Shown: piece by piece, positions 1 to 64,000 of the stretch
How the letters are laid out: the number at the start of each line of letters is the position of its first letter
How positions within the stretch are numbered: position 1 is the first letter of the stretch
Source of the DNA: Chromohalobacter nigrandesensis
Lineage (GTDB): Bacteria; Pseudomonadota; Gammaproteobacteria; Pseudomonadales; Halomonadaceae
NCBI RefSeq assembly: GCF_023061285.1
Contig: NZ_JAKGAM010000006.1
Span: 124,001 to 188,000, forward strand
Direction of reading: 5' to 3'
Length of the DNA: 64,000 bases
Notes under the pieces: generated by a model
What the model was told of the DNA's origin: nothing
Seen by the model: only the letters and a program-made list of their open reading frames with translations
Database searches by the model: none
Made by a program: the position numbers and the translations under genes

Positions 1-40
1 ACTCACACGTAATGAGGTAAGAGATAAGAAGTCCCGCCTT

Positions 41-65
41 GCCGCACCCACTGTGCGGCTTTTTT
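41..65 (+). terminator. Rho-independent terminator of an upstream gene
   Basis: A perfect 7-bp stem (GCCGCAC at 41-47, GTGCGGC at 53-59) with a 5-nt loop is followed by six T. It faces the + strand, so it ends a transcript entering from the left. An in-frame TAA at 10-12 could be the end of that gene, but too little is present to identify it. Confidence 0.85.
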
Positions 66-515
66 GCATACAGAGCATCCCTAGGCTAACAGAGGGCAGT
101 CCTGGTTAGTCTGGAAAATTCCTAGCACCGTCGCTTGCACAGGTACACCAGCTTCTTCTTGCAACCGTGCACCTTGATGTTAAGATATATTCACATTAGC
201 TTAACATCAAGCTGCCAAGCTAAAACCGATGGTCTCGGTATGACACCAAACGAAGTGTATCAAGCGTAGCTGTAAAAGCCTCGTACTCATAGCCTTCATA
301 GTGACTTCTTGGAACAAAGCAAACATCTGACGTCTATGCAGGATAAAGCGTTCAGCCACCCAATTACACTATCCGCAACATTTACTAAACAACCAGAATT
401 TTGCAGGCTTAGATACACCAGTAACGGATACCCCACACTCGGATGACAATGACAACCATATAAATTGGCTGTGAAGAGCAAGTTCAATAGACGCAAACTT
501 GGGACGCCACAAATC
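66..515. other. Intergenic region upstream of the lysR-type gene
   Basis: About 450 bases of AT-rich DNA with no convincing gene. Short minus-strand frames at 296-566 have no recognisable product or start signal. The only strong structure is the inverted repeat at 173-211. Promoters for the regulator are expected here, but I see no clean -35/-10 pair. Confidence 0.6.
173..211. repeat. 12-bp perfect inverted repeat, candidate operator
   Basis: CTTGATGTTAAG (173-184) and its exact reverse complement CTTAACATCAAG (200-211) are separated by 15 nt, giving a centre-to-centre spacing of 27 bp. There is no following T-run, so it is not a terminator. Its position about 300 bp upstream of a LysR-type gene suggests a regulator binding site, but that is inference. 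A recombination site is an alternative. Confidence 0.5.
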
Positions 516-1454
516 ATGGATCGCTTCACTGCTTTGAAAACGTTCTGCGCAGCTGTGGAGGCTCAAAGCTTTTCGCGTGCGGCGAATGACATTTGCCTGT
601 CTCGCTCGGCTGTGAGTAAGAACATACGTGAACTGGAAGAGTATTTAGGCGTCACGTTGATACAGCGCAGTACACGCGGTATCAGTGTGACTGAGGCTGG
701 CGCCAACTATTACGAAAAAGTCAGTCGGATGCTGACCAGCATGAAAGGTGCTGACGATGAGGTACGACAATCCAGTACGACCCCATGCGGAAACCTACGG
801 GTATCTGTGCCACTTTCCCTGGGTCTGTTGTACATCACACCCTTACTACCAACGTTCCTTGAGCGATACCCCGACATCTCAGTAGAGGTAGTGCTAACAG
901 ATAGCAAAGTCGACCTTCTCCAAGAAGGTTTTGATCTTGCTATACGTGGTATAAAACGTTTGGAAGACTCGTGCACTAGGTCACGACTGATTGGCGAATT
1001 CACTCACACCATATGTGCTTCGCCCGCTTATTTGGCTAGATGCACTGCCCCCATGTGTCCAAGTGACCTTCGACGTCATGACGTACTTATTTATACGGAA
1101 GTCGTGACCCCTGATCGCTGGAAGTTCGACAGCCCTACCAATGACGATCCAGATGAGTGCATCGTACAGGTCTCTGGAAGGTATCGATCAAATAACAGTC
1201 TCGCCTTGAGACAAGCAGCTATCGCAGGAAAAGGAATTCTTCGCATACCTGAGATCTATGTCAGAGATGACTTGGAGAAGGAGCGCTTGGTTCCCTTGCT
1301 CCAAGACTGGTCGCTTCCAACCACAGGAATTTGGGTAATTTACCCACAAACCTCTTTTATACCAAACAGGCTACGCGTATTTATTGACTTTTTAGCAGAT
1401 CATTTTTCAATGAGCACGCTTCCTTCCACACCTAATCACATCAGCATTACATAA
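516..1454 (+). CDS. LysR-family transcriptional regulator
   Basis: A 312-residue protein of typical LysR length. The N-terminal winged helix-turn-helix (about residues 1-60) starts MDRFTALKTFCAAVEAQSFS and includes SRAANDICLSRSAVSKNIRELE. An effector-binding domain of the periplasmic-binding-protein fold follows (about 90-295). I chose the ATG at 516 over an in-frame ATG at 465 because the family conventionally starts there and GGGA lies about 10 nt upstream. It is transcribed in the same direction as the biosynthetic genes and is separated from them by its own terminator, so it is probably their pathway regulator rather than an operon member. The effector is unknown. Base composition is AT-richer than the core genome. 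Confidence 0.85.
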   Translation: MDRFTALKTFCAAVEAQSFSRAANDICLSRSAVSKNIRELEEYLGVTLIQRSTRGISVTEAGANYYEKVSRMLTSMKGADDEVRQSSTTPCGNLRVSVPLSLGLLYITPLLPTFLERYPDISVEVVLTDSKVDLLQEGFDLAIRGIKRLEDSCTRSRLIGEFTHTICASPAYLARCTAPMCPSDLRRHDVLIYTEVVTPDRWKFDSPTNDDPDECIVQVSGRYRSNNSLALRQAAIAGKGILRIPEIYVRDDLEKERLVPLLQDWSLPTTGIWVIYPQTSFIPNRLRVFIDFLADHFSMSTLPSTPNHISIT

Positions 1455-1490
1455 ACTTTACATAGATTTTTCAGACATATTTCTTCATTA

Positions 1491-1521
1491 AGCCCGCAGC
1501 GTAATTGTGCGGGCTTTTTTT
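1491..1521 (+). terminator. Rho-independent terminator after the LysR gene
   Basis: AGCCCGCA (1491-1498) pairs with TGCGGGCT (1508-1515) around a 9-nt loop and runs into seven T (1515-1521). It isolates the regulator from the biosynthetic genes that start at 1671, so these need their own promoter between about 1522 and 1650. Confidence 0.9.
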
Positions 1522-1670
1522 ATATTCTTCGCCTCTCCTCATGTTGTGCACTGTCGGTAAACACAGTTCGCACTCAAATATATCTATCCTATCATTTCTC
1601 AGTCTAGTAACGTCTTGTAACGCAGCAATACGCTGTTTTTCCATAGTCGAACACAAGGTAAGAGACAGAC

Positions 1671-2357
1671 ATGAGCATTATCCAGGTTGCAGGAATCATC
1701 GACGCCAAAGAAGCTGACATGCTGATCAATGAAGGTGTGGATTGGCTAGGTTTTCCGCTACGTCTTCCTTCAGGGCGTGACGATATCAGCGAATCTGAAG
1801 CTACCTCTATTTTACAGTCATTGCCTAAACCACACAGGGGAGTTCTGATTAGCTATATGACTGAGGCTGACGAAGTATCCCGCTTCTGTGACCAGCTCTG
1901 TCTGGATGCTGTACAGCTGCATGGCGATATTTCCATGAAGGAGTTAGCCAAGCTGCGTGAGGCCCGCCCGGACCTTTATTTGCTCAAAAGCCTCGTTGTT
2001 CGCTCAGATAACCTGAACGGTCTCCTCCAGCTTATTGATGACAGCTCCGAATGGGTAGACATGTATATAACTGATACTTTCGACCCTATAACCGGGGCTA
2101 AAGGTGCCACTGGTATTACACATGACTGGTCAGTGAGCAAGGAATTGGTACGTCATTCTGAGCGCCCATTAATGATGGCTGGTGGTCTTTCTCCCGAAAA
2201 TATTGGTGAGGCTATACGAGAGGTTCAGCCTGCTGCCATCGACGCACACTCGCTATTGGAAGGGCCTGACGGGCGCAAGGACCGAAACAAGATCCGCCGC
2301 TTCGTTTCAGAGGCACGTGCAGCTTTTGATGAAATTGGTGCAACAACCCTAGTGTAA
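1671..2357 (+). CDS. TrpF-like (phosphoribosylanthranilate isomerase fold) protein lacking the catalytic Cys
   Basis: This 228-residue (beta/alpha)8 protein is recognisable from VQLHG, the GATGITHDW segment, RPLMMAGGLSPENI and the C-terminal phosphate-binding region with GRKDRNKI. TrpF normally begins with a [KV]xCG motif whose Cys is the general base. Here the segment is IIQVAGII, with Ala7 at that position. The general acid appears kept as Asp135 (in YITDTFDP), and PSGR keeps the family's early Arg. It is therefore unlikely to be an ordinary tryptophan enzyme. As the first gene of a cluster rich in ribose-5-phosphate chemistry it may act on, or merely bind, another phosphoribosyl compound. 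AAGGTAAG lies about 10 nt before the ATG. The next gene starts 13 nt downstream. Confidence 0.75.
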   Translation: MSIIQVAGIIDAKEADMLINEGVDWLGFPLRLPSGRDDISESEATSILQSLPKPHRGVLISYMTEADEVSRFCDQLCLDAVQLHGDISMKELAKLREARPDLYLLKSLVVRSDNLNGLLQLIDDSSEWVDMYITDTFDPITGAKGATGITHDWSVSKELVRHSERPLMMAGGLSPENIGEAIREVQPAAIDAHSLLEGPDGRKDRNKIRRFVSEARAAFDEIGATTLV

Positions 2358-2370
2358 CGGAGGCTTAATC

Positions 2371-3033
2371 ATGCCAGTTCATGTTTTGAACCAGACTAAG
2401 TCCTTAAAAGCCATACATTCGGTGATACGCCACCGTGATACCAGCCATTCACTGTTTGTCTTCCAGGCGAATCGGCTGATTCGTTTGATATTGGAAAAAT
2501 GTTTTGAGCTTTTGCCCTATCAGCCTTACGAGGTAAGAACGCCTATCGGCGAACTGTACGAAGGACAACAAGTTAGCAAGCCTCTTTGTGCTGTTTCTGT
2601 CGTTAGAGCGGGAGAGAGCATGGAATATGCCCTTTCATCGATTCTGGCGGGCTTTCCTATCGGGAAGATCTTAATCCAGCGGAATAAGGTGACAAAGCTT
2701 CCTCACCTCTACTACGCCGCTTTTCCTGAAGATATTGCTGATCGATATGTGCTTCTTTTGGAACCCATGCTAGCCACAGGGGGATCGGCGATAATGGCTG
2801 TGCGTGAACTCCTTGAACGTGGCGTCCCAGAACATAACATCATTTTTGCGAACGTTCTTACCTCACCAGAAGGGTTAGCGAGACTCGAGTCAACCTATCC
2901 AAACCTGACTATCGTGACTTCTTCGGTCGAGAAACGACTGAACGAAGAGGCCTTTATGGTACCGGGCATTGGGGACTTTGGTGACAGGTACTTTGGCACA
3001 ACGAGACAAGGGGCCGCTCATGGACAGGCATAA
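2371..3033 (+). CDS. Uracil phosphoribosyltransferase
   Basis: A 220-residue UPRTase (uracil + PRPP to UMP + PPi). The PRPP-binding loop is LLLEPMLATGGSA (Glu131 to Ser139 region), and the uracil-recognition tail VPGIGDFGDRYFGT sits near the C-terminus. The N-terminal part (about 1-60) is longer than a minimal PRTase and includes VVRAGESM, as in UPRTases. It lies 13 nt after the TrpF-like gene and overlaps the exporter gene by 14 nt. In the minimycin cluster a UPRTase (MinD) protects the producer by enlarging the UMP pool. I infer the same role here rather than housekeeping salvage, given the operon position. A salvage gene elsewhere on the chromosome cannot be seen. Confidence 0.85.
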   Translation: MPVHVLNQTKSLKAIHSVIRHRDTSHSLFVFQANRLIRLILEKCFELLPYQPYEVRTPIGELYEGQQVSKPLCAVSVVRAGESMEYALSSILAGFPIGKILIQRNKVTKLPHLYYAAFPEDIADRYVLLLEPMLATGGSAIMAVRELLERGVPEHNIIFANVLTSPEGLARLESTYPNLTIVTSSVEKRLNEEAFMVPGIGDFGDRYFGTTRQGAAHGQA

Positions 3034-3919
3034 TATTGTCCTGAATATCTTTTTGACCTCATTGGTTCCTATTGTCTGGGGCAGCACATATCTGGTGACC
3101 ACGGAGTTTTTGCCTCCCGATGCGCCTTTGCTAGCTGCGGTGCTTCGCGCGTTACCGGCCGGCCTCATCCTCATTGCTTTCGGGCGCCAGCTGCCGACAG
3201 GTGGCTGGTGGGTCCGGGCGGCACTGTTGGGCGTACTGAACATAGGAGCCTTCTTCTATTTTTTGTTCGTCGCAGCCTATCACCTCCCTGGAGGGGTAGC
3301 TGCACTGATCATGTCCATCCAGCCAATCATTGTACTGCTTTATGGAGTAGTACTGTTTGGCAACGCCATTACTGCCACGCAGGTACTGGCCTGTGTGCTG
3401 GCGGCAGTCGGTGTGGCTCTAGTAGTGCTCAGGCCTGAAGCTGAATTGAACGTCGTTGGCGTAACAGCTGGCCTTGGGGGGGCATTGTCCATGGCGACGG
3501 GCATCGTCCTTACTAAGCGCTGGGGCCGTCCCGCCGGAACCAGCCTATTAACGTTCACAGGCTGGCAACTGGCCTTCGGAGGCGCCGCATTACTGCCGAT
3601 CGCCCTCGTCTATGAAGGCCTCCCTCCGGTCCTCACAGTACGTAACTGGCTGGGTCTGGGTTACCTCGGGTTGTTTGGAGCTCTCGCCGCCTATGCGCTG
3701 TGGTTCCGTGGCATTGAGCGCCTGCCGGCTTTATCCGTGTCTTTCATCTCTCTCCTGAGCCCCCTCTCCGCGACATTGCTGGGGTACTGGTTCCTCAATG
3801 AGCAATTGAATTGGTTGCAATTGCTGGGAGGTGTCGGGGTGCTCGGTGCGGTATTCCTCGCGCAGCCCCATATAAACCTTTTTGCCCGTTTTCAACGTCC
3901 GAGGCACGGAGAGGCCTGA
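3020..3919 (+). CDS. EamA/DMT-family transporter (candidate product exporter)
   Basis: A 299-residue, ten-helix inner-membrane protein made of two EamA repeats. The first starts at VPIVWGSTYLVTTEFLPPD and the second about residue 145. The ATG at 3020 is preferred over 2969 because it gives the standard EamA N-terminus. It overlaps the end of the UPRTase gene by 14 nt, so translation is probably coupled. Members export amino acids, purines, drugs or other small metabolites, and several natural-product clusters use one for efflux and self-protection. The substrate here is inferred from context only. Confidence 0.8.
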   Translation: MDRHNIVLNIFLTSLVPIVWGSTYLVTTEFLPPDAPLLAAVLRALPAGLILIAFGRQLPTGGWWVRAALLGVLNIGAFFYFLFVAAYHLPGGVAALIMSIQPIIVLLYGVVLFGNAITATQVLACVLAAVGVALVVLRPEAELNVVGVTAGLGGALSMATGIVLTKRWGRPAGTSLLTFTGWQLAFGGAALLPIALVYEGLPPVLTVRNWLGLGYLGLFGALAAYALWFRGIERLPALSVSFISLLSPLSATLLGYWFLNEQLNWLQLLGGVGVLGAVFLAQPHINLFARFQRPRHGEA

Positions 3920-3964
3920 ACCCCATCTGCACACGTCTTTAAACTGATCAGCAAGGGTATTCCC

Positions 3965-6900
3965 ATGGCTTTGAACACGCAGCTTCCTTCCCATGACATT
4001 CCTACAACCTTGGACACGCTTTCCGGCATGCTTGCCTGGCAGGCCCGTACAAGGCCGGACGTGCCAGCGGTGATCTCTGACGATACCCAGGTAAGCATGG
4101 CCGATCTCGCTTCGACCGCGGGCAGTATTGCCAAGGGGATTCTCTCTAGCGCGCCAGGCGTCAGCGAGTGTCTGGGACTCTATGCCGATCCTTCGCCGGA
4201 AATGATCTCTGGTCTCTGGGGTATTCTCTGGGCTGGCCGTGCCTATCTTCCGCTGGCCGTTGAATACCCTGAGGAACGTATTCGTTACATCGTCGAGCAC
4301 AGCGGTACCAACACCATCCTCACCCAGGCTCATCTAAAAGCCCAGCTACAAAGGATGGTGCCGCACACTACCCAGGTACTGGTGCTCGAAGAGCTCCTGC
4401 GAGAACCAGCGAGTGAGGCTGCGACATGCACTTTGGAGGACCTTGGCTACGTAATTTACACGTCCGGAAGTACAGGTAAGCCGAAAGGTGTCATGATCAG
4501 CCAAGAGGCCGTGGTCAACCAGTTGCGTTGGCTGTCCCGTCAAGCTTACCTAAGACCTGGCGTCAGAATCCTGCAAAAAACACCGGTCAGCTTCGATGCT
4601 GCACAGTGGGAATTACTCGCGCCAGCCGTCGGTGCAGCGGTGGTGTCAGGCCGACCAGGTATGTTCCGTGACGCGCATGCCATCATCTCCAGTATCCAGC
4701 GTCACAGTGTGGCCAATCTCCAATGCGTTCCCACCCTGCTCAGTGCGCTTGTCGAAGACGAGACATTCTTGAACTGTACAAGCCTCTCGACACTGTTTTC
4801 CGGTGGCGAAGCACTTTCTCAGAAGCTGGCACGCAAGGTGCTCACCTCGATGCCTCACGTCGATCTTGTCAATCTGTATGGACCGACGGAATGCACGATC
4901 AATGCGACATCGCATCATGTCTGTGTAGATGAATTAACCGACCTGTCCTGCGCGGTATCAATCGGCACACCCGTCGATGGGGTAACTTGCCATATCCTGG
5001 ATTCGCAGATGAATCACGTTCCCGACGGAGAGGAAGGTGAGCTCTATCTTGGCGGGATTCAGCTAGCCAAAGGGTATCGCAACAGTACCGAACTAACCCG
5101 GGAACGCTTTGTTTTTCTACCCGGGGCTCCACAGCAACGTTTGTACCGGACGGGGGATATCTGTTCCCGGCAAGCCGACGGCACCCTACGCTTTGCTGGG
5201 CGTTCTGATCATCAGGTAAAGCTGCGGGGTTATCGCGTTGAACTTGAGGAAATCATCGTAGCAATCGAAGCTCATCTCTGGGTCCGCCATGCGTCGGTGG
5301 TGGTCCTTGAAGACGAGCGAACCAAGGGGCAATCGCTGACGGCTTGCATCGAGCTGAACGATAAAGAAGCTGCATTGATGGACCAAGGGGTCGCCGGCAG
5401 TCACCACCAATCCAAGGCGAACAAACTTCAGGTGAAGGCTCAGCTGGCCAACCCGGGCCTTCGTGATGATCTTTCTCTCGCCTCATCGGCGGTTACATCG
5501 CTGCCCGGCTCACAGCCCTTCGACGAGCAACGACGGAAGGTCTTCGCCCGGAAAACCTATCGTTTCTATGACGGCGGCATCACGACCCGGGACGAGCTGG
5601 CAGAGTTGATCAGCGACTGGCAACGCCAGATGGCGAGTCCCAAGGACATGCAGCTACCCTGTGAATGGGATATCGCCCTGTTGAGCGACCTGCTTCGTTG
5701 GTTCGGCAGCTTCCAGAGTGAAGCCCGACTTCTCCCCAAATATGCCTATGCATCCCCGGGAGCGCTATACGCCACTCAGCTCTACGTAGAGTGTGCCGGC
5801 ATCCCAGGTGTTGAGGATGGAATCCACTACTATCATCCCTTACGACACACCCTGATTCGTGTGGCCAGCCCTTTCTCGGCCATTCAGGAAGACGGGCCTC
5901 GTCAGCTACGTTTCCACTTCGCGGGCAAGCGAAAGGCCATAGAGCCGGTCTACAAGAACAACATTAGAGAAGTCCTGGAGATCGAAACGGGACACATGCT
6001 GGGACTGCTCGATGAAGTACTGATCAAGGATGGTCACAGTGTTACGCCCGCGCCTCGCCATGAATATCTGTTAGCGCACCTTGGTCTCCAACGTGACGAC
6101 TTTGACCTTGGAAGTTTTGCCTGTGTCCCAGCAGGACGAGGTTGGAGGCCGAATGTCGAGTTATATGTCCAGTCGACGGGCCTTGGGACGGAGGGCCTAG
6201 AGCCCGGGACCTGGAAGATCATGAGAAACGAGCGGAAGCTGATTTCGAACAATGCCATTGCGTCACGAGACGTCATCGCAATCAACCAGCAAGTTTTCAA
6301 TCGCTCAAGCGTCGGCCTATCGATCCTGAGCCGCGAACAGGATGCGTCATTAGGCTATGTGGCGCTGGGCTATGCACTGCACAAGTTCCAGCGTAATGAG
6401 CACGGCTTTGGCTTCATGTCATCGGGCTACAGTTCTAAATCGGGCAACCCATTACCCGCTGCTCGCCGATTTGACGGGATTCTTCACGAAGCGGGCATCG
6501 AATCTGGCCCGATGTACTTCTTCATAGGCGGCAAGGTCAGCGAGGCACAGCGGCTTAGCGAAGGCATGCATGAAGACAGCGTTCACATGCAAGGCCCCGC
6601 AGAGATGATCCGCGATGAACTGGCGAGAAGCCTCCCTGATTATATGATACCCGACAGAGTTCTCGTCTTTGACAGGCTCCCCCTCTCGGCCAACGGGAAA
6701 GTCGATCACAAAGCAGTCGCCGCCTCGGATCAGTTACGCGAGGCCGTCGCTGCTAAACCCTATAAGGAGCCTGATTCACCGACCGAGCGCTGGCTAGCAA
6801 CCCTTTGGTCCGACTTGTTGGATTTTGATCCCGTTTCGCGTGAGGACGAGTTCTTCCTGTCGGGTGGCAATTCCCTGGTTGCGATATCGATGCTTGCCTC

Positions 6901-7867
6901 GATCAATAAGCATTTCGGTCTGAACCTCCCCGCCCAGGTGGTTTTCGAGTGCCCGAAGCTAAGTGAACTAGCGACTCGCATTGATGAGGGTATGGCCACC
7001 CCATCTTCGCGCCTGATTCCGCTGAACGATAAAACAGACGCCTACCCCATATTCTGCTGGCCTGGGTTGGGCGGGTATCCGATGAACCTTCGCCCACTGG
7101 CCCAAACTCAGGCCCGTCCATTCATCGGTATCCAGTGTTATGGACTCAATGAGGGTGAGACACCTTACTCAACGATCGCAGAGATGGCCCGGGCGGATGT
7201 CGAGGAAATCCAGCATAAGCAGCCGAGCGGTCCCATAACGCTATGGGGGTATTCTTTCGGCGCCCGGCTGGCATTCGAGGCTGCTTGGCAGCTGGAACAA
7301 GCAGGCAGACAAATTGACCACCTGGTCCTGATCTGCCCAGGGAACCCTCATGTTGATACCGGGGTGGTGACAGAACAACGTGATGCGAATCTGAGCAATC
7401 TGGGCTTCGCTGCGATTCTCCTATCTGTCTTCTTTGGCAAGGTCGACATCGAAGAGACCAAGCGCTGTATGGCTCAGTGTGCCAACCTTGAGGCCTTCAT
7501 CCGTTACGTGCACACACGACGCCCTGAAGTAGGCGTAGATACCGTGAGGCGCATTACCCAGCTCGTCTGTGAGACCTATGAGTTTGAGTATAACTTCGCT
7601 GAATTCAAAGTCCACCGGGTGTCGGCACCCATCGATATCGTGAAAGCCCAAGGGGACGACTACTCGTTTCTGGAAAATGCCAGCAGTTATGCCGCGGCGG
7701 CCCCGCGCGTCCTGTATTCGGCAAGCGACCATTACCAAATCCTTCGAGATGGCCCTGTTCGTGAGCTTGCCGGCATGCTCACCCGCGCAGGCCAACCCCC
7801 GCAGGGTTTCGAGGAAACCTCCACAACCTCGGCTTCACAGCGGGAGGTAAGCCATGCCGCACATTGA
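3965..7867 (+). CDS. Single-module NRPS, A-Ox-T-TE, indigoidine synthetase (IndC/BpsA/MinA) type
   Basis: At 1300 residues this is close to BpsA (about 1280). The adenylation domain starts about residue 25, with A3 YTSGSTGKPKG at 165, YGPTE, YRTGD and A8 at QVKLRGYRVELEE. An FMN-dependent oxidase (nitroreductase/McbC-like) of about 340 residues (about 530-870) is inserted between A8 and the terminal A10 motif LPLSANGKVD (about 905-915), the hallmark of blue-pigment synthetases. The carrier domain follows with phosphopantetheine Ser970 (GGNSL), then a thioesterase with GYSFG (Ser1097) and a late His1256. Aligning by eye to the GrsA pocket gives D-A-W-Q-F-G-L-I-N, consistent with L-glutamine activation. 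Expected chemistry: activate, oxidise and cyclise glutamine to an aminopyridinedione-type unit that either dimerises to indigoidine or feeds C-nucleoside formation. No phosphopantetheinyl transferase is nearby. Confidence 0.93.
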   Translation: MALNTQLPSHDIPTTLDTLSGMLAWQARTRPDVPAVISDDTQVSMADLASTAGSIAKGILSSAPGVSECLGLYADPSPEMISGLWGILWAGRAYLPLAVEYPEERIRYIVEHSGTNTILTQAHLKAQLQRMVPHTTQVLVLEELLREPASEAATCTLEDLGYVIYTSGSTGKPKGVMISQEAVVNQLRWLSRQAYLRPGVRILQKTPVSFDAAQWELLAPAVGAAVVSGRPGMFRDAHAIISSIQRHSVANLQCVPTLLSALVEDETFLNCTSLSTLFSGGEALSQKLARKVLTSMPHVDLVNLYGPTECTINATSHHVCVDELTDLSCAVSIGTPVDGVTCHILDSQMNHVPDGEEGELYLGGIQLAKGYRNSTELTRERFVFLPGAPQQRLYRTGDICSRQADGTLRFAGRSDHQVKLRGYRVELEEIIVAIEAHLWVRHASVVVLEDERTKGQSLTACIELNDKEAALMDQGVAGSHHQSKANKLQVKAQLANPGLRDDLSLASSAVTSLPGSQPFDEQRRKVFARKTYRFYDGGITTRDELAELISDWQRQMASPKDMQLPCEWDIALLSDLLRWFGSFQSEARLLPKYAYASPGALYATQLYVECAGIPGVEDGIHYYHPLRHTLIRVASPFSAIQEDGPRQLRFHFAGKRKAIEPVYKNNIREVLEIETGHMLGLLDEVLIKDGHSVTPAPRHEYLLAHLGLQRDDFDLGSFACVPAGRGWRPNVELYVQSTGLGTEGLEPGTWKIMRNERKLISNNAIASRDVIAINQQVFNRSSVGLSILSREQDASLGYVALGYALHKFQRNEHGFGFMSSGYSSKSGNPLPAARRFDGILHEAGIESGPMYFFIGGKVSEAQRLSEGMHEDSVHMQGPAEMIRDELARSLPDYMIPDRVLVFDRLPLSANGKVDHKAVAASDQLREAVAAKPYKEPDSPTERWLATLWSDLLDFDPVSREDEFFLSGGNSLVAISMLASINKHFGLNLPAQVVFECPKLSELATRIDEGMATPSSRLIPLNDKTDAYPIFCWPGLGGYPMNLRPLAQTQARPFIGIQCYGLNEGETPYSTIAEMARADVEEIQHKQPSGPITLWGYSFGARLAFEAAWQLEQAGRQIDHLVLICPGNPHVDTGVVTEQRDANLSNLGFAAILLSVFFGKVDIEETKRCMAQCANLEAFIRYVHTRRPEVGVDTVRRITQLVCETYEFEYNFAEFKVHRVSAPIDIVKAQGDDYSFLENASSYAAAAPRVLYSASDHYQILRDGPVRELAGMLTRAGQPPQGFEETSTTSASQREVSHAAH

Positions 7868-8090
7868 ACTGAGCCACTTCCCGGTCGAGCTCACTCACGC
7901 AGAAAAAGAGGCCTTGGCCACAGATCTAACACGGGTGGTGTGCGACAGGCTTAAAACACCCTCGTCCGTAGTGTCGATTGTCCTGGAGCCAGTCACGCCC
8001 GAGCAGTGGCATGACCGAGTGATCGCTCCGAGGCTGCTACCTGCCGGGAGTCGGCTTATCAAGAAACCGAACTACCCCATTAAGGAATGA
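7854..8090 (+). CDS. 4-oxalocrotonate tautomerase-family protein
   Basis: A 78-residue protein with Met-Pro at the N-terminus. After Met removal, Pro1 would be the catalytic base of the tautomerase superfamily. The sequence [14 protein letters not shown] followed by an amphipathic helix ([13 protein letters not shown]) and a beta strand ([11 protein letters not shown]) fits the family, slightly longer than classic 62-residue 4-OT. It overlaps the NRPS stop by 14 nt and is followed directly by the glycosidase gene, so it is an integral cluster member. A keto-enol or dione isomerisation of the NRPS product is a reasonable inference. I recall no such gene in the standard indABC set. Confidence 0.75.
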
Positions 8091-8092
8091 AC

Positions 8093-9037
8093 ATGCGTTA
8101 CGTGACCACACATGGCGATATCCCATTAACGTTCAATGAAGAAGTCGCTGACGCGCTGGCCGGTAATCGTCCTGTCGTGGCGTTGGAATCCAACGTCATT
8201 ACCCACGGTTTGCGATATCCACTGAACATAGAGACGGCCCTGGCCGTGGAGAATGCGGTTAGACGGGGTGGGGCTGTTCCAGCAACGATTTTCATCGATG
8301 AAGGTAAGATCCTGGTAGGGTCTGATCAGGATCGGATTGAACGATTCGCTTCCCTTGAGTCCGTGCCGAAGGTATCAAGCCGCGACCTGCCTGTCGCGCT
8401 TGCTAAAGGCGGGCCCGGTGCTACCACGGTCGCCTCTTCCCTGGTCTGTGCGGAACTGGCGGGGGTCGAAGTTTTTTCCTCAGCGGGCATCGGCGGTGTG
8501 CACCGCGGCGCAGAACGCAGCATGGATATCTCAGCAGATCTGGTGCAGTTCACGCGCTCGCGTGTCGCCGTGGTCTGTGCCGGCGCCAAAAGCATACTGG
8601 ACCTGGAGTTAACGCTTGAGTTTCTCGAAACACATTGCGTGCCGTTGCTCTCTTACCGCTCGGATGATTTCCCCGCTTTCTTTTGCGACAGCAGTGGCTT
8701 GCGTAGCCCCAACCGTATAGATGACCTACCCACCCTAGCCCGTGCAATCCTGGCTCATTGGGCCAGCGGCGCCCCGGGTGGCCCCGTCATCACGACACCA
8801 CCTCGCCCCGAGGATGCACTGCCTCGCGCCGAGGTCGAAAGCGTTATCACCGATGCACTTCAGCGTGCTGAGACTGAGCAGATTTCCGGCAATGGCCTGA
8901 CGAAGTTCCTGATGCGTGCCATTGAGCAGGCAACAGAAGGACGCTCTGCCCAGGCCAATGCCGCCGTGCTGGTTAGTACGGCTGAGCTTGCCGGCGAAGT
9001 CGCCGCCTCACTACAACGCGAATCTACCTTTGTTTAA
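8093..9037 (+). CDS. indA: Pseudouridine-5'-phosphate glycosidase-like C-glycosidase (IndA/MinB type)
   Basis: A 314-residue PsuG/IndA-family enzyme. Active-site residues are in place: Glu32 in [11 protein letters not shown], Asp145 in MDISADL and Lys166 in [18 protein letters not shown]. PsuG reversibly makes or breaks the C-C bond between ribose 5-phosphate and uracil. Homologues in the minimycin/oxazinomycin and showdomycin pathways are assigned to C-glycoside formation with glutamine-derived heterocycles. IndA sits beside indigoidine synthetase in many bacteria. I prefer ATG 8093 over ATG 8087 because AAGGA (8082-8086) is correctly spaced from the former and abuts the latter. The tautomerase stop lies 2 nt upstream. 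Confidence 0.9.
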
Positions 9038-9046
9038 GGATCCAAG

Positions 9047-10141
9047 ATGACCCGTTCAATCGCTTTCACCCCGGCACGCTTCGGTGCGATAGACGTTGCA
9101 AACCGGTTTGTCATGGCTCCCATGTCACGCAATCGTGCCACACCCGAGGGCCTTGCAACGCCATTGATGGCCGAATATTACGCCCAGAGGGCCACGGCAG
9201 GCTTGATCGTGACCGAGGGTGTACAGCCCAGCGCCGTAGGACAAGGGTTCATGAATACACCAGGCCTGCATAGTGAAGCGCAAATAACAGCGTGGCGTCA
9301 GGTGACCGAGGCCGTCCATGCCAAGGGAGGCAAGATTGTTGTTCAGCTAATGCACGCTGGACGCATTGGGCATCCCTCCCTCTACCCTGACCGACATGCT
9401 TCAATTGCGCCCTCAGCGATTGCTGCACAAGATCAGGCCTTCACTCCCGAAGGTCCCAAGGATTACCCGACGCCTCGTGCCATGTCTGAGGCTGATATCA
9501 ATCAGGCGATCGCTGAGCATGCCCAGGCTGCCCGAAATGCCATGGAGGCAGGCTTCGACGGCATTGAGATCCATGCCGGTAATGGCTTTCTAATCCATCA
9601 ATTCATGGCAGAAAACTGCAATCAGCGCACTGATGGCTATGGTCGCGACATTAAGGGGCGTGTTCGCTTTGCCCTGGAGGTGATTGACGCTTGCGTTCAG
9701 GCCATCGGCGCCAGGCGTGTTGGGGTAAGAATTTCCCCATGTAATCCTTTTAACGACATCATTGAAGGAAATACCCCAGAACTCTACAAGGCGCTCCTGG
9801 AGCGTATACCGGAGGACCTGGCTTACCTACATATTATGGAAGCCAATAACCGGCCGCAGACAGAGGCCATCAGGGCGATGTGGCGCGGTCCGCTCATCCT
9901 GAACCCGCATGCGGATGCCACCGCCTGGCCGGCCACTCCAAGCATACTAAAAACCCTCTTCGATACGGACCTCGCCGACGGGGTCTGCTTCGGCGCCCTA
10001 TTCCTGGCCAACCCAGACCTGGTCTCTCGGATTCGCCTGTCAGCTCCATTAAACAGCGTGGATGAAACTACCTTCTATGGGGGAGGTGCCCGAGGCTATA
10101 CCGACTACCCGACTCTGGAGCAGTGCGCATCCATTGCCTGA
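9047..10141 (+). CDS. Old Yellow Enzyme-family flavin oxidoreductase, catalytic Tyr replaced by Phe
   Basis: A 364-residue OYE (FMN TIM barrel) similar to NemA/XenB ene-reductases: PMSRNRA near the N-terminus, QLMHAGRIGHPS, and the active-site segment IHAGNGFLIHQF. The His176/Asn179 pair that binds the substrate carbonyl or nitro group is kept. The residue two after Asn, normally the Tyr proton donor (HxxNGY), is Phe181. The downstream loop reads RISPCNPFND, where the family usually has SP followed by a more hydrophobic run. It starts 9 nt after the glycosidase, with AAGGA overlapping that stop codon. A role on an unsaturated dione or imide in the cluster is inferred. Loss of the Tyr suggests altered protonation or a non-reductive role. 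Confidence 0.85.
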   Translation: MTRSIAFTPARFGAIDVANRFVMAPMSRNRATPEGLATPLMAEYYAQRATAGLIVTEGVQPSAVGQGFMNTPGLHSEAQITAWRQVTEAVHAKGGKIVVQLMHAGRIGHPSLYPDRHASIAPSAIAAQDQAFTPEGPKDYPTPRAMSEADINQAIAEHAQAARNAMEAGFDGIEIHAGNGFLIHQFMAENCNQRTDGYGRDIKGRVRFALEVIDACVQAIGARRVGVRISPCNPFNDIIEGNTPELYKALLERIPEDLAYLHIMEANNRPQTEAIRAMWRGPLILNPHADATAWPATPSILKTLFDTDLADGVCFGALFLANPDLVSRIRLSAPLNSVDETTFYGGGARGYTDYPTLEQCASIA

Positions 10142-10151
10142 TCCCCAGTGC

Positions 10152-10179
10152 CTTCGGCGGCATCGTCAAGACGCCGAAG
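10152..10179. other. Hairpin between the OYE gene and the FAD protein gene
   Basis: CTTCGGCG (10152-10159) and CGCCGAAG (10172-10179) form an 8-bp stem with a 12-nt loop but no T-run follows. It may slow or stabilise the transcript and so set apart the last two genes. It is not a convincing intrinsic terminator. Confidence 0.5.
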
Positions 10180-10260
10180 AATGAACCGCAGCCGTGAGCT
10201 AGGCGACCTGTCCCATAAACAGGCAGGTTGCCCTCGTGCAGCCGAAAAAGGATTAGGCTG

Positions 10261-11706
10261 ATGCATGATGTTGCAATCGTTGGTTTTGGTGCGACTGGGG
10301 TCAGTTTCCTCCGCCAGCTGCATTCCCATTTGTATGAGCAGGATTTAGATCCGATCCGTGTTGCCCTGGTTTCGCCTGAGGAAAGCTTTTCGTCTGGGCT
10401 AGCCTTTGGACAGGCTGAATATTTTCACAAGGTGAACACGCCACCCGAGCTAATGGGAATCGACCCAGAAGACCCACAAGGGTTTGCCACGTGGATGCGT
10501 CAGCAGAGAGGACAGGAGGACCCGTACCCACCACGCGTGACGTATTCAGATTACCTGAAGTATATCTATCGGACCTTGGCCGGCGACAAACTTGCAATCA
10601 CTGAGTTTCACACCCACGCCAGCGATATCGATACACATACTGCCTACCAAGTTATTCGGCTTAACGATGGGCGCGAGGTCATGACGCGAAGGACCGTGCT
10701 TGCTCTAGGGTCTGTTTCCGCACCAACATTCAACACTGCCTCGGGCATGAATCCGGTACAACCCAGAGAGATTGCCTATACGCGGGCCCCCGAATGCGCG
10801 TTGGTCGCAGGGACAGGGCTAACGGCAGTGGACTGTGTCCGATCGCTGGCTCGACTGGGAACCCAGTCAATACACATGTTTTCACGTAGCGGGTTTGCGC
10901 CCACGGTAATCTCGAAAGGCGTGTCCTACCACCCTGAGCACTTCATCTGGGACAAGTTAAAGGCCGAGTTGAGCCGGCATCCTCGTGAGACGCGGCTGCC
11001 CAGTGTTATTAAATTGCTCAAAGCCGAGATAAAACAGATGCCTAATCCGGAAGTCCCTCGAGCCAACAGGTTCCTGTTGAAGGGGAATCTCAAGTCCTAT
11101 TGGGGTTACCTGTTATCACGCGCTGACAACGCCGATCTCCCTTTTCAGGATACGTTAGGCTCGACTCGATTCTATGCCCACAAGATTTGGCGCAAGCTTG
11201 GAGAACGAGAGCGTCAGGACTTTCAACGTAGCTTCGGGTCGTTCTGGGCATGCTGGCGGCATCCGATACCTGCCGATATTGTCAGAGAGCTTCAGCAGTA
11301 CGCAAAAGAGGGTCGTTTGCATTTGCATCGCCCGGTGGCGCCCATCAAACGCCAAAGAGGGCAGTATATACTTGAGACCAAAGACACGCGCATACTTGCC
11401 AACATCCTGATCGATGGAACCGGTGGCTCAGGCGACATGCAGCAAGTCTCTTCTCCACTTGTCCGAAATTTGTTGAACAAACAGTTGGCGATTGCTCATC
11501 CCTGCGGCGGCCTGAGAGTCGACTCCCTAACCTATGGATTAGAGAACGACACTCGATCCACAGGAATCTATTGTCTTGGACCATTGGCCAAAGGAGTACT
11601 TTTTTCTACTAATGCCTTCTGGTTCAATGCACAGTGCGCCTCCCAGTTAGCCTATTACTTGGCCATCGAGATTCGCCTCGAACCGCATGGGGAGGTTGTT
11701 ACTTAA
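10261..11706 (+). CDS. FAD/NAD(P)-binding protein (NAD_binding_9-like)
   Basis: A 481-residue protein starting with a Rossmann dinucleotide-binding motif (VAIVGFGATGVSF, Gly-x-Gly-x-x-Gly). A second nucleotide-binding stretch occurs at about residue 180 (ALVAGTGLTAVDCVRSL). A late IYCLGPLAKGVLF segment is typical of the FAD-binding end. It resembles the broad FAD/NAD(P)-binding, YdhS-like family, whose members are mostly uncharacterised. The ATG at 10261 is chosen over 10228 because AAAAAGGA lies about 9 nt upstream and the Rossmann strand begins at residue 4. It overlaps the AEC gene by one base (TAATG). A role in oxidising or reducing a cluster intermediate is plausible, but substrate and reaction are unknown. 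Confidence 0.7.
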   Translation: MHDVAIVGFGATGVSFLRQLHSHLYEQDLDPIRVALVSPEESFSSGLAFGQAEYFHKVNTPPELMGIDPEDPQGFATWMRQQRGQEDPYPPRVTYSDYLKYIYRTLAGDKLAITEFHTHASDIDTHTAYQVIRLNDGREVMTRRTVLALGSVSAPTFNTASGMNPVQPREIAYTRAPECALVAGTGLTAVDCVRSLARLGTQSIHMFSRSGFAPTVISKGVSYHPEHFIWDKLKAELSRHPRETRLPSVIKLLKAEIKQMPNPEVPRANRFLLKGNLKSYWGYLLSRADNADLPFQDTLGSTRFYAHKIWRKLGERERQDFQRSFGSFWACWRHPIPADIVRELQQYAKEGRLHLHRPVAPIKRQRGQYILETKDTRILANILIDGTGGSGDMQQVSSPLVRNLLNKQLAIAHPCGGLRVDSLTYGLENDTRSTGIYCLGPLAKGVLFSTNAFWFNAQCASQLAYYLAIEIRLEPHGEVVT

Positions 11707-12578
11707 TGTCCATTCTCATACCTCTAGCCTATTTACTTATCGGCGTCCTGCTAGGGCGCTTTTTGCCCGAAATAAAAAATATCTTGGCGAAAGCGCTGAC
11801 CAAAATTTTCATCCCGTTAGTCATCATATACAACCTGCTAGCCTACCAAGCCGGTACGGCTTTGCTGGCGCTATTCAGTGTCGCCTTTTGTTCGCTGCTG
11901 TTCGTTTGTGGGCTTGTGCTCTGGAAGAACCGGTTGACGGCCCTGACATTGAGTTATCTCAATGTAGGGTGGCTAGGACTGCCAATCGCTATAGCCCTTT
12001 TTGGCGATGAGGCCAGCCACATAATAATTGCAGCCTACGTAGGTAGCTCGATCTTCGGAAACATAGCGTCGTCATTGGCATTACAGTCCGACATGCCATG
12101 GCGTGGGTTGTTTTATCGCATCGTCAGGATGCCGCCGGTAATGGCGGTGATTGTAGGCCTGGCATTGCATGTCTTGCCGCTGCACCTGGCACAGAATGAA
12201 TACCTCAGCATTCTCTATGAAGTTGCCAAGCAAATGATGTCCTTGGCTGGCATGGGTGTTTTAGGTATCTGGCTGTACAACTCCAAAGTATCGCTGCAGA
12301 GCTTACGAGAATCCATTCCGCACGCCATTGTCAGAGCCGTAGTGGGAACCAGCATGGTCGCCTTATTTATCGTAGGTTGCCGAAGTCTAGGTTACGACCT
12401 CTTTCCAGACAGTATCTGGGCACTTGCCTTATTGCCTCTTCTTCCCCCAGCAGCCAATATCGTAGTGCTTGAAACCTACTATTGTGGCACGGGAAATTCC
12501 GCGCAAACGATAGTCTGTGGAACGGTAGTTTCTCTTGTATTGATATTTGTTTTTTCTTTTATACTCATGGAGATTTAA
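11706..12578 (+). CDS. AEC (auxin efflux carrier) family transporter
   Basis: A 290-residue, roughly ten-helix inner-membrane protein (MSILIPLAYLLIGVLLGRFLPE, then repeated hydrophobic segments), the usual AEC size and layout. The ATG at 11706 shares one base with the preceding stop and avoids a 24-residue non-membrane extension from 11634. AEC proteins move small organic anions or weakly acidic compounds. In this cluster it could be a second exporter or a precursor or product importer. Specificity cannot be read from sequence. Confidence 0.75.
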   Translation: MSILIPLAYLLIGVLLGRFLPEIKNILAKALTKIFIPLVIIYNLLAYQAGTALLALFSVAFCSLLFVCGLVLWKNRLTALTLSYLNVGWLGLPIAIALFGDEASHIIIAAYVGSSIFGNIASSLALQSDMPWRGLFYRIVRMPPVMAVIVGLALHVLPLHLAQNEYLSILYEVAKQMMSLAGMGVLGIWLYNSKVSLQSLRESIPHAIVRAVVGTSMVALFIVGCRSLGYDLFPDSIWALALLPLLPPAANIVVLETYYCGTGNSAQTIVCGTVVSLVLIFVFSFILMEI

Positions 12579-12628
12579 CGATCATTCCAAGGCCCGCGCA
12601 AAGGCTTGGACACCAAAAACCTACCCTC

Positions 12629-12655
12629 GTCCCTCGGATGGCGATAGGGACTTTT
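12629..12655 (+). terminator. Weak terminator-like hairpin after the AEC gene
   Basis: GTCCCT (12629-12634) and AGGGAC (12646-12651) form a 6-bp stem followed by four T. It lies in the 75-nt gap between the AEC gene and the convergent tilS, and the T-run overlaps the tilS stop codon. It could end the accessory operon. The short stem keeps confidence low. Confidence 0.4.
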
Positions 12656-13952
12656 AACCACCCTTGGCGGGCATCGCTCGCAGCCGCCAGCCTTCGGCGG
12701 CGGCGATGCCCAGCACCCCGACCAGGATATCGCCTTCCCAGGCCAGCCACAGACGCTCACGCTGCCACGGCGGCACATGGCGTTCCTGCAGCACACGCTT
12801 GAGATCGCGCCGCCCGCGCCCTGGCAGACGTAGCGCCTCGCCACCCTGACGCAAACGCAGCGTGAGACTGACATCACGCGGAGGATCGGGAAGCAGTTGC
12901 CACGCCAGCGGACCCAGCGGGGTCTCCAGGGGCGCGCGGCCATCCCAGGTCAGGAAGGGATCCGCCACCGGTGGTGCGTCCAGCGGTGCCAGCAGATAGA
13001 GATGCCCTCGCCAGCGCCTGGCCTGCGCGCCCGACCAGTCGATATGGACCTGGGCATCGTCGCGGGCCTGCAATTGATCGAGCAAGCTTTCGAGGCGCGC
13101 GCGCGGTGGCGTGGGCAGGGAGAGTCGCCGACAGGCATGGCGTACCAGCAGACGCTGGCGGGGCCGGGAGAGTGACGCGATGCTCGCGACCGGCAAGCAG
13201 GCCGCCTCGCCCCCCAGCGCCTGCAAGGTTTCTGCGGCCAGCTCTTCCAGCAGCGCATCGCTCTCGCCCAGTTGCTCGGCGGTGCGTGCCAGCGATGTTG
13301 CCGCGCCCGGCCAGCGTGCCGCCAGCGCCGGCATGACCGTGTGGCGCAGATAGTTGCGATCAAAGCGCTCATCGGCGTTGGACGGGTCCTCGACCCAACG
13401 CAGGTCACGTGTCGCGGCTTCGCGTTCCAGCGTCACGCGCGTTACGGACAGCCACGGCCGGACCATGAAACGCCCCTGCCACTCGCGTCTCTCAGGCATG
13501 CCCGCCATGCCGCGCAGCCCGCTACCGCGCAGTCCCGCCAGCAGCAGGCCTTCGGCCTGATCGTCGGCATGCTGCGCCAATAGCAGTGTGTCTCCCGGTG
13601 CGACACGGCGCGCATACGCCGCAAGCCGCGCCTCACGGGCGTGTGCCTCGAGACCTCGCTCACCGTGTACCACCGTGACACGCTCGACGTAAAGCGGCAC
13701 GCCGAGGCGTGAACAAAGCACCCGGCAATGCCGCTCGAAATCCTCGGCAGCCGGCTGCAGGTCATGATTGACATGCACCGCATAGAGCGGCCGTGGATGA
13801 CAGCGACATGACGCCACCGCCAGCGTCAGCATCAATGAGGAATCCAGGCCACCGGACAGCGCCACCCAAACGCAACGCCCCGGCGAGGTCGTCGCCAGGG
13901 CGTCGTCGACAAGGGCGTCAGGGGAAGACGATGCGTTATTGGGGAGCGCCAT
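12654..13952 (-). CDS. tilS: tRNA(Ile)-lysidine synthase
   Basis: This 432-residue enzyme modifies C34 of tRNA-Ile(CAU) to lysidine with ATP and lysine, so that the tRNA reads AUA. The PP-loop SGGLDS is at residues 33-38. [22 protein letters not shown], the tRNA-recognition region and a C-terminal TilS domain with [21 protein letters not shown] follow. Its start overlaps the accA stop by 17 nt, so it is the last gene of the minus-strand run. Its 3' end is the junction with the lower-GC accessory block. Confidence 0.95.
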
Positions 13953-14889
13953 AGCTCATCAGACGCTCATAACGCCGCGACAGCAGGGCATCTGTCTCCA
14001 TGGCTTCCAGCCGCTCGAGGCTCGCGCCCAGTGCGTCCTTGATGCTATCGGCCATCTTCTGCGGATTGCGATGCGCGCCCCCCAGCGGTTCCTTGATCAG
14101 GGTATCGACGAAGCCCAGCTCCTTGAGGCGCTCGGCGGTAATACCCATCGCCTGCGCCGCCTCGGAGGCCTTTTCGGCGCTCTTCCACAGGATCGACGCG
14201 CAACCTTCCGGGGAAATCACCGCATAGGTCGAATACTGCAGCATCTGCAGCTCATCGCAGACACCAATCGCCAGTGCTCCGCCGGAGCCACCCTCACCCA
14301 CGACGGTGGAAATGATCGGCGTCTTGAGCCGCGACATGACCGCCAGATTATAGGCGATGGCCTCGCTCTGGCCGCGCTCCTCGGCGTCGATCCCGGGATA
14401 GGCGCCGGGGGTATCGATAAAGGTCAGTACCGGCATCTTGAAGCGCTCGGCCATTTCCATCAGCCGACACGCCTTGCGATAGCCTTCCGGGCGCGGCATA
14501 CCGAAGTTGCGTCGCACCTTCTCCTTGACGTCACGCCCCTTCTGATGACCGATGACCATCACCGGCTTGTCGTCGAGGCGCGCCACGCCGCCCACGATGG
14601 CGGCGTCATCGGCGAAATGACGATCGCCATGCAGTTCGTCGAAGTCCTCGAACAGGCTATCGAGGTAATCCAGCGTGTAGGGACGCTGGGGATGACGCGA
14701 GAGCTGCGATACCTGCCAGGCGCTAAGATCGCGAAAAATCGATTCGGTGAGCTTGCGATTCTTGTCTTCAAGCTTGCCGATTTCGTCGCTCAAGCTGATA
14801 CGGCTGTCGTTACCGACCAGGCGTAGCTCATCGATCTTGGCTTCCAGCTCGGCGATCGGCTGTTCAAAGTCCAGGTAGTTGGGATTCAT
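13936..14889 (-). CDS. accA: Acetyl-CoA carboxylase carboxyltransferase subunit alpha
   Basis: A 317-residue subunit that, with AccD, transfers CO2 from carboxybiotin to acetyl-CoA to make malonyl-CoA. Recognisable segments are [19 protein letters not shown], the crotonase-fold core [22 protein letters not shown] and [14 protein letters not shown]. The start at 14889 is chosen because upstream in-frame codons encode a non-conserved arginine-rich stretch. It lies between dnaE and tilS, as in many gammaproteobacteria. Confidence 0.96.
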
Positions 14890-15062
14890 AGAACGTCTAC
14901 TTTGTGGTCTTGGGCAGCCCGGGGCCGCACGTCCGATGTCGCGCGAGGCGACGCTGTGACGGACAGGGCATGGCGCCAACCGGCCGTAAACCGGCATTAT
15001 CGCACCCTGAACGCATCACGCAAGACACCCCGCACCAAGCACCCTCGCCAGCGATTAAGGAA

Positions 15063-18000
15063 TCACCCACGATAGCGCAACGTCACCGCCTCCTGCCCCT
15101 CTACCTCGCGCAGGGCGATGAGCAGATCGTCGCTGGGCGACACCCGCCAGGGATCACCCAGTTCCAGCACGCCGCTGGCCTGGGGATTGCGGTAACGCAC
15201 GCGTACCGGCAACCCTTGGGGATCACGCCACCGCGTGAGGCTATCTTGCAAACTGCGCGCAAAACGTCCATTGAGACGCGTGCCATCTAGCGCGAGTTCC
15301 ACGGCCTCGCCATAGCGCGTGCGCGCATCGACCATCGGCGTCACTTCCTTGCCACGCAGGCGCAGGCCGCCCGAATAATCGTCGCTGCTCACTTCGCCCT
15401 CGATAATCAGGACATCATCGGCGCCGAGCTTGCCACGCATCTGCTCGTACATCTCGCCAAACAGCGAGGCCTCGATACGGCCGGTACGGTCGTCCAGGGT
15501 GATGAACGCCATGGTATCGCCGCGCTTGGATTTCATGGTGCGCATGGCCACCACCAGGCCCGCGACACGCTGCGACTCGCCGCGCAAGGGTTTCAGATCG
15601 ACGATGCGCGTCGACACGAAACGCTTGAGCTCGCTTTCGTATTCGTCGATGGGGTGGCCCGTCAGATACAGGCCCAGAGTGTCCTTCTCACCGGCCAGGC
15701 GCTCCTTGTCGGTCCACTCGCGGGCATAGTGGTAATCGGCATAGACATCGCCGCTTTCCGGTTCGACGAAGGCATCGCCGAACATGTCGATCATCCCAGC
15801 GCTGGCATTGGCATGGCTCTGCGACGCCGCCTTGAGCGCGGCATCCAGCGACGCCATCAATACCGCCCGGGACGGCCCCAGGTTATCCAACGCACCCGAG
15901 CGGATCAGGGCTTCCAAGGTGCGCTTGTTGAGGCGTTTGGCGTCGACACGGCGGCAAAAATCGAACAGATCGTCGAAGGCACCGTCGGCCTCGCGCGCCT
16001 CGACGATCGCCCCGATGGGCCCTTCGCCGACGCCGCGAATCGCGCCCAGGCCATAGACGACACGGTTCTGTTCGTCGACGGTGAACTTGTAGCTGCCCAT
16101 ATTGACGTCCGGCGGCGTGACCGTCAGCCCCTGCTTGCGACATTCCTCGATCAGCGGCACGACCTTGTCGAGGTTGTCCATCTCGGTGGACAGCACCGCC
16201 GCCATGAAGGGCGCGGGGTAATGCGCCTTGAGCCACGCCGTCTGATACGAGACCAGACCGTAGGCCGCCGAGTGCGACTTGTTGAACCCGTAACCGGCGA
16301 ATTTCTCCACCAGATCGAAGAGGTTGCCGGCGAGATCCTGGTCGATACCGTTGGCCGCACAGCCCTCCATGAAACCGGCGCGCTGCTTGGCCATCTCCTC
16401 GGGCTTCTTCTTGCCCATGGCGCGGCGCAGCATGTCCGCCTGGCCCAGGCTGTAGCCTGCCATCACCTGGGCGATCTGCATCACCTGCTCTTGATAGAGG
16501 ATGATGCCGTAGGTAGGGCCGAGTACTGGCTCGAGCAGCTCGTGCTGATACTCCGGATGCGGGTAGGCGACCTCGGCGCGGCCATGCTTGCGATTGATGA
16601 AGTCGTCGACCATGCCGGATTGCAGCGGCCCCGGACGGAACAACGCCACCAGGGCGATCATGTCCTCCAGCGAGTCAGGCTCCAGACGCTTGATCAACTC
16701 CTTCATGCCGCGTGATTCGAGCTGGAAGACCGCCGTGGTCTCGGCCTTCTTGAGCATATCGAAGGTAGGCACGTCATCCAGCGGGATCGAAGCGATATCC
16801 AGCGGCCCCTGCCCTTCGCGGGCGCGCACCGTATCGACCATCTCCAACGCCCAGTCGATGATGGTCAGCGTACGCAGCCCCAGGAAGTCGAACTTGACCA
16901 GCCCGGCTTCCTCGATGTCGTTCTTGTCGTACTGCACCACCAGCCCGCTGCCGTCTTCCTCGCACAAAAGCGGCGAGAAATCGGTCAGCTTGGTGGGCGC
17001 AATCACCACCCCGCCGGCGTGCTTGCCGGTGCCGCGGGTAATACCCTCGAGCTTGAGCGCCATGTCCCAGATTTCCTGGGATTCCTCATCGTTGTCGAGA
17101 TATTCCTTGAGCGCCGGCTCCTGCTCGATAGCCTTGGACAAGGTCATGCCGACCTCGAAGGGGATCAGCTTGGAGAGCTTGTCGCCCATCGAATACGGCT
17201 TGCCCTGGGCACGCGCCACGTCACGCACCACGGCCTTGGCAGCCATGGTGCCGAAGGTCACGATCTGTGAGACGGCATCTCGCCCGTAACGGCTGGCCAC
17301 ATACTCGATGACCCGGTCGCGCTTCTCCATGCAGAAATCGACGTCGAAGTCGGGCATCGACACACGTTCCGGATTGAGGAAGCGTTCGAACAGCAGGTCG
17401 TACTCGAGCGGATCCAGGTCGGTGATCTTGAGTGCGTAGGCGACCAGCGAGCCGGCCCCCGAGCCACGCCCCGGCCCCACCGGAATGTCGTTTTCCTTGG
17501 CCCACTGGATGAAGTCCATGACGATCAGGAAGTACCCGGGGAAGCCCATTTCGAGGATGATATTGAGCTCGAAATCGAGCCGCTCGCGATAAGTCCCCTC
17601 GTGCTCACTGAGATCGCGCCCGGGGTAGATGGGCGTCTCGCCGGTGAAGAGCTTCTCGAGCCGCTCGGTGAGGCCGTCGTGAGAGATCTTGCGGAAGAAG
17701 CTCTCCATGGTCATGCCATCCGGCACCGGGTACTCGGGCAGGAAGATTTCACCCAGCGGCACGTCGACGTTGCAGCGCGCGGCGATCATCACGCTATTTT
17801 CCAGCGCCTCGGGAAGATCGGCGAACAGCTCAGCCATTTCCTGCGGGCTCTTCAGGTACTGCTCTTCGCTGTAACGGCGTTCGCGGCGCGGATCGTCGAG
17901 CGCTTTACCCTCGCCGATCGCCACCCGCGTTTCGTGAGCCCAGAATTCCTCGCGGCTCAAGAAGCGCACGTCATTGGTCGCCACCACCGGTGTCTGAGTC

Positions 18001-18569
18001 TCGGCTGCCAGTGCCACCGAGAGATGCAGACATTCCTCGTCGTGCTCACGCCCGGTGCGCTGGACTTCCAGATAAAACCGCCCAGGAAAAGCAGCATTCC
18101 AGGCATCGCATAGTTCCCGCGCCGCCTGGCCGTGTTCGGTCAGAAGGTGACGTCCGATCTCTCCTTCCCGAGCACCGGACAAGGCGATCAGTCCCGCGCT
18201 GCGCGCGAAGATCCATTCCTTCTTGAGGATGCCCTGGCCGCGCTGCTGACCTTCGCTCCAGCCCTGCGAGATCAGTTCGGTGAGGTGGCGGTAGCCGTCG
18301 TTGTCCATCGCCAACAGCGTCACGCGGTAGGGATGCGTCTCGTCGTGGGGATTCTCCAACCACAGATCGGCACCGATGATCGGCTTGAGTCCCGCGTCCT
18401 GGGCGCCCTTGTAGGCCTTGACCAGGCCGAACATATTGGAATCGTCGGTCACGGCCACGGCGGGCATGCCGCCCTTGGCCGTCGCTTCGATCAGCGGCTT
18501 CAAGCGCACCAGGCCATCGACCAGGGAATATTCACTGTGCACGCGCAGATGAACGAAAGGCGTAGTCAT
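15063..18569 (-). CDS. dnaE: DNA polymerase III subunit alpha
   Basis: The 1168-residue replicative polymerase subunit. The PHP domain starts at FVHLRVHSEYSLVDG. Palm-domain catalytic aspartates are in MPDFDVDFC (Asp407, Asp409), following the GPGRGSGAGSL motif. A helix-hairpin-helix region and a C-terminal OB fold (VAGLVVAMRTMKSKRGD) complete it. The ATG at 18569 gives the conventional N-terminus; an in-frame start at 18665 would add 32 unrelated residues. It lies 80 nt downstream of rnhB. Confidence 0.96.
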   Translation of the reverse strand: MTTPFVHLRVHSEYSLVDGLVRLKPLIEATAKGGMPAVAVTDDSNMFGLVKAYKGAQDAGLKPIIGADLWLENPHDETHPYRVTLLAMDNDGYRHLTELISQGWSEGQQRGQGILKKEWIFARSAGLIALSGAREGEIGRHLLTEHGQAARELCDAWNAAFPGRFYLEVQRTGREHDEECLHLSVALAAETQTPVVATNDVRFLSREEFWAHETRVAIGEGKALDDPRRERRYSEEQYLKSPQEMAELFADLPEALENSVMIAARCNVDVPLGEIFLPEYPVPDGMTMESFFRKISHDGLTERLEKLFTGETPIYPGRDLSEHEGTYRERLDFELNIILEMGFPGYFLIVMDFIQWAKENDIPVGPGRGSGAGSLVAYALKITDLDPLEYDLLFERFLNPERVSMPDFDVDFCMEKRDRVIEYVASRYGRDAVSQIVTFGTMAAKAVVRDVARAQGKPYSMGDKLSKLIPFEVGMTLSKAIEQEPALKEYLDNDEESQEIWDMALKLEGITRGTGKHAGGVVIAPTKLTDFSPLLCEEDGSGLVVQYDKNDIEEAGLVKFDFLGLRTLTIIDWALEMVDTVRAREGQGPLDIASIPLDDVPTFDMLKKAETTAVFQLESRGMKELIKRLEPDSLEDMIALVALFRPGPLQSGMVDDFINRKHGRAEVAYPHPEYQHELLEPVLGPTYGIILYQEQVMQIAQVMAGYSLGQADMLRRAMGKKKPEEMAKQRAGFMEGCAANGIDQDLAGNLFDLVEKFAGYGFNKSHSAAYGLVSYQTAWLKAHYPAPFMAAVLSTEMDNLDKVVPLIEECRKQGLTVTPPDVNMGSYKFTVDEQNRVVYGLGAIRGVGEGPIGAIVEAREADGAFDDLFDFCRRVDAKRLNKRTLEALIRSGALDNLGPSRAVLMASLDAALKAASQSHANASAGMIDMFGDAFVEPESGDVYADYHYAREWTDKERLAGEKDTLGLYLTGHPIDEYESELKRFVSTRIVDLKPLRGESQRVAGLVVAMRTMKSKRGDTMAFITLDDRTGRIEASLFGEMYEQMRGKLGADDVLIIEGEVSSDDYSGGLRLRGKEVTPMVDARTRYGEAVELALDGTRLNGRFARSLQDSLTRWRDPQGLPVRVRYRNPQASGVLELGDPWRVSPSDDLLIALREVEGQEAVTLRYRG

Positions 18570-18649
18570 GACGAGCTCTTGAGACGAAACGGACGATGCC
18601 GCCCGGGCGACATCTTCCTGAATGAATTGGGTAACGATGTGATGTGACG

Positions 18650-19252
18650 CTATACCGACAGCCACTGCTTGACCGGCGCAAACGAGCGGCGATGCTCCTC
18701 GAGCGGCCCCAGGCGCTCGAGCGCCTCGCGGTGCTCACGGGTAGGATAGCCCTTGTGGCGCGCAAACCCATACTCGGGATAGCGCTCGTGCAGCGCGAGC
18801 ATCTGCGCGTCGCGCGTCACCTTGGCCAGAATCGAGGCGGCGCCGATGGCCTCATGGCGCTGGTCGCCCTTGACCGCGCACTGCCCTGGCACATGATGCC
18901 CCGGCATCCGATTACCGTCCACCAGCAGATATTCCGCCGCCACCGGCAGGGCGTCGATGGCCCGCCGCATGGCCAGATGCGTGGCGTGGTAGATGTTGAG
19001 AGTGTCGATCTCGGCGGGCGATGCTTCGCCCACCGCGAAGGCCGTGGCGTGTTGGCGAATGGCCTCGGCCAATGCCAGACGGCGTTTTTCGCTGAGGGTC
19101 TTGGAGTCGGCCAACCCTTCGATGGGACGCGCCGGGTCGAGAATCACCGCAGCCGCCACTACGCTACCCACCAGGGGACCGCGCCCGACTTCATCGACGC
19201 CCGCCAGGCACGTGCCCTGATAATCGATCACCAACGGTGGTAGCCCCGTCAT
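18650..19252 (-). CDS. rnhB: Ribonuclease HII
   Basis: A 200-residue type 2 RNase H that removes ribonucleotides from DNA and RNA from hybrids. Catalytic Asp20-Glu21 lie in [11 protein letters not shown], and further acidic residues lie in LVDGN and [18 protein letters not shown]. It overlaps lpxB by 4 nt (ATGA), showing translational coupling. Confidence 0.96.
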
Positions 19253-20412
19253 GCGTTGTCCTCCTGTAGCGGCAAGCGGCCGTGAGTAATCAGGCCGTCG
19301 ATGGCCTCGGCGGCACGCTCGCTGGCGCCGCGTTGGAGCGTGGCGTGCAAGTCAACAAAACGCGCCTCCATCGCCTGGCGCATGGTATCGTCGCCAAGCC
19401 ATTCGAGCAGCGCCTTGCCGATCGCCTCATGACTGGCAGCCTCCTGTATCAGCTCGGGCACCAGCGTCTCCTGGGCGATAAGATTGGGCAGCGAGATCCA
19501 ATCGGTCTTGACCATGCGCTTGGCCAACCAGTGCGTAGTAGGCGCCATCTTGTAGGCCACCACCATGGGACGATGACAGAGCATGGCTTCGAGCGCAGCG
19601 GTTCCAGAGGCGAGCAGCACCGCATCGGCAGCGGTCATCGCCTGGCGCGACTCGCCATCGTACAAGACGACGCTATCGCGGGCCGGATGCTCGGCCAGTA
19701 GTACCTCGAGTTCCTTGCGACGCGCCGGGGATGCCGCCGGCACGATCACTTGCAGGTCGGGGAGGCGTTCGCGCAACCAGGCGACGCTATCCAGGAACGT
19801 CGGCCCCAGGAAGCGGATTTCATTACCCCGTGAACCCGGCAACAACGCCAGCAGCGGCGCCGTGGACGATAATCCAAGCGCGGCGCGGGCCGCCTGGCGA
19901 TCGTTGACCAGCGGTAGTTCATCGGCCAGCGGATGCCCGACGAAGGCCACCGGCACGTCATGACGCGCGTAAAAGGCCGCCTCGAAGGGCAGGAAGGTGA
20001 GCATGGCATCGACCGACTGGGCGATGGACTTCACCCGGCCCTGGCGCCATGCCCAGACCGAGGGGCTGACGTAATGCACGGTGGGGATGCCGGTGTCACG
20101 CAATTGGCGTTCGAGCCCCAGGTTGAAGTCGGGCGCATCGATGCCGATCATCGCGTCCGGCTCCCAGGCCAGGGCATCACGCCGCAAATGACGCCGGACC
20201 TTGATCAGCCCCGGCAGGTGCTTGAGAACCTCGACCAACCCCATGACCGAGAGCGTCTCCAGCGGATAAAGCGAGTGCAAACCTTCGGCGAGCATGCGCG
20301 GGCCGCCGATACCGCGAAACTCGGCGTCGGGATGACGACGCTTCAGCGCCTGCATCAAACCGGCGCCGAGGATATCGCCCGACAGCTCTCCCGCGACCAG
20401 GTAGATACGCAT
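19249..20412 (-). CDS. lpxB: Lipid-A-disaccharide synthase
   Basis: A 387-residue GT-B glycosyltransferase that joins lipid X to UDP-2,3-diacylglucosamine. The N-terminus [19 protein letters not shown], the [13 protein letters not shown] segment and [10 protein letters not shown] are diagnostic. It sits between lpxA and rnhB with coupled overlap to rnhB, in the lpxD-fabZ-lpxA-lpxB order common to proteobacteria. Confidence 0.96.
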
Positions 20413-20424
20413 GACGTGCCTCGT

Positions 20425-21192
20425 TCAGCGCGTGATGCCGCGCTGGGACTCCTTCAGCGACGCCAGGAACGTCGCAACTTCCGGGCCGTCGAAATCGTTT
20501 TCGATACGCTCCAGCGCTTGCTCCATGGTCAAACCCTGGCGATAAACGGTGCGGTAGGCTTCGCCCAGCGCGCGCAGGGCCTCGCGCGAAAAGCCGCGGC
20601 GCTTGAGTCCCACCAGATTGAGCCCATGGGCCTGCGCCGGGTTGCCGTTGACGATGATATAGGCCGGCACGTCCTTGGTGATGATCGAGCCGCCGCCACA
20701 CATGGCATGGGTACCGATATGGCAGAACTGATGGATCGCCGAGAGGCCACCGAGAATGGCATGGTCGCCAATGGTGACATGCCCAGCCAGGGTCGCCTGA
20801 TTGGCGAGGATGCAATCATCGCCGATCACGCAGTCATGCCCGACATGCGCATAGGCCATGAAGAGGTTGCGCGAGCCGATGATGGTCGCTTCCTTGTCCT
20901 GGACCGTACCGCGATGCAGGGTCGCACCCTCGCGCACGACGTTATCGTCGCCCATTTCCAGACGGGTGGCTTCTCCGGCGTATTTCTTGTCCTGACAGTC
21001 CTCCCCCACGGAGGCGAACTGAAAGATCCGATTGCGCTTTCCCAAGCGGGTGGGTCCCTTGAGCACCACGTGTGGACCGATCACCGTGCCTTCCCCGATT
21101 TCCACTTCGGGGCCAATCACGCTGAACGGGCCGACATCGACGTCATCGGGTACACGCGCACTGGGGTCAACGATGGCGGTGGGATGAATCAA
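20425..21192 (-). CDS. lpxA: UDP-N-acetylglucosamine O-acyltransferase
   Basis: A 255-residue left-handed beta-helix acyltransferase performing the first step of lipid A synthesis. Hexapeptide repeats begin at [18 protein letters not shown]. The catalytic His lies in [12 protein letters not shown], and the C-terminal helical domain is complete. Its start overlaps the fabZ stop by 4 nt. Confidence 0.96.
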
Positions 21193-21632
21193 GCGACTTT
21201 CCTCTCGGCACAGATGATCTCGGCTTCGCAGGCTAGCTCGCCGTCAACCGTCGCACGGCAGGCGAATTTCCAGATCCCGCGCTTGCCCTTGATGACGATG
21301 GCTTCCAGGCGCAGTTGATCGCCCGGCATCACCGGACGCTTGAAGCGCACGTTATCACTTCCTACAAGATAATAGACATAACCGTCGGCGGGCATCTTGT
21401 TGACGGTCTTGAAACCCAGGATACCGCATGCCTGCGCCATGGCTTCGATGATCAACACGCCGGGCATGATGGGATGATGCGGGAAATGCCCATTGAAAAA
21501 TGGCTCGTTGACGCTGACATTCTTGCAGGCGACGATCGACTCGCCGACCGTGATCTCCATGACGCGATCCACCAGCAAGAACGGATAACGGTGCGGTAGA
21601 TACTCACGGATCTCGTTGATGTCCATTACCAT
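21189..21632 (-). CDS. fabZ: 3-hydroxyacyl-ACP dehydratase FabZ
   Basis: A 147-residue hot-dog-fold dehydratase of fatty-acid elongation. [13 protein letters not shown], catalytic His49 in [13 protein letters not shown] and Glu63 in IIEAMAQ are present. The start at 21632 ([10 protein letters not shown]) is chosen; 21626 is also possible. A longer open frame upstream is not conserved. It lies within the lpx operon, where it competes for hydroxymyristoyl-ACP with LpxA and LpxD. Confidence 0.95.
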
Positions 21633-21753
21633 CGATACAACCTCTGAAATAACGAAGTGCCTGTCATGGTGACGAACAGGCACACAAGACGGAGTGCTCC
21701 GCCTATCTGGATGGGGCGAGAAGTATACAGGTCCGCTTCCTCGCTGGCAGCCA

Positions 21754-22803
21754 TCAGCCTTGGGTAACGTCCGGAGTATCCCGTTCCAGACGCGCCAGAC
21801 GCTTGGCGAGATCGTCGAGCTGCTTGAAGCGCACCGCGTTCTTGCGCCACAAGCCATTGGGCATCGCACCCGTTCCCGAAGAATAAACCCCGGGCTCGTG
21901 AATGGAGTTAGTGACAAGACTCATGCCAGTAACCTGAACGCCATCGCAAATCGTCAGGTGCCCCGAGAGGCCTACGCCGCCCCCCAGCATGCAGTGGCGT
22001 CCCACGCGGGTCGAGCCCGCGATTCCTACGCACCCCGCCAGGGCGCTATGATCGCCGACCTGCACGTTGTGAGCGATCTGCACCTGGCTGTCGATCTTGA
22101 CGTCATCGCCGATCAACGTATCACCCAGTGCACCGCGGTCGATGCTCGAGCAGCTACCGATTTCGACGTCGTCGCCCACGATGACGCCACCCAGCTGCGC
22201 GATCTTGTGCCAGCCTTGGCCATCATGAGCGAAACCGAAGCCATCAGCGCCCACCACACAGCCACTGTGCAAGATGGCACGCAGACCGATACTCACGCCG
22301 TGATAGACGGTGACGTTGGCATGCAGCCGGGTATCGGCGCCGATCTCGCTATCCGCCCCAACGATACAACCTGGGCCGATCACGCAGCCATTACCGATGA
22401 CGGCGCCGGCGTCGATCACGCACTGCGGGCCGATCGAAACACGCTCACCGAGACGCGCGCTTTCGGCAACCACCGCACTGGGATGAACGCCTTCCGGCGC
22501 CTGCCCCGCCAGCGGATCGAAAAGCCTCGATAGCTCGGCGTAACCGAGATAAGGGTTGTCGAGCTCGAGCCGCGCGCATGGCACCTCGGCGCCATGCCCC
22601 GGATGCACCAGCACGGCGGCCGCACGCGTGTCGGGCAAGTATTTGAGATAGGTCTTGTTGGCCAGGAACGTAATGTCGTTCGGGCCCGCATCGAGTAATG
22701 TCGCCAGGCCGGTGACGCGATGATCGCTATCGCCGACCAAACGGGCCTCAAGACGTTCGGCCAGTTCACCGAGCGTGAAGGCGCAAGGAGTAAGGGTCTT
22801 CAT
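21754..22803 (-). CDS. lpxD: UDP-3-O-(3-hydroxyacyl)glucosamine N-acyltransferase
   Basis: A 349-residue protein with an N-terminal uridine-binding domain ([17 protein letters not shown], about 1-100). Left-handed beta-helix hexapeptide repeats follow ([19 protein letters not shown] onward) with a HDGQGWHKI loop, and a C-terminal helix ends in LARLERD. It catalyses the third step of lipid A synthesis and lies between skp and fabZ. Confidence 0.96.
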
Positions 22804-22850
22804 GTGCGCTTGGAACCGCTAGCCATGGGCGCCATCGGCACCCCATGGGC

Positions 22851-23354
22851 TCAATTGAGCGAGTTAAAGATGCGGGTAACTTCCTCGGTGACGTCGAGGC
22901 TATCCTCTGAATACACCACCGCATCACGATCCACCACGAGGTCCAGGTCATGCTCTTCGACGACCTGTTCGACGGCGCGATCGAGCTTGGGCTTGGCCGA
23001 CTGCATGAAGGACTGTTCCTTTTCCTGCTGCATGCGCTGAATCTGCTGACGCAACTGCTGGAACTCGGAGCCTTTTTCACGCAACTCTTGTTGAGCGCTG
23101 CTGCGATCGGAATCGGACATCACCGCGCCATCTTGCTGGAGCTGCTGTTGCAGCTGCTGCAATTCCTCGCTGAGTGACTCGGCACGCTGCTTCTTGTCGC
23201 CGATCTGATTCTTGAGCTCGTTCATCGAACGCTGGGCGGCGTCCGAATCCAGCAACGCCTGGCGCCAATCGATAACGCCAACCTCGTTCGCCATGGCCGG
23301 CATGGACAGCACACTCATCACCCCAAGACATAGGGCACCCGTCAATTTGCGCAT
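22851..23354 (-). CDS. skp: Periplasmic chaperone Skp/OmpH
   Basis: A 167-residue protein with a Sec signal peptide ending at about AMA (residue 22) and a long Gln/Glu-rich coiled coil (about 45-125, e.g. SEELQQLQQQLQQ). It carries unfolded outer-membrane proteins across the periplasm to BamA. The start at 23354 is supported by GGAGAGGGTG just upstream. It sits immediately downstream of bamA, its functional partner. Confidence 0.93.
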   Translation of the reverse strand: MRKLTGALCLGVMSVLSMPAMANEVGVIDWRQALLDSDAAQRSMNELKNQIGDKKQRAESLSEELQQLQQQLQQDGAVMSDSDRSSAQQELREKGSEFQQLRQQIQRMQQEKEQSFMQSAKPKLDRAVEQVVEEHDLDLVVDRDAVVYSEDSLDVTEEVTRIFNSLN

Positions 23355-23387
23355 CACACCCTCTCCTTGATTCGTTATGGTCACTCG

Positions 23388-23410
23388 GTGCGGCGGTCAC
23401 GCCGCCGCAC
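23388..23410 (-). other. Hairpin between bamA and skp
   Basis: GTGCGGCGG (23388-23396) and CCGCCGCAC (23402-23410) form a 9-bp stem with a 5-nt loop and no T-run on the minus strand. It is more likely an mRNA-stability or partial attenuation element than a terminator. This would allow different bamA and skp mRNA levels. Confidence 0.6.
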
Positions 23411-23438
23411 TTGGCGCATGACGCTGTGTCAGCCTGCT

Positions 23439-25775
23439 TTAGAAGGTCTGACCCAGCGAGAATTGAAAGACCTGAGTATCGTCACCGTCTTCGTCGCTTA
23501 GCGGCTTGGCAACACTGAAGGTCAACGGTCCCACCGGGGTCAGCCAGGAAAGTCCTAGCCCGACGCTATAGCGCAAGTCACCCATATCCACACCACTACT
23601 GCAGCTAGAACTACTACCTCCCGGCACATCGTAGCAATCGGTCAGGTAGGTGTTACCAGCATCGAAGAAGACACTGGTCTGCAGCGAGCGGCGGTCCTCG
23701 ACCCAAGGGAAGGGGTAGATCAACTCGGCCGAGCCTTCGACGAGTACGTTACCCCCCAGGGTGTCATCGTCCCCGTCATTACGCGGCGTAGTATCCGGCC
23801 CCAGCGTATTGCTGGAGAAGCCGCGTACCGAGCCCAGTCCACCCGCGTAGAAATTTTCGTAAAACGGGTAGGCATCGTCACCGACGGTGTCCGCATAGCC
23901 CACGTTAGTACTGAATTTCAGTGACCACTCGGGACGGAACTCAAACAGCTTCTGGGCTTCATAGCGCGTCTTGTAGTACTGCGTATCGCTTCCCGGCATC
24001 GCAGCCTCCAGCGACAGTTCCTGATAGCTGCCGTCGGTGGGCATGATGCCGCGATTGAGGTTATTACGCGTCCAACTGGCGGTGAGCTTGTAGTTCATGA
24101 AGTCCTCACCCTCGTCGTCCGTGTACTGGACGATTTCGGCAGGCGTATCGCGATAGGTATCGAGCGACAGGTCCTCGATGCCGACGCCGAAGTTCAGCCG
24201 TGACAGATCGTTGATCGGATAGCCGAAGTTGACGCTACCCCCGATGGCATCCGAGGAATAGGTCGAGATGTCATCGAAGTCTTCGTAATCGGTCTCGCGA
24301 TAATAAAGATTATAGCCGCGCGAGATGCCATCCAGCGTCCAGTAGGGATCAGTGTAGCCGAAGTTGAGGTTGGTGAAATAATCACCCTTCTGCGCATTGA
24401 CGTTGACGCGATTGCCGGTACCCAGGAAGTTGCTCTGGGACAACGACGCACCATAGATGACCCCGGCGCTCTGCGAGTAGCCCAGGCTGGCCGAGACCGA
24501 CCCGGACGGCTGCTCCTCGACGTTGTAGGTCACATCGAGCTGGTCGGACTCATCGGAGACGGGACGCGTTTCGACATCCACCGAGCGGAAGAAACCGAGA
24601 CGCTCCAGACGCTCGCGGGATTGACTGATCTGGTCGGTGGAGGCCGGCGCACCTTCCATCTGGACCATCTCGCGACGCAGCACTTCGTCTTGGGTGGTGG
24701 TATTGCCCTCGAAATTGATGCGCCGCACATAGGCACGCCGCCCCGGTTCGACCTGGAAGGTGACATCCACGGTACCGCCGTCGGCATCGACCTCGGGCAC
24801 GCTGTCGATCTCGGCGAAGGCGAACCCTTCGGCGCCGAGGCGCTTGCGCAAGGCTTCGGAAGACTCGGTCATCGCGCTTTGCGAGTAATATTCGCCGGGT
24901 TCGGCGGTCACCAGCTCACGCGCCTCGCTTTCGTCGATCTTGAGATCGCCTGCAAAGCGAATCTCGTCGAGTTTATAGCGCTTGCCTTCATCGACATTGA
25001 TATTGATGAAGATATCGGACTTGTCGGGGCTGATCGACACTTGCGACGAGGTGATATCGAAATTGACGTAGCCGCGGTCCAGGTAGAAGGAACGTAGCGT
25101 CTCGAGATCGCCCGACAGCTTGTCGCGAGAATATTCATCGTCGGAAAACCAGCCAAAGAACCAGCCCGGTTTGTCTTCCAACGCGAACAAGTCACGCAGG
25201 GTATCGTCGTCGAAATCTTGATTGCCGACGAAGTTGATCTGGTGAATCTTGGCGACCGCACCCTCGTTGATATCGATATCGACTTCGACGCGGTTGTTGT
25301 CGAGCTCCTCGACGCTGGTCTCGATATTGGCGCTATAACGTCCTTGGGATTGGTAAAGCCGCTCGAGCTCACGCTGCACCTCATCGAGCGTCGAGCGCTG
25401 CAGTACCTGGCCTTCATCGAGCCCGGCCTCGGTCATGCCCTTGCGAAGATCCTCATCGGCCACCTGAGAGTTGCCGTTGAGCTCGATGCTGGCGATGGTG
25501 GGGCGCTCGACCACGTTGACGATCAATACATCGCCATCACGCGACAGCTCGATGTCGTCGAAGAGGCCGGTATCGAACAGTTCCTGCGACGCCTCGGCCA
25601 ATTCACGGTCATCGACCTGGTCGCGCGCACTGACTGGAAAGGCATTGAACACCGATGCCGGCGATACGCGCTGCAGCCCTTCCACGCGAATATCTGAAAT
25701 CTCGAAGGGGGCCGCCAGTGCCGCGGGAGTCGCGGTCAGCAGCAGCGCCGCCAATCCGATGGTCTTGATCTTCAT
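23439..25775 (-). CDS. bamA: Outer-membrane protein assembly factor BamA
   Basis: A 778-residue Omp85 protein. A signal peptide of about 21 residues ends in AALA. Five POTRA domains (about 22-420; first one FEISDIRVEGLQRVSP) precede a 16-stranded barrel ending in Phe (FSLGQTF). The conserved loop-6 VRGF motif is present (LGSVRGFSSN, about residue 646). It inserts beta-barrel proteins into the outer membrane. Acidic, Asp-rich loops fit a halophile. The start at 25775 removes a 12-residue non-signal extension. Confidence 0.96.
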   Translation of the reverse strand: MKIKTIGLAALLLTATPAALAAPFEISDIRVEGLQRVSPASVFNAFPVSARDQVDDRELAEASQELFDTGLFDDIELSRDGDVLIVNVVERPTIASIELNGNSQVADEDLRKGMTEAGLDEGQVLQRSTLDEVQRELERLYQSQGRYSANIETSVEELDNNRVEVDIDINEGAVAKIHQINFVGNQDFDDDTLRDLFALEDKPGWFFGWFSDDEYSRDKLSGDLETLRSFYLDRGYVNFDITSSQVSISPDKSDIFININVDEGKRYKLDEIRFAGDLKIDESEARELVTAEPGEYYSQSAMTESSEALRKRLGAEGFAFAEIDSVPEVDADGGTVDVTFQVEPGRRAYVRRINFEGNTTTQDEVLRREMVQMEGAPASTDQISQSRERLERLGFFRSVDVETRPVSDESDQLDVTYNVEEQPSGSVSASLGYSQSAGVIYGASLSQSNFLGTGNRVNVNAQKGDYFTNLNFGYTDPYWTLDGISRGYNLYYRETDYEDFDDISTYSSDAIGGSVNFGYPINDLSRLNFGVGIEDLSLDTYRDTPAEIVQYTDDEGEDFMNYKLTASWTRNNLNRGIMPTDGSYQELSLEAAMPGSDTQYYKTRYEAQKLFEFRPEWSLKFSTNVGYADTVGDDAYPFYENFYAGGLGSVRGFSSNTLGPDTTPRNDGDDDTLGGNVLVEGSAELIYPFPWVEDRRSLQTSVFFDAGNTYLTDCYDVPGGSSSSCSSGVDMGDLRYSVGLGLSWLTPVGPLTFSVAKPLSDEDGDDTQVFQFSLGQTF

Positions 25776-25971
25776 GCAGTCGATTCGCTTTTCTCGAGTC
25801 CGCCCGCTCATGGAACAGGCACCTTATACATTTCCCTGGGTGACTGGCAAGGTCGTCCCCCGCCTTGCCGTGACACCCGGGTCGCTCATCCTTGCGGCCG
25901 ATGACCGCTTACGACATGCCATTGATGGCCCATATTAAGGCCCGTTGGCGGTCCGTCTTGCAACGACGTCC

Positions 25972-27327
25972 CTACAGACGCATCAAATCGAAATACAACG
26001 CCATCAACATCAACGAGCCCACCAAGGCGACACCGATACGCAATCCAAAGGCTTGCACCGCCTCGGGCACCGGACGCCCCCGCACCGCTTCGATCAGGTA
26101 GTAAACCAAGTGACCACCGTCAAGCACGGGAATCGGCAAGAGATTGAGAACCCCCAGGCTGATCGATAAATAGGCCAGGAAGCTGATGAAGCTTTCCACG
26201 CCATTACGCGCGGAATCGCCCGCGATGCGTGCAATCGTCACCGGACCCGACAGATTGGAGGGCGAGATCAACCCAACCAGCATCTTGCGGATCGAATCCA
26301 GCGTGAGCAAGCTCATCTCGCCGGTCTTGCCCACCGCTTCACCGATGGCGTCCAGCGGCCCATACCGAATCTCGCGCCGGTAACGCTCGGGCCACTCGGT
26401 GGTTTGTACCCCCACGCCGATGTAACCCATCGCCGTGCCGTCTTCCTGCTCGCGCGTGGCCGGCGTCAACTCCACATCGCGGCGCTCACCGTCACGCTCG
26501 ACTCGCAATGCAAGTGTCTTGCCGGGGTTGTCACGCACACGTTCGACGAATGCCATCCAATCCTCGATGCCGACACCGTCGACACTGACGATGCGGTCGC
26601 CACTCTGCAGTCCGGCCTTTTGGGCACGCCCATCATCCAGCACCTCCCCCAACACGGCGGGCATCTCGGGACGCCACGGCGTCACCCCCAAAGTAGCCAG
26701 GGGGCGTGGCGGGTCCTGGCGTACCAACCAGTCGCTGACCGGCACACGATGACGCTCCGGCGAAGCCGTCTCGGAATCACGCGTCGTGACCTCGAGCTCG
26801 CCGTTGGCGCCAATGGCCGCCACCAATTTGAGATTGACGTCTCCCCAGGATGGCGTGCGCTCGCCCTCGACGGCCACGATTTCCTGCCCGGACTGCAAAC
26901 CGCCCTGGGCGGCTGGCGAATCTGCAGCAATGTCGCCGATCACCGGCGCCACCGTGGTCGTGCCATAGACGAACAGCACCCAATAGGCGACGAAGGCGAG
27001 CAGAAAGTTAGCCAGCGGTCCAGCCGATACGATGGCGATGCGTGCCCAGACACTCTTGCGATTGAACGCCTGCGCCTGCTCCTCCGGTGCCACCGGGCCC
27101 TCACGCTCGTCGAGCATCTTGACGTAGCCACCCAGCGGTATCGCGGCCACGGCGAACTCCGTGCCATGACGATCTACACGCGACCATAGCGGCTTGCCGA
27201 AGCCCACCGAGAAACGCAGCACCTTGACACCACAACGCCGCGCCACCCAGAAATGGCCGTATTCGTGGAAGGTGATCAACAACCCCAGTACCACGATGAC
27301 CGCCAGCAGATTCTCAATCACGCCCAT
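25972..27327 (-). CDS. rseP: RIP metalloprotease RseP
   Basis: A 451-residue site-2 intramembrane zinc protease that cleaves RseA and liberates sigma-E. The HExxH motif is His21-Glu22-Tyr-Gly-His25 (TFHEYGHFWVARRCGVKV). There are two PDZ domains (about 115-310), and the third metal-binding motif is LDGGHLVYY near residue 400. Four membrane segments are expected. It is 196 nt upstream of bamA in transcript order. Confidence 0.95.
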   Translation of the reverse strand: MGVIENLLAVIVVLGLLITFHEYGHFWVARRCGVKVLRFSVGFGKPLWSRVDRHGTEFAVAAIPLGGYVKMLDEREGPVAPEEQAQAFNRKSVWARIAIVSAGPLANFLLAFVAYWVLFVYGTTTVAPVIGDIAADSPAAQGGLQSGQEIVAVEGERTPSWGDVNLKLVAAIGANGELEVTTRDSETASPERHRVPVSDWLVRQDPPRPLATLGVTPWRPEMPAVLGEVLDDGRAQKAGLQSGDRIVSVDGVGIEDWMAFVERVRDNPGKTLALRVERDGERRDVELTPATREQEDGTAMGYIGVGVQTTEWPERYRREIRYGPLDAIGEAVGKTGEMSLLTLDSIRKMLVGLISPSNLSGPVTIARIAGDSARNGVESFISFLAYLSISLGVLNLLPIPVLDGGHLVYYLIEAVRGRPVPEAVQAFGLRIGVALVGSLMLMALYFDLMRL

Positions 27328-27367
27328 GGGAGTCGCTCTCCTTCCTGCGGCTTGCCGAGCCCGCGCA

Positions 27368-28573
27368 TCATGACGTGAACTGCGTCAATTGACGTTCGGC
27401 CTCGCGCCGGGCCGCCTCGTCTGCGGCCAGCACCGCGCTCAACTCATGCGCCGAATGTACCTCGCAAGCCTCGCAGACTACCGCCACCAGGCGTGGAATA
27501 TCCGCGAACCCGAGCCGTGCATCGAGAAACGCTTCCACCGCCACTTCATTCGCGGCATTGAGCGTGGCCGGGGCGGTACCGCCTGCGGCCATTGCCTCGC
27601 GGGCGAGACGCAGGCACGGGAAGCGTGCTTCATCAGGCGCCTCGAAATCGAGCCGCGCCACCTGAAACAGATCCAGCGGCGCCACGCCTGCATCGATGCG
27701 CTCCGGCCAAGCCAGCCCATAGGCGATCGGCGTACGCATATCGGGATTGCCCAACTGCGCGATCACCGAGCCATCGCTATAGGCGGCCATGGAGTGAACG
27801 ACGCTTTGCGGATGCACCACGACCTGAACCTGTTCCGGCCGCGCATCGAACAACCAGCATGCCTCGATCAGCTCGAGCCCCTTGTTCATCAAGGTGGCGC
27901 TATCCACCGATATCTTGCGGCCCATCGACCAATTGGGATGCGCACACGCCTGCTCCGGGGTCACCGCCTTCAGCTGCGCCTCGGACCAGTCACGAAAGGG
28001 TCCTCCGGAAGCGGTCAACAACAACTGAGTCACGCCCTGGCGTGCCAATCCACCACGGTGCTCGGTGGGTAGACACTGATAAATGGCATTATGTTCAGAA
28101 TCGATGGGCAACAATACCGCGCCATGACGTTCGACGGCTTCCATGAACAGCGCGCCGGACATCACCAGGGCTTCCTTGTTGGCGAGCAGCACGCGCTTGC
28201 CGGCACGTACTGCGGCCAGCGTCGGCATCAAACCGGCCGCGCCCATGATGGCGGCCATCACCACCTCGCTGTCGGCGCTTCCGGCAACTTCCGATAACGC
28301 CGCCTCGCCGGCGCGCACCTGGGTATCGACACCCGCCTCGGCGAGAGCATCACGCAACCAGACGGCGTCGCGCTCCTCGCCGAGCACCGCGACATCGGGA
28401 CGATGAACCAAGCATTGATCGCGCAGCGTTTCGCGCGAACGATAGGCAGTCAAGGCATGCAGCCGGTAACGTTGGGGATGGCGGGCAATGACATCGAGAG
28501 TGCTCTTGCCGATGGAGCCGGTGGCTCCGAGTACGGTCACACGTTGTATCCGAGCGCAATCGGCATATTCCAT
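27368..28573 (-). CDS. dxr: 1-deoxy-D-xylulose 5-phosphate reductoisomerase
   Basis: A 401-residue NADPH-dependent enzyme making 2-C-methyl-D-erythritol 4-phosphate in the MEP isoprenoid pathway. The Rossmann motif [17 protein letters not shown], substrate-binding [15 protein letters not shown] and [10 protein letters not shown] are present. It lies between cdsA and rseP, as is typical. Confidence 0.96.
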
Positions 28574-28581
28574 GCGTCACC

Positions 28582-29385
28582 TCAGCCCAGCCATGGGCGC
28601 AACAATACGAAAAGCGGAATCGCGGCGGTCAAACTGTCGATGCGATCAAGCACACCGCCGTGTCCGGGCAGCAAATGGCTCGAATCCTTCAAGCCGCGTT
28701 GGCGCTTGAGCATACTTTCGAACAAATCGCCCAACACCGAAATCAACACCACCGGCAGCGCCAGAAGCATCAACCACAGCGCGTCACTGCCGCTCGCTCC
28801 TTGCCACTGCGCGAAGACCAGGGCCAGCACCGCGACCGCCACCATACCGCCATAGACGCCTTCCCAGGACTTTCCGGGGCTAACATGTACGGCCAGTTTG
28901 CGGCGCCCGAACGCACGACCCGCGAAGTAGGCACCGATATCCGCGACCCACACCAGCAACAGCACGAACAGCAGCCACGCCGCGCCGTCGCCGCGCAATT
29001 GCACGAAACCTATCCAGCACGGTAACAGCACCCACAGGCCCATGCCCAGACGCACCGCGCGACCTTGCCATTGCGCATGTTGACGGGGATAGCGAACCAC
29101 CCAATAGAGATTGGCCAGCCACCCCAGCATACCCAACCACAACGGCCAAGGCTGGTGCACGGCGCCGCTCAACCATAGAAGAAGCATCGCCACGGCACAG
29201 GCGGCGACGAAGGCAAGACGCAGCGGCTGGCGCTCGAGACCCGCCATATTGGCCCATTCCCAGGCACCGATCAGCACGATCGCCCCCGTGAACAAGGCAA
29301 AAGGAAAACCGGTAAGCCCGAACAGACCAAGCAGTGCCAATGGCGCCAGGACAAGCGCCGTGAGTATACGTTGCCTAAGCACCAT
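28582..29385 (-). CDS. cdsA: Phosphatidate cytidylyltransferase
   Basis: A 267-residue polytopic membrane enzyme converting phosphatidic acid and CTP to CDP-diacylglycerol. The C-terminal family signature is clear: SVLGDLFESMLKRQRGLKDS followed by LPGHGGVLDRIDS. PGKSWEG is also present. It overlaps the uppS stop by about 11 nt. Confidence 0.95.
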   Translation of the reverse strand: MVLRQRILTALVLAPLALLGLFGLTGFPFALFTGAIVLIGAWEWANMAGLERQPLRLAFVAACAVAMLLLWLSGAVHQPWPLWLGMLGWLANLYWVVRYPRQHAQWQGRAVRLGMGLWVLLPCWIGFVQLRGDGAAWLLFVLLLVWVADIGAYFAGRAFGRRKLAVHVSPGKSWEGVYGGMVAVAVLALVFAQWQGASGSDALWLMLLALPVVLISVLGDLFESMLKRQRGLKDSSHLLPGHGGVLDRIDSLTAAIPLFVLLRPWLG

Positions 29386-30133
29386 GCGCCTCGACTTGTT
29401 CCGGGGACATCCCGAAACGGCGCTGGCGCTCTTGGTAGGAACTCAGCGCGGTATCGAATGCCTCGGCACCGAAATCCGGCCACAGCTCGGGAGTGAAATA
29501 GAATTCCGCGTAGGCCAGTTGCCACAACAAGAAATTGGAAACCCGTTGTTCACCACTGGTACGGATGCACAGGTCGACTGGCGCTTCATCGGCCAGGCTG
29601 ATTTCAGTTCCCAGCATTTCCTCGTCGATGGCGTCGGGTGCCAACTCCCCTGCCGAGACCCGCTGCGCCAACCGCCGCGCGGCACGCGTAATGTCCCAGC
29701 GGCCGCCATAATTGGCCGCGATCACCAGGTGAAGGCCCTGATTATCACGGGTCATGGCCTCGGCACGCTCGATATATTGCTGGATGGACGTGGAAAACGC
29801 CTCGCGCTGGCCGATCACCGAAAGACGGATACCGTGGTTGTGGAGCTTTTTCACCTCGCGCTTGAGTGCGATCAAGAACAGCTCCATCAGCGCGTCAATC
29901 TCGGAGGCAGGGCGTTTCCAGTTTTCGCTGGAGAAGGCGAACAAGGTCAGCGTGTCGATGCCACGCTCGGCGGCGCGACGAATCACCGCGCGCACCGACT
30001 CGACACCCGCGCGGTGCCCGCGGATGCCGGACAACCCACGTGCACGCGCCCAGCGATTGTTACCGTCCATGATGACCGCCACATGGCGTGGCAGCTCGCC
30101 CTTACGGGGTGGAGAAAACGGCTCTGAGGTCAT
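29375..30133 (-). CDS. uppS: Isoprenyl transferase (undecaprenyl diphosphate synthase)
   Basis: A 252-residue cis-prenyltransferase making the C55 carrier lipid for peptidoglycan and O-antigen. The catalytic Asp lies in VAVIMDGNNRWA; FAFSSENWKRP and the late RTSGEQRVSNFLLWQLAYAE are family motifs. The ATG at 30133, with CGGGA 5-9 nt upstream, is preferred. An in-frame ATG at 30148 would add five residues. Confidence 0.95.
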   Translation of the reverse strand: MTSEPFSPPRKGELPRHVAVIMDGNNRWARARGLSGIRGHRAGVESVRAVIRRAAERGIDTLTLFAFSSENWKRPASEIDALMELFLIALKREVKKLHNHGIRLSVIGQREAFSTSIQQYIERAEAMTRDNQGLHLVIAANYGGRWDITRAARRLAQRVSAGELAPDAIDEEMLGTEISLADEAPVDLCIRTSGEQRVSNFLLWQLAYAEFYFTPELWPDFGAEAFDTALSSYQERQRRFGMSPEQVEAHGA

Positions 30134-30183
30134 GGGATCCCGTATCATGGAGATCGACGGAAGCGCGTCCCGGCGGTCACCTC

Positions 30184-30741
30184 TCAGACCTGCAGCAGGT
30201 CATGTTCCTTGGTTTCCAGAAGCTTGTCGATTTCGGCGACATACTTGTCGGTCATCTTCTGGATCTCTTCGATGGCGTGATGTTCCTCGTCTTCGGTAAT
30301 CTCTTTCTCCTTGAGGAGCGCCTTGAGATCACCGTTGGCATCACGCCGCACGTTGCGGATCGCGACCCGTGCGTTTTCTGCCTCGCCACGCGCCTGCTTG
30401 ATGTAATTGCGACGCGTTTCCTCGGTCAGTGGTGGCAAAGGCACGCGAATCACGTTACCCGCAGCGGCGGGGTTGAGGCCCAGGTCGGAGGTCATGATGG
30501 CCTTCTCGACCTTGGGCACCATGCTTTTTTCCCACGGCACCACGGCCAAGGTACGCGCATCTTCCACATTGACGCTGGCCACCTGGTTGAGCGGCATGTC
30601 GGCACCGTAGTACTCCACGTGCACCGCATCCAGAAGACTGGGATGCGCGCGCCCGGTGCGGATCTTGTGGAAATTGGCGTTCAGCGCCTCGACGCTTTTC
30701 TTCATTCGCGCGTCGGCGTCCTTCTTGATATCGTTGATCAC
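30184..30741 (-). CDS. frr: Ribosome recycling factor
   Basis: A 185-residue protein of exactly the usual size. It starts with the helical domain [20 protein letters not shown] and contains [13 protein letters not shown] and the second domain around [13 protein letters not shown]. It splits post-termination ribosomes with EF-G. It lies 4 nt downstream of pyrH and 50 nt upstream of uppS. Confidence 0.97.
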
Positions 30742-30745
30742 TGTT

Positions 30746-31507
30746 TCAGCCTCTATCTACCAGCGTTCCTTCCTTGCCCCCGACCACGAGATTGAGCAAG
30801 GCCCCCGGCTTGGTCATATCGAACACGCGCACCGGCATATCATGGTCCCGCACCAAGCAGATAGCGGTCAAATCCATCACGCCGAGCTTCTGATCGAGTA
30901 CGTCGTCGTAGGAGAGACGTTCGTACTTGGTGGCATCGCCGTGCTTGACCGGATCCTTGTTGTAGACACCATCCACCTTGGTCGCCTTGAGCACCACATT
31001 GGCATCGATCTCGATGCCGCGCAGGCAGGCCGCCGAGTCGGTAGTGAAGAACGGGTTACCGGTTCCCGCAGAGAAAATTACCACGTCGCCCGAGGTCAGG
31101 TAGCGAATGGCGGTACGCCGGTCGTAATGCTCGACGACACCGCTCATGGGAATGGCCGACATCACCCGCGAACGAATATTGGAACGTTCCAGAGCATCGC
31201 GCATGGCCAGCGCATTCATGACGGTGGCCAGCATTCCCATGTGATCGCCGGTGACGCGCTCCATGCCCGCTGCGTGCAGCGCCGCCCCGCGGAACAAATT
31301 GCCGCCGCCGACCACGATCCCCACCTGAACACCGATCCCGACCAATTGGCCGATTTCCAGCGCCATGCGATCGAGCACCTTGGGATCGATTCCGAACTCG
31401 TGCTCGCCCGTCAGGGCTTCGCCGGACAATTTCAACAGAATGCGCTTGTATTTCGACTTCTCGTTACGCTCCTGGGAAGCGGCGCTACGATCGGTGGGAA
31501 CAGACAT
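30746..31507 (-). CDS. pyrH: UMP kinase
   Basis: A 253-residue amino-acid-kinase-fold enzyme phosphorylating UMP to UDP. The motifs [26 protein letters not shown] and [15 protein letters not shown] are present. The start at 31507 has GGAGAG upstream. An open frame extending to 31735 has no conserved sequence. Standard position between tsf and frr. Confidence 0.97.
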
Positions 31508-31580
31508 TCGGACTCTCCTCGTCTCAGCGGACTGTATCGGCGTAATGGGGAACGGCTCGGTCGGGCGTCGACCGGATACG

Positions 31581-31610
31581 CGATGGCGTGCGCATCCGCG
31601 CACGCCATCG
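31581..31610 (-). other. Strong hairpin between tsf and pyrH
   Basis: CGATGGCGTGCG (31581-31592) and CGCACGCCATCG (31599-31610) form a perfect 12-bp stem with a 6-nt loop directly after the tsf stop region. No T-run follows on either strand. It may be an RNA-processing or attenuation element lowering pyrH relative to rpsB-tsf. Confidence 0.7.
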
Positions 31611-31631
31611 ACAGCACAGACACATGACAGC

Positions 31632-32501
31632 TTAGCTGCGACGCGCCTGATCCATGACTTCCTGAGCGAAGTCGACTTCTTCCTTCTCGATGCCCTCGCC
31701 CACTTCGAAGCGGGTGAAGCTGACCACTTCGCCACCCGCAGCTTTCACGTACTCGGCCACGGTCTGGTTGGGATCCTTGACGAAAGGCTGCTGAGTCAGG
31801 CTGTTTTCGGCCAGGTACTTCTTCAGACGACCCTGGACCATCTTCTCGGCGATTTCCGCCGGCTTGCCGGCCATATCCGGCTGCGCCAGGATGATCGCTT
31901 TTTCGCTGTCCAGTTCCGCCTGGGGCATATCTTCCGGATGCGCAGCGCTCGGATTGATTGCCGCTACGTGCATGGCAATGTCTTTGGCCACGTCGGCATT
32001 GCTGCCACTGAGAACGGTGAGCACGCCAATGCGGTTGCCGTGCACATAGGCACCCACGACACCGCCTTCCGGAGCATCGACGACTACTGCGCGACGCACG
32101 CTGATGTTTTCGCCGATCTTCTGCACCAACTGCTGACGCGCGTCTTCCAGTCCGCCTTCCATCAGGCTCGCCACGTCATCGCTTTTGGTTTCGAATACCT
32201 TGGCGACGACCTGGTCGGTGAAGGCGGTGAAGTTATCATCGCGCGCCACGAAATCGGTCTCGGAGTTGACCTCGAGCATCACTGCGTAAGAACCGTCGTC
32301 GGCGACACGCGTCACCACGGCCCCTTCGGCTGCCGTACGCTCGGCTTTCTTGGCCGCTTTCAGGCCAGAATTCTTGCGCAGATTTTCGATGGCGGTTTCG
32401 ATGTCACCGTCGGCTTCGGTCAGAGCTTTCTTGCACTCCATCATGCCGAGACCGGTGCGCTCGCGCAGTTCCTTGACCAGAGATGCGCTGATAGCTGCCA
32501 T
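31632..32501 (-). CDS. tsf: Translation elongation factor Ts
   Basis: The 289-residue guanine nucleotide exchange factor for EF-Tu. An N-terminal UBA-like domain ([21 protein letters not shown]) and a core with the [10 protein letters not shown] motif are present. The start at 32501 is preceded by GAGGTA with good spacing. It follows rpsB with a hairpin in the 261-nt gap between them. Confidence 0.97.
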
Positions 32502-32660
32502 GGTAAATACCTCTGAATGTGGTTCGACGTCTGGTGGAAATGCTGCCTCGCCACCGCCACGGCTTGAGCGTGACTTGGTGCGACATGCACGTGCGACCAG
32601 CATCTCCTTTGAATGAAGAATTCCTTCAGGGTTCACCGCCCTTCTTGCATCCGGACGGTG

Positions 32661-32685
32661 AAAAGGGGGCCTGTAGCCCCCTTTT
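32661..32685. terminator. Bidirectional terminator/attenuator between rpsB and tsf
   Basis: AAAAGGGGGC (32661-32670) and GCCCCCTTTT (32676-32685) form a perfect 10-bp palindrome with a 5-nt loop. The outer A:T pairs give a short T-run on both strands. On the minus strand it would end or attenuate the rpsB transcript ahead of tsf, as in many bacteria where only a fraction of transcripts read into tsf. Confidence 0.7.
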
Positions 32686-32762
32686 GGTCCGTGCTGCGCC
32701 GCCTTAACGGGCTGCCTGGTGTTTCGTCGCTCGCGTGCGAGCGTCAGCACGGATCCACCCTA

Positions 32763-33527
32763 TTACTCGGCGGCGGCTTCGTTCGCTTCGTTCGCTTCGT
32801 TCGTTTCAGTCGCCTCGTCGGTCACTTCGACGAACTCGCTAGCGCTATTGCCCTTGGCCTGCACGCAGGCGTCGGCGACGGCCTGAGTGTAGATCTGAAG
32901 GGCGCGGATGGAGTCGTCGTTGCCCGGGATCACGTAGTCGACACCGTCCGGATTGGAGTTGGTATCGACGACACCGATGACCGGAATGCCCAACTTGTTG
33001 GCTTCGTTGATCGCGATGCGCTCGTGATCGACGTCGATCACGAACAGCGCGTCGGGAAGACCGCCCATGTCCTTGATGCCACCGACGCTGCGCTCGAGCT
33101 TGTCTTGCTCGCGGGTCGCCATCAGGACTTCTTTCTTGGTCAGCTTCTCGAACGTGCCGTCTTCGTGCATGGCTTCAAGTTCGCGCAGACGCTTGATCGA
33201 CACGCGAATGGTCTTGAAGTTGGTCAACATGCCGCCCAACCAACGATGGTTGACGAACGGCTGACCGGCACGACGGGCCTCTTCTTTGACGATCTTGCTG
33301 GCGGCGCGCTTGGTGCCGACGAACAGGACCTTGTTGTTGGAGGCCACCATCTTCTCGACCACGGCGAGCGCGTCGTTCAGCGCCGGCAGCGTGTGCTCGA
33401 GGTTGATGATGTGAATCTTGTTGCGTGCACCGAAGATGTACTTGCTCATCTTCGGATTCCAGTAACGGGTCTGGTGCCCGAAGTGAGCGCCTGCCTTGAG
33501 CAGGTCACGCATATTGACTTGTGCCAT
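32763..33527 (-). CDS. rpsB: 30S ribosomal protein S2
   Basis: A 254-residue protein with the standard start [20 protein letters not shown], the [13 protein letters not shown] segment and [19 protein letters not shown]. Its C-terminus is an acidic low-complexity tail with a repeated Asn-Glu-Ala unit encoded by the tandem repeat at 32777-32803. The start at 33527 is chosen because the open frame extending to 33638 is not conserved. It is the first gene of the long minus-strand run and is divergent from map. Confidence 0.97.
32777..32803. repeat. Three perfect 9-bp tandem repeats inside the rpsB tail
   Basis: Three exact copies of CTTCGTTCG (+ strand) at 32777-32785, 32786-32794 and 32795-32803. 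Read on the minus strand they encode Asn-Glu-Ala repeats in the acidic C-terminal tail of S2. The unit length keeps frame, so copy number can vary by slippage without disrupting the protein. Confidence 0.9.
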
Positions 33528-33880
33528 GGATGACTCCTGAATCGGGTTAGGCCTCCATACACCCCATGGATCCGACCACGACGGCACTACTGCCGCCCCG
33601 GCACCCGGGACCATGTGACGGTGCATGTGTGTTTTCAAGGCGTTATCATTTCACCTACTAGCTTCACCGCACCAATGTCTCGGTCGAACCGAAGGCGTTA
33701 GGCAGATTGCAGTGAGGCGCGCGGCTTTATACCATAGATCGCTTCCAAGATGAAGTCGCTCCCGGTTGCCGCGCCTAGTGACTGCGTGGATGTGCTGCGT
33801 CTCGCGCCAGCCTGGGCGCCGAGACTATAGGCCAGGAGCCACCTCGACGCCAGACCCGAACCCTCCGAATTCGAGATCGC
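33528..33880. promoter_or_regulatory. Divergent rpsB/map intergenic region with candidate rpsB promoter
   Basis: This 353-nt gap holds no gene. On the minus strand, TATAAA (33731-33726) is followed by a GC-rich stretch (GCCGCGCGCC) like the discriminator of stringently controlled ribosomal promoters. The matching -35 (TTCATC, 17 nt upstream) is weak. It would give an rpsB leader of about 190 nt, long enough for the autogenous S2-binding leader known in gammaproteobacteria. I did not fold it. I see no clear map promoter. Confidence 0.4.
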
Positions 33881-34672
33881 ATGAACATTCCCATCAAAAC
33901 CGCCGACGAAATCGAAAAAATGCGCGAAGCCGGCCGCCAGGCCGCTTCGGTACTGGAAATGATCACGCCGCATGTCGTGGCCGGCATCAGCACCGGCGAA
34001 GTCGACCGCCTGTGCCACGAATACATCGTGGACGAACTCGGCTCCACCCCCGCGCCGCTCAACTATCATGGTTTCCCCAAGGCGACCTGCACCTCGATCA
34101 ACCATGTCGTCTGCCACGGCATTCCCGATTTCGCCAAGAAACTCAAGAATGGCGACATCATGAACCTCGACATCACCGTGAAAACCGCCGACGGCTATCA
34201 CGGCGACTCCAGCATGATGTTCGTGGTCGGCGACAGCATCCAGGGCGGACGCCTGGCACGCATCACCCAGGAATGCCTGTACAAGAGCATCGCCCAGGTA
34301 CGCCCCGGCGTGCATCTCTCCGAGCTGGCGCGCACGATCCAGCAGCACGCCGAAAGCAACGGCTATTCGGTGGTGCGCGATTTCTGCGGCCACGGCATCG
34401 GCGCCGGTTTCCACGAGGACCCGCAGTTCCTGCATTATGACGGTTACGAGCCCAACGCCGACGCCGTACTGGCCGAAGGCATGTGCTTCACCATCGAGCC
34501 CATGCTCAATGTCGGCGATTATCGCACCAAGGTGCTGCGCGACGGCTGGACGGCGGTAACCAAGGACAAGAGCCTGTCGGCCCAGTGGGAACACACGCTG
34601 CTCGTCACCGCGACCGGCGTCGAGGTGCTCACCGCGCGTGGCGACGAGGACATGAGTTTCCTCGAGGCGTAA
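33881..34672 (+). CDS. map: Methionine aminopeptidase, type I
   Basis: A 263-residue pita-bread-fold metalloprotease removing initiator Met. Metal ligands and pocket motifs are in order: HGIPDF, GDIMNLDITVK, GYHGDSS, HGIGAGFHEDPQ, EPML and WEHTLLVT. The start MNIPIKTADEIEKMREAG is conventional. Divergent from rpsB and 55 nt upstream of glnD, the common rpsB/map/glnD layout. Confidence 0.97.
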   Translation: MNIPIKTADEIEKMREAGRQAASVLEMITPHVVAGISTGEVDRLCHEYIVDELGSTPAPLNYHGFPKATCTSINHVVCHGIPDFAKKLKNGDIMNLDITVKTADGYHGDSSMMFVVGDSIQGGRLARITQECLYKSIAQVRPGVHLSELARTIQQHAESNGYSVVRDFCGHGIGAGFHEDPQFLHYDGYEPNADAVLAEGMCFTIEPMLNVGDYRTKVLRDGWTAVTKDKSLSAQWEHTLLVTATGVEVLTARGDEDMSFLEA

Positions 34673-34727
34673 GCGCCGCCGCTCAACCGGTCACCCGACG
34701 TAACGCGCGAACAGGAGTGCCACGCGA

Positions 34728-37403
34728 ATGCTGCTTCATCACTATCGCTTCGTGCCCGACGAGACGCTGTTCGATGCGTCCGCCTTCCGCGAAGCGCTAG
34801 CCGCCAGTCGCACACCGATCGCCGTGTTCAAGGACGCGCTACGCGAGTTGCAAGCGCGCCTCGACGCACGCTTTCACGCTGGCAGCGACATTCGCGACCT
34901 GGTCCATAGCCGCGCCTGGTGTCTGGACCAGCTACTGGCCATCGCCTGGGAACGCTATGACTGGCCCGACGACGGCATCGCCCTGCTTGCCGTCGGCGGT
35001 TATGGTCGTGGTGAACTGCACCCGTATTCCGATATCGACCTGTTGCTGCTGCTCGAGCACGACGACGACACGCCCTACCGCGAAGGCTTGACCGGCTTCA
35101 TCACCTTTCTCTGGGATATCGGCCTGGAAATCGGCCATAGCGTGCGTTCGCTGGGCGATTGCGAACGCGAGGCAAGCGCGGATCTCACGGTCATCACCAA
35201 CCTGCTGGAATCGCGTACCCTCGCCGGCCCCGAGCACCTGCGCGAAACGATGCGCGGGCAGCTCTCCAACGAGGCGATGTGGCCGAGCGATACCTTCTTC
35301 GAGGCCAAATGGCAGGAGCAGATCACCCGCCACTATCGTTACAACAACTCCGAGTACCATCTCGAGCCCAATATCAAGAGTTCGCCGGGCGGACTACGCG
35401 ACATCCAGATGATCGGCTGGGTGGCCAAGCGCCACTTCGGCGAGCTGCGCTACGAAGACGTCGTCGCCCAAGGCTTCATGAACGACGCCGAACTGCGCAT
35501 CCTCAGCCAGGGCCAGGCCTTCCTGTGGCAGGTGCGCTATGCGCTGCACATGCTCAATGGCCGCGCCGAGGACCGCTTGTTGTTCGACCATCAGCGCGCC
35601 ATCGCCGAACTGTTCGGCTATCGCGACACGCCGGAGCGCCTCGCCGTCGAGCAATTCATGAAGCGCTACTATCGTCACGTCACCGCCCTGGCGGGGCTCA
35701 ACGACATGCTGCTTCAGCACTTCGACGAGGTCATCCTGCGCGCTCACGAGACCCCGGACATCACGCCGCTCAACGCACGCTTCGAGATTCTGGGTGGCTA
35801 CATCCAGGTGCGCCACGCCAACGTGTTTCGCCACCGCCCCGGCGCCCTGCTCGAGCTGTTTTTGCTGATGGCCCAGCACCCCGAAATCGAAGGCGTGCGC
35901 GCCGAGACCATTCGTCTGATTCGCGATCATCGCCACCTGATCGACGAGAGCTTTCGCGACGACCTGCGCCATCAGAGCCTGTTCATGGAACTGCTGCGCA
36001 GCGGGGGCAACATCCCACGCCAACTGCGGCGCATGAACCGTTACGGCATCCTCGGCAAGTACCTGCCGGAGTTCGGTCAGGCCGTGGGACTAATGCAGCA
36101 CGACCTGTTCCACCTCTATACCGTCGATGCGCACACCTTACGCCTGCTGAAGTTCGTGCAACGCTTCCGCGAGCCCGAAGGCCACGAGGACTTCCCCGTC
36201 GCCGCGACCCTGATTCACCAGTTGCCCAAGCTCGAACTGCTGTGGATCGCCGGGCTCTATCACGATATCGGCAAGGGACGCGGTGGCGATCACTCCGAGC
36301 TCGGCGCCGTCGACGCCACCGCCTTCTGCGAACGCCACGGCCTCTCGCCGCGCGATACGCGCCTTGTGGCCTGGCTGGTCGAGCATCACCTGCTGATGTC
36401 CAAGACCGCCCAGAAGCGTGATATCTCCGATCCCGACGTGATCCACGAATTCGCGTTGGCGATGCGCGACGAGGTCCATCTCGACTATCTTTATGTGCTC
36501 ACCGTAGCCGACATCACCGCCACCAACCCCTCGCTGTGGAACGGCTGGCGCGCCGCGTTGTTGCGCCAACTGCATACCGAGACCAAACGCGCCTTGCGGC
36601 GTGGTCTCGATCACGCCATCGACCGCGACGAATGGGCCCGCGAGTCGCGCGAAGAAGCCCGTGGCCTGCTCGGCACGGTGGGTATCGATGCTGCCAGCGC
36701 GGACGCCTTGTGGGCCTCGTTCGGCGACGACTACTTCCTGCAGTACGCGCCCAGCGAGATCATCTGGCAGACGCAGGGCATTCTCGAGCACCAGCCCTCG
36801 GAGTTGCCGCTGATCCTCGCCAACGCCCCCACCGAGGACATGGCCGAGGGCGGCACCAAGGTGTTCATCCACACCCGCTCGGTCAACGACCTGTTCGCCG
36901 CCACCGCCGCCGCCATGGAGCAACTGGGACTGTCGATCCACGATGCACGCATTGCCACCTCCAGCAACGACTGGACGCTCAACACCTTCATCGTGCTCGA
37001 CGACGAGGGCGAGCCGATTCGCGACCCACAGCGTCTCGAAGAAATCCGCCACCACCTGGTGGAAGAGCTCGACGACCCCGCCGATTACCCACGCATCGTC
37101 ACGCGTCATACGTCGCGCCAGCTCAAGCACTTCAAGGTACCGACCCAGGTGATGATCGAGCAGGACGAGGCCAACACCCGCACCATCGTCGAGCTCATCG
37201 CTCCCGACCGCCCCGGCCTGCTGGCCCGCGTCGGGCGTATCTTCATGGAGCAGGACATCGCCCTCTCCGCAGCCAAGATCGCTACTCTCGGCGAGCGCGT
37301 CGAGGACGTCTTCTTCATCACCGACAAGGCCGGCGAGCCGCTCACCGATCCCGAGCGCCAGGCCAAACTGCGCGAGCGCCTGTGCGAGACGCTCGACGTC
37401 TGA
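34728..37403 (+). CDS. glnD: Bifunctional PII uridylyltransferase / uridylyl-removing enzyme
   Basis: The 891-residue sensor of glutamine status that uridylylates or deuridylylates PII. The nucleotidyltransferase motif GGYGRGELHPYSDIDLL is near residue 90. An HD domain with YHDIGKGRGGDHS (His512) performs UMP removal. Two C-terminal ACT domains (about 700-780 and 815-890; the latter with VELIAPDRPGLLARV) bind glutamine. An RBS-like AACAGGAG precedes the ATG. Confidence 0.97.
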   Translation: MLLHHYRFVPDETLFDASAFREALAASRTPIAVFKDALRELQARLDARFHAGSDIRDLVHSRAWCLDQLLAIAWERYDWPDDGIALLAVGGYGRGELHPYSDIDLLLLLEHDDDTPYREGLTGFITFLWDIGLEIGHSVRSLGDCEREASADLTVITNLLESRTLAGPEHLRETMRGQLSNEAMWPSDTFFEAKWQEQITRHYRYNNSEYHLEPNIKSSPGGLRDIQMIGWVAKRHFGELRYEDVVAQGFMNDAELRILSQGQAFLWQVRYALHMLNGRAEDRLLFDHQRAIAELFGYRDTPERLAVEQFMKRYYRHVTALAGLNDMLLQHFDEVILRAHETPDITPLNARFEILGGYIQVRHANVFRHRPGALLELFLLMAQHPEIEGVRAETIRLIRDHRHLIDESFRDDLRHQSLFMELLRSGGNIPRQLRRMNRYGILGKYLPEFGQAVGLMQHDLFHLYTVDAHTLRLLKFVQRFREPEGHEDFPVAATLIHQLPKLELLWIAGLYHDIGKGRGGDHSELGAVDATAFCERHGLSPRDTRLVAWLVEHHLLMSKTAQKRDISDPDVIHEFALAMRDEVHLDYLYVLTVADITATNPSLWNGWRAALLRQLHTETKRALRRGLDHAIDRDEWARESREEARGLLGTVGIDAASADALWASFGDDYFLQYAPSEIIWQTQGILEHQPSELPLILANAPTEDMAEGGTKVFIHTRSVNDLFAATAAAMEQLGLSIHDARIATSSNDWTLNTFIVLDDEGEPIRDPQRLEEIRHHLVEELDDPADYPRIVTRHTSRQLKHFKVPTQVMIEQDEANTRTIVELIAPDRPGLLARVGRIFMEQDIALSAAKIATLGERVEDVFFITDKAGEPLTDPERQAKLRERLCETLDV

Positions 37404-37414
37404 GCCGGCCCCAT

Positions 37415-37443
37415 TTGAGGCCCTTGGCCGGCTTGCCTATAAT
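37415..37443 (+). promoter_or_regulatory. Sigma-70 promoter for the dapC operon
   Basis: TTGAGG (37415-37420) and a perfect TATAAT (37438-37443) are separated by 17 nt, placing the start about 37450, roughly 70 nt before dapC. The -35 lies in the loop of an inverted repeat (AGCCGGCC at 37403-37410, GGCCGGCT at 37426-37433) that begins at the glnD stop. The repeat lacks a T-run. Confidence 0.7.
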
Positions 37444-37519
37444 CGGGCTCTCCCGATGGCGCCGCGCGCCTTCATAACAACGCCATGTCCGCGCCGCCGG
37501 ACTCGCTGCTGGATTGCTA

Positions 37520-38719
37520 ATGAATCCCGATCTCGACGCCCTCAAGCCCTACCCCTTCGAGAAGCTTGCCGCTCTCAAGGCTGAGGTAACGCCGCCCGCG
37601 CTATCGCCCATCGCACTGTCCATCGGCGAGCCGCGCCATGCGCCGCCGACGGCCGTACTCGAGGCGCTGCGTCGCTTCGAGGGCGAGGTCGCGCGCTATC
37701 CGGCCACGGCGGGGCTCCCCGAACTGCGCGACGCCATCACCCGCTGGGCGACACAGCGTTACGCACTGACATCCGGCTCGCTCGACCCCGCGCGCCACGT
37801 ATTGCCGGTCAACGGCACCCGTGAGGCAATCTTCGCCTTCGTCCAAGCCGCGCTGGACCGCACCCGGCCCGCCAAGGTGGCGATGCCCAATCCGTTCTAT
37901 CAGATCTACGAAGGCGCGGCCCTGCTGGCCGGCGGCGAACCGTTGTACCTGGATTGCGCCCCCGAAAACGGCTGCCTGCCCGATCTCGATGCCGTGCCCG
38001 CCGCCACCTGGCGCGACGTGCAATTGGTCTTCGTCTGTTCGCCGGGCAATCCCACCGGCGCCGTCACGCCGCTGGCCGAGTATCAAAAGCTGATCGCCCT
38101 GGCCGACGAGCACGACTTCCTGATCGCCTCGGACGAATGCTATTCGGAGCTTTATCTCGACGAGGCCGTGCCGCCACCGGGGCTGCTCGAGGCTTGCCGC
38201 TCGCTGGGGCGCGACGACTACCGCCGCTGCCTGGTGTTTCATTCGCTGTCCAAGCGCTCCAATCTGCCCGGGCTGCGTTCGGGCTTCGTCGCCGGAGACA
38301 CCGAGTTGATCGCACCGTTCAAGCGCTACCGCACCTATCACGGTTGCGCCATGCCGCTGACGACTCAGCATGCCTCGATCGTCGCCTGGAACGACGAAAC
38401 GCATGTGCGCGCCAACCGCGATGCCTATCGCGAGAAATTCAGCGCGGTGGGCGAGATCCTGGCGCCGGTGATGGACTTCCCCACGCCGCGCGCCAGTTTC
38501 TATCTGTGGCCGGAAGTGCCCGACGGCGACGATGAAGCCTTTGCCCGCGATTTGTTTGCCGAGGAACACGTCACCGTGCTGCCCGGGCGCTACATGTCGC
38601 GCGACGGCGCCCAGGGCAACCCCGGCGCGGGCCGCGTACGCCTGGCGCTGGTTGCCGAGCTCGACGCCACCCTCGAAGCGGCGCACCGCATCCGAGGCTT
38701 CATCGAGCGCCGCACCTGA
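37520..38719 (+). CDS. dapC: Succinyldiaminopimelate transaminase
   Basis: A 399-residue fold-type I PLP aminotransferase. The Schiff-base Lys245 lies in HSLSKRSNLPGLRSGF; SPGNPTGAV and SDECYSELY are present. It makes N-succinyl-LL-2,6-diaminopimelate from the keto acid. The neighbouring dapD and dapE specify this over other aminotransferases. I take ATG 37520, although a TTG at 37514 is in frame. Confidence 0.92.
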   Translation: MNPDLDALKPYPFEKLAALKAEVTPPALSPIALSIGEPRHAPPTAVLEALRRFEGEVARYPATAGLPELRDAITRWATQRYALTSGSLDPARHVLPVNGTREAIFAFVQAALDRTRPAKVAMPNPFYQIYEGAALLAGGEPLYLDCAPENGCLPDLDAVPAATWRDVQLVFVCSPGNPTGAVTPLAEYQKLIALADEHDFLIASDECYSELYLDEAVPPPGLLEACRSLGRDDYRRCLVFHSLSKRSNLPGLRSGFVAGDTELIAPFKRYRTYHGCAMPLTTQHASIVAWNDETHVRANRDAYREKFSAVGEILAPVMDFPTPRASFYLWPEVPDGDDEAFARDLFAEEHVTVLPGRYMSRDGAQGNPGAGRVRLALVAELDATLEAAHRIRGFIERRT

Positions 38720-38760
38720 TCCACCGCACCACATCGCAACCCATTCATGAGGAGGCCGTC

Positions 38761-39108
38761 ATGGTCACGCTCTACGGCATCAAGACCTGCGACACCTGCC
38801 GCAAGGCGCGCCGCACACTCGACGACCTGGGCATCGCGTATCGTTATCATGACCTGCGCGAGGACGGCCTCGATGCCGCACGGCTGGATGCCTTCCTAGC
38901 ACGCAGCGACTGGAACACGCTGCTCAACACGCGCAGCACCACCTGGCGCGGACTGGACGACGCCGACAAGCGCGATCTCGACGCCGAGCGGGCCCGCGCG
39001 CTGCTGCTGGCGCATCCGACGCTGCTCAAGCGTCCCGTGCTGGAAACGCCGGAACACTTCCTGGTGGGCTTCAAGGCCGACGCCTATCGCGCCTTGCAGG
39101 CAGCCTAG
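38761..39108 (+). CDS. ArsC/Spx-family thioredoxin-fold protein (YffB-like)
   Basis: A 115-residue protein starting MVTLYGIKTCDTCRKA, with Cys10 and Cys13 forming a CxxC motif, then RPVLETPEHFLVGF. This matches the YffB/ArsC-like family found beside dapE or dapD in many proteobacteria. It should not be called an arsenate reductase: no ars genes are nearby and the location is a lysine operon. Its function is unknown. A strong GAGGAGG lies 6 nt before the ATG. Confidence 0.85.
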   Translation: MVTLYGIKTCDTCRKARRTLDDLGIAYRYHDLREDGLDAARLDAFLARSDWNTLLNTRSTTWRGLDDADKRDLDAERARALLLAHPTLLKRPVLETPEHFLVGFKADAYRALQAA

Positions 39109-39167
39109 GTGCCCACCGGCATCATACGTATCGCATCCCTTTTTACCTGACCCACGAGGACTTCCCC

Positions 39168-40193
39168 ATGCTGAGCTTCGCTCTCGGAATCGGCCATCAG
39201 AACACCCAAGGCGAGTGGCTGGACGTCTACTACCCGACGCCGCTACTCAACCCCGATGACGCGCTGGTCGCGGCGGCACGCCAGGCGCTGAATGCGCCGG
39301 CGGGCAACACCGTGGTCAGCTTCCTGCCCGAGCACGGCCAGGCACTCGCCGAGGCACTACGCCAGGCCGGTGGTACCGAGCAAGCCGAATTGGCCGAGGC
39401 CTTCTCCGCCGGCCAGCGGCCCCTCGTCGCGGTTTTCCTCGACGAGGACAACGCGCCGGCCAGCGTGCCCGAGGTCTACCTCAAGCTGCACCTACTCTCG
39501 CATCGCCTGGTCAAGCCGCATGGCATCAAGCTCGACGGCATGTTCGGCCTGCTCAAGAACATCGCCTGGACCAACGAAGGCCCCATCGATGTCGACGAAC
39601 TCGGCGCACGTCGCCTCAAGGCACGCCTCGAAGGCCGCCCGCTCACGGTCGACTGCGTCGACAAGTTCCCCAAGATGGCCGATTACGTGGTGCCCAAGGG
39701 CGTGCGCATCGGCGACACCGCCCGCGTGCGCCTGGGCGCTTACCTCGGCGAAGGCACCACCGTCATGCATGAAGGCTTCTGCAACTTCAATGCCGGCACC
39801 GAAGGTCCGGGCATGGTGGAAGGACGCATTTCCGCCGGGGTAGTGATCGGCAAGGGCTCGGATCTCGGCGGCGGCTGCTCGACCATGGGCACTCTCTCGG
39901 GCGGCGGCAACATCATCATCGCCATCGGCGAGGGTTGCCTGATCGGTGCCAACGCCGGCATCGGCATCCCGCTGGGCGACCGCTGCACGGTGGAAGCCGG
40001 CCTTTACATCACCGCCGGTGCCAAGATCGCCGTGCTCGACGATCAGGGCGAGCTGGTACGTACCGTCAGCGGCCGCGACCTGGCCAACCAGAGCGATCTG
40101 CTGCTACGTCGCAACTCGCAGAACGGCCGCATCGAGTGCTTGACCAACAAGAGCGCCGTAGCGCTCAACGAGGCACTGCATGCCCACAACTGA
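39168..40193 (+). CDS. dapD: 2,3,4,5-tetrahydropyridine-2,6-dicarboxylate N-succinyltransferase
   Basis: A 341-residue enzyme of the longer Pseudomonas/actinobacterial DapD type rather than the 274-residue E. coli type. An N-terminal domain ([20 protein letters not shown]) precedes a left-handed beta-helix ([34 protein letters not shown]). It succinylates tetrahydrodipicolinate in lysine/DAP synthesis. GAGGA is 8 nt upstream. It overlaps dapE by 14 nt. Confidence 0.96.
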
Positions 40194-41337
40194 TCGCACC
40201 ACGCCAGCGTCCCCGACCCTGGCGCTGGCCTTCGAGTTGCTGCGTCGTCGTTCGGTGACCCCGGACGACGCCGGCTGCCAGGCGCTGATGATCGCGCGCC
40301 TGGAGCAGTTGGGATTTCATATCGAACGCCTGCGCATCGGCGAGGTGGACAACGTCTGGGCCACACGTGGTGACAACGGCCCCATGCTGGTGTTCGCCGG
40401 GCATACCGATGTGGTACCCACCGGCCCCGAAAGCGACTGGGAGCATCCGCCCTTCGAGCCGTGCATCGACGCCGAAGGCATGCTCTGCGGACGCGGCGCG
40501 GCGGACATGAAAGGCAGCCTGGCGGCGATGATCACCGCCGTGGAAGACTTCCTCGCCACGCATCCGGCGCATCCCGGCCGACTCGGCTTTCTGATCACCG
40601 CCGACGAGGAAGGCCCCGCCGTTCACGGCACCCGCGCCGTGGTCGAGCACCTGCGCGAGCGCGGCATCGCCCCGGATTACTGCATCGTCGGCGAACCCTC
40701 GTCCAGCGAGCGCCTGGGCGATACCCTCAAGAACGGGCGCCGCGGTTCGCTGGGTGGCGTGCTGCGCGTCAAGGGCATCCAAGGCCATGTCGCCTACCCG
40801 CACCTGGCGCGCAATCCCGTGCACGAGGCGACCCCGGCACTGGCCGCGCTGGCTGCCGAGCACTGGGATACCGGCAACGACTTCTTCCCCGCGACCAGTT
40901 TCCAGATCTCCAACCTCCAGGCCGGCACCGGTGCGACCAACGTGATTCCCGGTCAACTGGAGGTGGTCTTCAATTTCCGCTTCTCCACAGAGGTCACCGC
41001 CGAGGCATTGAAGGCACGCACCGCCGAGATCCTGGACGCTTTCGCACTCGACTACACGCTCGACTGGACGCTCAACGGTGAGCCCTTCCTCACAGCCGGA
41101 GGCGCCCTGGTCGATGCCACCGTGGCCAGCGTGGAAGACATGCTGGGCTATCGGCCGCAACTGTCGACCGGCGGCGGCACCTCGGATGGCCGCTTCGTCG
41201 CCACGCTCGGTGCACAAGTCATCGAACTCGGCCCGACCAACGCCACGATACACAAGGTCGATGAGCGCATTCGCGCCGCCGACCTGGAGACGCTGAGCCG
41301 TCTCTATGCGACCATCATGCAACGCTTGCTTACCTGA
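40180..41337 (+). CDS. dapE: Succinyl-diaminopimelate desuccinylase
   Basis: A 385-residue M20 di-zinc amidohydrolase producing LL-diaminopimelate. The metal and catalytic motifs are [32 protein letters not shown] and the dimerisation lid region [13 protein letters not shown]. The C-terminal [12 protein letters not shown] carries the last ligand. It is translationally coupled to dapD. Confidence 0.97.
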
Positions 41338-41345
41338 GGTCCGCC

Positions 41346-41735
41346 GTGGAGCGCTACCCCGACATCGAGATCTATCTAGCCGAGGCCGACATCGAGGCCG
41401 TGCAACGCTGGCTCGCCGGACACTTCGACGAACGGCCCACGCTGGTCAAGCGCGGCAAGGCCCAATGGCAGACACGGGCACGCCACGCCGACAACGAGGT
41501 ACCGATCCTGCTGGTGACCCATGCTGCCGACGGCTTCGCCAGCCTGTGGTTCGACAGTCCGCACACCCCCTGGCCGCGCGACGTGGACTGCGCGCGTGAT
41601 GCCGCACGGGCGCTCGGCTGCGAGGTGCGTTGCTCGTTGGGCGGGTGGCAGCCCGGCGACGAGCCGGACCGCTTCTGGCGGGTCCGCGCGGACGGCGAGG
41701 AAGGCGCGATCGACTGGCCGGATTCAGGGCAATAG
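41346..41735 (+). CDS. Conserved hypothetical protein downstream of dapE
   Basis: A 129-residue protein beginning at a GTG, with GAGGT overlapping the dapE stop. It is acidic and Trp-rich (WFDSPHTPWPRDVDCARDA, then a final RFWRVRADGEEG), without signal peptide or membrane segment. Similar small proteins follow dapE in other gammaproteobacteria as far as I recall. I cannot assign a function. Confidence 0.7.
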   Translation: MERYPDIEIYLAEADIEAVQRWLAGHFDERPTLVKRGKAQWQTRARHADNEVPILLVTHAADGFASLWFDSPHTPWPRDVDCARDAARALGCEVRCSLGGWQPGDEPDRFWRVRADGEEGAIDWPDSGQ

Positions 41736-41814
41736 ACGACGCATGACGTGAAACGCCCCGTCCAATACAGTGATCGGACGGGGCGTTGTCATGCCTGCGT
41801 GGCAGGGTCTGCGG

Positions 41815-42282
41815 TCAGGAAATCACGGTCACATCATCGGCCTGCAGGCCGCGCTCGTTTTCGGTCACGTGATAGCGGACCTTCTGTCCTTCCGCGAGCG
41901 TGCGATGTCCCTTGCCGCGGATGGCACGAAAATGCACGAACACGTCCTCGCCGCTATCGCGGGTGATGAAGCCATACCCTTTGTTGACGTTGAACCACTT
42001 CACTTCGCCGATCTCGCGGTCGTCGTTTTCCAACTCGGCGAGATGCGCCAGCTGCCGCGACTGCGGGGCCAGGGCTTGTGTGCTCAGCGTTCCCAGCAAC
42101 AGCAGCACGAACACGGCCAAGGCCGTGGCACTGTAGGCGATGGCGATGCCATCGGCTTCCAGCAGCAGGGAAAACTCCAGTACGCTGCCGCTCAGCGTCA
42201 CGAACAGCGCGATCAACAGTGGAGAAGGAATGGCCAACAGGACACTGATAAGACTACAACGTAGGAATACCTTACGATTCAT
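41815..42282 (-). CDS. Membrane-anchored cold-shock-domain protein
   Basis: A 155-residue protein with two hydrophobic helices (about 8-34 and 46-68) followed by a linker and a complete cold-shock domain (about 91-155). The RNA-binding motifs are RNP1 KGYGFIT (101-107) and RNP2 DVFVHF (113-118). Soluble Csp proteins are about 70 residues; here the domain would sit on the cytoplasmic side of the membrane. The ATG at 42282 is chosen because the upstream open frame to 42465 is rich in Cys and Arg and unlike a protein. Divergent from slyX. Confidence 0.88.
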
Positions 42283-42372
42283 GGACCTCGATATCTCTTG
42301 TTGTCCGATGGAAATGCTCCTTGGCGCCTGAGCGCGTCCAGAGCCGACATGGGTTGCGCAGTCACTACATAC

Positions 42373-42414
42373 ACGACGTGATCCACACAACGTGATGAAC
42401 ACAACGTTTGAACG
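42373..42414. repeat. Three imperfect 14-bp tandem repeats between csp-like gene and slyX
   Basis: ACACGACGTGATCC (42373-42386), ACACAACGTGATGA (42387-42400) and ACACAACGTTTGAA (42401-42414) lie head to tail in the divergent intergenic region. They could be repeated regulator sites or a decayed tandem duplication. No known consensus is matched. Confidence 0.6.
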
Positions 42415-42449
42415 CAATGCGCTTGAATGCATTGCATAAGGTGCCAGAA

Positions 42450-42719
42450 ATGAACGGTGACACACCGTCGAAAGATTCTAGCATGACCGAGGACGTCACG
42501 CGCGACCGCCTCGACGCACTGGAGTCCCGGCTCGCCTATCAGGAAGACTGGCTGGACACGCTCGACCAGGCTCTGGCCGCGCAGGACCGCCGCGTAGCCC
42601 AGCTCGAACGTACCAATGACATGCTGCGCGAACGCCTGCGGAACCTGCGTCAAAGTGTCGATCATATGAGCGATGACGACGCCCCAACGCCTAGCGACGA
42701 GATTCCTCCCCATTACTGA
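42450..42719 (+). CDS. slyX: SlyX family protein
   Basis: An 89-residue protein, mostly a coiled coil ([20 protein letters not shown]), ending in the family's invariant PPHY. The ATG at 42450 has AAGGTG with good spacing. ATG 42483 would give 78 residues, nearer to E. coli SlyX. The function is unknown in all species I know. Confidence 0.88.
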
Positions 42720-42750
42720 GCGACGACTGCCTCGGCCGTTGGCACATGGC

Positions 42751-44301
42751 TCAGGCGTGCTGGGGCTTTTTCAGCAGCAGAATCAACGGCGCCACCAACA
42801 GGTAAAGCGCGCCTAGCCACAGGAAGATATCGTTGTAGGCCATGACCATGCTCTGCTCGAGCAGGGTGCGTGCCATCATCTCGACCGAGGCCGTCTGTGG
42901 GTCGCCGGTCGACGCCAGTAGCTGCTGATACTGCGCCTGGGTCGCGTTGACCACCTCGCGGCCTTGATCGATGGCAGGAATCAACTGATTCCAGTGGTAG
43001 TCCTCCCGCCAGTCGCGAATCGTGTCCAGCAACGCCAGGCCCACCGCCCCGCCGAGGTTACGCATCACGTTGAACAGACCACTGGCATTGCCAACCTCGC
43101 TCGGCGGCAAGGTACCGAAGGCGATGCGCGAGGTCGGGATCAGGCACATCACCAATCCTATGCCGCGCACCACCTGCGGCCAGAAGAAGGCGTCGAAACC
43201 CGACTCGGCCGTCAGATTGGCATTCATCACCGTGCCGATACCGGTCAGCAGCATCCCCAGCAGCAGCAAGGCACGCAGGTCGACCTTGTCCGAGGCACGC
43301 CCGACCAGTGGCGCGGTCAAGAACATCGCCACCCCGGTCACGATCATCACCTCGCCGATCTGCAGGGCCGAATAGCCGCGCACGTTGCCCAGAAACAGCG
43401 GCAGCAGGTACACCAGGCCGTAGAGCCCGATCCCCACCACGAATCCTAGCCACGCCCCCACGGCGAAATTGAGATTGACGAAGGCTCGCAAGTCGACGAT
43501 GGGATGACGATGGCGTAGCGCACGCCAGAAGAACCCCACCGAGGTGAGCGCGCAGACGATGGCGGCGATGAGGATCGTACGGCTGGCGAACCAGTCGTCG
43601 CCGGGGCCTTCCTCGAGCGAAAACTCCAGCGTGCCCAGAAACAGTGCCAAGAGTGCCAGGCCGATGAGATCGAGATGACGCAGCGCACGATGATCGGGAC
43701 GGTCGATGTCCAGAAGCCGCCATACCGCCACCGACACCAGCACACCAGGCACGAGATTGGCGAGAAACAACCAATGCCAGCTCGCGAACTCGGTGATGTA
43801 GCCACCCACGGTCGGCCCGATCGACGGCGCCAGGGTCGCCACCAAGCCCATTACACCCTGCACCGTACCCATCATGCGCCGCGGAAAGACACTGAAACTG
43901 ATGGCATAGGCGATGGGAATCATCGCCCCGCCCATGAATCCCTGGATAGCGCGCAGCACGATCAGCGATTCAATGGAATTGGCCATGGCGCAGCCGAGGC
44001 TCGCCAGCGTGAAGCCCAGGCACGAGCCCACGAGCGCGACGCGGGTGGAAAGAATCCGCGTCAGCATCCCCGACAGCGGGATCATGATGATCTCGGCGAT
44101 CAGATAAGAGGTCTGAACCCAGGAGATCTCGTCGGCGCTGGCCGAGACCCCGGCCTGAATCTCGTTGAGGGAACTGGCGACGATCTGGATATCCAGGATC
44201 GCCATGAACATCCCGAACACCGCCGCCACGAAGGCCAGTTGGGTGCGTCGTGAAGGGGCTTCCTGGGGGCCCGACGCGTCGCTTGCGGTCGCCTCGGCCA
44301 T
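42751..44301 (-). CDS. emrB: DHA2-family MFS multidrug efflux permease (EmrB type)
   Basis: A 516-residue, 14-helix major facilitator. MFMAILDIQIVASSLNEIQ and WVQTSYLIAEIIMIPLSG are typical EmrB N-terminal motifs. It starts one base after the emrA stop, so the two form a unit. With EmrA and an outer-membrane TolC it would export hydrophobic drugs or uncouplers. No local MarR/TetR regulator is present. Confidence 0.9.
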   Translation of the reverse strand: MAEATASDASGPQEAPSRRTQLAFVAAVFGMFMAILDIQIVASSLNEIQAGVSASADEISWVQTSYLIAEIIMIPLSGMLTRILSTRVALVGSCLGFTLASLGCAMANSIESLIVLRAIQGFMGGAMIPIAYAISFSVFPRRMMGTVQGVMGLVATLAPSIGPTVGGYITEFASWHWLFLANLVPGVLVSVAVWRLLDIDRPDHRALRHLDLIGLALLALFLGTLEFSLEEGPGDDWFASRTILIAAIVCALTSVGFFWRALRHRHPIVDLRAFVNLNFAVGAWLGFVVGIGLYGLVYLLPLFLGNVRGYSALQIGEVMIVTGVAMFLTAPLVGRASDKVDLRALLLLGMLLTGIGTVMNANLTAESGFDAFFWPQVVRGIGLVMCLIPTSRIAFGTLPPSEVGNASGLFNVMRNLGGAVGLALLDTIRDWREDYHWNQLIPAIDQGREVVNATQAQYQQLLASTGDPQTASVEMMARTLLEQSMVMAYNDIFLWLGALYLLVAPLILLLKKPQHA

Positions 44302-45360
44302 CTAGCCGTCGTCCTCGGCGTCGGGATCGAGATCGCGCGTATCCACCGACGGCACCACCGAGAGGCCATCGCGCAAGCGCTCCAGGCCATCATCCGGGCC
44401 CGTCACACGGATGCGCACCGGCACCCGCTGGACGATCTTGTTGAAGTTGCCGGTGGCGTTATCCTGCGGCAACAGGCTGAAACGCGAGCCCGTGGCGGGC
44501 GCCAGACTATCGACGACGCCCTCGAACTCGGTATCGGGATAGGCATCGACGTGCAACGACACAGACTGCCCCGGCCGCATGCGCTCGGTCTGGGTTTCCT
44601 TGTAGTTGGCAATGACGTAGGCCGAGCGAATCGGCACCAACTGCATCAAGGTCAACGACGGCTGGGCTAGCGTGCCGACCTCGACCGTCTTGTTACCGAT
44701 CACGCCGGCCACCGGTGCCGTCAGGCGAGTCTTGTCGAGTTGGTGACGCGCGTTGTCGACATCGGCACGGGCGGATTCGATGTTGGCCTCGGCACTGTCG
44801 CTTTCGGCCTCGAGCACGTCGAGCTGCTTGCGCGACGACGACAGCGTGGCGCGCCGCGCCGCGAGCGTCGCTTCCGCCACCTGCACGGCCGCCTGATCGT
44901 CCTGGTACTCTTGCTGAGAGGCGTAGTTCTTCTCCGCCAGACGCTTCGAGCGCTCGAGATGCAAGCGTGCCTGTTCCAGATCCGCCTGCGCTGAGGTCAC
45001 CTGAGCCTTGGCCTCATCGATCGACGCGCGCTGTTGCTCGACCTGGCGCTTGGCACTGACGGCGTTGGCCTGGGCCACGGCCAGCGCCGCCTGGGCCTGA
45101 GCAAGTTGAGACTGGGCATCGCTGGGGTCGAGCTTCACCAGAATATCGCCGGCCTCGACCCGCTGGTTGTCGGACACCGCCACCTCGTCGACACGCCCGC
45201 TGACCTCGGCACGCACCGCAACACTATCGGCATGCACGTAGGCGTTATCGGTCTCTTCGAAGAAACGGCCGGTCTGCCACCAGTGTATCCCCCACGCGAG
45301 GGCCGCCAGCACCAACACGACCAAGGCCAGCGCCGTATAAAGTCGCTTCTTGATTTTCAT
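44302..45360 (-). CDS. emrA: HlyD/EmrA-family membrane fusion protein
   Basis: A 352-residue adaptor with an N-terminal membrane anchor (about 8-28) and a beta-barrel/lipoyl half motif (AEVSGRVDEVAVSDNQRVEAGD). A long alpha-helical hairpin (about 90-210) and the second lipoyl half (LTAPVAGVIGNKTVEVGTL) follow. It bridges EmrB to TolC. It is the first gene of the emrAB unit. Confidence 0.9.
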   Translation of the reverse strand: MKIKKRLYTALALVVLVLAALAWGIHWWQTGRFFEETDNAYVHADSVAVRAEVSGRVDEVAVSDNQRVEAGDILVKLDPSDAQSQLAQAQAALAVAQANAVSAKRQVEQQRASIDEAKAQVTSAQADLEQARLHLERSKRLAEKNYASQQEYQDDQAAVQVAEATLAARRATLSSSRKQLDVLEAESDSAEANIESARADVDNARHQLDKTRLTAPVAGVIGNKTVEVGTLAQPSLTLMQLVPIRSAYVIANYKETQTERMRPGQSVSLHVDAYPDTEFEGVVDSLAPATGSRFSLLPQDNATGNFNKIVQRVPVRIRVTGPDDGLERLRDGLSVVPSVDTRDLDPDAEDDG

Positions 45361-45569
45361 ATACCCAGTTCACCGGACGGTCTACACAGGTCGTACAGGA
45401 TACACTAATCCATCCGCGGGACGCTCGGGGGAACCGCCCAGGCATGGCTAAAGGCGGATCGCGGCATGTGCTAGCAACCCGGCGCTGTACTCATCCGCAC
45501 AAGCTGATACTCTTCGCGAATGCTGCCGCGTCTCATCCGCACCCGGTCCCGCCCTAGAGGAGCCGTCAC

Positions 45570-47273
45570 GTGACGATCTTCACTTCCCTACGCACTGATT
45601 CGCGTCACACTCGCTGGCGGCCGCATCTCGATCATTGGACATTGATCACGCTCGGCGTGGCATTGATCGTTGCCTTGCCGGTAATCACCGTACTGGCACA
45701 TATGTGGCTACCCACGCACGGTATCTGGACCCATCTCGCCAGTACCGTACTCGGCGGCTATCTCGCCAATACCCTGTGGTTGGTGCTGGGCGTTGGTGTC
45801 GGCACGACCCTCATCGGGACCGGTACCGCCTGGCTGATCACCATGTGCCGCTTTCCCGGGCGACGCCTGTTCGAATGGGCGCTGCTGCTCCCTCTGGCGG
45901 TGCCGACCTACGTCATCGCTTACGCGTATACGGATTTTCTGCAATACGCCGGCCCCCTGCAGAGCGAATTGCGCGCCCTCTTCGGCTGGGAGAGCGACGA
46001 TTATTGGTTTCCACGCATTCGCTCCCTGGGCGGTGCCATCACGGTCATCACGCTGGTTCTTTATCCTTACGTCTACCTGCTCACCCGGGCGACATTTCTC
46101 GAACAGTCGGCCTGCGTGCTGGACGTCGGTCGCACGCTCGGACGCGGCCCCTGGCGACTCTTTGCCACCATCGCCGTACCGCTCGCGCGACCGGCCATCA
46201 TCGGCGGAGTCTCGCTAGTGCTGATGGAAACCCTCAATGAGTTCGGCGCGGTCCAGTTCTTCGGCGTGGACACCTTCACCACCGGCATCTATCGCACCTG
46301 GTTCGGCATGGGCGAACCGATTGCCGCGGCTCAGCTTGCCGCCTGCCTACTGGTATTCGTACTCGTAGTGGTTGCGCTGGAGCGCGTATCACGCGGAAAA
46401 CGTCGCTACTTCCACACTACCGGCCGCTATCGCCAGCTACCCGAATTCTCGCTCAATGGATGTCGCGCCTGGGGCGCCTTTCTCGCCTGTCTGCTGCCTA
46501 TCGGCGTCGGGTTTCTTCTTCCCAGCGCGATTCTCGCCGAGCTCGCGCTGGAGACGGGCGATAGCGTACTCGGCACTCGATTTTTCGATTTCGCCGGCAA
46601 CAGCTTGCTGCTCGCCGCCTTTTCGGCGATTGTCGCCGTGGGGCTGGCCGTCATATTGAGTTATGGCGTGCGCCTGCATCCCGGACGTCCGACCCGCATG
46701 GCCACACGTATCGCCGCCATGGGCTATGCCGTACCCGGCTCGGTGGTCGCCGTGGGAATTCTGATCCCGCTCACCTGGGTCGATCGACACCTCTACTCGC
46801 TGCTGAACGGCGGTCTCGGTTTCGACGTCGGCTTACTGTTGAGCGGATCGGCGTTCATTCTGATTTACGCTTATGTCGTGCGCTTCCTGGCGGTCTCGTT
46901 CAATACCGTGGAGGCAAGTCTGGGCAAGGTCACGCCCGCCATGGATGCCGCTGCGCGCACACTGGGGCAAACCGCCAGCGGCACGCTGCACCACGTACAT
47001 GCTCCGCTGATGCGAGGCAGCCTGTTGGCCGCTGCCTTGCTGGTATTCGTCGATGTCATGAAGGAATTGCCCGCAACGGTGATCCTGCGCCCATTCGATT
47101 TCGACACCCTCGCCGTTCGAGCGCACAACCTCGCGGCCGACGAACGCCTCGCGGAAGCAGCGTCCTCGTCATTGGCCATCGTCATGGTAGGCGTGATACC
47201 GGTCATTCTCTTGAGCCGTGCCATTCGTCACTCGCGTCCCGGCGCTTCAAGCGGGAAACGCGAAGCATTGTGA
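45570..47273 (+). CDS. fbpB: Ferric-iron ABC transporter permease (FbpB/SfuB type)
   Basis: A 567-residue fused permease with two binding-protein-dependent transport domains, about 12 membrane helices, and two EAA-like loops: ALDVGRTLGRGP-type (around residue 185) and AARTLGQTASGTLHHVHAPL (around 465). This double-length layout is characteristic of Fe3+ permeases. It is convergent with, and overlaps by 27 nt, the ATPase gene, and its binding protein lies beyond. It is therefore transcribed separately from its partners. Confidence 0.88.
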   Translation: MTIFTSLRTDSRHTRWRPHLDHWTLITLGVALIVALPVITVLAHMWLPTHGIWTHLASTVLGGYLANTLWLVLGVGVGTTLIGTGTAWLITMCRFPGRRLFEWALLLPLAVPTYVIAYAYTDFLQYAGPLQSELRALFGWESDDYWFPRIRSLGGAITVITLVLYPYVYLLTRATFLEQSACVLDVGRTLGRGPWRLFATIAVPLARPAIIGGVSLVLMETLNEFGAVQFFGVDTFTTGIYRTWFGMGEPIAAAQLAACLLVFVLVVVALERVSRGKRRYFHTTGRYRQLPEFSLNGCRAWGAFLACLLPIGVGFLLPSAILAELALETGDSVLGTRFFDFAGNSLLLAAFSAIVAVGLAVILSYGVRLHPGRPTRMATRIAAMGYAVPGSVVAVGILIPLTWVDRHLYSLLNGGLGFDVGLLLSGSAFILIYAYVVRFLAVSFNTVEASLGKVTPAMDAAARTLGQTASGTLHHVHAPLMRGSLLAAALLVFVDVMKELPATVILRPFDFDTLAVRAHNLAADERLAEAASSSLAIVMVGVIPVILLSRAIRHSRPGASSGKREAL

Positions 47274-48368
47274 CGGCTCCAACTGTAAGGCCACCGACTG
47301 CCCGGCGCGGGGCAAAAAGACACCCGGCACCTGGGCATGCCAATGCACCTCCTGTCCCTTTTCATCGGGAACGGCAAGGTGCAGCAGGCTGCTTCGCCCC
47401 AACAATTTGGCCATGACCACGCGCGCGAATATGCCGACATCGCCTACCGGGCGTTCCATTAAAGCGCCATCGTGCGTCACACGGAGCGCTTCCGGGCGAA
47501 CCATCACTCGTGCCCGCGACCCTTCCGCCAACGCTGGTGCAGCCACCCCACCCGCCGGCGTCATTACCTTCGCCTCGCGCACTTCACCGACCCACTCGTT
47601 GACGGCCCCGAAGAATGTCACCACGAACGGCGTCTGCGGCTGACAATACAATTGATACGGTGTCCCCCACTGCACCACGCGCCCTTCACGCATCAAGGCA
47701 ATACGATCGGCCATGAACATCGCCTCTTCGGGATCGTGGGTGACCAGCAAGGTACCCGCTCCCACGCGCTTGAGGGCATGCAGGGTATCATCGCGGATCT
47801 GCTCGCGCAGACGCGCATCGAGACTCGAAAACGGCTCGTCCAGCAGCATCAACCGCGGCTCCGGCGCCAACGCACGCGCCAATGCGACGCGCTGTTGCTG
47901 ACCGCCCGAGAGCATGTGCGGATAGGTATCGGCACGTGCTGCCATGCCCAGTTGTTCGAGCCACTGCATCGCCCGAGCACGTCGCTGCGACGGTGGGAGG
48001 TTATCGAGCCCGAACGCGACGTTTTCCAGCACACTGAGATGGGGAAACAGTGCGGCCTCCTGGAAAGCCAGCCCCACACCGCGTTTTTCCGGGGGCACGT
48101 GGTGGCCCTCGGCTTCATCCAGCATCTCCTCACCCAGGCGAAGCTCCCCATGCTGCAAGCGCTCGAGCCCCGCCGCGATCCGCAACAAAGTCGTCTTGCC
48201 ACAGCCAGAAGGGCCCAGCAGACATACCACCTCCCCGGGCATGACCTCGAGACTGACATCATCGACGGCCAGATGCTCGGCATAGGCGTGCCGCACCCGC
48301 TGCAGAGACAAACGAGAAGCCGGCATCCCGGTGGATGACGCGAGAGGAATATCCAGTAAGCGGTGCAT
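47247..48368 (-). CDS. fbpC: Ferric-iron ABC transporter ATPase (FbpC type)
   Basis: A 373-residue ATPase with Walker A GPSGCGKTT (52-60), signature LSGGQQQRVALARAL and Walker B LMLLDEPFSSLD. A C-terminal TOBE region follows (MVRPEALRVTHDG). The ATG at 48368 is one of several possible starts; ATG 48326 would remove 14 residues and no clear SD decides. It is divergent from the binding-protein gene and shares its promoter region. Confidence 0.88.
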   Translation of the reverse strand: MHRLLDIPLASSTGMPASRLSLQRVRHAYAEHLAVDDVSLEVMPGEVVCLLGPSGCGKTTLLRIAAGLERLQHGELRLGEEMLDEAEGHHVPPEKRGVGLAFQEAALFPHLSVLENVAFGLDNLPPSQRRARAMQWLEQLGMAARADTYPHMLSGGQQQRVALARALAPEPRLMLLDEPFSSLDARLREQIRDDTLHALKRVGAGTLLVTHDPEEAMFMADRIALMREGRVVQWGTPYQLYCQPQTPFVVTFFGAVNEWVGEVREAKVMTPAGGVAAPALAEGSRARVMVRPEALRVTHDGALMERPVGDVGIFARVVMAKLLGRSSLLHLAVPDEKGQEVHWHAQVPGVFLPRAGQSVALQLEPSQCFAFPA

Positions 48369-48560
48369 GACGGTAGTTAAGCCCAAGAATGACAAAGCGC
48401 CAGCATCTCATTCTGGCCTCGAGCCTTAACCCCAATAAAAATTCGCACTAGTAAACGATAATTAAACGCAATTAATTGACCGCCCCCACGGATTGGGCTT
48501 CAATACATAAATAAAATACGACTTATTATCATTCAATATATTACAAGGGAGCCTCACCTC
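48369..48560. promoter_or_regulatory. Divergent fbpC/fbpA promoter region with candidate Fur sites
   Basis: An AT-rich island in otherwise GC-rich DNA. TTATTATCATT (48523-48533) and GATAAT (48457-48462) resemble Fur half-sites (GATAAT / ATTATC), but neither is a full 19-bp match. Iron-repressed control of both flanking genes is inferred from their function and these sequences. Confidence 0.4.
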
Positions 48561-49586
48561 ATGTCCCCAACTCGACTCGCCATGCCTACTAGCGTACTAC
48601 TCGCGGGCATCGCCTTCACCGGCAATGCGCTCGCCGATGCCGTCAACATCTACTCCGCCCGTCACTACGACTCCGACCAAGCCCTCTACGAGGCTTTCAC
48701 CGACAAAACCGGCATCGAAGTCAATGTGCTCGAAGGCGATTCGGATCAACTCATCGAACGCATCCGCCGCGAGGGTGCCGCCAGTCCTGCGGATGTCATG
48801 CTCACCGTCGACGCGGGGCGGCTCTGGCGCGCCGAACAAGCGGACATTTTCCAGCGCATCGACTCCGACGTACTCGACGAGCGCCTATCCGACGCCATGC
48901 GCCACCCGGAAGGCAAGTGGTTCGGCTTCAGCCAGCGCGTACGGGCGATCTTCTACGACCCCAACGACATCGATCCGGCTCATCTTCAGCGCTATGAAGA
49001 TCTCGCCGATCCGCGCTTCGAAGGCGACGTCTGCATTCGCTCCTCGAACAATATCTATAACCAGTCACTGCTGGCATCGATGATCGCTCACCATGGCGAG
49101 GAAGAGGCTGAAGCCTGGGCTCAAGGCGTCGTCGATAACATGGCACGCGACCCCGAAGGCGGCGATACCGATCAGATTCGCGGCGTGGCCAGTGGCGAGT
49201 GCGATATCGCCGTCGCCAATCATTACTACTATGTGCGTCTGCTCGAATCCGACGACGCCGATGACCGCGCCGCCGCCGAGAGCGTCGAGATCCTGCTGCC
49301 CAACCAGGAAGGACGCGGGGCTCACGTCAATGTCGGCGGCGCCGGCGTAGTCGCGGACGCCCCCAATCGCGACAATGCCATCCGTTTTCTGGAATTCCTC
49401 GCTTCCGGCGACGCACAACGCCTGTTCGCTGCCGGCAACCATGAATTCCCCGCCGTCGAAGGCATCGAGCTCGACGACGTCCTGGCCTCATGGGGCGACT
49501 TCAAGAAAGACGACCTGAACATTAGCCAGCTCGGCGAACACAACCCCGACGCGATTCGTATCTTCGACCGTGTCGGATGGCGTTGA
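48561..49586 (+). CDS. fbpA: Ferric-iron ABC transporter substrate-binding protein (FbpA/FutA type)
   Basis: A 341-residue periplasmic protein. The signal peptide ends about residue 25 (NALADAVNIYSARHYD). The mature protein has the iron-binding-protein opening NIYSARHYDSDQ and the consecutive tyrosines NHYYYVRLL that bind Fe3+ in this family. It is acidic, as expected for a periplasmic protein of a halophile. Divergent from the ATPase gene. AAGGGAG lies upstream of the ATG. Confidence 0.92.
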   Translation: MSPTRLAMPTSVLLAGIAFTGNALADAVNIYSARHYDSDQALYEAFTDKTGIEVNVLEGDSDQLIERIRREGAASPADVMLTVDAGRLWRAEQADIFQRIDSDVLDERLSDAMRHPEGKWFGFSQRVRAIFYDPNDIDPAHLQRYEDLADPRFEGDVCIRSSNNIYNQSLLASMIAHHGEEEAEAWAQGVVDNMARDPEGGDTDQIRGVASGECDIAVANHYYYVRLLESDDADDRAAAESVEILLPNQEGRGAHVNVGGAGVVADAPNRDNAIRFLEFLASGDAQRLFAAGNHEFPAVEGIELDDVLASWGDFKKDDLNISQLGEHNPDAIRIFDRVGWR

Positions 49587-49599
49587 GGTCAACGCAACC

Positions 49600-52368
49600 T
49601 CAGTGGGCTTCATCCCAGTTGGCGCCAGCGTTGGCTTCGACGGTCAGTGGCACGTCGAGCTTGGCGGCGTCTTCCATGCGTTGACGGACGGCGTCGGTGA
49701 AGACGTCGACCTGGCTTTCCGCGACTTCGAAGACCAGTTCGTCGTGGACCTGCATCACCATCCAGGCGTCGAAGTCGCCGTCACGCAGCCAGCGGTCGAC
49801 GTCGATCATCGCCAACTTGATGATATCGGCGGCGGTGCCCTGCATCGGAGCGTTGATGGCGGTGCGCTCGGCGGCCTGACGCCGGTTGCGGTTCTGGGCG
49901 TTGATCTCGGGCAGATAGAGGCGCCGCCCGAACACCGTCTCGACATAGCCGTCGTCGGCCGCCTGGGCACGGATGCGCTCCATGAAGCGCGCCACGCCGG
50001 GGTAACGGTCGAAGTAACGATCGATGTAGGTCTGCGCCTGATTGCGCTCGATATGCAACTGCCGCCCCAGCCCCCAGGCGCTCATGCCGTAGATCAGCCC
50101 GAAGTTGATGGCCTTGGCGCTGCGCCGTTGCTCGCCGCTGACGGCGTCTAGCGCCACGCCGAACACTTCCGACGCCGTGGCGGTGTGGATGTCGCGCCCT
50201 TCGGCGAAGGCCTCGAGCAACCCCTTGTCGCCGGACAGGTGGGCCATGATGCGCAGCTCGATCTGCGAATAGTCGGCGGCGACGATGCGATAGCCGGGAC
50301 GCGCGATGAAGGCCTGGCGAATCTTGCGGCCTTCTTCGGTGCGGATGGGAATATTCTGCAAGTTGGGATCGGATGACGACAGTCGTCCGGTGGCCGTGAC
50401 CGCCTGGTGATAACTGGTATGCAGCCGCCGCGTGGTGGGGTTGACCAGTTGCGGCAGCTTGTCAGTGTAGGTCGATTTCAGCTTGGCAAAGCCGCGATGC
50501 TCGATGATCACCTTGGGCAGCGGATAATCCAGCGCCAGTTCCTCGAGCACCGCCTCGGCGGTACTCGGCGCGCCCTTGGGCGTCTTCTTGATTACCGGGA
50601 TCTTCAACTCGTCGAAGAGGATCTCGCCGAGTTGCTTGGGCGAGCCCAGATTGAACTCGCGCCCGGCCAGCTCATAGGCGCGGGTTTCGAGCTCGCGTAG
50701 CCGTTTGTCCAGGGCGCGACTCTGGGTATGCAGACGTTCGGCGTCCAGCGCCACGCCGTTGCGTTCCATGCGCGAGAGCACCGACACCAACGGCAGCTCG
50801 ATCTCATTCAGCACCTTCGCCAGTTGACCTTCGCCGTCCACGCGGGGACGCAATTCACGATGCAGGCGCAGGGTGATGTCGACGTCCTCGCAGGCGTAGG
50901 GCGCGGCCTGCTCGAGTGCGACCTGGTCGAAGGTCAACTGCTTGGCGCCCTTGCCGGCGATCTCCTCGAAGGTGATGGTCTTCTCGCCGAGGTACTTCAG
51001 CGCCAGCGAGTCCATGTCGTGGCGCGTCGCCGTGGAATCGAGCACGTAAGACGCCAGCATGGTGTCCTCGAGCCGCCCCGCGACCTCGATGTCGTAACGC
51101 GCCAGCACGGAGATGTCGTACTTGAGGTTCTGACCGATCTTGGCCTTGGCGGCGTCTTCCCACAGCGGCTTGAGCGCGGCCAGCACCGTGTCGCGGTCGA
51201 GCTGCTCGGGGGCATCGATATAGCTGTGCGCCACCGGGATATAAGCGGCCTCGCCGGCCTCCAGCGCCAGGCCGATGCCGACGATATCGGCCTCCATGTA
51301 ATTGAGGCTGGTGGTTTCCAGGTCGAAGCAGAAGATATCCGCCTGCGCCAGACGCTCGCGCCAGGCCTCGAAGGCCTGCTGCGTGACGATGACATGATCC
51401 TCGCGCGGTGCTGAGCTTGTGTCGGCCGCCGGTGCGTCATCTTCTTTCGCCGGTGCCCCCGTGGCCACATCATCGACGCCCTCGTCGCGTCCCTCGAGCA
51501 ACTCGCCCAGCCAGTTCTTGAATTCCAGCTCGGTGTAGAGGGCCTTGAGCGCCTCGCGATCGGGATGCGCGATGTCGAGATCGTCGAGCCCCACCGGCAG
51601 CTCGCAGTCGGTCTTGATCGTCGCCAATTGGTAAGACAAAAAGGCCTGATCGCGATTGGCATCGAGCTTCTTGCCCAGCGTCTTGGCGCCGCGAAAGTCC
51701 AGCGTCTTGATACGCTCGAGATCGGCGTAGAGCGTCTCGAGTCCGCCCTGCATGCCTTGCAGCAAACCCAGCGCGGTCTTCTCGCCAACGCCCGGCACGC
51801 CGGGAATGTTGTCGACCTTATCGCCCATCAACGCCAGATAATCGATGATCAACGAGGGCGGGATGCCGAACTTGGCCTCGACGCCGGCCACGTCGAGCGT
51901 CTCACCCTTCATGGTGTTGACCAGCGTGATGTGCTGATTGACCAGTTGGGCCATGTCCTTGTCGCCGGTGGAGATCACCGCATCGCGCCCTGCCTCGGTG
52001 GCATGCCGCGCCAGGGTGCCGATCACGTCGTCGGCCTCGACGCCCTCGATGCACAACAGCGGTAAGCCCAGCGCGCGGATACAATCGTGCAACGGCTCGA
52101 CCTGAGGACGCAGATCGTCGGGCATCGGCGGACGATGCGCCTTGTACTCGGCATAGATCTCGTCGCGGAAGGTCTTGCCCTTGGCGTCGAAGACCACCGC
52201 CATGGGGCTATCCGGATACTGTTGGAGCAGGCTCTTGAGCATGTTGAGCACGCCCTTCACCGCGCCGGTGGGATTACCCTTGGACGTGGTCAGCGGCGGC
52301 AAGGCGTGAAAAGCCCGATACAAGTACGACGAGCCGTCGACGAGAACGATGGGGGGCGTGTTGGCCAT
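49600..52368 (-). CDS. polA: DNA polymerase I
   Basis: A 922-residue enzyme with all three domains. The 5'-3' exonuclease starts at [20 protein letters not shown]. The 3'-5' exonuclease retains DEDD residues ([19 protein letters not shown]). The family A polymerase has [18 protein letters not shown] and the O-helix region [33 protein letters not shown] is the motif C. ATG 52368 is preferred over 52383 by comparison with other PolA N-termini. Its 3' end lies 13 nt from the end of the convergent fbpA. Confidence 0.97.
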
Positions 52369-52467
52369 GGCATCAGCATCCATTGGAAATTCGCGATGCC
52401 GCCATGATACGCAAGGCATTGCGCAGCGTCAGGCGAAACACGCTTCACATGTGCCGAACGCGCATGA

Positions 52468-52478
52468 TGTGGGATAAT
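52468..52478 (+). promoter_or_regulatory. Candidate extended -10 promoter for the DUF2782 gene
   Basis: TGG followed by GATAAT (52470-52478) matches the extended -10 pattern TGnTATAAT at 8 of 9 positions. No good -35 is present at the right distance. Transcription would start about 70 nt before the ATG at 52549. Confidence 0.35.
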
Positions 52479-52548
52479 GACCTTTCATTACCTCATGGGC
52501 TCGAGGCGCAATACCATCGTATTTGCTCCACCAGCCGAGGAGACCGTC

Positions 52549-52827
52549 ATGCAGCGTCTACCGATTGTTCTTGGTCTGGGGCTTGGCCTCATTATCGGCG
52601 CCAGCGCCTCGCTTGCCGTCGCGCAGCCCTCCCCCGACATCACCGTGCGCCAGGACGATAACCGCACCCTCAAGGAATACCGCGTCAACGGCGAGCTCTA
52701 CGCCATCGAGATCGTCCCCCAGCAAGGCGCCAGTTACTTCCTGCTCGACGACGATGGCGACGGCAACTTCGAACGCCGCGATGCCAGACGTGTCGAGATG
52801 CCCGACTGGGTCACCGGCGACGAATGA
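52549..52827 (+). CDS. DUF2782-family exported protein
   Basis: A 92-residue protein with a signal peptide (about 1-24, ending SLAVA). It then has a small domain TVRQDDNRTLKEYRVNGELYAIEI and YFLLDDDGDGNFERRD. This fits DUF2782, found behind polA in pseudomonads and relatives. The ATG at 52549 has GAGGAGA upstream; the open frame from 52477 adds residues before the signal peptide. Function unknown. Confidence 0.82.
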   Translation: MQRLPIVLGLGLGLIIGASASLAVAQPSPDITVRQDDNRTLKEYRVNGELYAIEIVPQQGASYFLLDDDGDGNFERRDARRVEMPDWVTGDE

Positions 52828-52923
52828 TGTTGCCTGCTTCACATCAACGACCTCGCGCATGACGGTAGGACTGCCCGCGACAAGCCGCTACAATGCGCGC
52901 TTGGCACCCCGGGCGAGAGACAC

Positions 52924-53901
52924 ATGGCCGTATTCACCCCTTTGAACGAGACCCAGGTCGCGGACTTTCTCGAACGCTTTGACGTGGGCACGTTGACCAC
53001 ACTGGAAGGCGTACCCAGTGGTACGGAGAATTCCACCTTCTTCGTCACCACCGACCAAGGCCGCTTCGTGCTTACCCTGTTCGAGCAGGGCGAAAGCGAC
53101 GAGCTGCCCTTCTTCGTGGCGTTGCTCGACTATCTCGACGAACACCGGTTGCCTGTAGCGGGGCCCGTTCACGACCGCGAGGGGATCGCCCTGCAGGACC
53201 TCGCCGAGCGTCCGGCGCTACTGTTCCCGCGCCTTCCGGGTCGGCATCCCGAATCGCCGACGCTTGCCCAATGCGGTGTGCTCGGCGATGTCCTGGGACG
53301 CATGCACAAGGTCTCGCAGCGCTTCGAGGGGCAGCGCCCCAATCCCCGCGACCTGCATTGGCTGGCCATGGCCCAGCACAAGGTCATGAGCTACCTGTCC
53401 GAAGCCGATCAACGCCTGATGGCCGATGAGATCGACACCTATCAGATCGTCTTCGGCGATGCCTCGAACCTGCCCCAGGGGGCGATCCATGGCGACCTGT
53501 TCCGCGATAACACCCTCTTCGAAGGCGAGCGGCTAAGCGGCATCATCGACTTCTACAACGGCTGTACGGGCGATCTACTCTTCGACCTGGCGATCGTCGT
53601 CAACGACTGGACCAGCGACGCCAATGGCGATTTCGACGAAGCGCGCTACACGGCGCTCCTCGGCGCCTACCAGGCACGTCGCCCGCTGAACGAGACCGAG
53701 CAGGCGCTGTGGCCGGTGATGTTGCGCATGACGGCGCTACGCTACTGGCTCTCGCGGCTGCTGGTCATCTACGTCGATCCGCCCGCGCACGACCTCACAC
53801 CCAAGGACCCCAGCCAGTACCGTCATCTACTCCTGACGCGCCTCGAACACGGCGCCCCGCCCTTGCCGCCCGCCAGCCCGCTCCCGTCAACAACGCTATA
53901 G
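52924..53901 (+). CDS. thrB: Homoserine kinase (aminoglycoside-phosphotransferase fold)
   Basis: A 325-residue kinase of the Pseudomonas ThrB type (choline-kinase-like fold), not the GHMP E. coli type. MAVFTPLNETQVADFL and GTENSTFFVTT make up the nucleotide region. The catalytic loop is AIHGDLFRDNTLFEG and the metal-binding Asp is in GIIDFYNG. It phosphorylates homoserine for threonine synthesis. The polA/DUF2782/thrB neighbourhood also occurs in pseudomonads. Confidence 0.92.
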   Translation: MAVFTPLNETQVADFLERFDVGTLTTLEGVPSGTENSTFFVTTDQGRFVLTLFEQGESDELPFFVALLDYLDEHRLPVAGPVHDREGIALQDLAERPALLFPRLPGRHPESPTLAQCGVLGDVLGRMHKVSQRFEGQRPNPRDLHWLAMAQHKVMSYLSEADQRLMADEIDTYQIVFGDASNLPQGAIHGDLFRDNTLFEGERLSGIIDFYNGCTGDLLFDLAIVVNDWTSDANGDFDEARYTALLGAYQARRPLNETEQALWPVMLRMTALRYWLSRLLVIYVDPPAHDLTPKDPSQYRHLLLTRLEHGAPPLPPASPLPSTTL

Positions 53902-53962
53902 GCCTTCTTAGCGCTGTAAGGGTTCTTTAAGAAACGCGGCCTAGCCTGGAGCCGTCATCGAC

Positions 53963-53983
53963 GGCGGAGCACGACGCTCCGCC
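53963..53983 (+). other. Hairpin upstream of the small membrane protein gene
   Basis: GGCGGAGC (53963-53970) and GCTCCGCC (53976-53983) form an 8-bp stem with a 5-nt loop, 16 nt before the ATG at 54000 and without a T-run. It is too close to the start to ignore as a translation or mRNA-stability element, but no known family is matched. Confidence 0.45.
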
Positions 53984-53999
53984 CTGGACGGAGTTCCCC

Positions 54000-54305
54000 A
54001 TGCTCACCTTCACGCACGTCGTCACGGCCGTACGCCCCCGTCGTTTCGTCTCTGCCACCCAATATCGCTACCTGCGCTACGGCTGCGCGGCGCTGGCTCT
54101 GGCACTCACGGCCCTGGCCTGGCAATCTCAAGGCACGGTGCCCGCCCTGGTGCTCACCTTCGGTCTGGGCTGCGCGCTGCTGGGTGACATTCTGCAGCGC
54201 AAAGACATGCTGGCCGAGCGCCTGGATGCCGCATTCGTCGAGGCGCTGACGCATCTCGGCATGGCCAGTGCCGCCACCCTCGGAGTGCTGTTTCTTCTGC
54301 GCTGA
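54000..54305 (+). CDS. Small hypothetical membrane protein
   Basis: A 101-residue protein with a basic N-terminus (VRPRRFVSATQYRYLRYG) and two or three hydrophobic segments (about 29-42, 46-62, 85-100). GGACGGAG is upstream. It lies between thrB and speA, has no recognisable family, and I assign no function. Confidence 0.6.
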   Translation: MLTFTHVVTAVRPRRFVSATQYRYLRYGCAALALALTALAWQSQGTVPALVLTFGLGCALLGDILQRKDMLAERLDAAFVEALTHLGMASAATLGVLFLLR

Positions 54306-54398
54306 GCACACCGGCGCCTCTTTGCAGCCCCGCATGCGAGCGGCATAATGCCACCCCGTTCGTTCACCGGGCCGCACCGGCCCGTCCAGGAGTGCGCC

Positions 54399-56300
54399 AT
54401 GACCTCGCCCGCCGATCAGGCCCGTCGCACCTACAACATCGATCAGTGGGGCAGCGGCTACTTCGACGTCGACGACGCCGGCCATGCCGTCGTGCGCCCG
54501 CTGGGCGGCAACGTCGACGGCCCCGCCCTGCCGCTAAATGCCCTGGTCGACGAGTTGCGCCGCGCGGGTTTGCGTCTGCCGGTGCTGGTGCGCTTCACCG
54601 ACATCCTCCACGACCGTGTCGAGCAGTTGTGCGCTGCCTTCGACACTGCCATGCAGGATGAAACCTACGCCGGCGGCTACACCGCCGTGTATCCCATCAA
54701 GGTCAATCAGCAGCGCCGCGTGGTGGAAGAAATGCTCGCCACTCAGGCGCGCGACCATGGGCGGATCGGCCTCGAGGCCGGCAGCAAGCCGGAACTACTG
54801 GCAGTGCTGGCGCTCTCGGGAGACGGCCCCTCGCTGATCGTCTGCAATGGCTATAAGGACCGCGAATACGTGCGCCTGGCGTTGATGGGCGAGAAGCTCG
54901 GCCATCGCGTCTACCTGGTGGTCGAGAAGCACTCCGAGCTCACGCTGATCCTCGAGGAAGCCGAACGCCTGCAGGTCGCGCCGCGCATTGGCCTGCGCGC
55001 GCGACTGGCCTCGGTGGGCAAGGGCAAATGGCAGGACAGCGGTGGCGAGAAGTCCAAGTTCGGGCTCACCGCCAGCCAGATCCTCGATGTGGTCGAGCGT
55101 CTGCGCGGCGGCGATGCCCTGGCCAGCCTGCAACTGGTGCATTTCCACCTCGGCTCGCAGATCGCCAACATCCGCGATATCCAGCGCGGCCTGCGCGAAT
55201 GCGCCCGCGTCTACCAGAGCCTGCGCGCCCTGGGCGCCCCGGTGGATACCGTCGACGTCGGCGGCGGCCTGGGGATCGACTACGAAGGCACACGCTCGCG
55301 GAGTTTCTGCTCGATCAACTACTCGATGCACGAATATGCCAGCAACGTGGTGTGGGCCTTCCGTCAGGTCTGTGACGCCGAAGACATTCCGCATCCGCAT
55401 CTGATTTCCGAATCGGGGCGCGCGCTGACCGCCCATCACGCAGTGCTGATCACCAACGTCATCGGCGAGGAGCGCTTGAGCGAGGAAGCGCCCACGCAAC
55501 GCCTCGACGGCGATGCCGAGCTCGATGAGTTGTGGCGTGTGCATGCCAAGCTGGATAATACACAGGAACCGCGCGGCCTCGCCGAGGCCTATCACGATCT
55601 GGTGCAAGCCATCGGCGAGTTGCAGGACCGCTTCGTGCTGGGCCTGGCCAGCCTCGAGGCGCGCGCCGAGGGCGAGACGGTGTACTTCGCCGCATGCCGG
55701 CGCCTGAGCGCCCAGCTCGACCCGCGCAACCGCGCGCACCGCGAGATCGCCGACGAGCTCGCCGAAAAACTCGCCGACAAGCTGTTCGTCAACTTCTCGC
55801 TGTTCCAGTCGGTCCCCGATGTGTGGGGCATCGATCAGGTCTTCCCGGTGCTGCCACTCACCGGCCTCGACCGCCCGCCCACACGGCGCGGGGTGATTCA
55901 GGACATCACCTGCGACAGCGACGGGCGTATCGACTGCTACGTCGACGGCCAGGGCCTGGAAGCGACGCTCCCGCTGCCCGAATGGCAGGACGGCGAAGAT
56001 AAGCTGCTGGGGCTGTTTCTGGTCGGCGCCTACCAGGAAATCCTCGGCGACCTGCACAACCTGTTCGGCGACACCGACGCCGTGGACGCCACGCTGGACG
56101 CTAACAACCAATGGCGGCTCAGCAATCACCAACAGGGCGATACCGTCGCCGACGTGCTGCGTTACGTGAACTTCGACGCCGACGAACTCAGCCAACACTT
56201 GTCGCGTCAGCTCCGGGACAGCGCGCTAAGCAAGGCCCAGCGTGACGACTTCATGCGCGATCTCGCCGCCGGCCTGGAAGGCTACACCTATCTCGAGTGA
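54399..56300 (+). CDS. speA: Biosynthetic arginine decarboxylase
   Basis: A 633-residue fold-type III PLP decarboxylase making agmatine for polyamine synthesis. The PLP Lys101 lies in YPIKVNQQR; HFHLGSQIANIRDI, VDVGGGLGIDYEGT and the helical inserts of SpeA are present. The ATG at 54399 is preceded by CCAGGAG. An open frame from 54348 adds non-conserved residues. Its stop lies in the first copy of a 15-bp direct repeat. Confidence 0.96.
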   Translation: MTSPADQARRTYNIDQWGSGYFDVDDAGHAVVRPLGGNVDGPALPLNALVDELRRAGLRLPVLVRFTDILHDRVEQLCAAFDTAMQDETYAGGYTAVYPIKVNQQRRVVEEMLATQARDHGRIGLEAGSKPELLAVLALSGDGPSLIVCNGYKDREYVRLALMGEKLGHRVYLVVEKHSELTLILEEAERLQVAPRIGLRARLASVGKGKWQDSGGEKSKFGLTASQILDVVERLRGGDALASLQLVHFHLGSQIANIRDIQRGLRECARVYQSLRALGAPVDTVDVGGGLGIDYEGTRSRSFCSINYSMHEYASNVVWAFRQVCDAEDIPHPHLISESGRALTAHHAVLITNVIGEERLSEEAPTQRLDGDAELDELWRVHAKLDNTQEPRGLAEAYHDLVQAIGELQDRFVLGLASLEARAEGETVYFAACRRLSAQLDPRNRAHREIADELAEKLADKLFVNFSLFQSVPDVWGIDQVFPVLPLTGLDRPPTRRGVIQDITCDSDGRIDCYVDGQGLEATLPLPEWQDGEDKLLGLFLVGAYQEILGDLHNLFGDTDAVDATLDANNQWRLSNHQQGDTVADVLRYVNFDADELSQHLSRQLRDSALSKAQRDDFMRDLAAGLEGYTYLE

Positions 56301-56329
56301 CGCCGAATCTCTGAAGTGACGCCGAATCT
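56296..56329. repeat. 15-bp direct repeat at the speA stop codon
   Basis: AGTGACGCCGAATCT occurs at 56296-56310 and again at 56315-56329, 19 bp apart; the first copy contains the speA TGA. It lies in the 32-nt gap between convergent speA and the FAH-family gene. It is probably a small local duplication. Confidence 0.85.
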
Positions 56330-56332
56330 ACG

Positions 56333-57004
56333 TCACCGCGTCTGCGTAGACGCCTCCAGCCCGAACGAGCCCCACAGCGACAGCTCAGCATTGCGGGGTA
56401 ACGGCCCGACCCCGGCCGGCGTGCCGGTGAGCACCACATCGCCGGGCTGCAGCGTGAAATGCCGTGACATCTCGGCCAGCAGCGCGGGAATGGCGAACAG
56501 CATGTCGCGCGTCTCCCCAGTCTGACGGCGCTCGCCGTCGATCTCCAGCGTGAAGCGTAACGCCGCCCAGTCGGGCACCTCATCCAGCGCCACGAACGGC
56601 GACAACGGGCAAGCGCCGTCGAAGGCCTTGGCGACTTCCCAAGGATGGCCCTTTTCCTTCAATTGCGCTTGCACGTCGCGCAACGTCAAGTCCAGCGCCA
56701 GGCCAAGCCCGGCGACGGCACGCTCGCCCTGCTCGGCGCTGGCGCCGCTCAGCCGTTTGCCGATGAGCAGTGCCAGCTCGGTTTCGAAGTGCACCTCGCC
56801 ACGCGTGAATTGCTCGGCGATATCGCGCGCCATGGGCACTGCGCTGGTGGCGGGCTTGATGAACACCAGCGGCGCACTGGGCACCGGGTTGTCGAGTTCG
56901 CGGGCATGCGCAGCGTAATTGCGCCCCACGCAGACGATCTTGCCCAGCATATGGGGAAAGACACCGCCATCGGCCAGGCGGGTCACGAAGGGTTGGGCGG
57001 ACAT
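56333..57004 (-). CDS. Fumarylacetoacetate hydrolase-family protein
   Basis: A 223-residue FAH-fold protein: KIVCVGRNYAAHARELDN, PLVFIKPATS, metal ligands in VHFETELALLIGKRL and a C-terminal GDVVLTGTPAGVGPL. Such short forms (YcgM/FAHD1-like) hydrolyse acylpyruvates or decarboxylate oxaloacetate, or act in aromatic catabolism. No aromatic pathway genes are nearby, so the substrate is open. Confidence 0.88.
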   Translation of the reverse strand: MSAQPFVTRLADGGVFPHMLGKIVCVGRNYAAHARELDNPVPSAPLVFIKPATSAVPMARDIAEQFTRGEVHFETELALLIGKRLSGASAEQGERAVAGLGLALDLTLRDVQAQLKEKGHPWEVAKAFDGACPLSPFVALDEVPDWAALRFTLEIDGERRQTGETRDMLFAIPALLAEMSRHFTLQPGDVVLTGTPAGVGPLPRNAELSLWGSFGLEASTQTR

Positions 57005-57071
57005 GCAGACTCCTCACAAACGATAAAGCGCCGCGACGCAAAGACCCGAGTCTAACGCGACCGTCGGCGCT

Positions 57072-58085
57072 TCACACGGTGCCGCGTTCGGCGGTGACGC
57101 TGGGCCGCTCGCCGAAACGTGCCTGGTAGGCGCGCGAGAAGTGGGCCAGATGCACGAAACCGCTGGTCAAGGCCGCCTCGGTGACCCGGCAGCGGCTGTC
57201 GGCGAGCAAGCGTCGGGCATAGTCGAGGCGCATCCCCACATAGCATTGTTTGGGCGTCTCGCCGAAATGCGCCATGAAAAGACGCGTCAACTGCCGCTGG
57301 GACTGGCCGATCAGGCGGCATATCTCGGGGATCGACAAGACCTGGTCGAGGTGGGTTTCCATCACCGCCAGCGCGCGCACCACGCTGCGCGGCAAATCTT
57401 CCAGGGTGCGCGCCGCGCCAGCTTTCCAGGCCTCTTCCTCGGAAACACGCTGGTGCACGAGTTGGCGCCCCACGGCGTTGGCCAGCGCCGGGCCGTAATC
57501 GTGCTCGACCCATTGCAGCATCATGTCGATGCCCGCCGCGCCGCCGGAACCGGTCAAGCGCTGCCCGGCGAATTCGAAGCGCGCCTCACTAACGCTGATA
57601 TGCGGAAACTCCGCGCGGAAGGCCGGCACGCTTTCCCAATGCAGCGCCACACGATGCTGGTCGAGCAAGCCCGCCCGAGCGAGGATGAAAGGCCCGGTAT
57701 CGAGTCCGCCGACACGCCCACCATGCGCCGCGACGTGGCGCAGCACCGCGCGTTCGGCGCCGGTCACGCTGACTTCCGCCTCGTACGAGGAAATCACCAT
57801 CAACAAATCGCCGAGGGCGTGTTCCGCCAGGACACCCTCGACCTCGATACGCACGCCGTTGCTGGCCACCACAGGGTCGCCATCCGCCGAGAGCAGCCGC
57901 CAGGCAAACAGCTCGCGACCGAAGCGGTTGGCCACACGCAACGGCTCGAGCAGGCAAAAAAGCGTCAGCATCGAGAAATTGGGCACCAGCCAGACATTCA
58001 CGGTATGCGCCGCGTCGCCGGGCCTGGGAACCGGGGGCTGCTCGGGACGGGGGTAGGGCCAATCGGTTCGGGGATTTTCGCTCAT
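57072..58085 (-). CDS. GlxA-type AraC-family regulator (DJ-1/PfpI + HTH)
   Basis: A 337-residue regulator. The N-terminal DJ-1/PfpI-like ligand domain (about 28-200; VWLVPNFSMLTLFCLLEPL) is followed by a C-terminal double helix-turn-helix AraC domain (LSIPEICRLIGQSQRQLTRL and AALTSGFVHLAHFSRAYQ). This architecture includes GbdR and CdhR, which sense glycine betaine or carnitine derivatives. Divergent from the tmpA-like gene across 128 nt, it probably activates that operon in response to a quaternary amine or the phosphonate. Confidence 0.88.
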   Translation of the reverse strand: MSENPRTDWPYPRPEQPPVPRPGDAAHTVNVWLVPNFSMLTLFCLLEPLRVANRFGRELFAWRLLSADGDPVVASNGVRIEVEGVLAEHALGDLLMVISSYEAEVSVTGAERAVLRHVAAHGGRVGGLDTGPFILARAGLLDQHRVALHWESVPAFRAEFPHISVSEARFEFAGQRLTGSGGAAGIDMMLQWVEHDYGPALANAVGRQLVHQRVSEEEAWKAGAARTLEDLPRSVVRALAVMETHLDQVLSIPEICRLIGQSQRQLTRLFMAHFGETPKQCYVGMRLDYARRLLADSRCRVTEAALTSGFVHLAHFSRAYQARFGERPSVTAERGTV

Positions 58086-58213
58086 GGCCAGAATCGTCTA
58101 TTAAATGGCGAATTAGTGCAAATTCCGTTCGATCAATCCGCCTAGGGTAGGGAAACGCCTTGGCTCACACGCCGGGGTACTCGACCCCATGCCAGCAGTG
58201 GAGAGCATCGTTC
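58086..58213. promoter_or_regulatory. Divergent regulator/tmpA-like promoter region
   Basis: This 128-nt gap is more AT-rich than its surroundings in its first half. A short dyad GAATT (58110-58114) and AATTC (58121-58125) lies about 90 nt before tmpA and could be part of the regulator's site. No confident -35/-10 pair can be called. Confidence 0.3.
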
Positions 58214-59377
58214 ATGTCCATTTCCGCCGACGTCGAACTCCAGGACGAAGGGCGCCGTCTGATCCTGCACGCCGCCGGTCAACGGCGTGAATTCGCCGCC
58301 CTCTGGCTGCGTGAGCGAGCGCCGGATGCGACCACGCTCGACACCCGCACCGGACAGCGCTTGATCAAGGCCGCCCAACTGCCCTTGACCTTGCATGTCG
58401 AGTCGGCACGCGGCGACGCGCAGACCTTGCACGTGCGCTTCAGCGATGGCCACGTCACCGCCTACGCGCTGGACGATCTGCTCGCCGCTGCCGCGCCCGA
58501 CAATGCCGACGTTGCGCCCAGGCTCAGCTTATGGGACGCCGATCTTGAGACGCTGCCCCAGGCGAGCTTCAACGCAGCGCTCGAGGACGACGACGCCCTG
58601 CTGGCGATGCTCGAGGCCTTGCACCGTTACGGCTTCGTCAAGGTCAGCGACGTGCCGTGCGAGGAAGATGGCATGCAGCCATTGATCGACCGCATCGGCC
58701 CGCTGCGTCGCACCAACTGGGGCGGCATTGCCGACGTCAAATCGGTGGCCAACGCTTACGATCTGACCATGACGCAACGCGGGCTCGAGCCGCATACCGA
58801 CAACCCCTATCGCGACCCGATTCCCGGCTACATCTGGCTGCACTGCCTGAGCAATGCCGCCACCGGGGGCGACAGCACGCTCACCGATGGTTTCATGGCG
58901 GCGCAGCGCCTCAAGGCCGAAGCGCCCGAGGAATTCGACTGCCTGACGCGCCTCTCGACACAGTTTCGCTATACCGACGCCACCACCGATCTGGCGAGCG
59001 AGGGTCCGCTGATCGAACTCGACAGCCAAGGACGACTGGCGCGCGTGCGCTACTCCAACCGCACCGAGCGTATCGCCGCCCACGACGCGGCCTTGCTGGA
59101 GCGTTACTACGCCGCGCGGCAACGCTTCTATCGCTTGATCACCGATGAGGCGTTGACCGTGTATCTCAAGCTCGGTCCCGGCGACATGCTGATCATGGAC
59201 AATTACCGGCTGCTGCACGGGCGCACCGCTTACCAGCTCGAAGGCGGCGTGCGCCATCTGCGCCAGGGCTATGTCGACCGCGACAGCACCGCCAGTCGGC
59301 GCCGCGTACTCGCCGCCCAGCACGCCGGCAGCGCCAATGATGCCGCACCGCGATCCGCCCAAGGAGCCAACGCATGA
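58214..59377 (+). CDS. tmpA: Fe(II)/2-oxoglutarate oxygenase, TmpA-like (BBOX/TauD family)
   Basis: A 387-residue protein with an N-terminal DUF971-like domain (about 1-100), as in gamma-butyrobetaine hydroxylase but without zinc-binding cysteines. A jelly-roll domain follows with the 2-His-1-carboxylate site His194-Thr-Asp196 (EPHTDNPYRDP) and His335 (LLHGRTAY). TmpA, long misannotated as gamma-butyrobetaine hydroxylase, hydroxylates 2-(trimethylammonio)ethylphosphonate at C1. The coupled HD oxygenase next door makes that assignment much more likely than carnitine synthesis. GGAGAG lies before the ATG at 58214. The stop overlaps the next start (ATGA). Confidence 0.8.
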   Translation: MSISADVELQDEGRRLILHAAGQRREFAALWLRERAPDATTLDTRTGQRLIKAAQLPLTLHVESARGDAQTLHVRFSDGHVTAYALDDLLAAAAPDNADVAPRLSLWDADLETLPQASFNAALEDDDALLAMLEALHRYGFVKVSDVPCEEDGMQPLIDRIGPLRRTNWGGIADVKSVANAYDLTMTQRGLEPHTDNPYRDPIPGYIWLHCLSNAATGGDSTLTDGFMAAQRLKAEAPEEFDCLTRLSTQFRYTDATTDLASEGPLIELDSQGRLARVRYSNRTERIAAHDAALLERYYAARQRFYRLITDEALTVYLKLGPGDMLIMDNYRLLHGRTAYQLEGGVRHLRQGYVDRDSTASRRRVLAAQHAGSANDAAPRSAQGANA

Positions 59378-59952
59378 ACCAGGCGACGTTTACCCGCTTC
59401 GACGAGAGCACCCGCGACGACTGGGCGCTGATCGACGCGCATTTCCAGCGTTACCAGAACGATGCCAGCCGCCGCGTGCTCGAGCATCTCCTACGCCTCA
59501 AGGGCGATACCCACGGCTACCCCGTCGACCGTTACGAACACTGCCTGCAGACCGCGACCCGCGCACTCGCAGCCGGTGCCGACGAAGAAACCGTGGTCTG
59601 CGCCCTGCTTCACGACATCGGCGATGACCTGGCACCCGCCAATCACGCGGAAATCGCCGCGGCGATCCTCGAGCCCTTCATCGACCCGCTCAACGTGTGG
59701 ATGATCCGTCATCACGAGCTGTTTCAGGGCTACCACTACCGCACCTTCTACGGCCTCGATCCGCACGCCCGCGAGGCCTATCGCGAGCACCCCGCCTACG
59801 CGCGCACCGTGCGCTTCTGCGATGAGTGGGATCAGTGCTCATTCGACCCCGACTATCCCACTCGCCCCCTCGAGGACTTCATCCCCATGGTCGAGCGTGT
59901 CATGTCGCGGCCGCCCTTCGGCGAGACAACCAGCGTCGAGGATACGCCATGA
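59374..59952 (+). CDS. tmpB: HD-domain mixed-valent diiron oxygenase, TmpB/PhnZ-like
   Basis: A 192-residue HD-fold protein. Candidate ligands are His56 (YEHC), His80-Asp81 (LLHDIGDD), His91, His113/114 (IRHHELFQGYHY) and Asp150 (FCDEWDQCSFDPDYP). The last segment is the one I associate with PhnZ/TmpB oxygenases rather than phosphohydrolases. TmpB cleaves the C-P bond of (R)-1-hydroxy-TMAEP with O2, giving glycine betaine and phosphate. It overlaps both neighbours by 4 nt. An alternative is PhnZ activity on 1-hydroxy-2-aminoethylphosphonate. Confidence 0.8.
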   Translation: MNQATFTRFDESTRDDWALIDAHFQRYQNDASRRVLEHLLRLKGDTHGYPVDRYEHCLQTATRALAAGADEETVVCALLHDIGDDLAPANHAEIAAAILEPFIDPLNVWMIRHHELFQGYHYRTFYGLDPHAREAYREHPAYARTVRFCDEWDQCSFDPDYPTRPLEDFIPMVERVMSRPPFGETTSVEDTP

Positions 59953-61541
59953 GCAATTGCGCCCAACGTTTGCTCGACCTGCTCGTCGCCCATGGTATCG
60001 ATACCGTCTTCGGCATCCCCGGCGTGCATACCGTCGAGCTGTATCGCGGCTTGCCCAACAGCGGCCTCAAGCACGTCACCCCGCGCCACGAACAGGGCGC
60101 CGGCTTCATGGCCGACGGCTACGCCCGAGCGACCGGCAAACCGGCCGCCTGCTTCATCATCAGCGGGCCGGGCATGACCAATATCGCCACCGCCATGGGT
60201 CAGGCGCTGGCCGATTCGGTGCCGATGCTGGTGATCTCCAGCGTCAATCGCCGCGATACCCTGGGACGCGGTCAAGGACGCCTCCACGAGCTGCCCGACC
60301 AGCAACGCACCCTGGCCGGCGTCAGCGTGTTCAGCCATACCCTGCACACGCCCGAGGCACTGCCCGAGGTGCTGGCCCGCGCATTCGCCATCTTCAAGAG
60401 CGCCCGCCCCGGCCCCGTGCACATCGAGATTCCACTGGACGTGATGCCGCAGGCTTGCCCGGCGCTCGTGCCCAAGACCACCGAAGTGTTCCCGCCGGCG
60501 GCGCCGGATGCCGCACTGGCCTGGACCGCCGATTGGCTGGCCGACGCCAAACACCCATTGCTGCTGCTGGGAGGCGGCTGCGCCGACGCCAGCGACGCGG
60601 TACGCGCCCTCGTCGAACGCCTCGACGCCCCCGCCATGACCACAATCAACGCCAAGGGTGTGCTGGGATGCGAGCATCCGCTGGATCTCGGTGCCTGCGC
60701 GAGCCTGCCCGCCGGACGCGAACTCGCGCACCACGCCGACGTGGTGCTGGCGCTGGGCACGGAACTCGGTGAGACGGACTACGACCTGACCTTCGACGGC
60801 GGCTTCCACCTCGACGGACGGCTGATCCGCGTGGACATCGACGCCCAGCAACTGGCGCGCAACCAGGCCGCCGATCTCGCCCTGCTCGCCGATGTCGGCG
60901 AAGTCGCCCAGGGGCTGCTCGCACGCTTACCGACGCAAGCCTCGCACGCCGGCGCCGCGCGTGTCGCACACACCAGGACGGCACTCGCACTGCATGATGC
61001 CGAGGACGTCGCGCCCTACGCCGGCTTTCTCGACACGCTGCGCGAGGCACTGCCCGACGCCACCATCGTCGGTGACTCCACGGGACCGGTCTACGCCGGC
61101 AACTTCATCGCCGAGATGCCTGCGCCACGCCGCTGGTTCAACTCTGCCACCGGCTACGGCACGCTGGGCTACGGCCTGCCCGCCGCGCTGGGCGCCGCAC
61201 TGGGCGTGCCCGAACGGCCGGTGATCGCCCTGGTCGGCGACGGCGGGCTAATGTTCACCCTCGGTGAACTCGCCACCGCCCGCACATGCCGCGTGCCCCT
61301 GGCGGTGGTGATCTGGAACAACGCCGGCTACGGCGAGATTCGCCGCTACATGGACGCCCAGGACGTGCCACGCCTCGGCGTCGACCTGCCCGCACCGGAC
61401 TTCGTGACGTTGACCAAGTCGCTCGACTGTTACGGCGTGCGCGTGTCGACGGGGGTTGCGCTGCACCAGGCGTTAAGCGCCTCGCGTCAGGCACCGGGAC
61501 CAACCCTGATCGAGGTCGAGGCGCACCGATGGTCCGCTTGA
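59949..61541 (+). CDS. Thiamine-diphosphate-dependent enzyme (acetolactate synthase/AruI-like family)
   Basis: A 530-residue ThDP enzyme. The N-terminal pyrimidine domain has DTVFGIPGVHTVELY and the catalytic Glu in TPRHEQGAGFMADGYA. The C-terminal PP domain has GDGGLMFTLGELAT and NNAGYGEIRRY for Mg-ThDP. It resembles enzymes annotated as 5-guanidino-2-oxopentanoate decarboxylase, but no arginine transaminase gene is nearby. It is coupled to tmpB by a 4-nt overlap. Its role in a phosphonate/betaine operon is unclear. The start at 59949 replaces an open frame running through tmpB. Confidence 0.85.
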   Translation: MSNCAQRLLDLLVAHGIDTVFGIPGVHTVELYRGLPNSGLKHVTPRHEQGAGFMADGYARATGKPAACFIISGPGMTNIATAMGQALADSVPMLVISSVNRRDTLGRGQGRLHELPDQQRTLAGVSVFSHTLHTPEALPEVLARAFAIFKSARPGPVHIEIPLDVMPQACPALVPKTTEVFPPAAPDAALAWTADWLADAKHPLLLLGGGCADASDAVRALVERLDAPAMTTINAKGVLGCEHPLDLGACASLPAGRELAHHADVVLALGTELGETDYDLTFDGGFHLDGRLIRVDIDAQQLARNQAADLALLADVGEVAQGLLARLPTQASHAGAARVAHTRTALALHDAEDVAPYAGFLDTLREALPDATIVGDSTGPVYAGNFIAEMPAPRRWFNSATGYGTLGYGLPAALGAALGVPERPVIALVGDGGLMFTLGELATARTCRVPLAVVIWNNAGYGEIRRYMDAQDVPRLGVDLPAPDFVTLTKSLDCYGVRVSTGVALHQALSASRQAPGPTLIEVEAHRWSA

Positions 61542-61567
61542 ATTCATCGTACTCACCAGGAGAGCTC

Positions 61568-62506
61568 ATGCGACGCACCACCACGCGGCTGATGGCCGCC
61601 CTTGCCCTGCTGCCCCTGGCAGCTCACGCCCATGCCACCGACGAGGCCACCCAGGTCTCCTTCGTCGCTCCGCCGTGGCCCGGCGTCACGGTCAAGACCG
61701 AGATCATGGCGCAGATCCTCGCTCCACTGGGCTATACCAACGAGCGCCAGGAGCTCAGCAGCACGGTGGGCTACAAGACCTTGCAAACCGGCGACAGCGA
61801 CGTCTTCCTCGCCGGCTGGCTCCCCGCCCAGCAAGATAGCTACGACGCCGCGATGGACGACGGCAGCATCGTCGACCTGGGCAACAACGTCACCGGCGCG
61901 CGCATGGGCTTCGCGGTGCCCGGCTACGTCTATGAGGCCGGCGTGACCAGCGCCGAGCAGCTCGACGACCCCGAGAATCGCGAACGTTTCGAGGGCCGCT
62001 ACTACTCCATCGAGAGCGGCTCGACGGTCAGCGACTTCATTCACGACGCCAAACGCAACGACACCTACGGCCTGGGCGACTGGGAACTGCTGGAGTCCTC
62101 GACACCGGGGATGCTCAGCGCGGTACGCAGCGCCTACGACGAGAAGCGCTGGATCGCCTTCTACGGCTGGACGCCGCACTGGATGGTGCCGGAATTCGAC
62201 ATGCATATCCTCGACGATCCCGAAGGCATCTATGGCGACAACCAGGGCCGTAGCGACGTGCGCACCATCGTCGCCAAGTCCTTCAGCGAGGCCAACCCCA
62301 ACCTCATGCGCCTGCTCGATCAATTCGTGCTCAGCGCCGAGCAACAAAGCGATTTCATCCGCGAATACGGCCTGAAAGAGCGCAAGCTCGAGGCGGTGGC
62401 CCACGCGTGGTTGCAAAATCATCCCGATGAACTGGCCGAATTCCTCGACGGCGTAACTACGCGTGACGGTGAGCCCGGCCTGGCGGCGGTGGAGGACAGC
62501 CTATGA
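61568..62506 (+). CDS. Glycine betaine/quaternary amine ABC transporter substrate-binding protein
   Basis: A 312-residue ProX/OpuAC-type protein with a signal peptide (about 1-23, AAHAHAT). The aromatic residues PPWPG, GWLPAQ and YGWTPHWM are candidates for the cation-pi cage that binds trimethylammonium groups. It lies 26 nt after the ThDP gene (GGAGAG before ATG 61568) and overlaps the aldolase gene by 4 nt. No permease or ATPase gene is visible, so it either works with a transporter elsewhere or its partners are beyond the window. Confidence 0.88.
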   Translation: MRRTTTRLMAALALLPLAAHAHATDEATQVSFVAPPWPGVTVKTEIMAQILAPLGYTNERQELSSTVGYKTLQTGDSDVFLAGWLPAQQDSYDAAMDDGSIVDLGNNVTGARMGFAVPGYVYEAGVTSAEQLDDPENRERFEGRYYSIESGSTVSDFIHDAKRNDTYGLGDWELLESSTPGMLSAVRSAYDEKRWIAFYGWTPHWMVPEFDMHILDDPEGIYGDNQGRSDVRTIVAKSFSEANPNLMRLLDQFVLSAEQQSDFIREYGLKERKLEAVAHAWLQNHPDELAEFLDGVTTRDGEPGLAAVEDSL

Positions 62507-63237
62507 GCGATCGCGCTGTAGACCTGCGTGTCCGTCGCGACCTCGCCGCAGCGTATCGGCTGATCGCCCACTATGGCATGGACGACGGCATCTATACCCA
62601 CATCTCCGCGCGAGTGCCTGGTGAGAGCGAGCACTTCCTGCTCAACCCTTACGGGCTACGCTTCGACGAGATCACCGCCGATAACCTGGTGACCGTAGAC
62701 GCCGAAGGTGCGGTGATCGACGATCCGCTCGGCCACGGGGTCAACGCTGCCGGCTTCATCATTCACAGCGCCATCCACGCCGCTCGCGCCGATGTCAGCT
62801 GTGTATTGCATACTCACACAGTGGCCGGCGTCGCAGTAACCTGTCAGGAACGGGGCCTGCTGCCGCTCAATCAGTGGGCCCTGCAATTTCACCGCCGGCT
62901 CGCCTACCACGACTACGAGGGCATCTCGCTGGACCGCGCCGAGCGCCAGCGGCTGGTCGCCGATCTCGGCGAATGCCCGGCGATGGTCCTGCGCAACCAC
63001 GGTCTGTTGACCTGCGGCCGCAATGTCGGCGAAGCCTTCCTACGCATGCGCGACCTGGAGCGCAGCTGCCAGGCGCAGCTCGCAGCTCAGGCCAGTGGCG
63101 CGGTGCTGCGCGAGCTCGACCCGGCACTGTGCGACCACGTTGCCGACCAGTACGCACGCTGGGCAGAGCGCGATACCGCCGACGGCGACGACCCCGCTTG
63201 GCTGGCCGAGCTACGCCGCCTCGATGCGAGATCCTGA
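62503..63237 (+). CDS. Class II aldolase/adducin-family protein
   Basis: A 244-residue protein with zinc-ligand His residues in VLHTHTVAGVA and LRNHGLLTCGRNVG, plus the substrate region YTHISARVPGE. Family members include fuculose-phosphate aldolase and decarboxylating or non-enzymatic adducin-like proteins. It is coupled to the binding-protein gene (ATGA overlap). The substrate is unknown; a C2/C3 carbonyl compound from the operon's pathway is possible. Confidence 0.85.
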   Translation: MSDRAVDLRVRRDLAAAYRLIAHYGMDDGIYTHISARVPGESEHFLLNPYGLRFDEITADNLVTVDAEGAVIDDPLGHGVNAAGFIIHSAIHAARADVSCVLHTHTVAGVAVTCQERGLLPLNQWALQFHRRLAYHDYEGISLDRAERQRLVADLGECPAMVLRNHGLLTCGRNVGEAFLRMRDLERSCQAQLAAQASGAVLRELDPALCDHVADQYARWAERDTADGDDPAWLAELRRLDARS

Positions 63238-63399
63238 GGAACCGGTATGCACTATGCTCGGGCTGCGGACGCTCCCCCACAGGGCGCGTCATGCGAGGTA
63301 TAGTAGGCCCATGAAATCAATACCAGGCCCCGCCAGGGCAGGTATCAACGACGACCCTGGCAGGGCATGGCAACACAGTCATGGGTGAGCGTATTGAGC

Positions 63400-64000
63400 A
63401 TGCAACACTTGGATTTGCAGGTCATCGAGCGAGCGCTCGACTGGGCCCGCGACAGTGAAACGGTGTGGTTGTGCACGGTGCTGGCGACGTTCGGCTCGTC
63501 GCCCCGTGAGCCCGGTTCATTGTTCGTCGCGCGCTCTGATGGCCGCCATGAGGGCTCCTTGTCGGGCGGCTGTATCGAGGAGGACTTTCTCGAACGCCTG
63601 ACACAGGGCGCCTTCGAGTCGCCGATCACCACGTTGCGCTACGGCGACGGGCACGCCGAGGGACCGACGGTCTCCCTGCCCTGCGACGGCATTCTCGATG
63701 TCATGATCGAGCGCCTGCCACCAACCCCCGAGCACCTCGCCCATCTCGACGCCTTGTACGACATTCTGCGTGGGCAGCGCCCGGCCATTCGCCAGGTCGA
63801 TCTCGCCACCGGATTCGCGACTTTTGCCGATGACGACAGTGAAGGCCCTCGGGTAACGCTTGATGAACACCAAGCCCGGATGCGCCTGGGGCCGGTGGCG
63901 CGCTTGATCGTGGCCGGCCTCTCGCCGGTCTCGATCGCTTGCGCCGAGTTCGCGCGCTCGCTGGGCTTCGAGGTCATCGTCTGCGACCCGCGTGAGGACG
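63400..64000 (+). CDS. XdhC/CoxI-family protein, cut by the window edge
   Basis: The first 200 residues are visible. The XdhC N-terminal domain has TVLATFGSSPREPGSLF and SLSGGCIEEDFLERL, and a Rossmann-like domain begins at RLIVAGLSPVSIACAEF. XdhC proteins insert and sulfurate the molybdenum cofactor of xanthine dehydrogenase-type enzymes. A molybdo-hydroxylase or molybdenum-cofactor gene may follow. Start uncertain: ATG 63400 is used, and ATG 63367 is in frame with poorly spaced AGGG. Confidence 0.8.
   Translation, partial: MQHLDLQVIERALDWARDSETVWLCTVLATFGSSPREPGSLFVARSDGRHEGSLSGGCIEEDFLERLTQGAFESPITTLRYGDGHAEGPTVSLPCDGILDVMIERLPPTPEHLAHLDALYDILRGQRPAIRQVDLATGFATFADDDSEGPRVTLDEHQARMRLGPVARLIVAGLSPVSIACAEFARSLGFEVIVCDPRED

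Follow-up and report, generated by a model that had tools for sequence, protein, structure and literature searches.

The gene cluster in the window analysed here, a 64,000-nucleotide stretch of DNA from the salt-loving bacterium Chromohalobacter nigrandesensis, belongs to a recurrent sub-class of indigoidine-type loci in which an altered TrpF-like protein stands where the type that makes the antibiotic minimycin (min) has a HAD phosphatase and a questin oxidase. Those relatives of indigoidine clusters that carry PsuG fall, among the loci read here, into two mutually exclusive classes, TrpF-type and HAD-type. As judged from its genes, the island that carries the locus probably makes a blue-pigment precursor from glutamine, and this precursor may be joined to ribose. 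Our preferred reading, to which we give a probability of roughly 0.4, is that the locus encodes a C-nucleotide or C-nucleoside pathway that would branch from indigoidine synthesis and would not end in minimycin, the main rival being plain indigoidine. A prediction open to test is that clusters of the TrpF class yield an end product other than minimycin.

All the genes named by the initial annotation are present on the plus strand between 1671 and 12578, as confirmed by open reading frames and Pfam/NCBIfam matches. The features of the region are:

1..12667, no strand: part of an acquired island (congener flanks and GC shift)
465..1454, plus: LysR-type protein, probable regulator of the cluster (PF03466/PF00126)
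1671..2357, plus: TIM barrel of the TrpF (PRAI) kind, lacking the catalytic Cys (QVAG replaces KICG) but retaining the acid Asp and the AGGL motif of the phosphate site (PRAI/TrpF 2.8e-22; alignment; model)
2371..3033, plus: uracil phosphoribosyltransferase (UPRTase) homologue, MinD class (PF14681, 1.3e-70)
3014..3919, plus: predicted EamA/DMT exporter (PF00892, EamA 3.8e-38)
3965..7867, plus: single-module A-Ox-T-TE NRPS of the IndC/BpsA/MinA type, glutamine code (Pfam AMP-binding, PP-binding and thioesterase; code)
7854..8090, plus: 4-oxalocrotonate-tautomerase-like protein of 78 aa with Pro at position 2, equivalent as a separate protein to the Tau domain of MinA (PF01361, 5.9e-4, slightly below the Pfam cut-off; alignment)
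8087..9037, plus: putative C-glycosynthase of the PsuG/IndA/MinB class, catalytic residues intact (PF04227, Indigoidine_A, 4e-106; alignment)
9047..10141, plus: OYE-family flavin reductase, NemA-like (PF00724, Oxidored_FMN, 3.9e-72)
10228..11706, start probably 10261, plus: FAD/NAD(P)-binding protein, a companion and not core (NAD_binding_9, 3.9e-25)
11634..12578, start may be 11703, plus: membrane protein, paired with the FAD gene

The core (1671-10141) runs from the TrpF-like gene to the OYE gene. It had been described as an overlapping set, which holds for UPRTase/EamA, NRPS/tautomerase and tautomerase/PsuG, and for the FAD and membrane-protein genes only with a longer start, but the remaining genes do not overlap. 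The core set recurs in Epibacterium, Amylibacter, Agrobacterium and actinomycetes, and because its seven genes keep an identical order in Amylibacter, Epibacterium, Agrobacterium vitis and Streptomyces chumphonensis the arrangement is not chance. The locus lies in a Chromohalobacter island of approximately 14.9 kb bounded by ppx and tilS, and we conclude that this island was acquired since the flanks are 30-42 bp apart in all three congeners read that lack it (L124, L125 and L126) and GC per kb is lower inside (46-59%) than in the flanks (59-68%). The other end of the island lies approximately 2.24 kb to the left of the window (near 15757 in L129).

The NRPS has the A-Ox-T-TE organisation and glutamine code of an indigoidine synthetase (IndC/BpsA), with an Ox domain that is nested in the A domain (approximately aa 458-885) and can be aligned with those of Streptomyces lavendulae and Corynebacterium aurimucosum. 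The ten-letter code, DAWQFGLINK, whose positions we placed using motif patterns that we take to follow GrsA numbering, predicts glutamine and thus agrees with the substrate first suggested; in the table of codes two of the ten letters are unresolved in 15 of 32 TrpF-type rows, some of which are repeat entries for the same locus. Pro at position 2 is present in all 14 aligned tautomerase copies shown, and the counterparts in L008, L009 and L093 carry a tautomerase annotation. In Streptomyces albus DAWQFGLINK is likewise given as the code for L-Gln, the blue pigment is stated to need no activity beyond an IndC-type NRPS, and the tautomerase is a gene of the set (PMC3992020), while in the min cluster it is a domain of MinA (PMC8724604), so that it does not belong among the five extra genes that the initial annotation had placed outside known sets. 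The UPRTase, too, is part of known min/ind sets.

Alignment against E. coli PsuG confirms that the PsuG homologue has intact Glu, Asp and Lys residues. These are the residues that we take to be catalytic in the E. coli enzyme. A reading of this gene as one of several copies of a catabolic psuG was rejected, since the whole genome has no other PF04227 gene. A second UPRTase lies elsewhere in the genome, separate from the cluster, and for the OYE gene the top NCBIfam model is N-ethylmaleimide reductase, under its cut-off.

The model of the TrpF-like protein has a TrpF barrel fold (AF2 pLDDT 92), and its top 12 PDB matches are all PRAI chains; against 1lbm, Foldseek gave an E of 5.5e-16 and a TMt of 0.89. 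It is like housekeeping TrpF in its fold, acid Asp and AGGL motif, but all 28 distinct cluster TrpF-like proteins read QVAG, with Ala in place of the KICG Cys, which we take to be the catalytic base and which is present in the three housekeeping TrpFs compared, those of the window's genome (G000), C. marismortui and Epibacterium ulvae. In the aligned cluster copies the V-S/G-G phosphate loop has also become AH(S/T) and there is an extra TGAKGATG loop. Since the base Cys is Ala in all copies seen, ordinary Amadori isomerisation is unlikely. A role as a duplicate tryptophan enzyme was rejected, given the housekeeping trpF in the same three genomes; in the two actinomycetes searched there was no other PF00697 match, which would fit the use of PriA by actinomycetes.

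We set the locus against 92 distinct Ox-NRPS loci, a non-random sample in which the contig scan kept the 80 of 186 relatives closest to the window's Ox domain, 11 of 37 plasmid records were fetched and picked for spread, and five further records came from a separate search. Near-copies (L010, L011, L012, L057 and L092) were removed before the count and L007, with no Ox match, was left out; a gene was scored as present when tblastn exceeded 120 bits, or 45-50 bits in the case of the tautomerase. Contig ends truncate several loci, notably L077 and L116, which lack the side expected to hold TrpF. A TrpF-like gene is present in 25 of the 92 loci, five are of the HAD type, one has PsuG with neither, and in 60 the stretch read, in some cases truncated at a contig end, contains no PsuG, TrpF, HAD or DUF4243. 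Every TrpF-bearing locus (25/25, across two phyla) has both PsuG and UPRTase, which bears out, within this non-random sample, the association of UPRTase and TrpF-like genes suggested at the outset. A separate draw of 394 Actinomycetes genomes gave 15 places in 14 genomes; 14 places were read and six have PsuG, three with TrpF (already among the 92), three with HAD (one running into its contig end on the side expected to hold TrpF) and none with both. Among the 34 distinct PsuG-bearing loci, 25 carry TrpF-like without HAD, eight carry HAD without TrpF-like (one cut short), one that is cut short carries neither, and none carries both. The window locus has TrpF-like, UPRTase and PsuG genes beside an Ox-NRPS and neither HAD nor DUF4243. 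EamA is found in 15 of the 25 TrpF-type loci, OYE in 10 of them and in none of the 67 other loci, and PRPP synthetase genes in nine, against none of the eight HAD-type loci. Searches of 274 Gammaproteobacteria and 398 Pseudomonadota genomes each found an Ox-NRPS in one genome, the window's own.

On the NRPS tree the TrpF label requires eight changes, at least six of them on well-supported branches, although the placement of the window, L009 and L013 is unsure (long branches). After correction for phylogeny, four to five of six independent pairs associate TrpF with PsuG in one direction and none in the opposite one (median p 0.125, not significant), and across 24 TrpF-type loci TrpF distances follow PsuG distances (Spearman 0.78) less tightly than PsuG distances follow those of the NRPS (0.97). 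L062, counted as having none of these genes, has EamA and a weak piece of UPRTase. Since its neighbours on the tree are TrpF-type loci, it may represent a TrpF-type cluster in decay.

Loci filed under pigments fall in the TrpF class. The E. ulvae U95 'indigoidine' cluster (L029) has the seven genes in identical order, a TrpF-like protein 70% identical to that of the window and, directly upstream of the TrpF-like gene, a LysR gene whose product is 45% identical to the window's, but it lacks the FAD/membrane pair. S. lavendulae CCM 3239 pSA3239 (L008), whose genes are described as indigoidine genes (PMC10409956), shares all seven, but its NRPS comes last and a PRPP synthetase and a SARP regulator are added. 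C. aurimucosum ATCC 700975 pET44827 (L009) has TrpF-like (49.5% identical), UPRTase, Ox-NRPS, tautomerase, PsuG and EamA in one run, but with EamA after PsuG, no OYE and a MarR/PecS-like regulator. A 2010 report already noted its TrpF homologue next to genes for an IndC-like NRPS, an IndA-like protein and a phosphoribosyltransferase, so TrpF too had been described; the same report links the plasmid to a black pigment and suggests a possible role of orf19/20 in NRPS activation (PMC2830990).

The min cluster of Streptomyces hygroscopicus JCM 4712 (MinA, MinB, MinC, MinD and MinT) was compared through its description in a review (PMC8724604). Both loci have a Gln-type A-Ox-T-TE NRPS, a tautomerase function (a domain in min, a separate gene in the window), a PsuG-class C-glycosynthase, a UPRTase and a transporter, the last two matching MinD and MinT at class level only. 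Whereas min has MinC (a HAD phosphatase plus DUF4243), the window has the Cys-less TrpF-like protein and OYE. A MinC-type HAD phosphatase is absent from the window cluster, generic HADs lying elsewhere in the genome only (three candidates, one with an internal stop), and questin oxidase (DUF4243, PF14027) has no match in the cluster, G000, C. marismortui or E. ulvae; the proposed likeness to minimycin therefore fails in the decisive step.

We infer each reaction of the preferred pathway from these genes. The NRPS would load L-Gln, its TE would cyclise it and its Ox domain would oxidise it, as domains and code suggest, to an aminopyridine-dione that would otherwise dimerise to indigoidine, a blue 3,3'-bipyridyl; this chemistry is known for IdgS, BpsA and MinA. 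The tautomerase, by analogy with the MinA Tau domain, would present the right tautomer, and the PsuG homologue, in view of its intact residues, would form the C-C bond to ribose 5-phosphate, as proposed for MinB. The TrpF-like barrel, which keeps its phosphate-site motif and acid Asp, may act on a phosphoribosylated intermediate, either by acid-assisted opening and re-closure of the furanose or by handing an open-chain ribosyl adduct to PsuG. OYE may reduce an unsaturated cyclic imide or hold it reduced, limiting loss to the blue dimer, and UPRTase and the EamA exporter would have the protective and export roles suggested for MinD and MinT. It is rather unlikely that the Cys-less TrpF-like protein is, more specifically, a new C-nucleotide enzyme that opens the furanose of a phosphoribosylated aminopyridine-dione with the acid Asp only, its substrate being the UPRTase N-nucleotide or the PsuG C-nucleotide, to move ribose from N to C or remodel the ribosyl group, in a C-nucleoside family spread horizontally across Proteobacteria and Actinomycetota. 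An azaindole from PsuG plus TrpF was rejected, the coupling position and the amine being non-adjacent.

A C-nucleoside product, the earlier proposal, remains the best inference, favoured by the glutamine code with intact PsuG residues, the constant company of PsuG and UPRTase and exclusion of HAD in TrpF-type loci, the repeated changes of the TrpF label, the missing Cys, the PRPP synthetase genes and the absence of PF14027 matches. E. coli fosmid 19F10, which carries the E. ulvae NRPS gene, is antibacterial and not blue, and the authors of that study suspected that it makes something different from indigoidine (PMC3564156). Against it stand the phylogenetic statistics and unsure placements above, the need of a host HAD to give a nucleoside from a cluster with no dedicated phosphatase, and the pigments reported for TrpF-type clusters, which are indigoidine for E. 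ulvae and pSA3239 and a black pigment for C. aurimucosum. The fosmid has caveats of its own: since its authors state that the remaining indigoidine genes are absent from the clone, it may lack part of the cluster, its activity could stem from other genes, and poor NRPS activation in E. coli may be the sole reason for its lack of colour. Should the product be a C-nucleoside, these strains would offer a new class of antibiotics, and the TrpF-like protein would show a textbook fold put to a novel purpose.

It is possible, if somewhat doubtful, that this is an indigoidine pigment cluster in which PsuG, UPRTase, TrpF-like and OYE play a supporting part, be it in repair, in flux or in guarding against by-products, ribosylated adducts among them. 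E. ulvae, with an equal gene set, gives a blue extract whose HPLC/MS peaks were assigned to indigoidine (PMC7989816), and the pSA3239 label and the reported sufficiency of the NRPS agree; however, that NRPS often occurs without the module (the 60 of 92 loci, with their contig-end cuts), TrpF, UPRTase and PsuG remain associated in two phyla, and the fosmid, with its caveats, was colourless. Less probable is a ribosylated, water-soluble blue or black pigment, in which PsuG would ribosylate the monomer before dimerisation. The indochromes of Arthrobacter are ribosylated indigoidine-type pigments; here an intact PsuG adjoins an IndC-type NRPS and the C. aurimucosum plasmid is linked to a black, not blue, pigment, but for E. 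ulvae the published peak assignment is indigoidine without ribose. Minimycin (oxazinomycin), its absent steps supplied elsewhere in the genome, is hardly credible and was rejected, since shared gene classes and generic HAD phosphatases are outweighed by a genome with no questin oxidase, which excludes the known route, and by TrpF-like and HAD being combined in 0 of 34 PsuG loci.

The FAD and membrane-protein genes, the latter labelled AEC by the initial annotation, were also among its five extra genes. A Pfam search of the membrane protein (11634..12578) gave no match for this label or any other, and among the NRPS loci compared the FAD gene occurs only in two Chromohalobacter genomes. The pair was rejected as core and is a companion with a possible role in the island, since it also occurs without the NRPS cluster in two other Halomonadaceae genera (L127 and L128).

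Every open reading frame that the initial annotation had proposed for this region was confirmed on the + strand at its window coordinates, and Pfam and NCBIfam assign the families as follows.

Genes of the locus (window coordinates, strand, Pfam/NCBIfam family)
465-1454, +, LysR gene
1671-2357, +, TrpF-like
2371-3033, +, UPRTase
3014-3919, +, EamA
3965-7867, +, NRPS
7854-8090, +, tautomerase
8087-9037, +, PsuG/IndA homologue
9047-10141, +, OYE
end at 11706, +, FAD/NAD(P)-binding protein
end at 12578, +, membrane protein, no Pfam match

The last of these matched zero Pfam models, so that its earlier label 'AEC' has no Pfam support. The FAD and membrane-protein genes also form an adjacent pair in two other Halomonadaceae genera (L127 and L128), at 60-62% and 50-55% identity to those of the window, with no NRPS in the stretches read, and the FAD gene was detected at none of the compared NRPS loci except those of the two Chromohalobacter genomes. 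As the pair thus stands alone elsewhere and its FAD gene was not seen at the other NRPS loci, we take 1671-10141 as the core of the cluster and the pair as a companion.

The Ox domain of the NRPS is nested within its A domain. Three other aligned enzymes have its motifs RKTYR, LLPKY.YASPG and GFMSSGYSS..GNPLP in common with it. The ten-letter specificity code, whose positions were located with motif patterns based on GrsA numbering, reads DAWQFGLINK, which in S. albus is the glutamine code (PMC3992020).

In the minimycin (min) cluster, biosynthesis has been assigned to MinA, which includes a Tau domain, together with MinB and MinC (a HAD phosphatase joined to DUF4243), and self-resistance to the UPRTase MinD, the phosphatase domain of MinC and MinT (PMC8724604). 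Set against this cluster, the window matches MinA, Tau, MinB, MinD and MinT at class level, whereas a counterpart of MinC is absent. PF14027 gave zero matches in the genomes of the window, C. marismortui and E. ulvae, and in S. chumphonensis one weak match (28.7 bits) distant from its cluster. The window's genome has three matches to generic HAD phosphatases, one with an internal stop, and these could dephosphorylate a product.

The TrpF-like protein is a TrpF barrel both by sequence and by its AlphaFold2 model (pLDDT 92), whose 12 best PDB matches are all PRAI chains. In TrpF itself a cysteine acts as base and an aspartate as acid. The KICG motif bearing the cysteine is replaced by QVAG (catalytic Cys to Ala) in all 31 TrpF-like copies (28 distinct), while alignment shows that the acid Asp is retained, as is the AGGL motif; the housekeeping TrpF proteins of the window's genome, C. 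marismortui and E. ulvae, taken as controls, have KICG. Since the cysteine is lost and Asp and AGGL remain, the family appears from its residues to be equipped for phosphoribosyl binding and for a push on the ring oxygen, and not for the usual second step of TrpF.

Related loci were surveyed by a scan of genome contigs with an Ox alignment, which gave 186 relatives; the best 80 of the 186 together with plasmid loci, minus 5 near-copies, make up 92 distinct loci. Their gene content was scored by tblastn, and their Ox sequences served for a tree. PsuG occurs in 31 of the 92. A TrpF-like gene without a HAD phosphatase is found at 25 of these 31 PsuG loci (TrpF type), a HAD phosphatase without a TrpF-like gene at 5 (HAD type), both together at none, and neither at one, L077, which lies on a 5.7-kb contig. 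DUF4243 is present in four of the five HAD-type loci (L079, L082, L087 and L099, not L074), and both PsuG and UPRTase accompany the TrpF-like gene at 25 of 25 loci. Among 394 Actinomycetes genomes drawn separately, 14 contained Ox-NRPS, at 15 places in all; of the 14 places read, six had PsuG, three being of TrpF type (identical with L051, L056 and L061) and three of HAD type and new, with none carrying both. Two of the new loci, L117 and L118, are whole, and L116 ends at a contig edge on the side where TrpF would be expected. The total is therefore 34 distinct PsuG loci: 25 TrpF, 8 HAD, none both and 1 neither.

On the NRPS tree, in which long branches make the places of the window, L009 (Corynebacterium aurimucosum plasmid pET44827) and L013 (Amylibacter) unsure, the TrpF label requires 8 changes, at least 6 of them forced by well-supported branches, so that the pattern is more than one clade copied. 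Phylogeny-corrected pairs run in one direction only for TrpF with PsuG (4-5 of 6, median p 0.125) and with UPRTase (5-6 of 6, median p 0.0625), neither being significant. Among 24 TrpF-type loci, PsuG protein distances correlate better with NRPS distances (Spearman 0.97) than with TrpF distances (0.78), and the TrpF-like gene may therefore, to some extent, have been transferred independently.

The order TrpF, UPRTase, EamA, NRPS, tautomerase, PsuG, OYE is common to the window, C. marismortui, Amylibacter, E. ulvae, Agrobacterium vitis CG78 and Streptomyces chumphonensis. S. lavendulae plasmid pSA3239 and its relatives have these seven genes but place the NRPS last and add a PRPP synthetase. 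A second TrpF-type form, in Microbispora, Glycomyces and others, lacks OYE and in some cases has a PRPP synthetase; OYE is present at 10 of the 25 TrpF-type loci and at none of the remaining loci of the 92.

Our tentative proposal, to which we give a probability of roughly 0.4, is that the cluster most likely uses the indigoidine precursor to make a C-nucleotide or C-nucleoside other than minimycin; some indigoidine would arise as a by-product. The TrpF-like step is proposed chemistry, and the OYE would be expected, as a NemA-like enzyme by family, to reduce an unsaturated cyclic imide. That the cluster makes plain indigoidine is the main alternative, somewhat less likely than the C-nucleoside. 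E. ulvae U95 carries the seven core genes of the window. Its extract is blue, and HPLC/MS peaks were attributed to indigoidine (PMC7989816). Fosmid 19F10 from E. ulvae, accession JX523956, which includes the NRPS gene, made E. coli antibacterial and not blue (PMC3564156). The authors of the fosmid study suspected a product other than indigoidine, and also reported that the remaining indigoidine genes were missing from the fosmid (PMC3564156), a caveat for which we weighted the C-nucleoside down and plain indigoidine up. The 2019 paper instead places the indigoidine cluster on fosmid 19F10 (PMC7989816), contradicting the earlier one, and the two also differ on the antinematodal activity of the clone, present in 2019 (PMC7989816) and minus in Table 1 of PMC3564156.

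In the literature searched, the nearest earlier description of the window's gene set is that of C. aurimucosum pET44827, which encodes, besides an IndA-like protein and an NRPS, a TrpF homologue and a protein with a phosphoribosyltransferase domain, and is associated with a black pigment; its authors proposed that the phosphoribosyltransferase-domain protein and the TrpF homologue might activate the NRPS (PMC2830990). This was the one paper found to join indigoidine with phosphoribosylanthranilate isomerase, and none was found that joins a C-nucleoside with it. Gene sets of the window type are already known from single genomes. No account of a TrpF-type class was seen in titles and abstract openings of the indigoidine and C-nucleoside papers found, in a coverage that mostly excludes subscription papers; these searches yielded no description of its recurrence, of its lack of the HAD/DUF4243 module or of the cysteine lost from its TrpF-like protein.

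The window's assembly (3.64 Mb, 50 contigs) has Chromohalobacter marismortui DSM 6770 as its closest named relative among those compared, with 96.1% DNA identity across window 1-14570, and the TrpF-like gene occurs in only these two of ten genomes of the genus (E < 1e-20). In all three cluster-free congeners read (L124, L125 and L126), the left flank stops near the end of ppx (identified by Pfam) and the right flank starts at the end of tilS (window 12667-12670), with a gap of 30-42 bp; the insertion accordingly begins some 2.24 kb beyond the window's left edge and reaches 12667, about 14.9 kb in total. Its GC content per kb is 46-59%, against 59-68% in the flanks. Its left part, outside the window (positions 15809-18013 of the contig stretch L129), encodes a MarR-type regulator, which shares 34% identity with its counterpart next to the C. 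aurimucosum cluster, a second EamA-type transporter without significant BLASTP similarity to that of the cluster, and a nitroreductase; the MarR/EamA pair is reminiscent of PecS/PecM of Dickeya. Proteins from LysR through FAD are 97-100% identical between the window and C. marismortui, compared with 80% for TilS, which points to a recent exchange of the island between Chromohalobacter species; the last island protein is at 83%.

Several variant loci were also seen. The A. vitis CG78 copy is intact, whereas in A. vitis CG957 (L007) the Ox match is gone and the NRPS position (L007:17973-22111) has been taken over by UdgX, radical-SAM genes, an IS481 transposase and a piece of an alpha/beta hydrolase. 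L117 and L118, both from Actinomycetes, and L074 (Polyangium) have PsuG, a HAD phosphatase and UPRTase adjoining the Ox-NRPS, with neither DUF4243 nor TrpF found at these loci, and are candidates for a simply ribosylated product. L100 and L112 carry DUF4243 (questin oxidase) beside an Ox-NRPS with no PsuG match, which suggests that the oxidase is put to another use there; L112 also has a cysteine-synthase-like gene. Three actinomycete Ox-NRPS loci (L109, L111 and L114) have an arylmalonate-decarboxylase-like gene, like the Leisingera igi type, and two Rhizobium plasmids (L096 and L103, one named a Ti plasmid) hold a divergent Ox-NRPS, in one case annotated as indigoidine synthase, accompanied by genes for a transporter, a cysteine synthase and a serine O-acetyltransferase.
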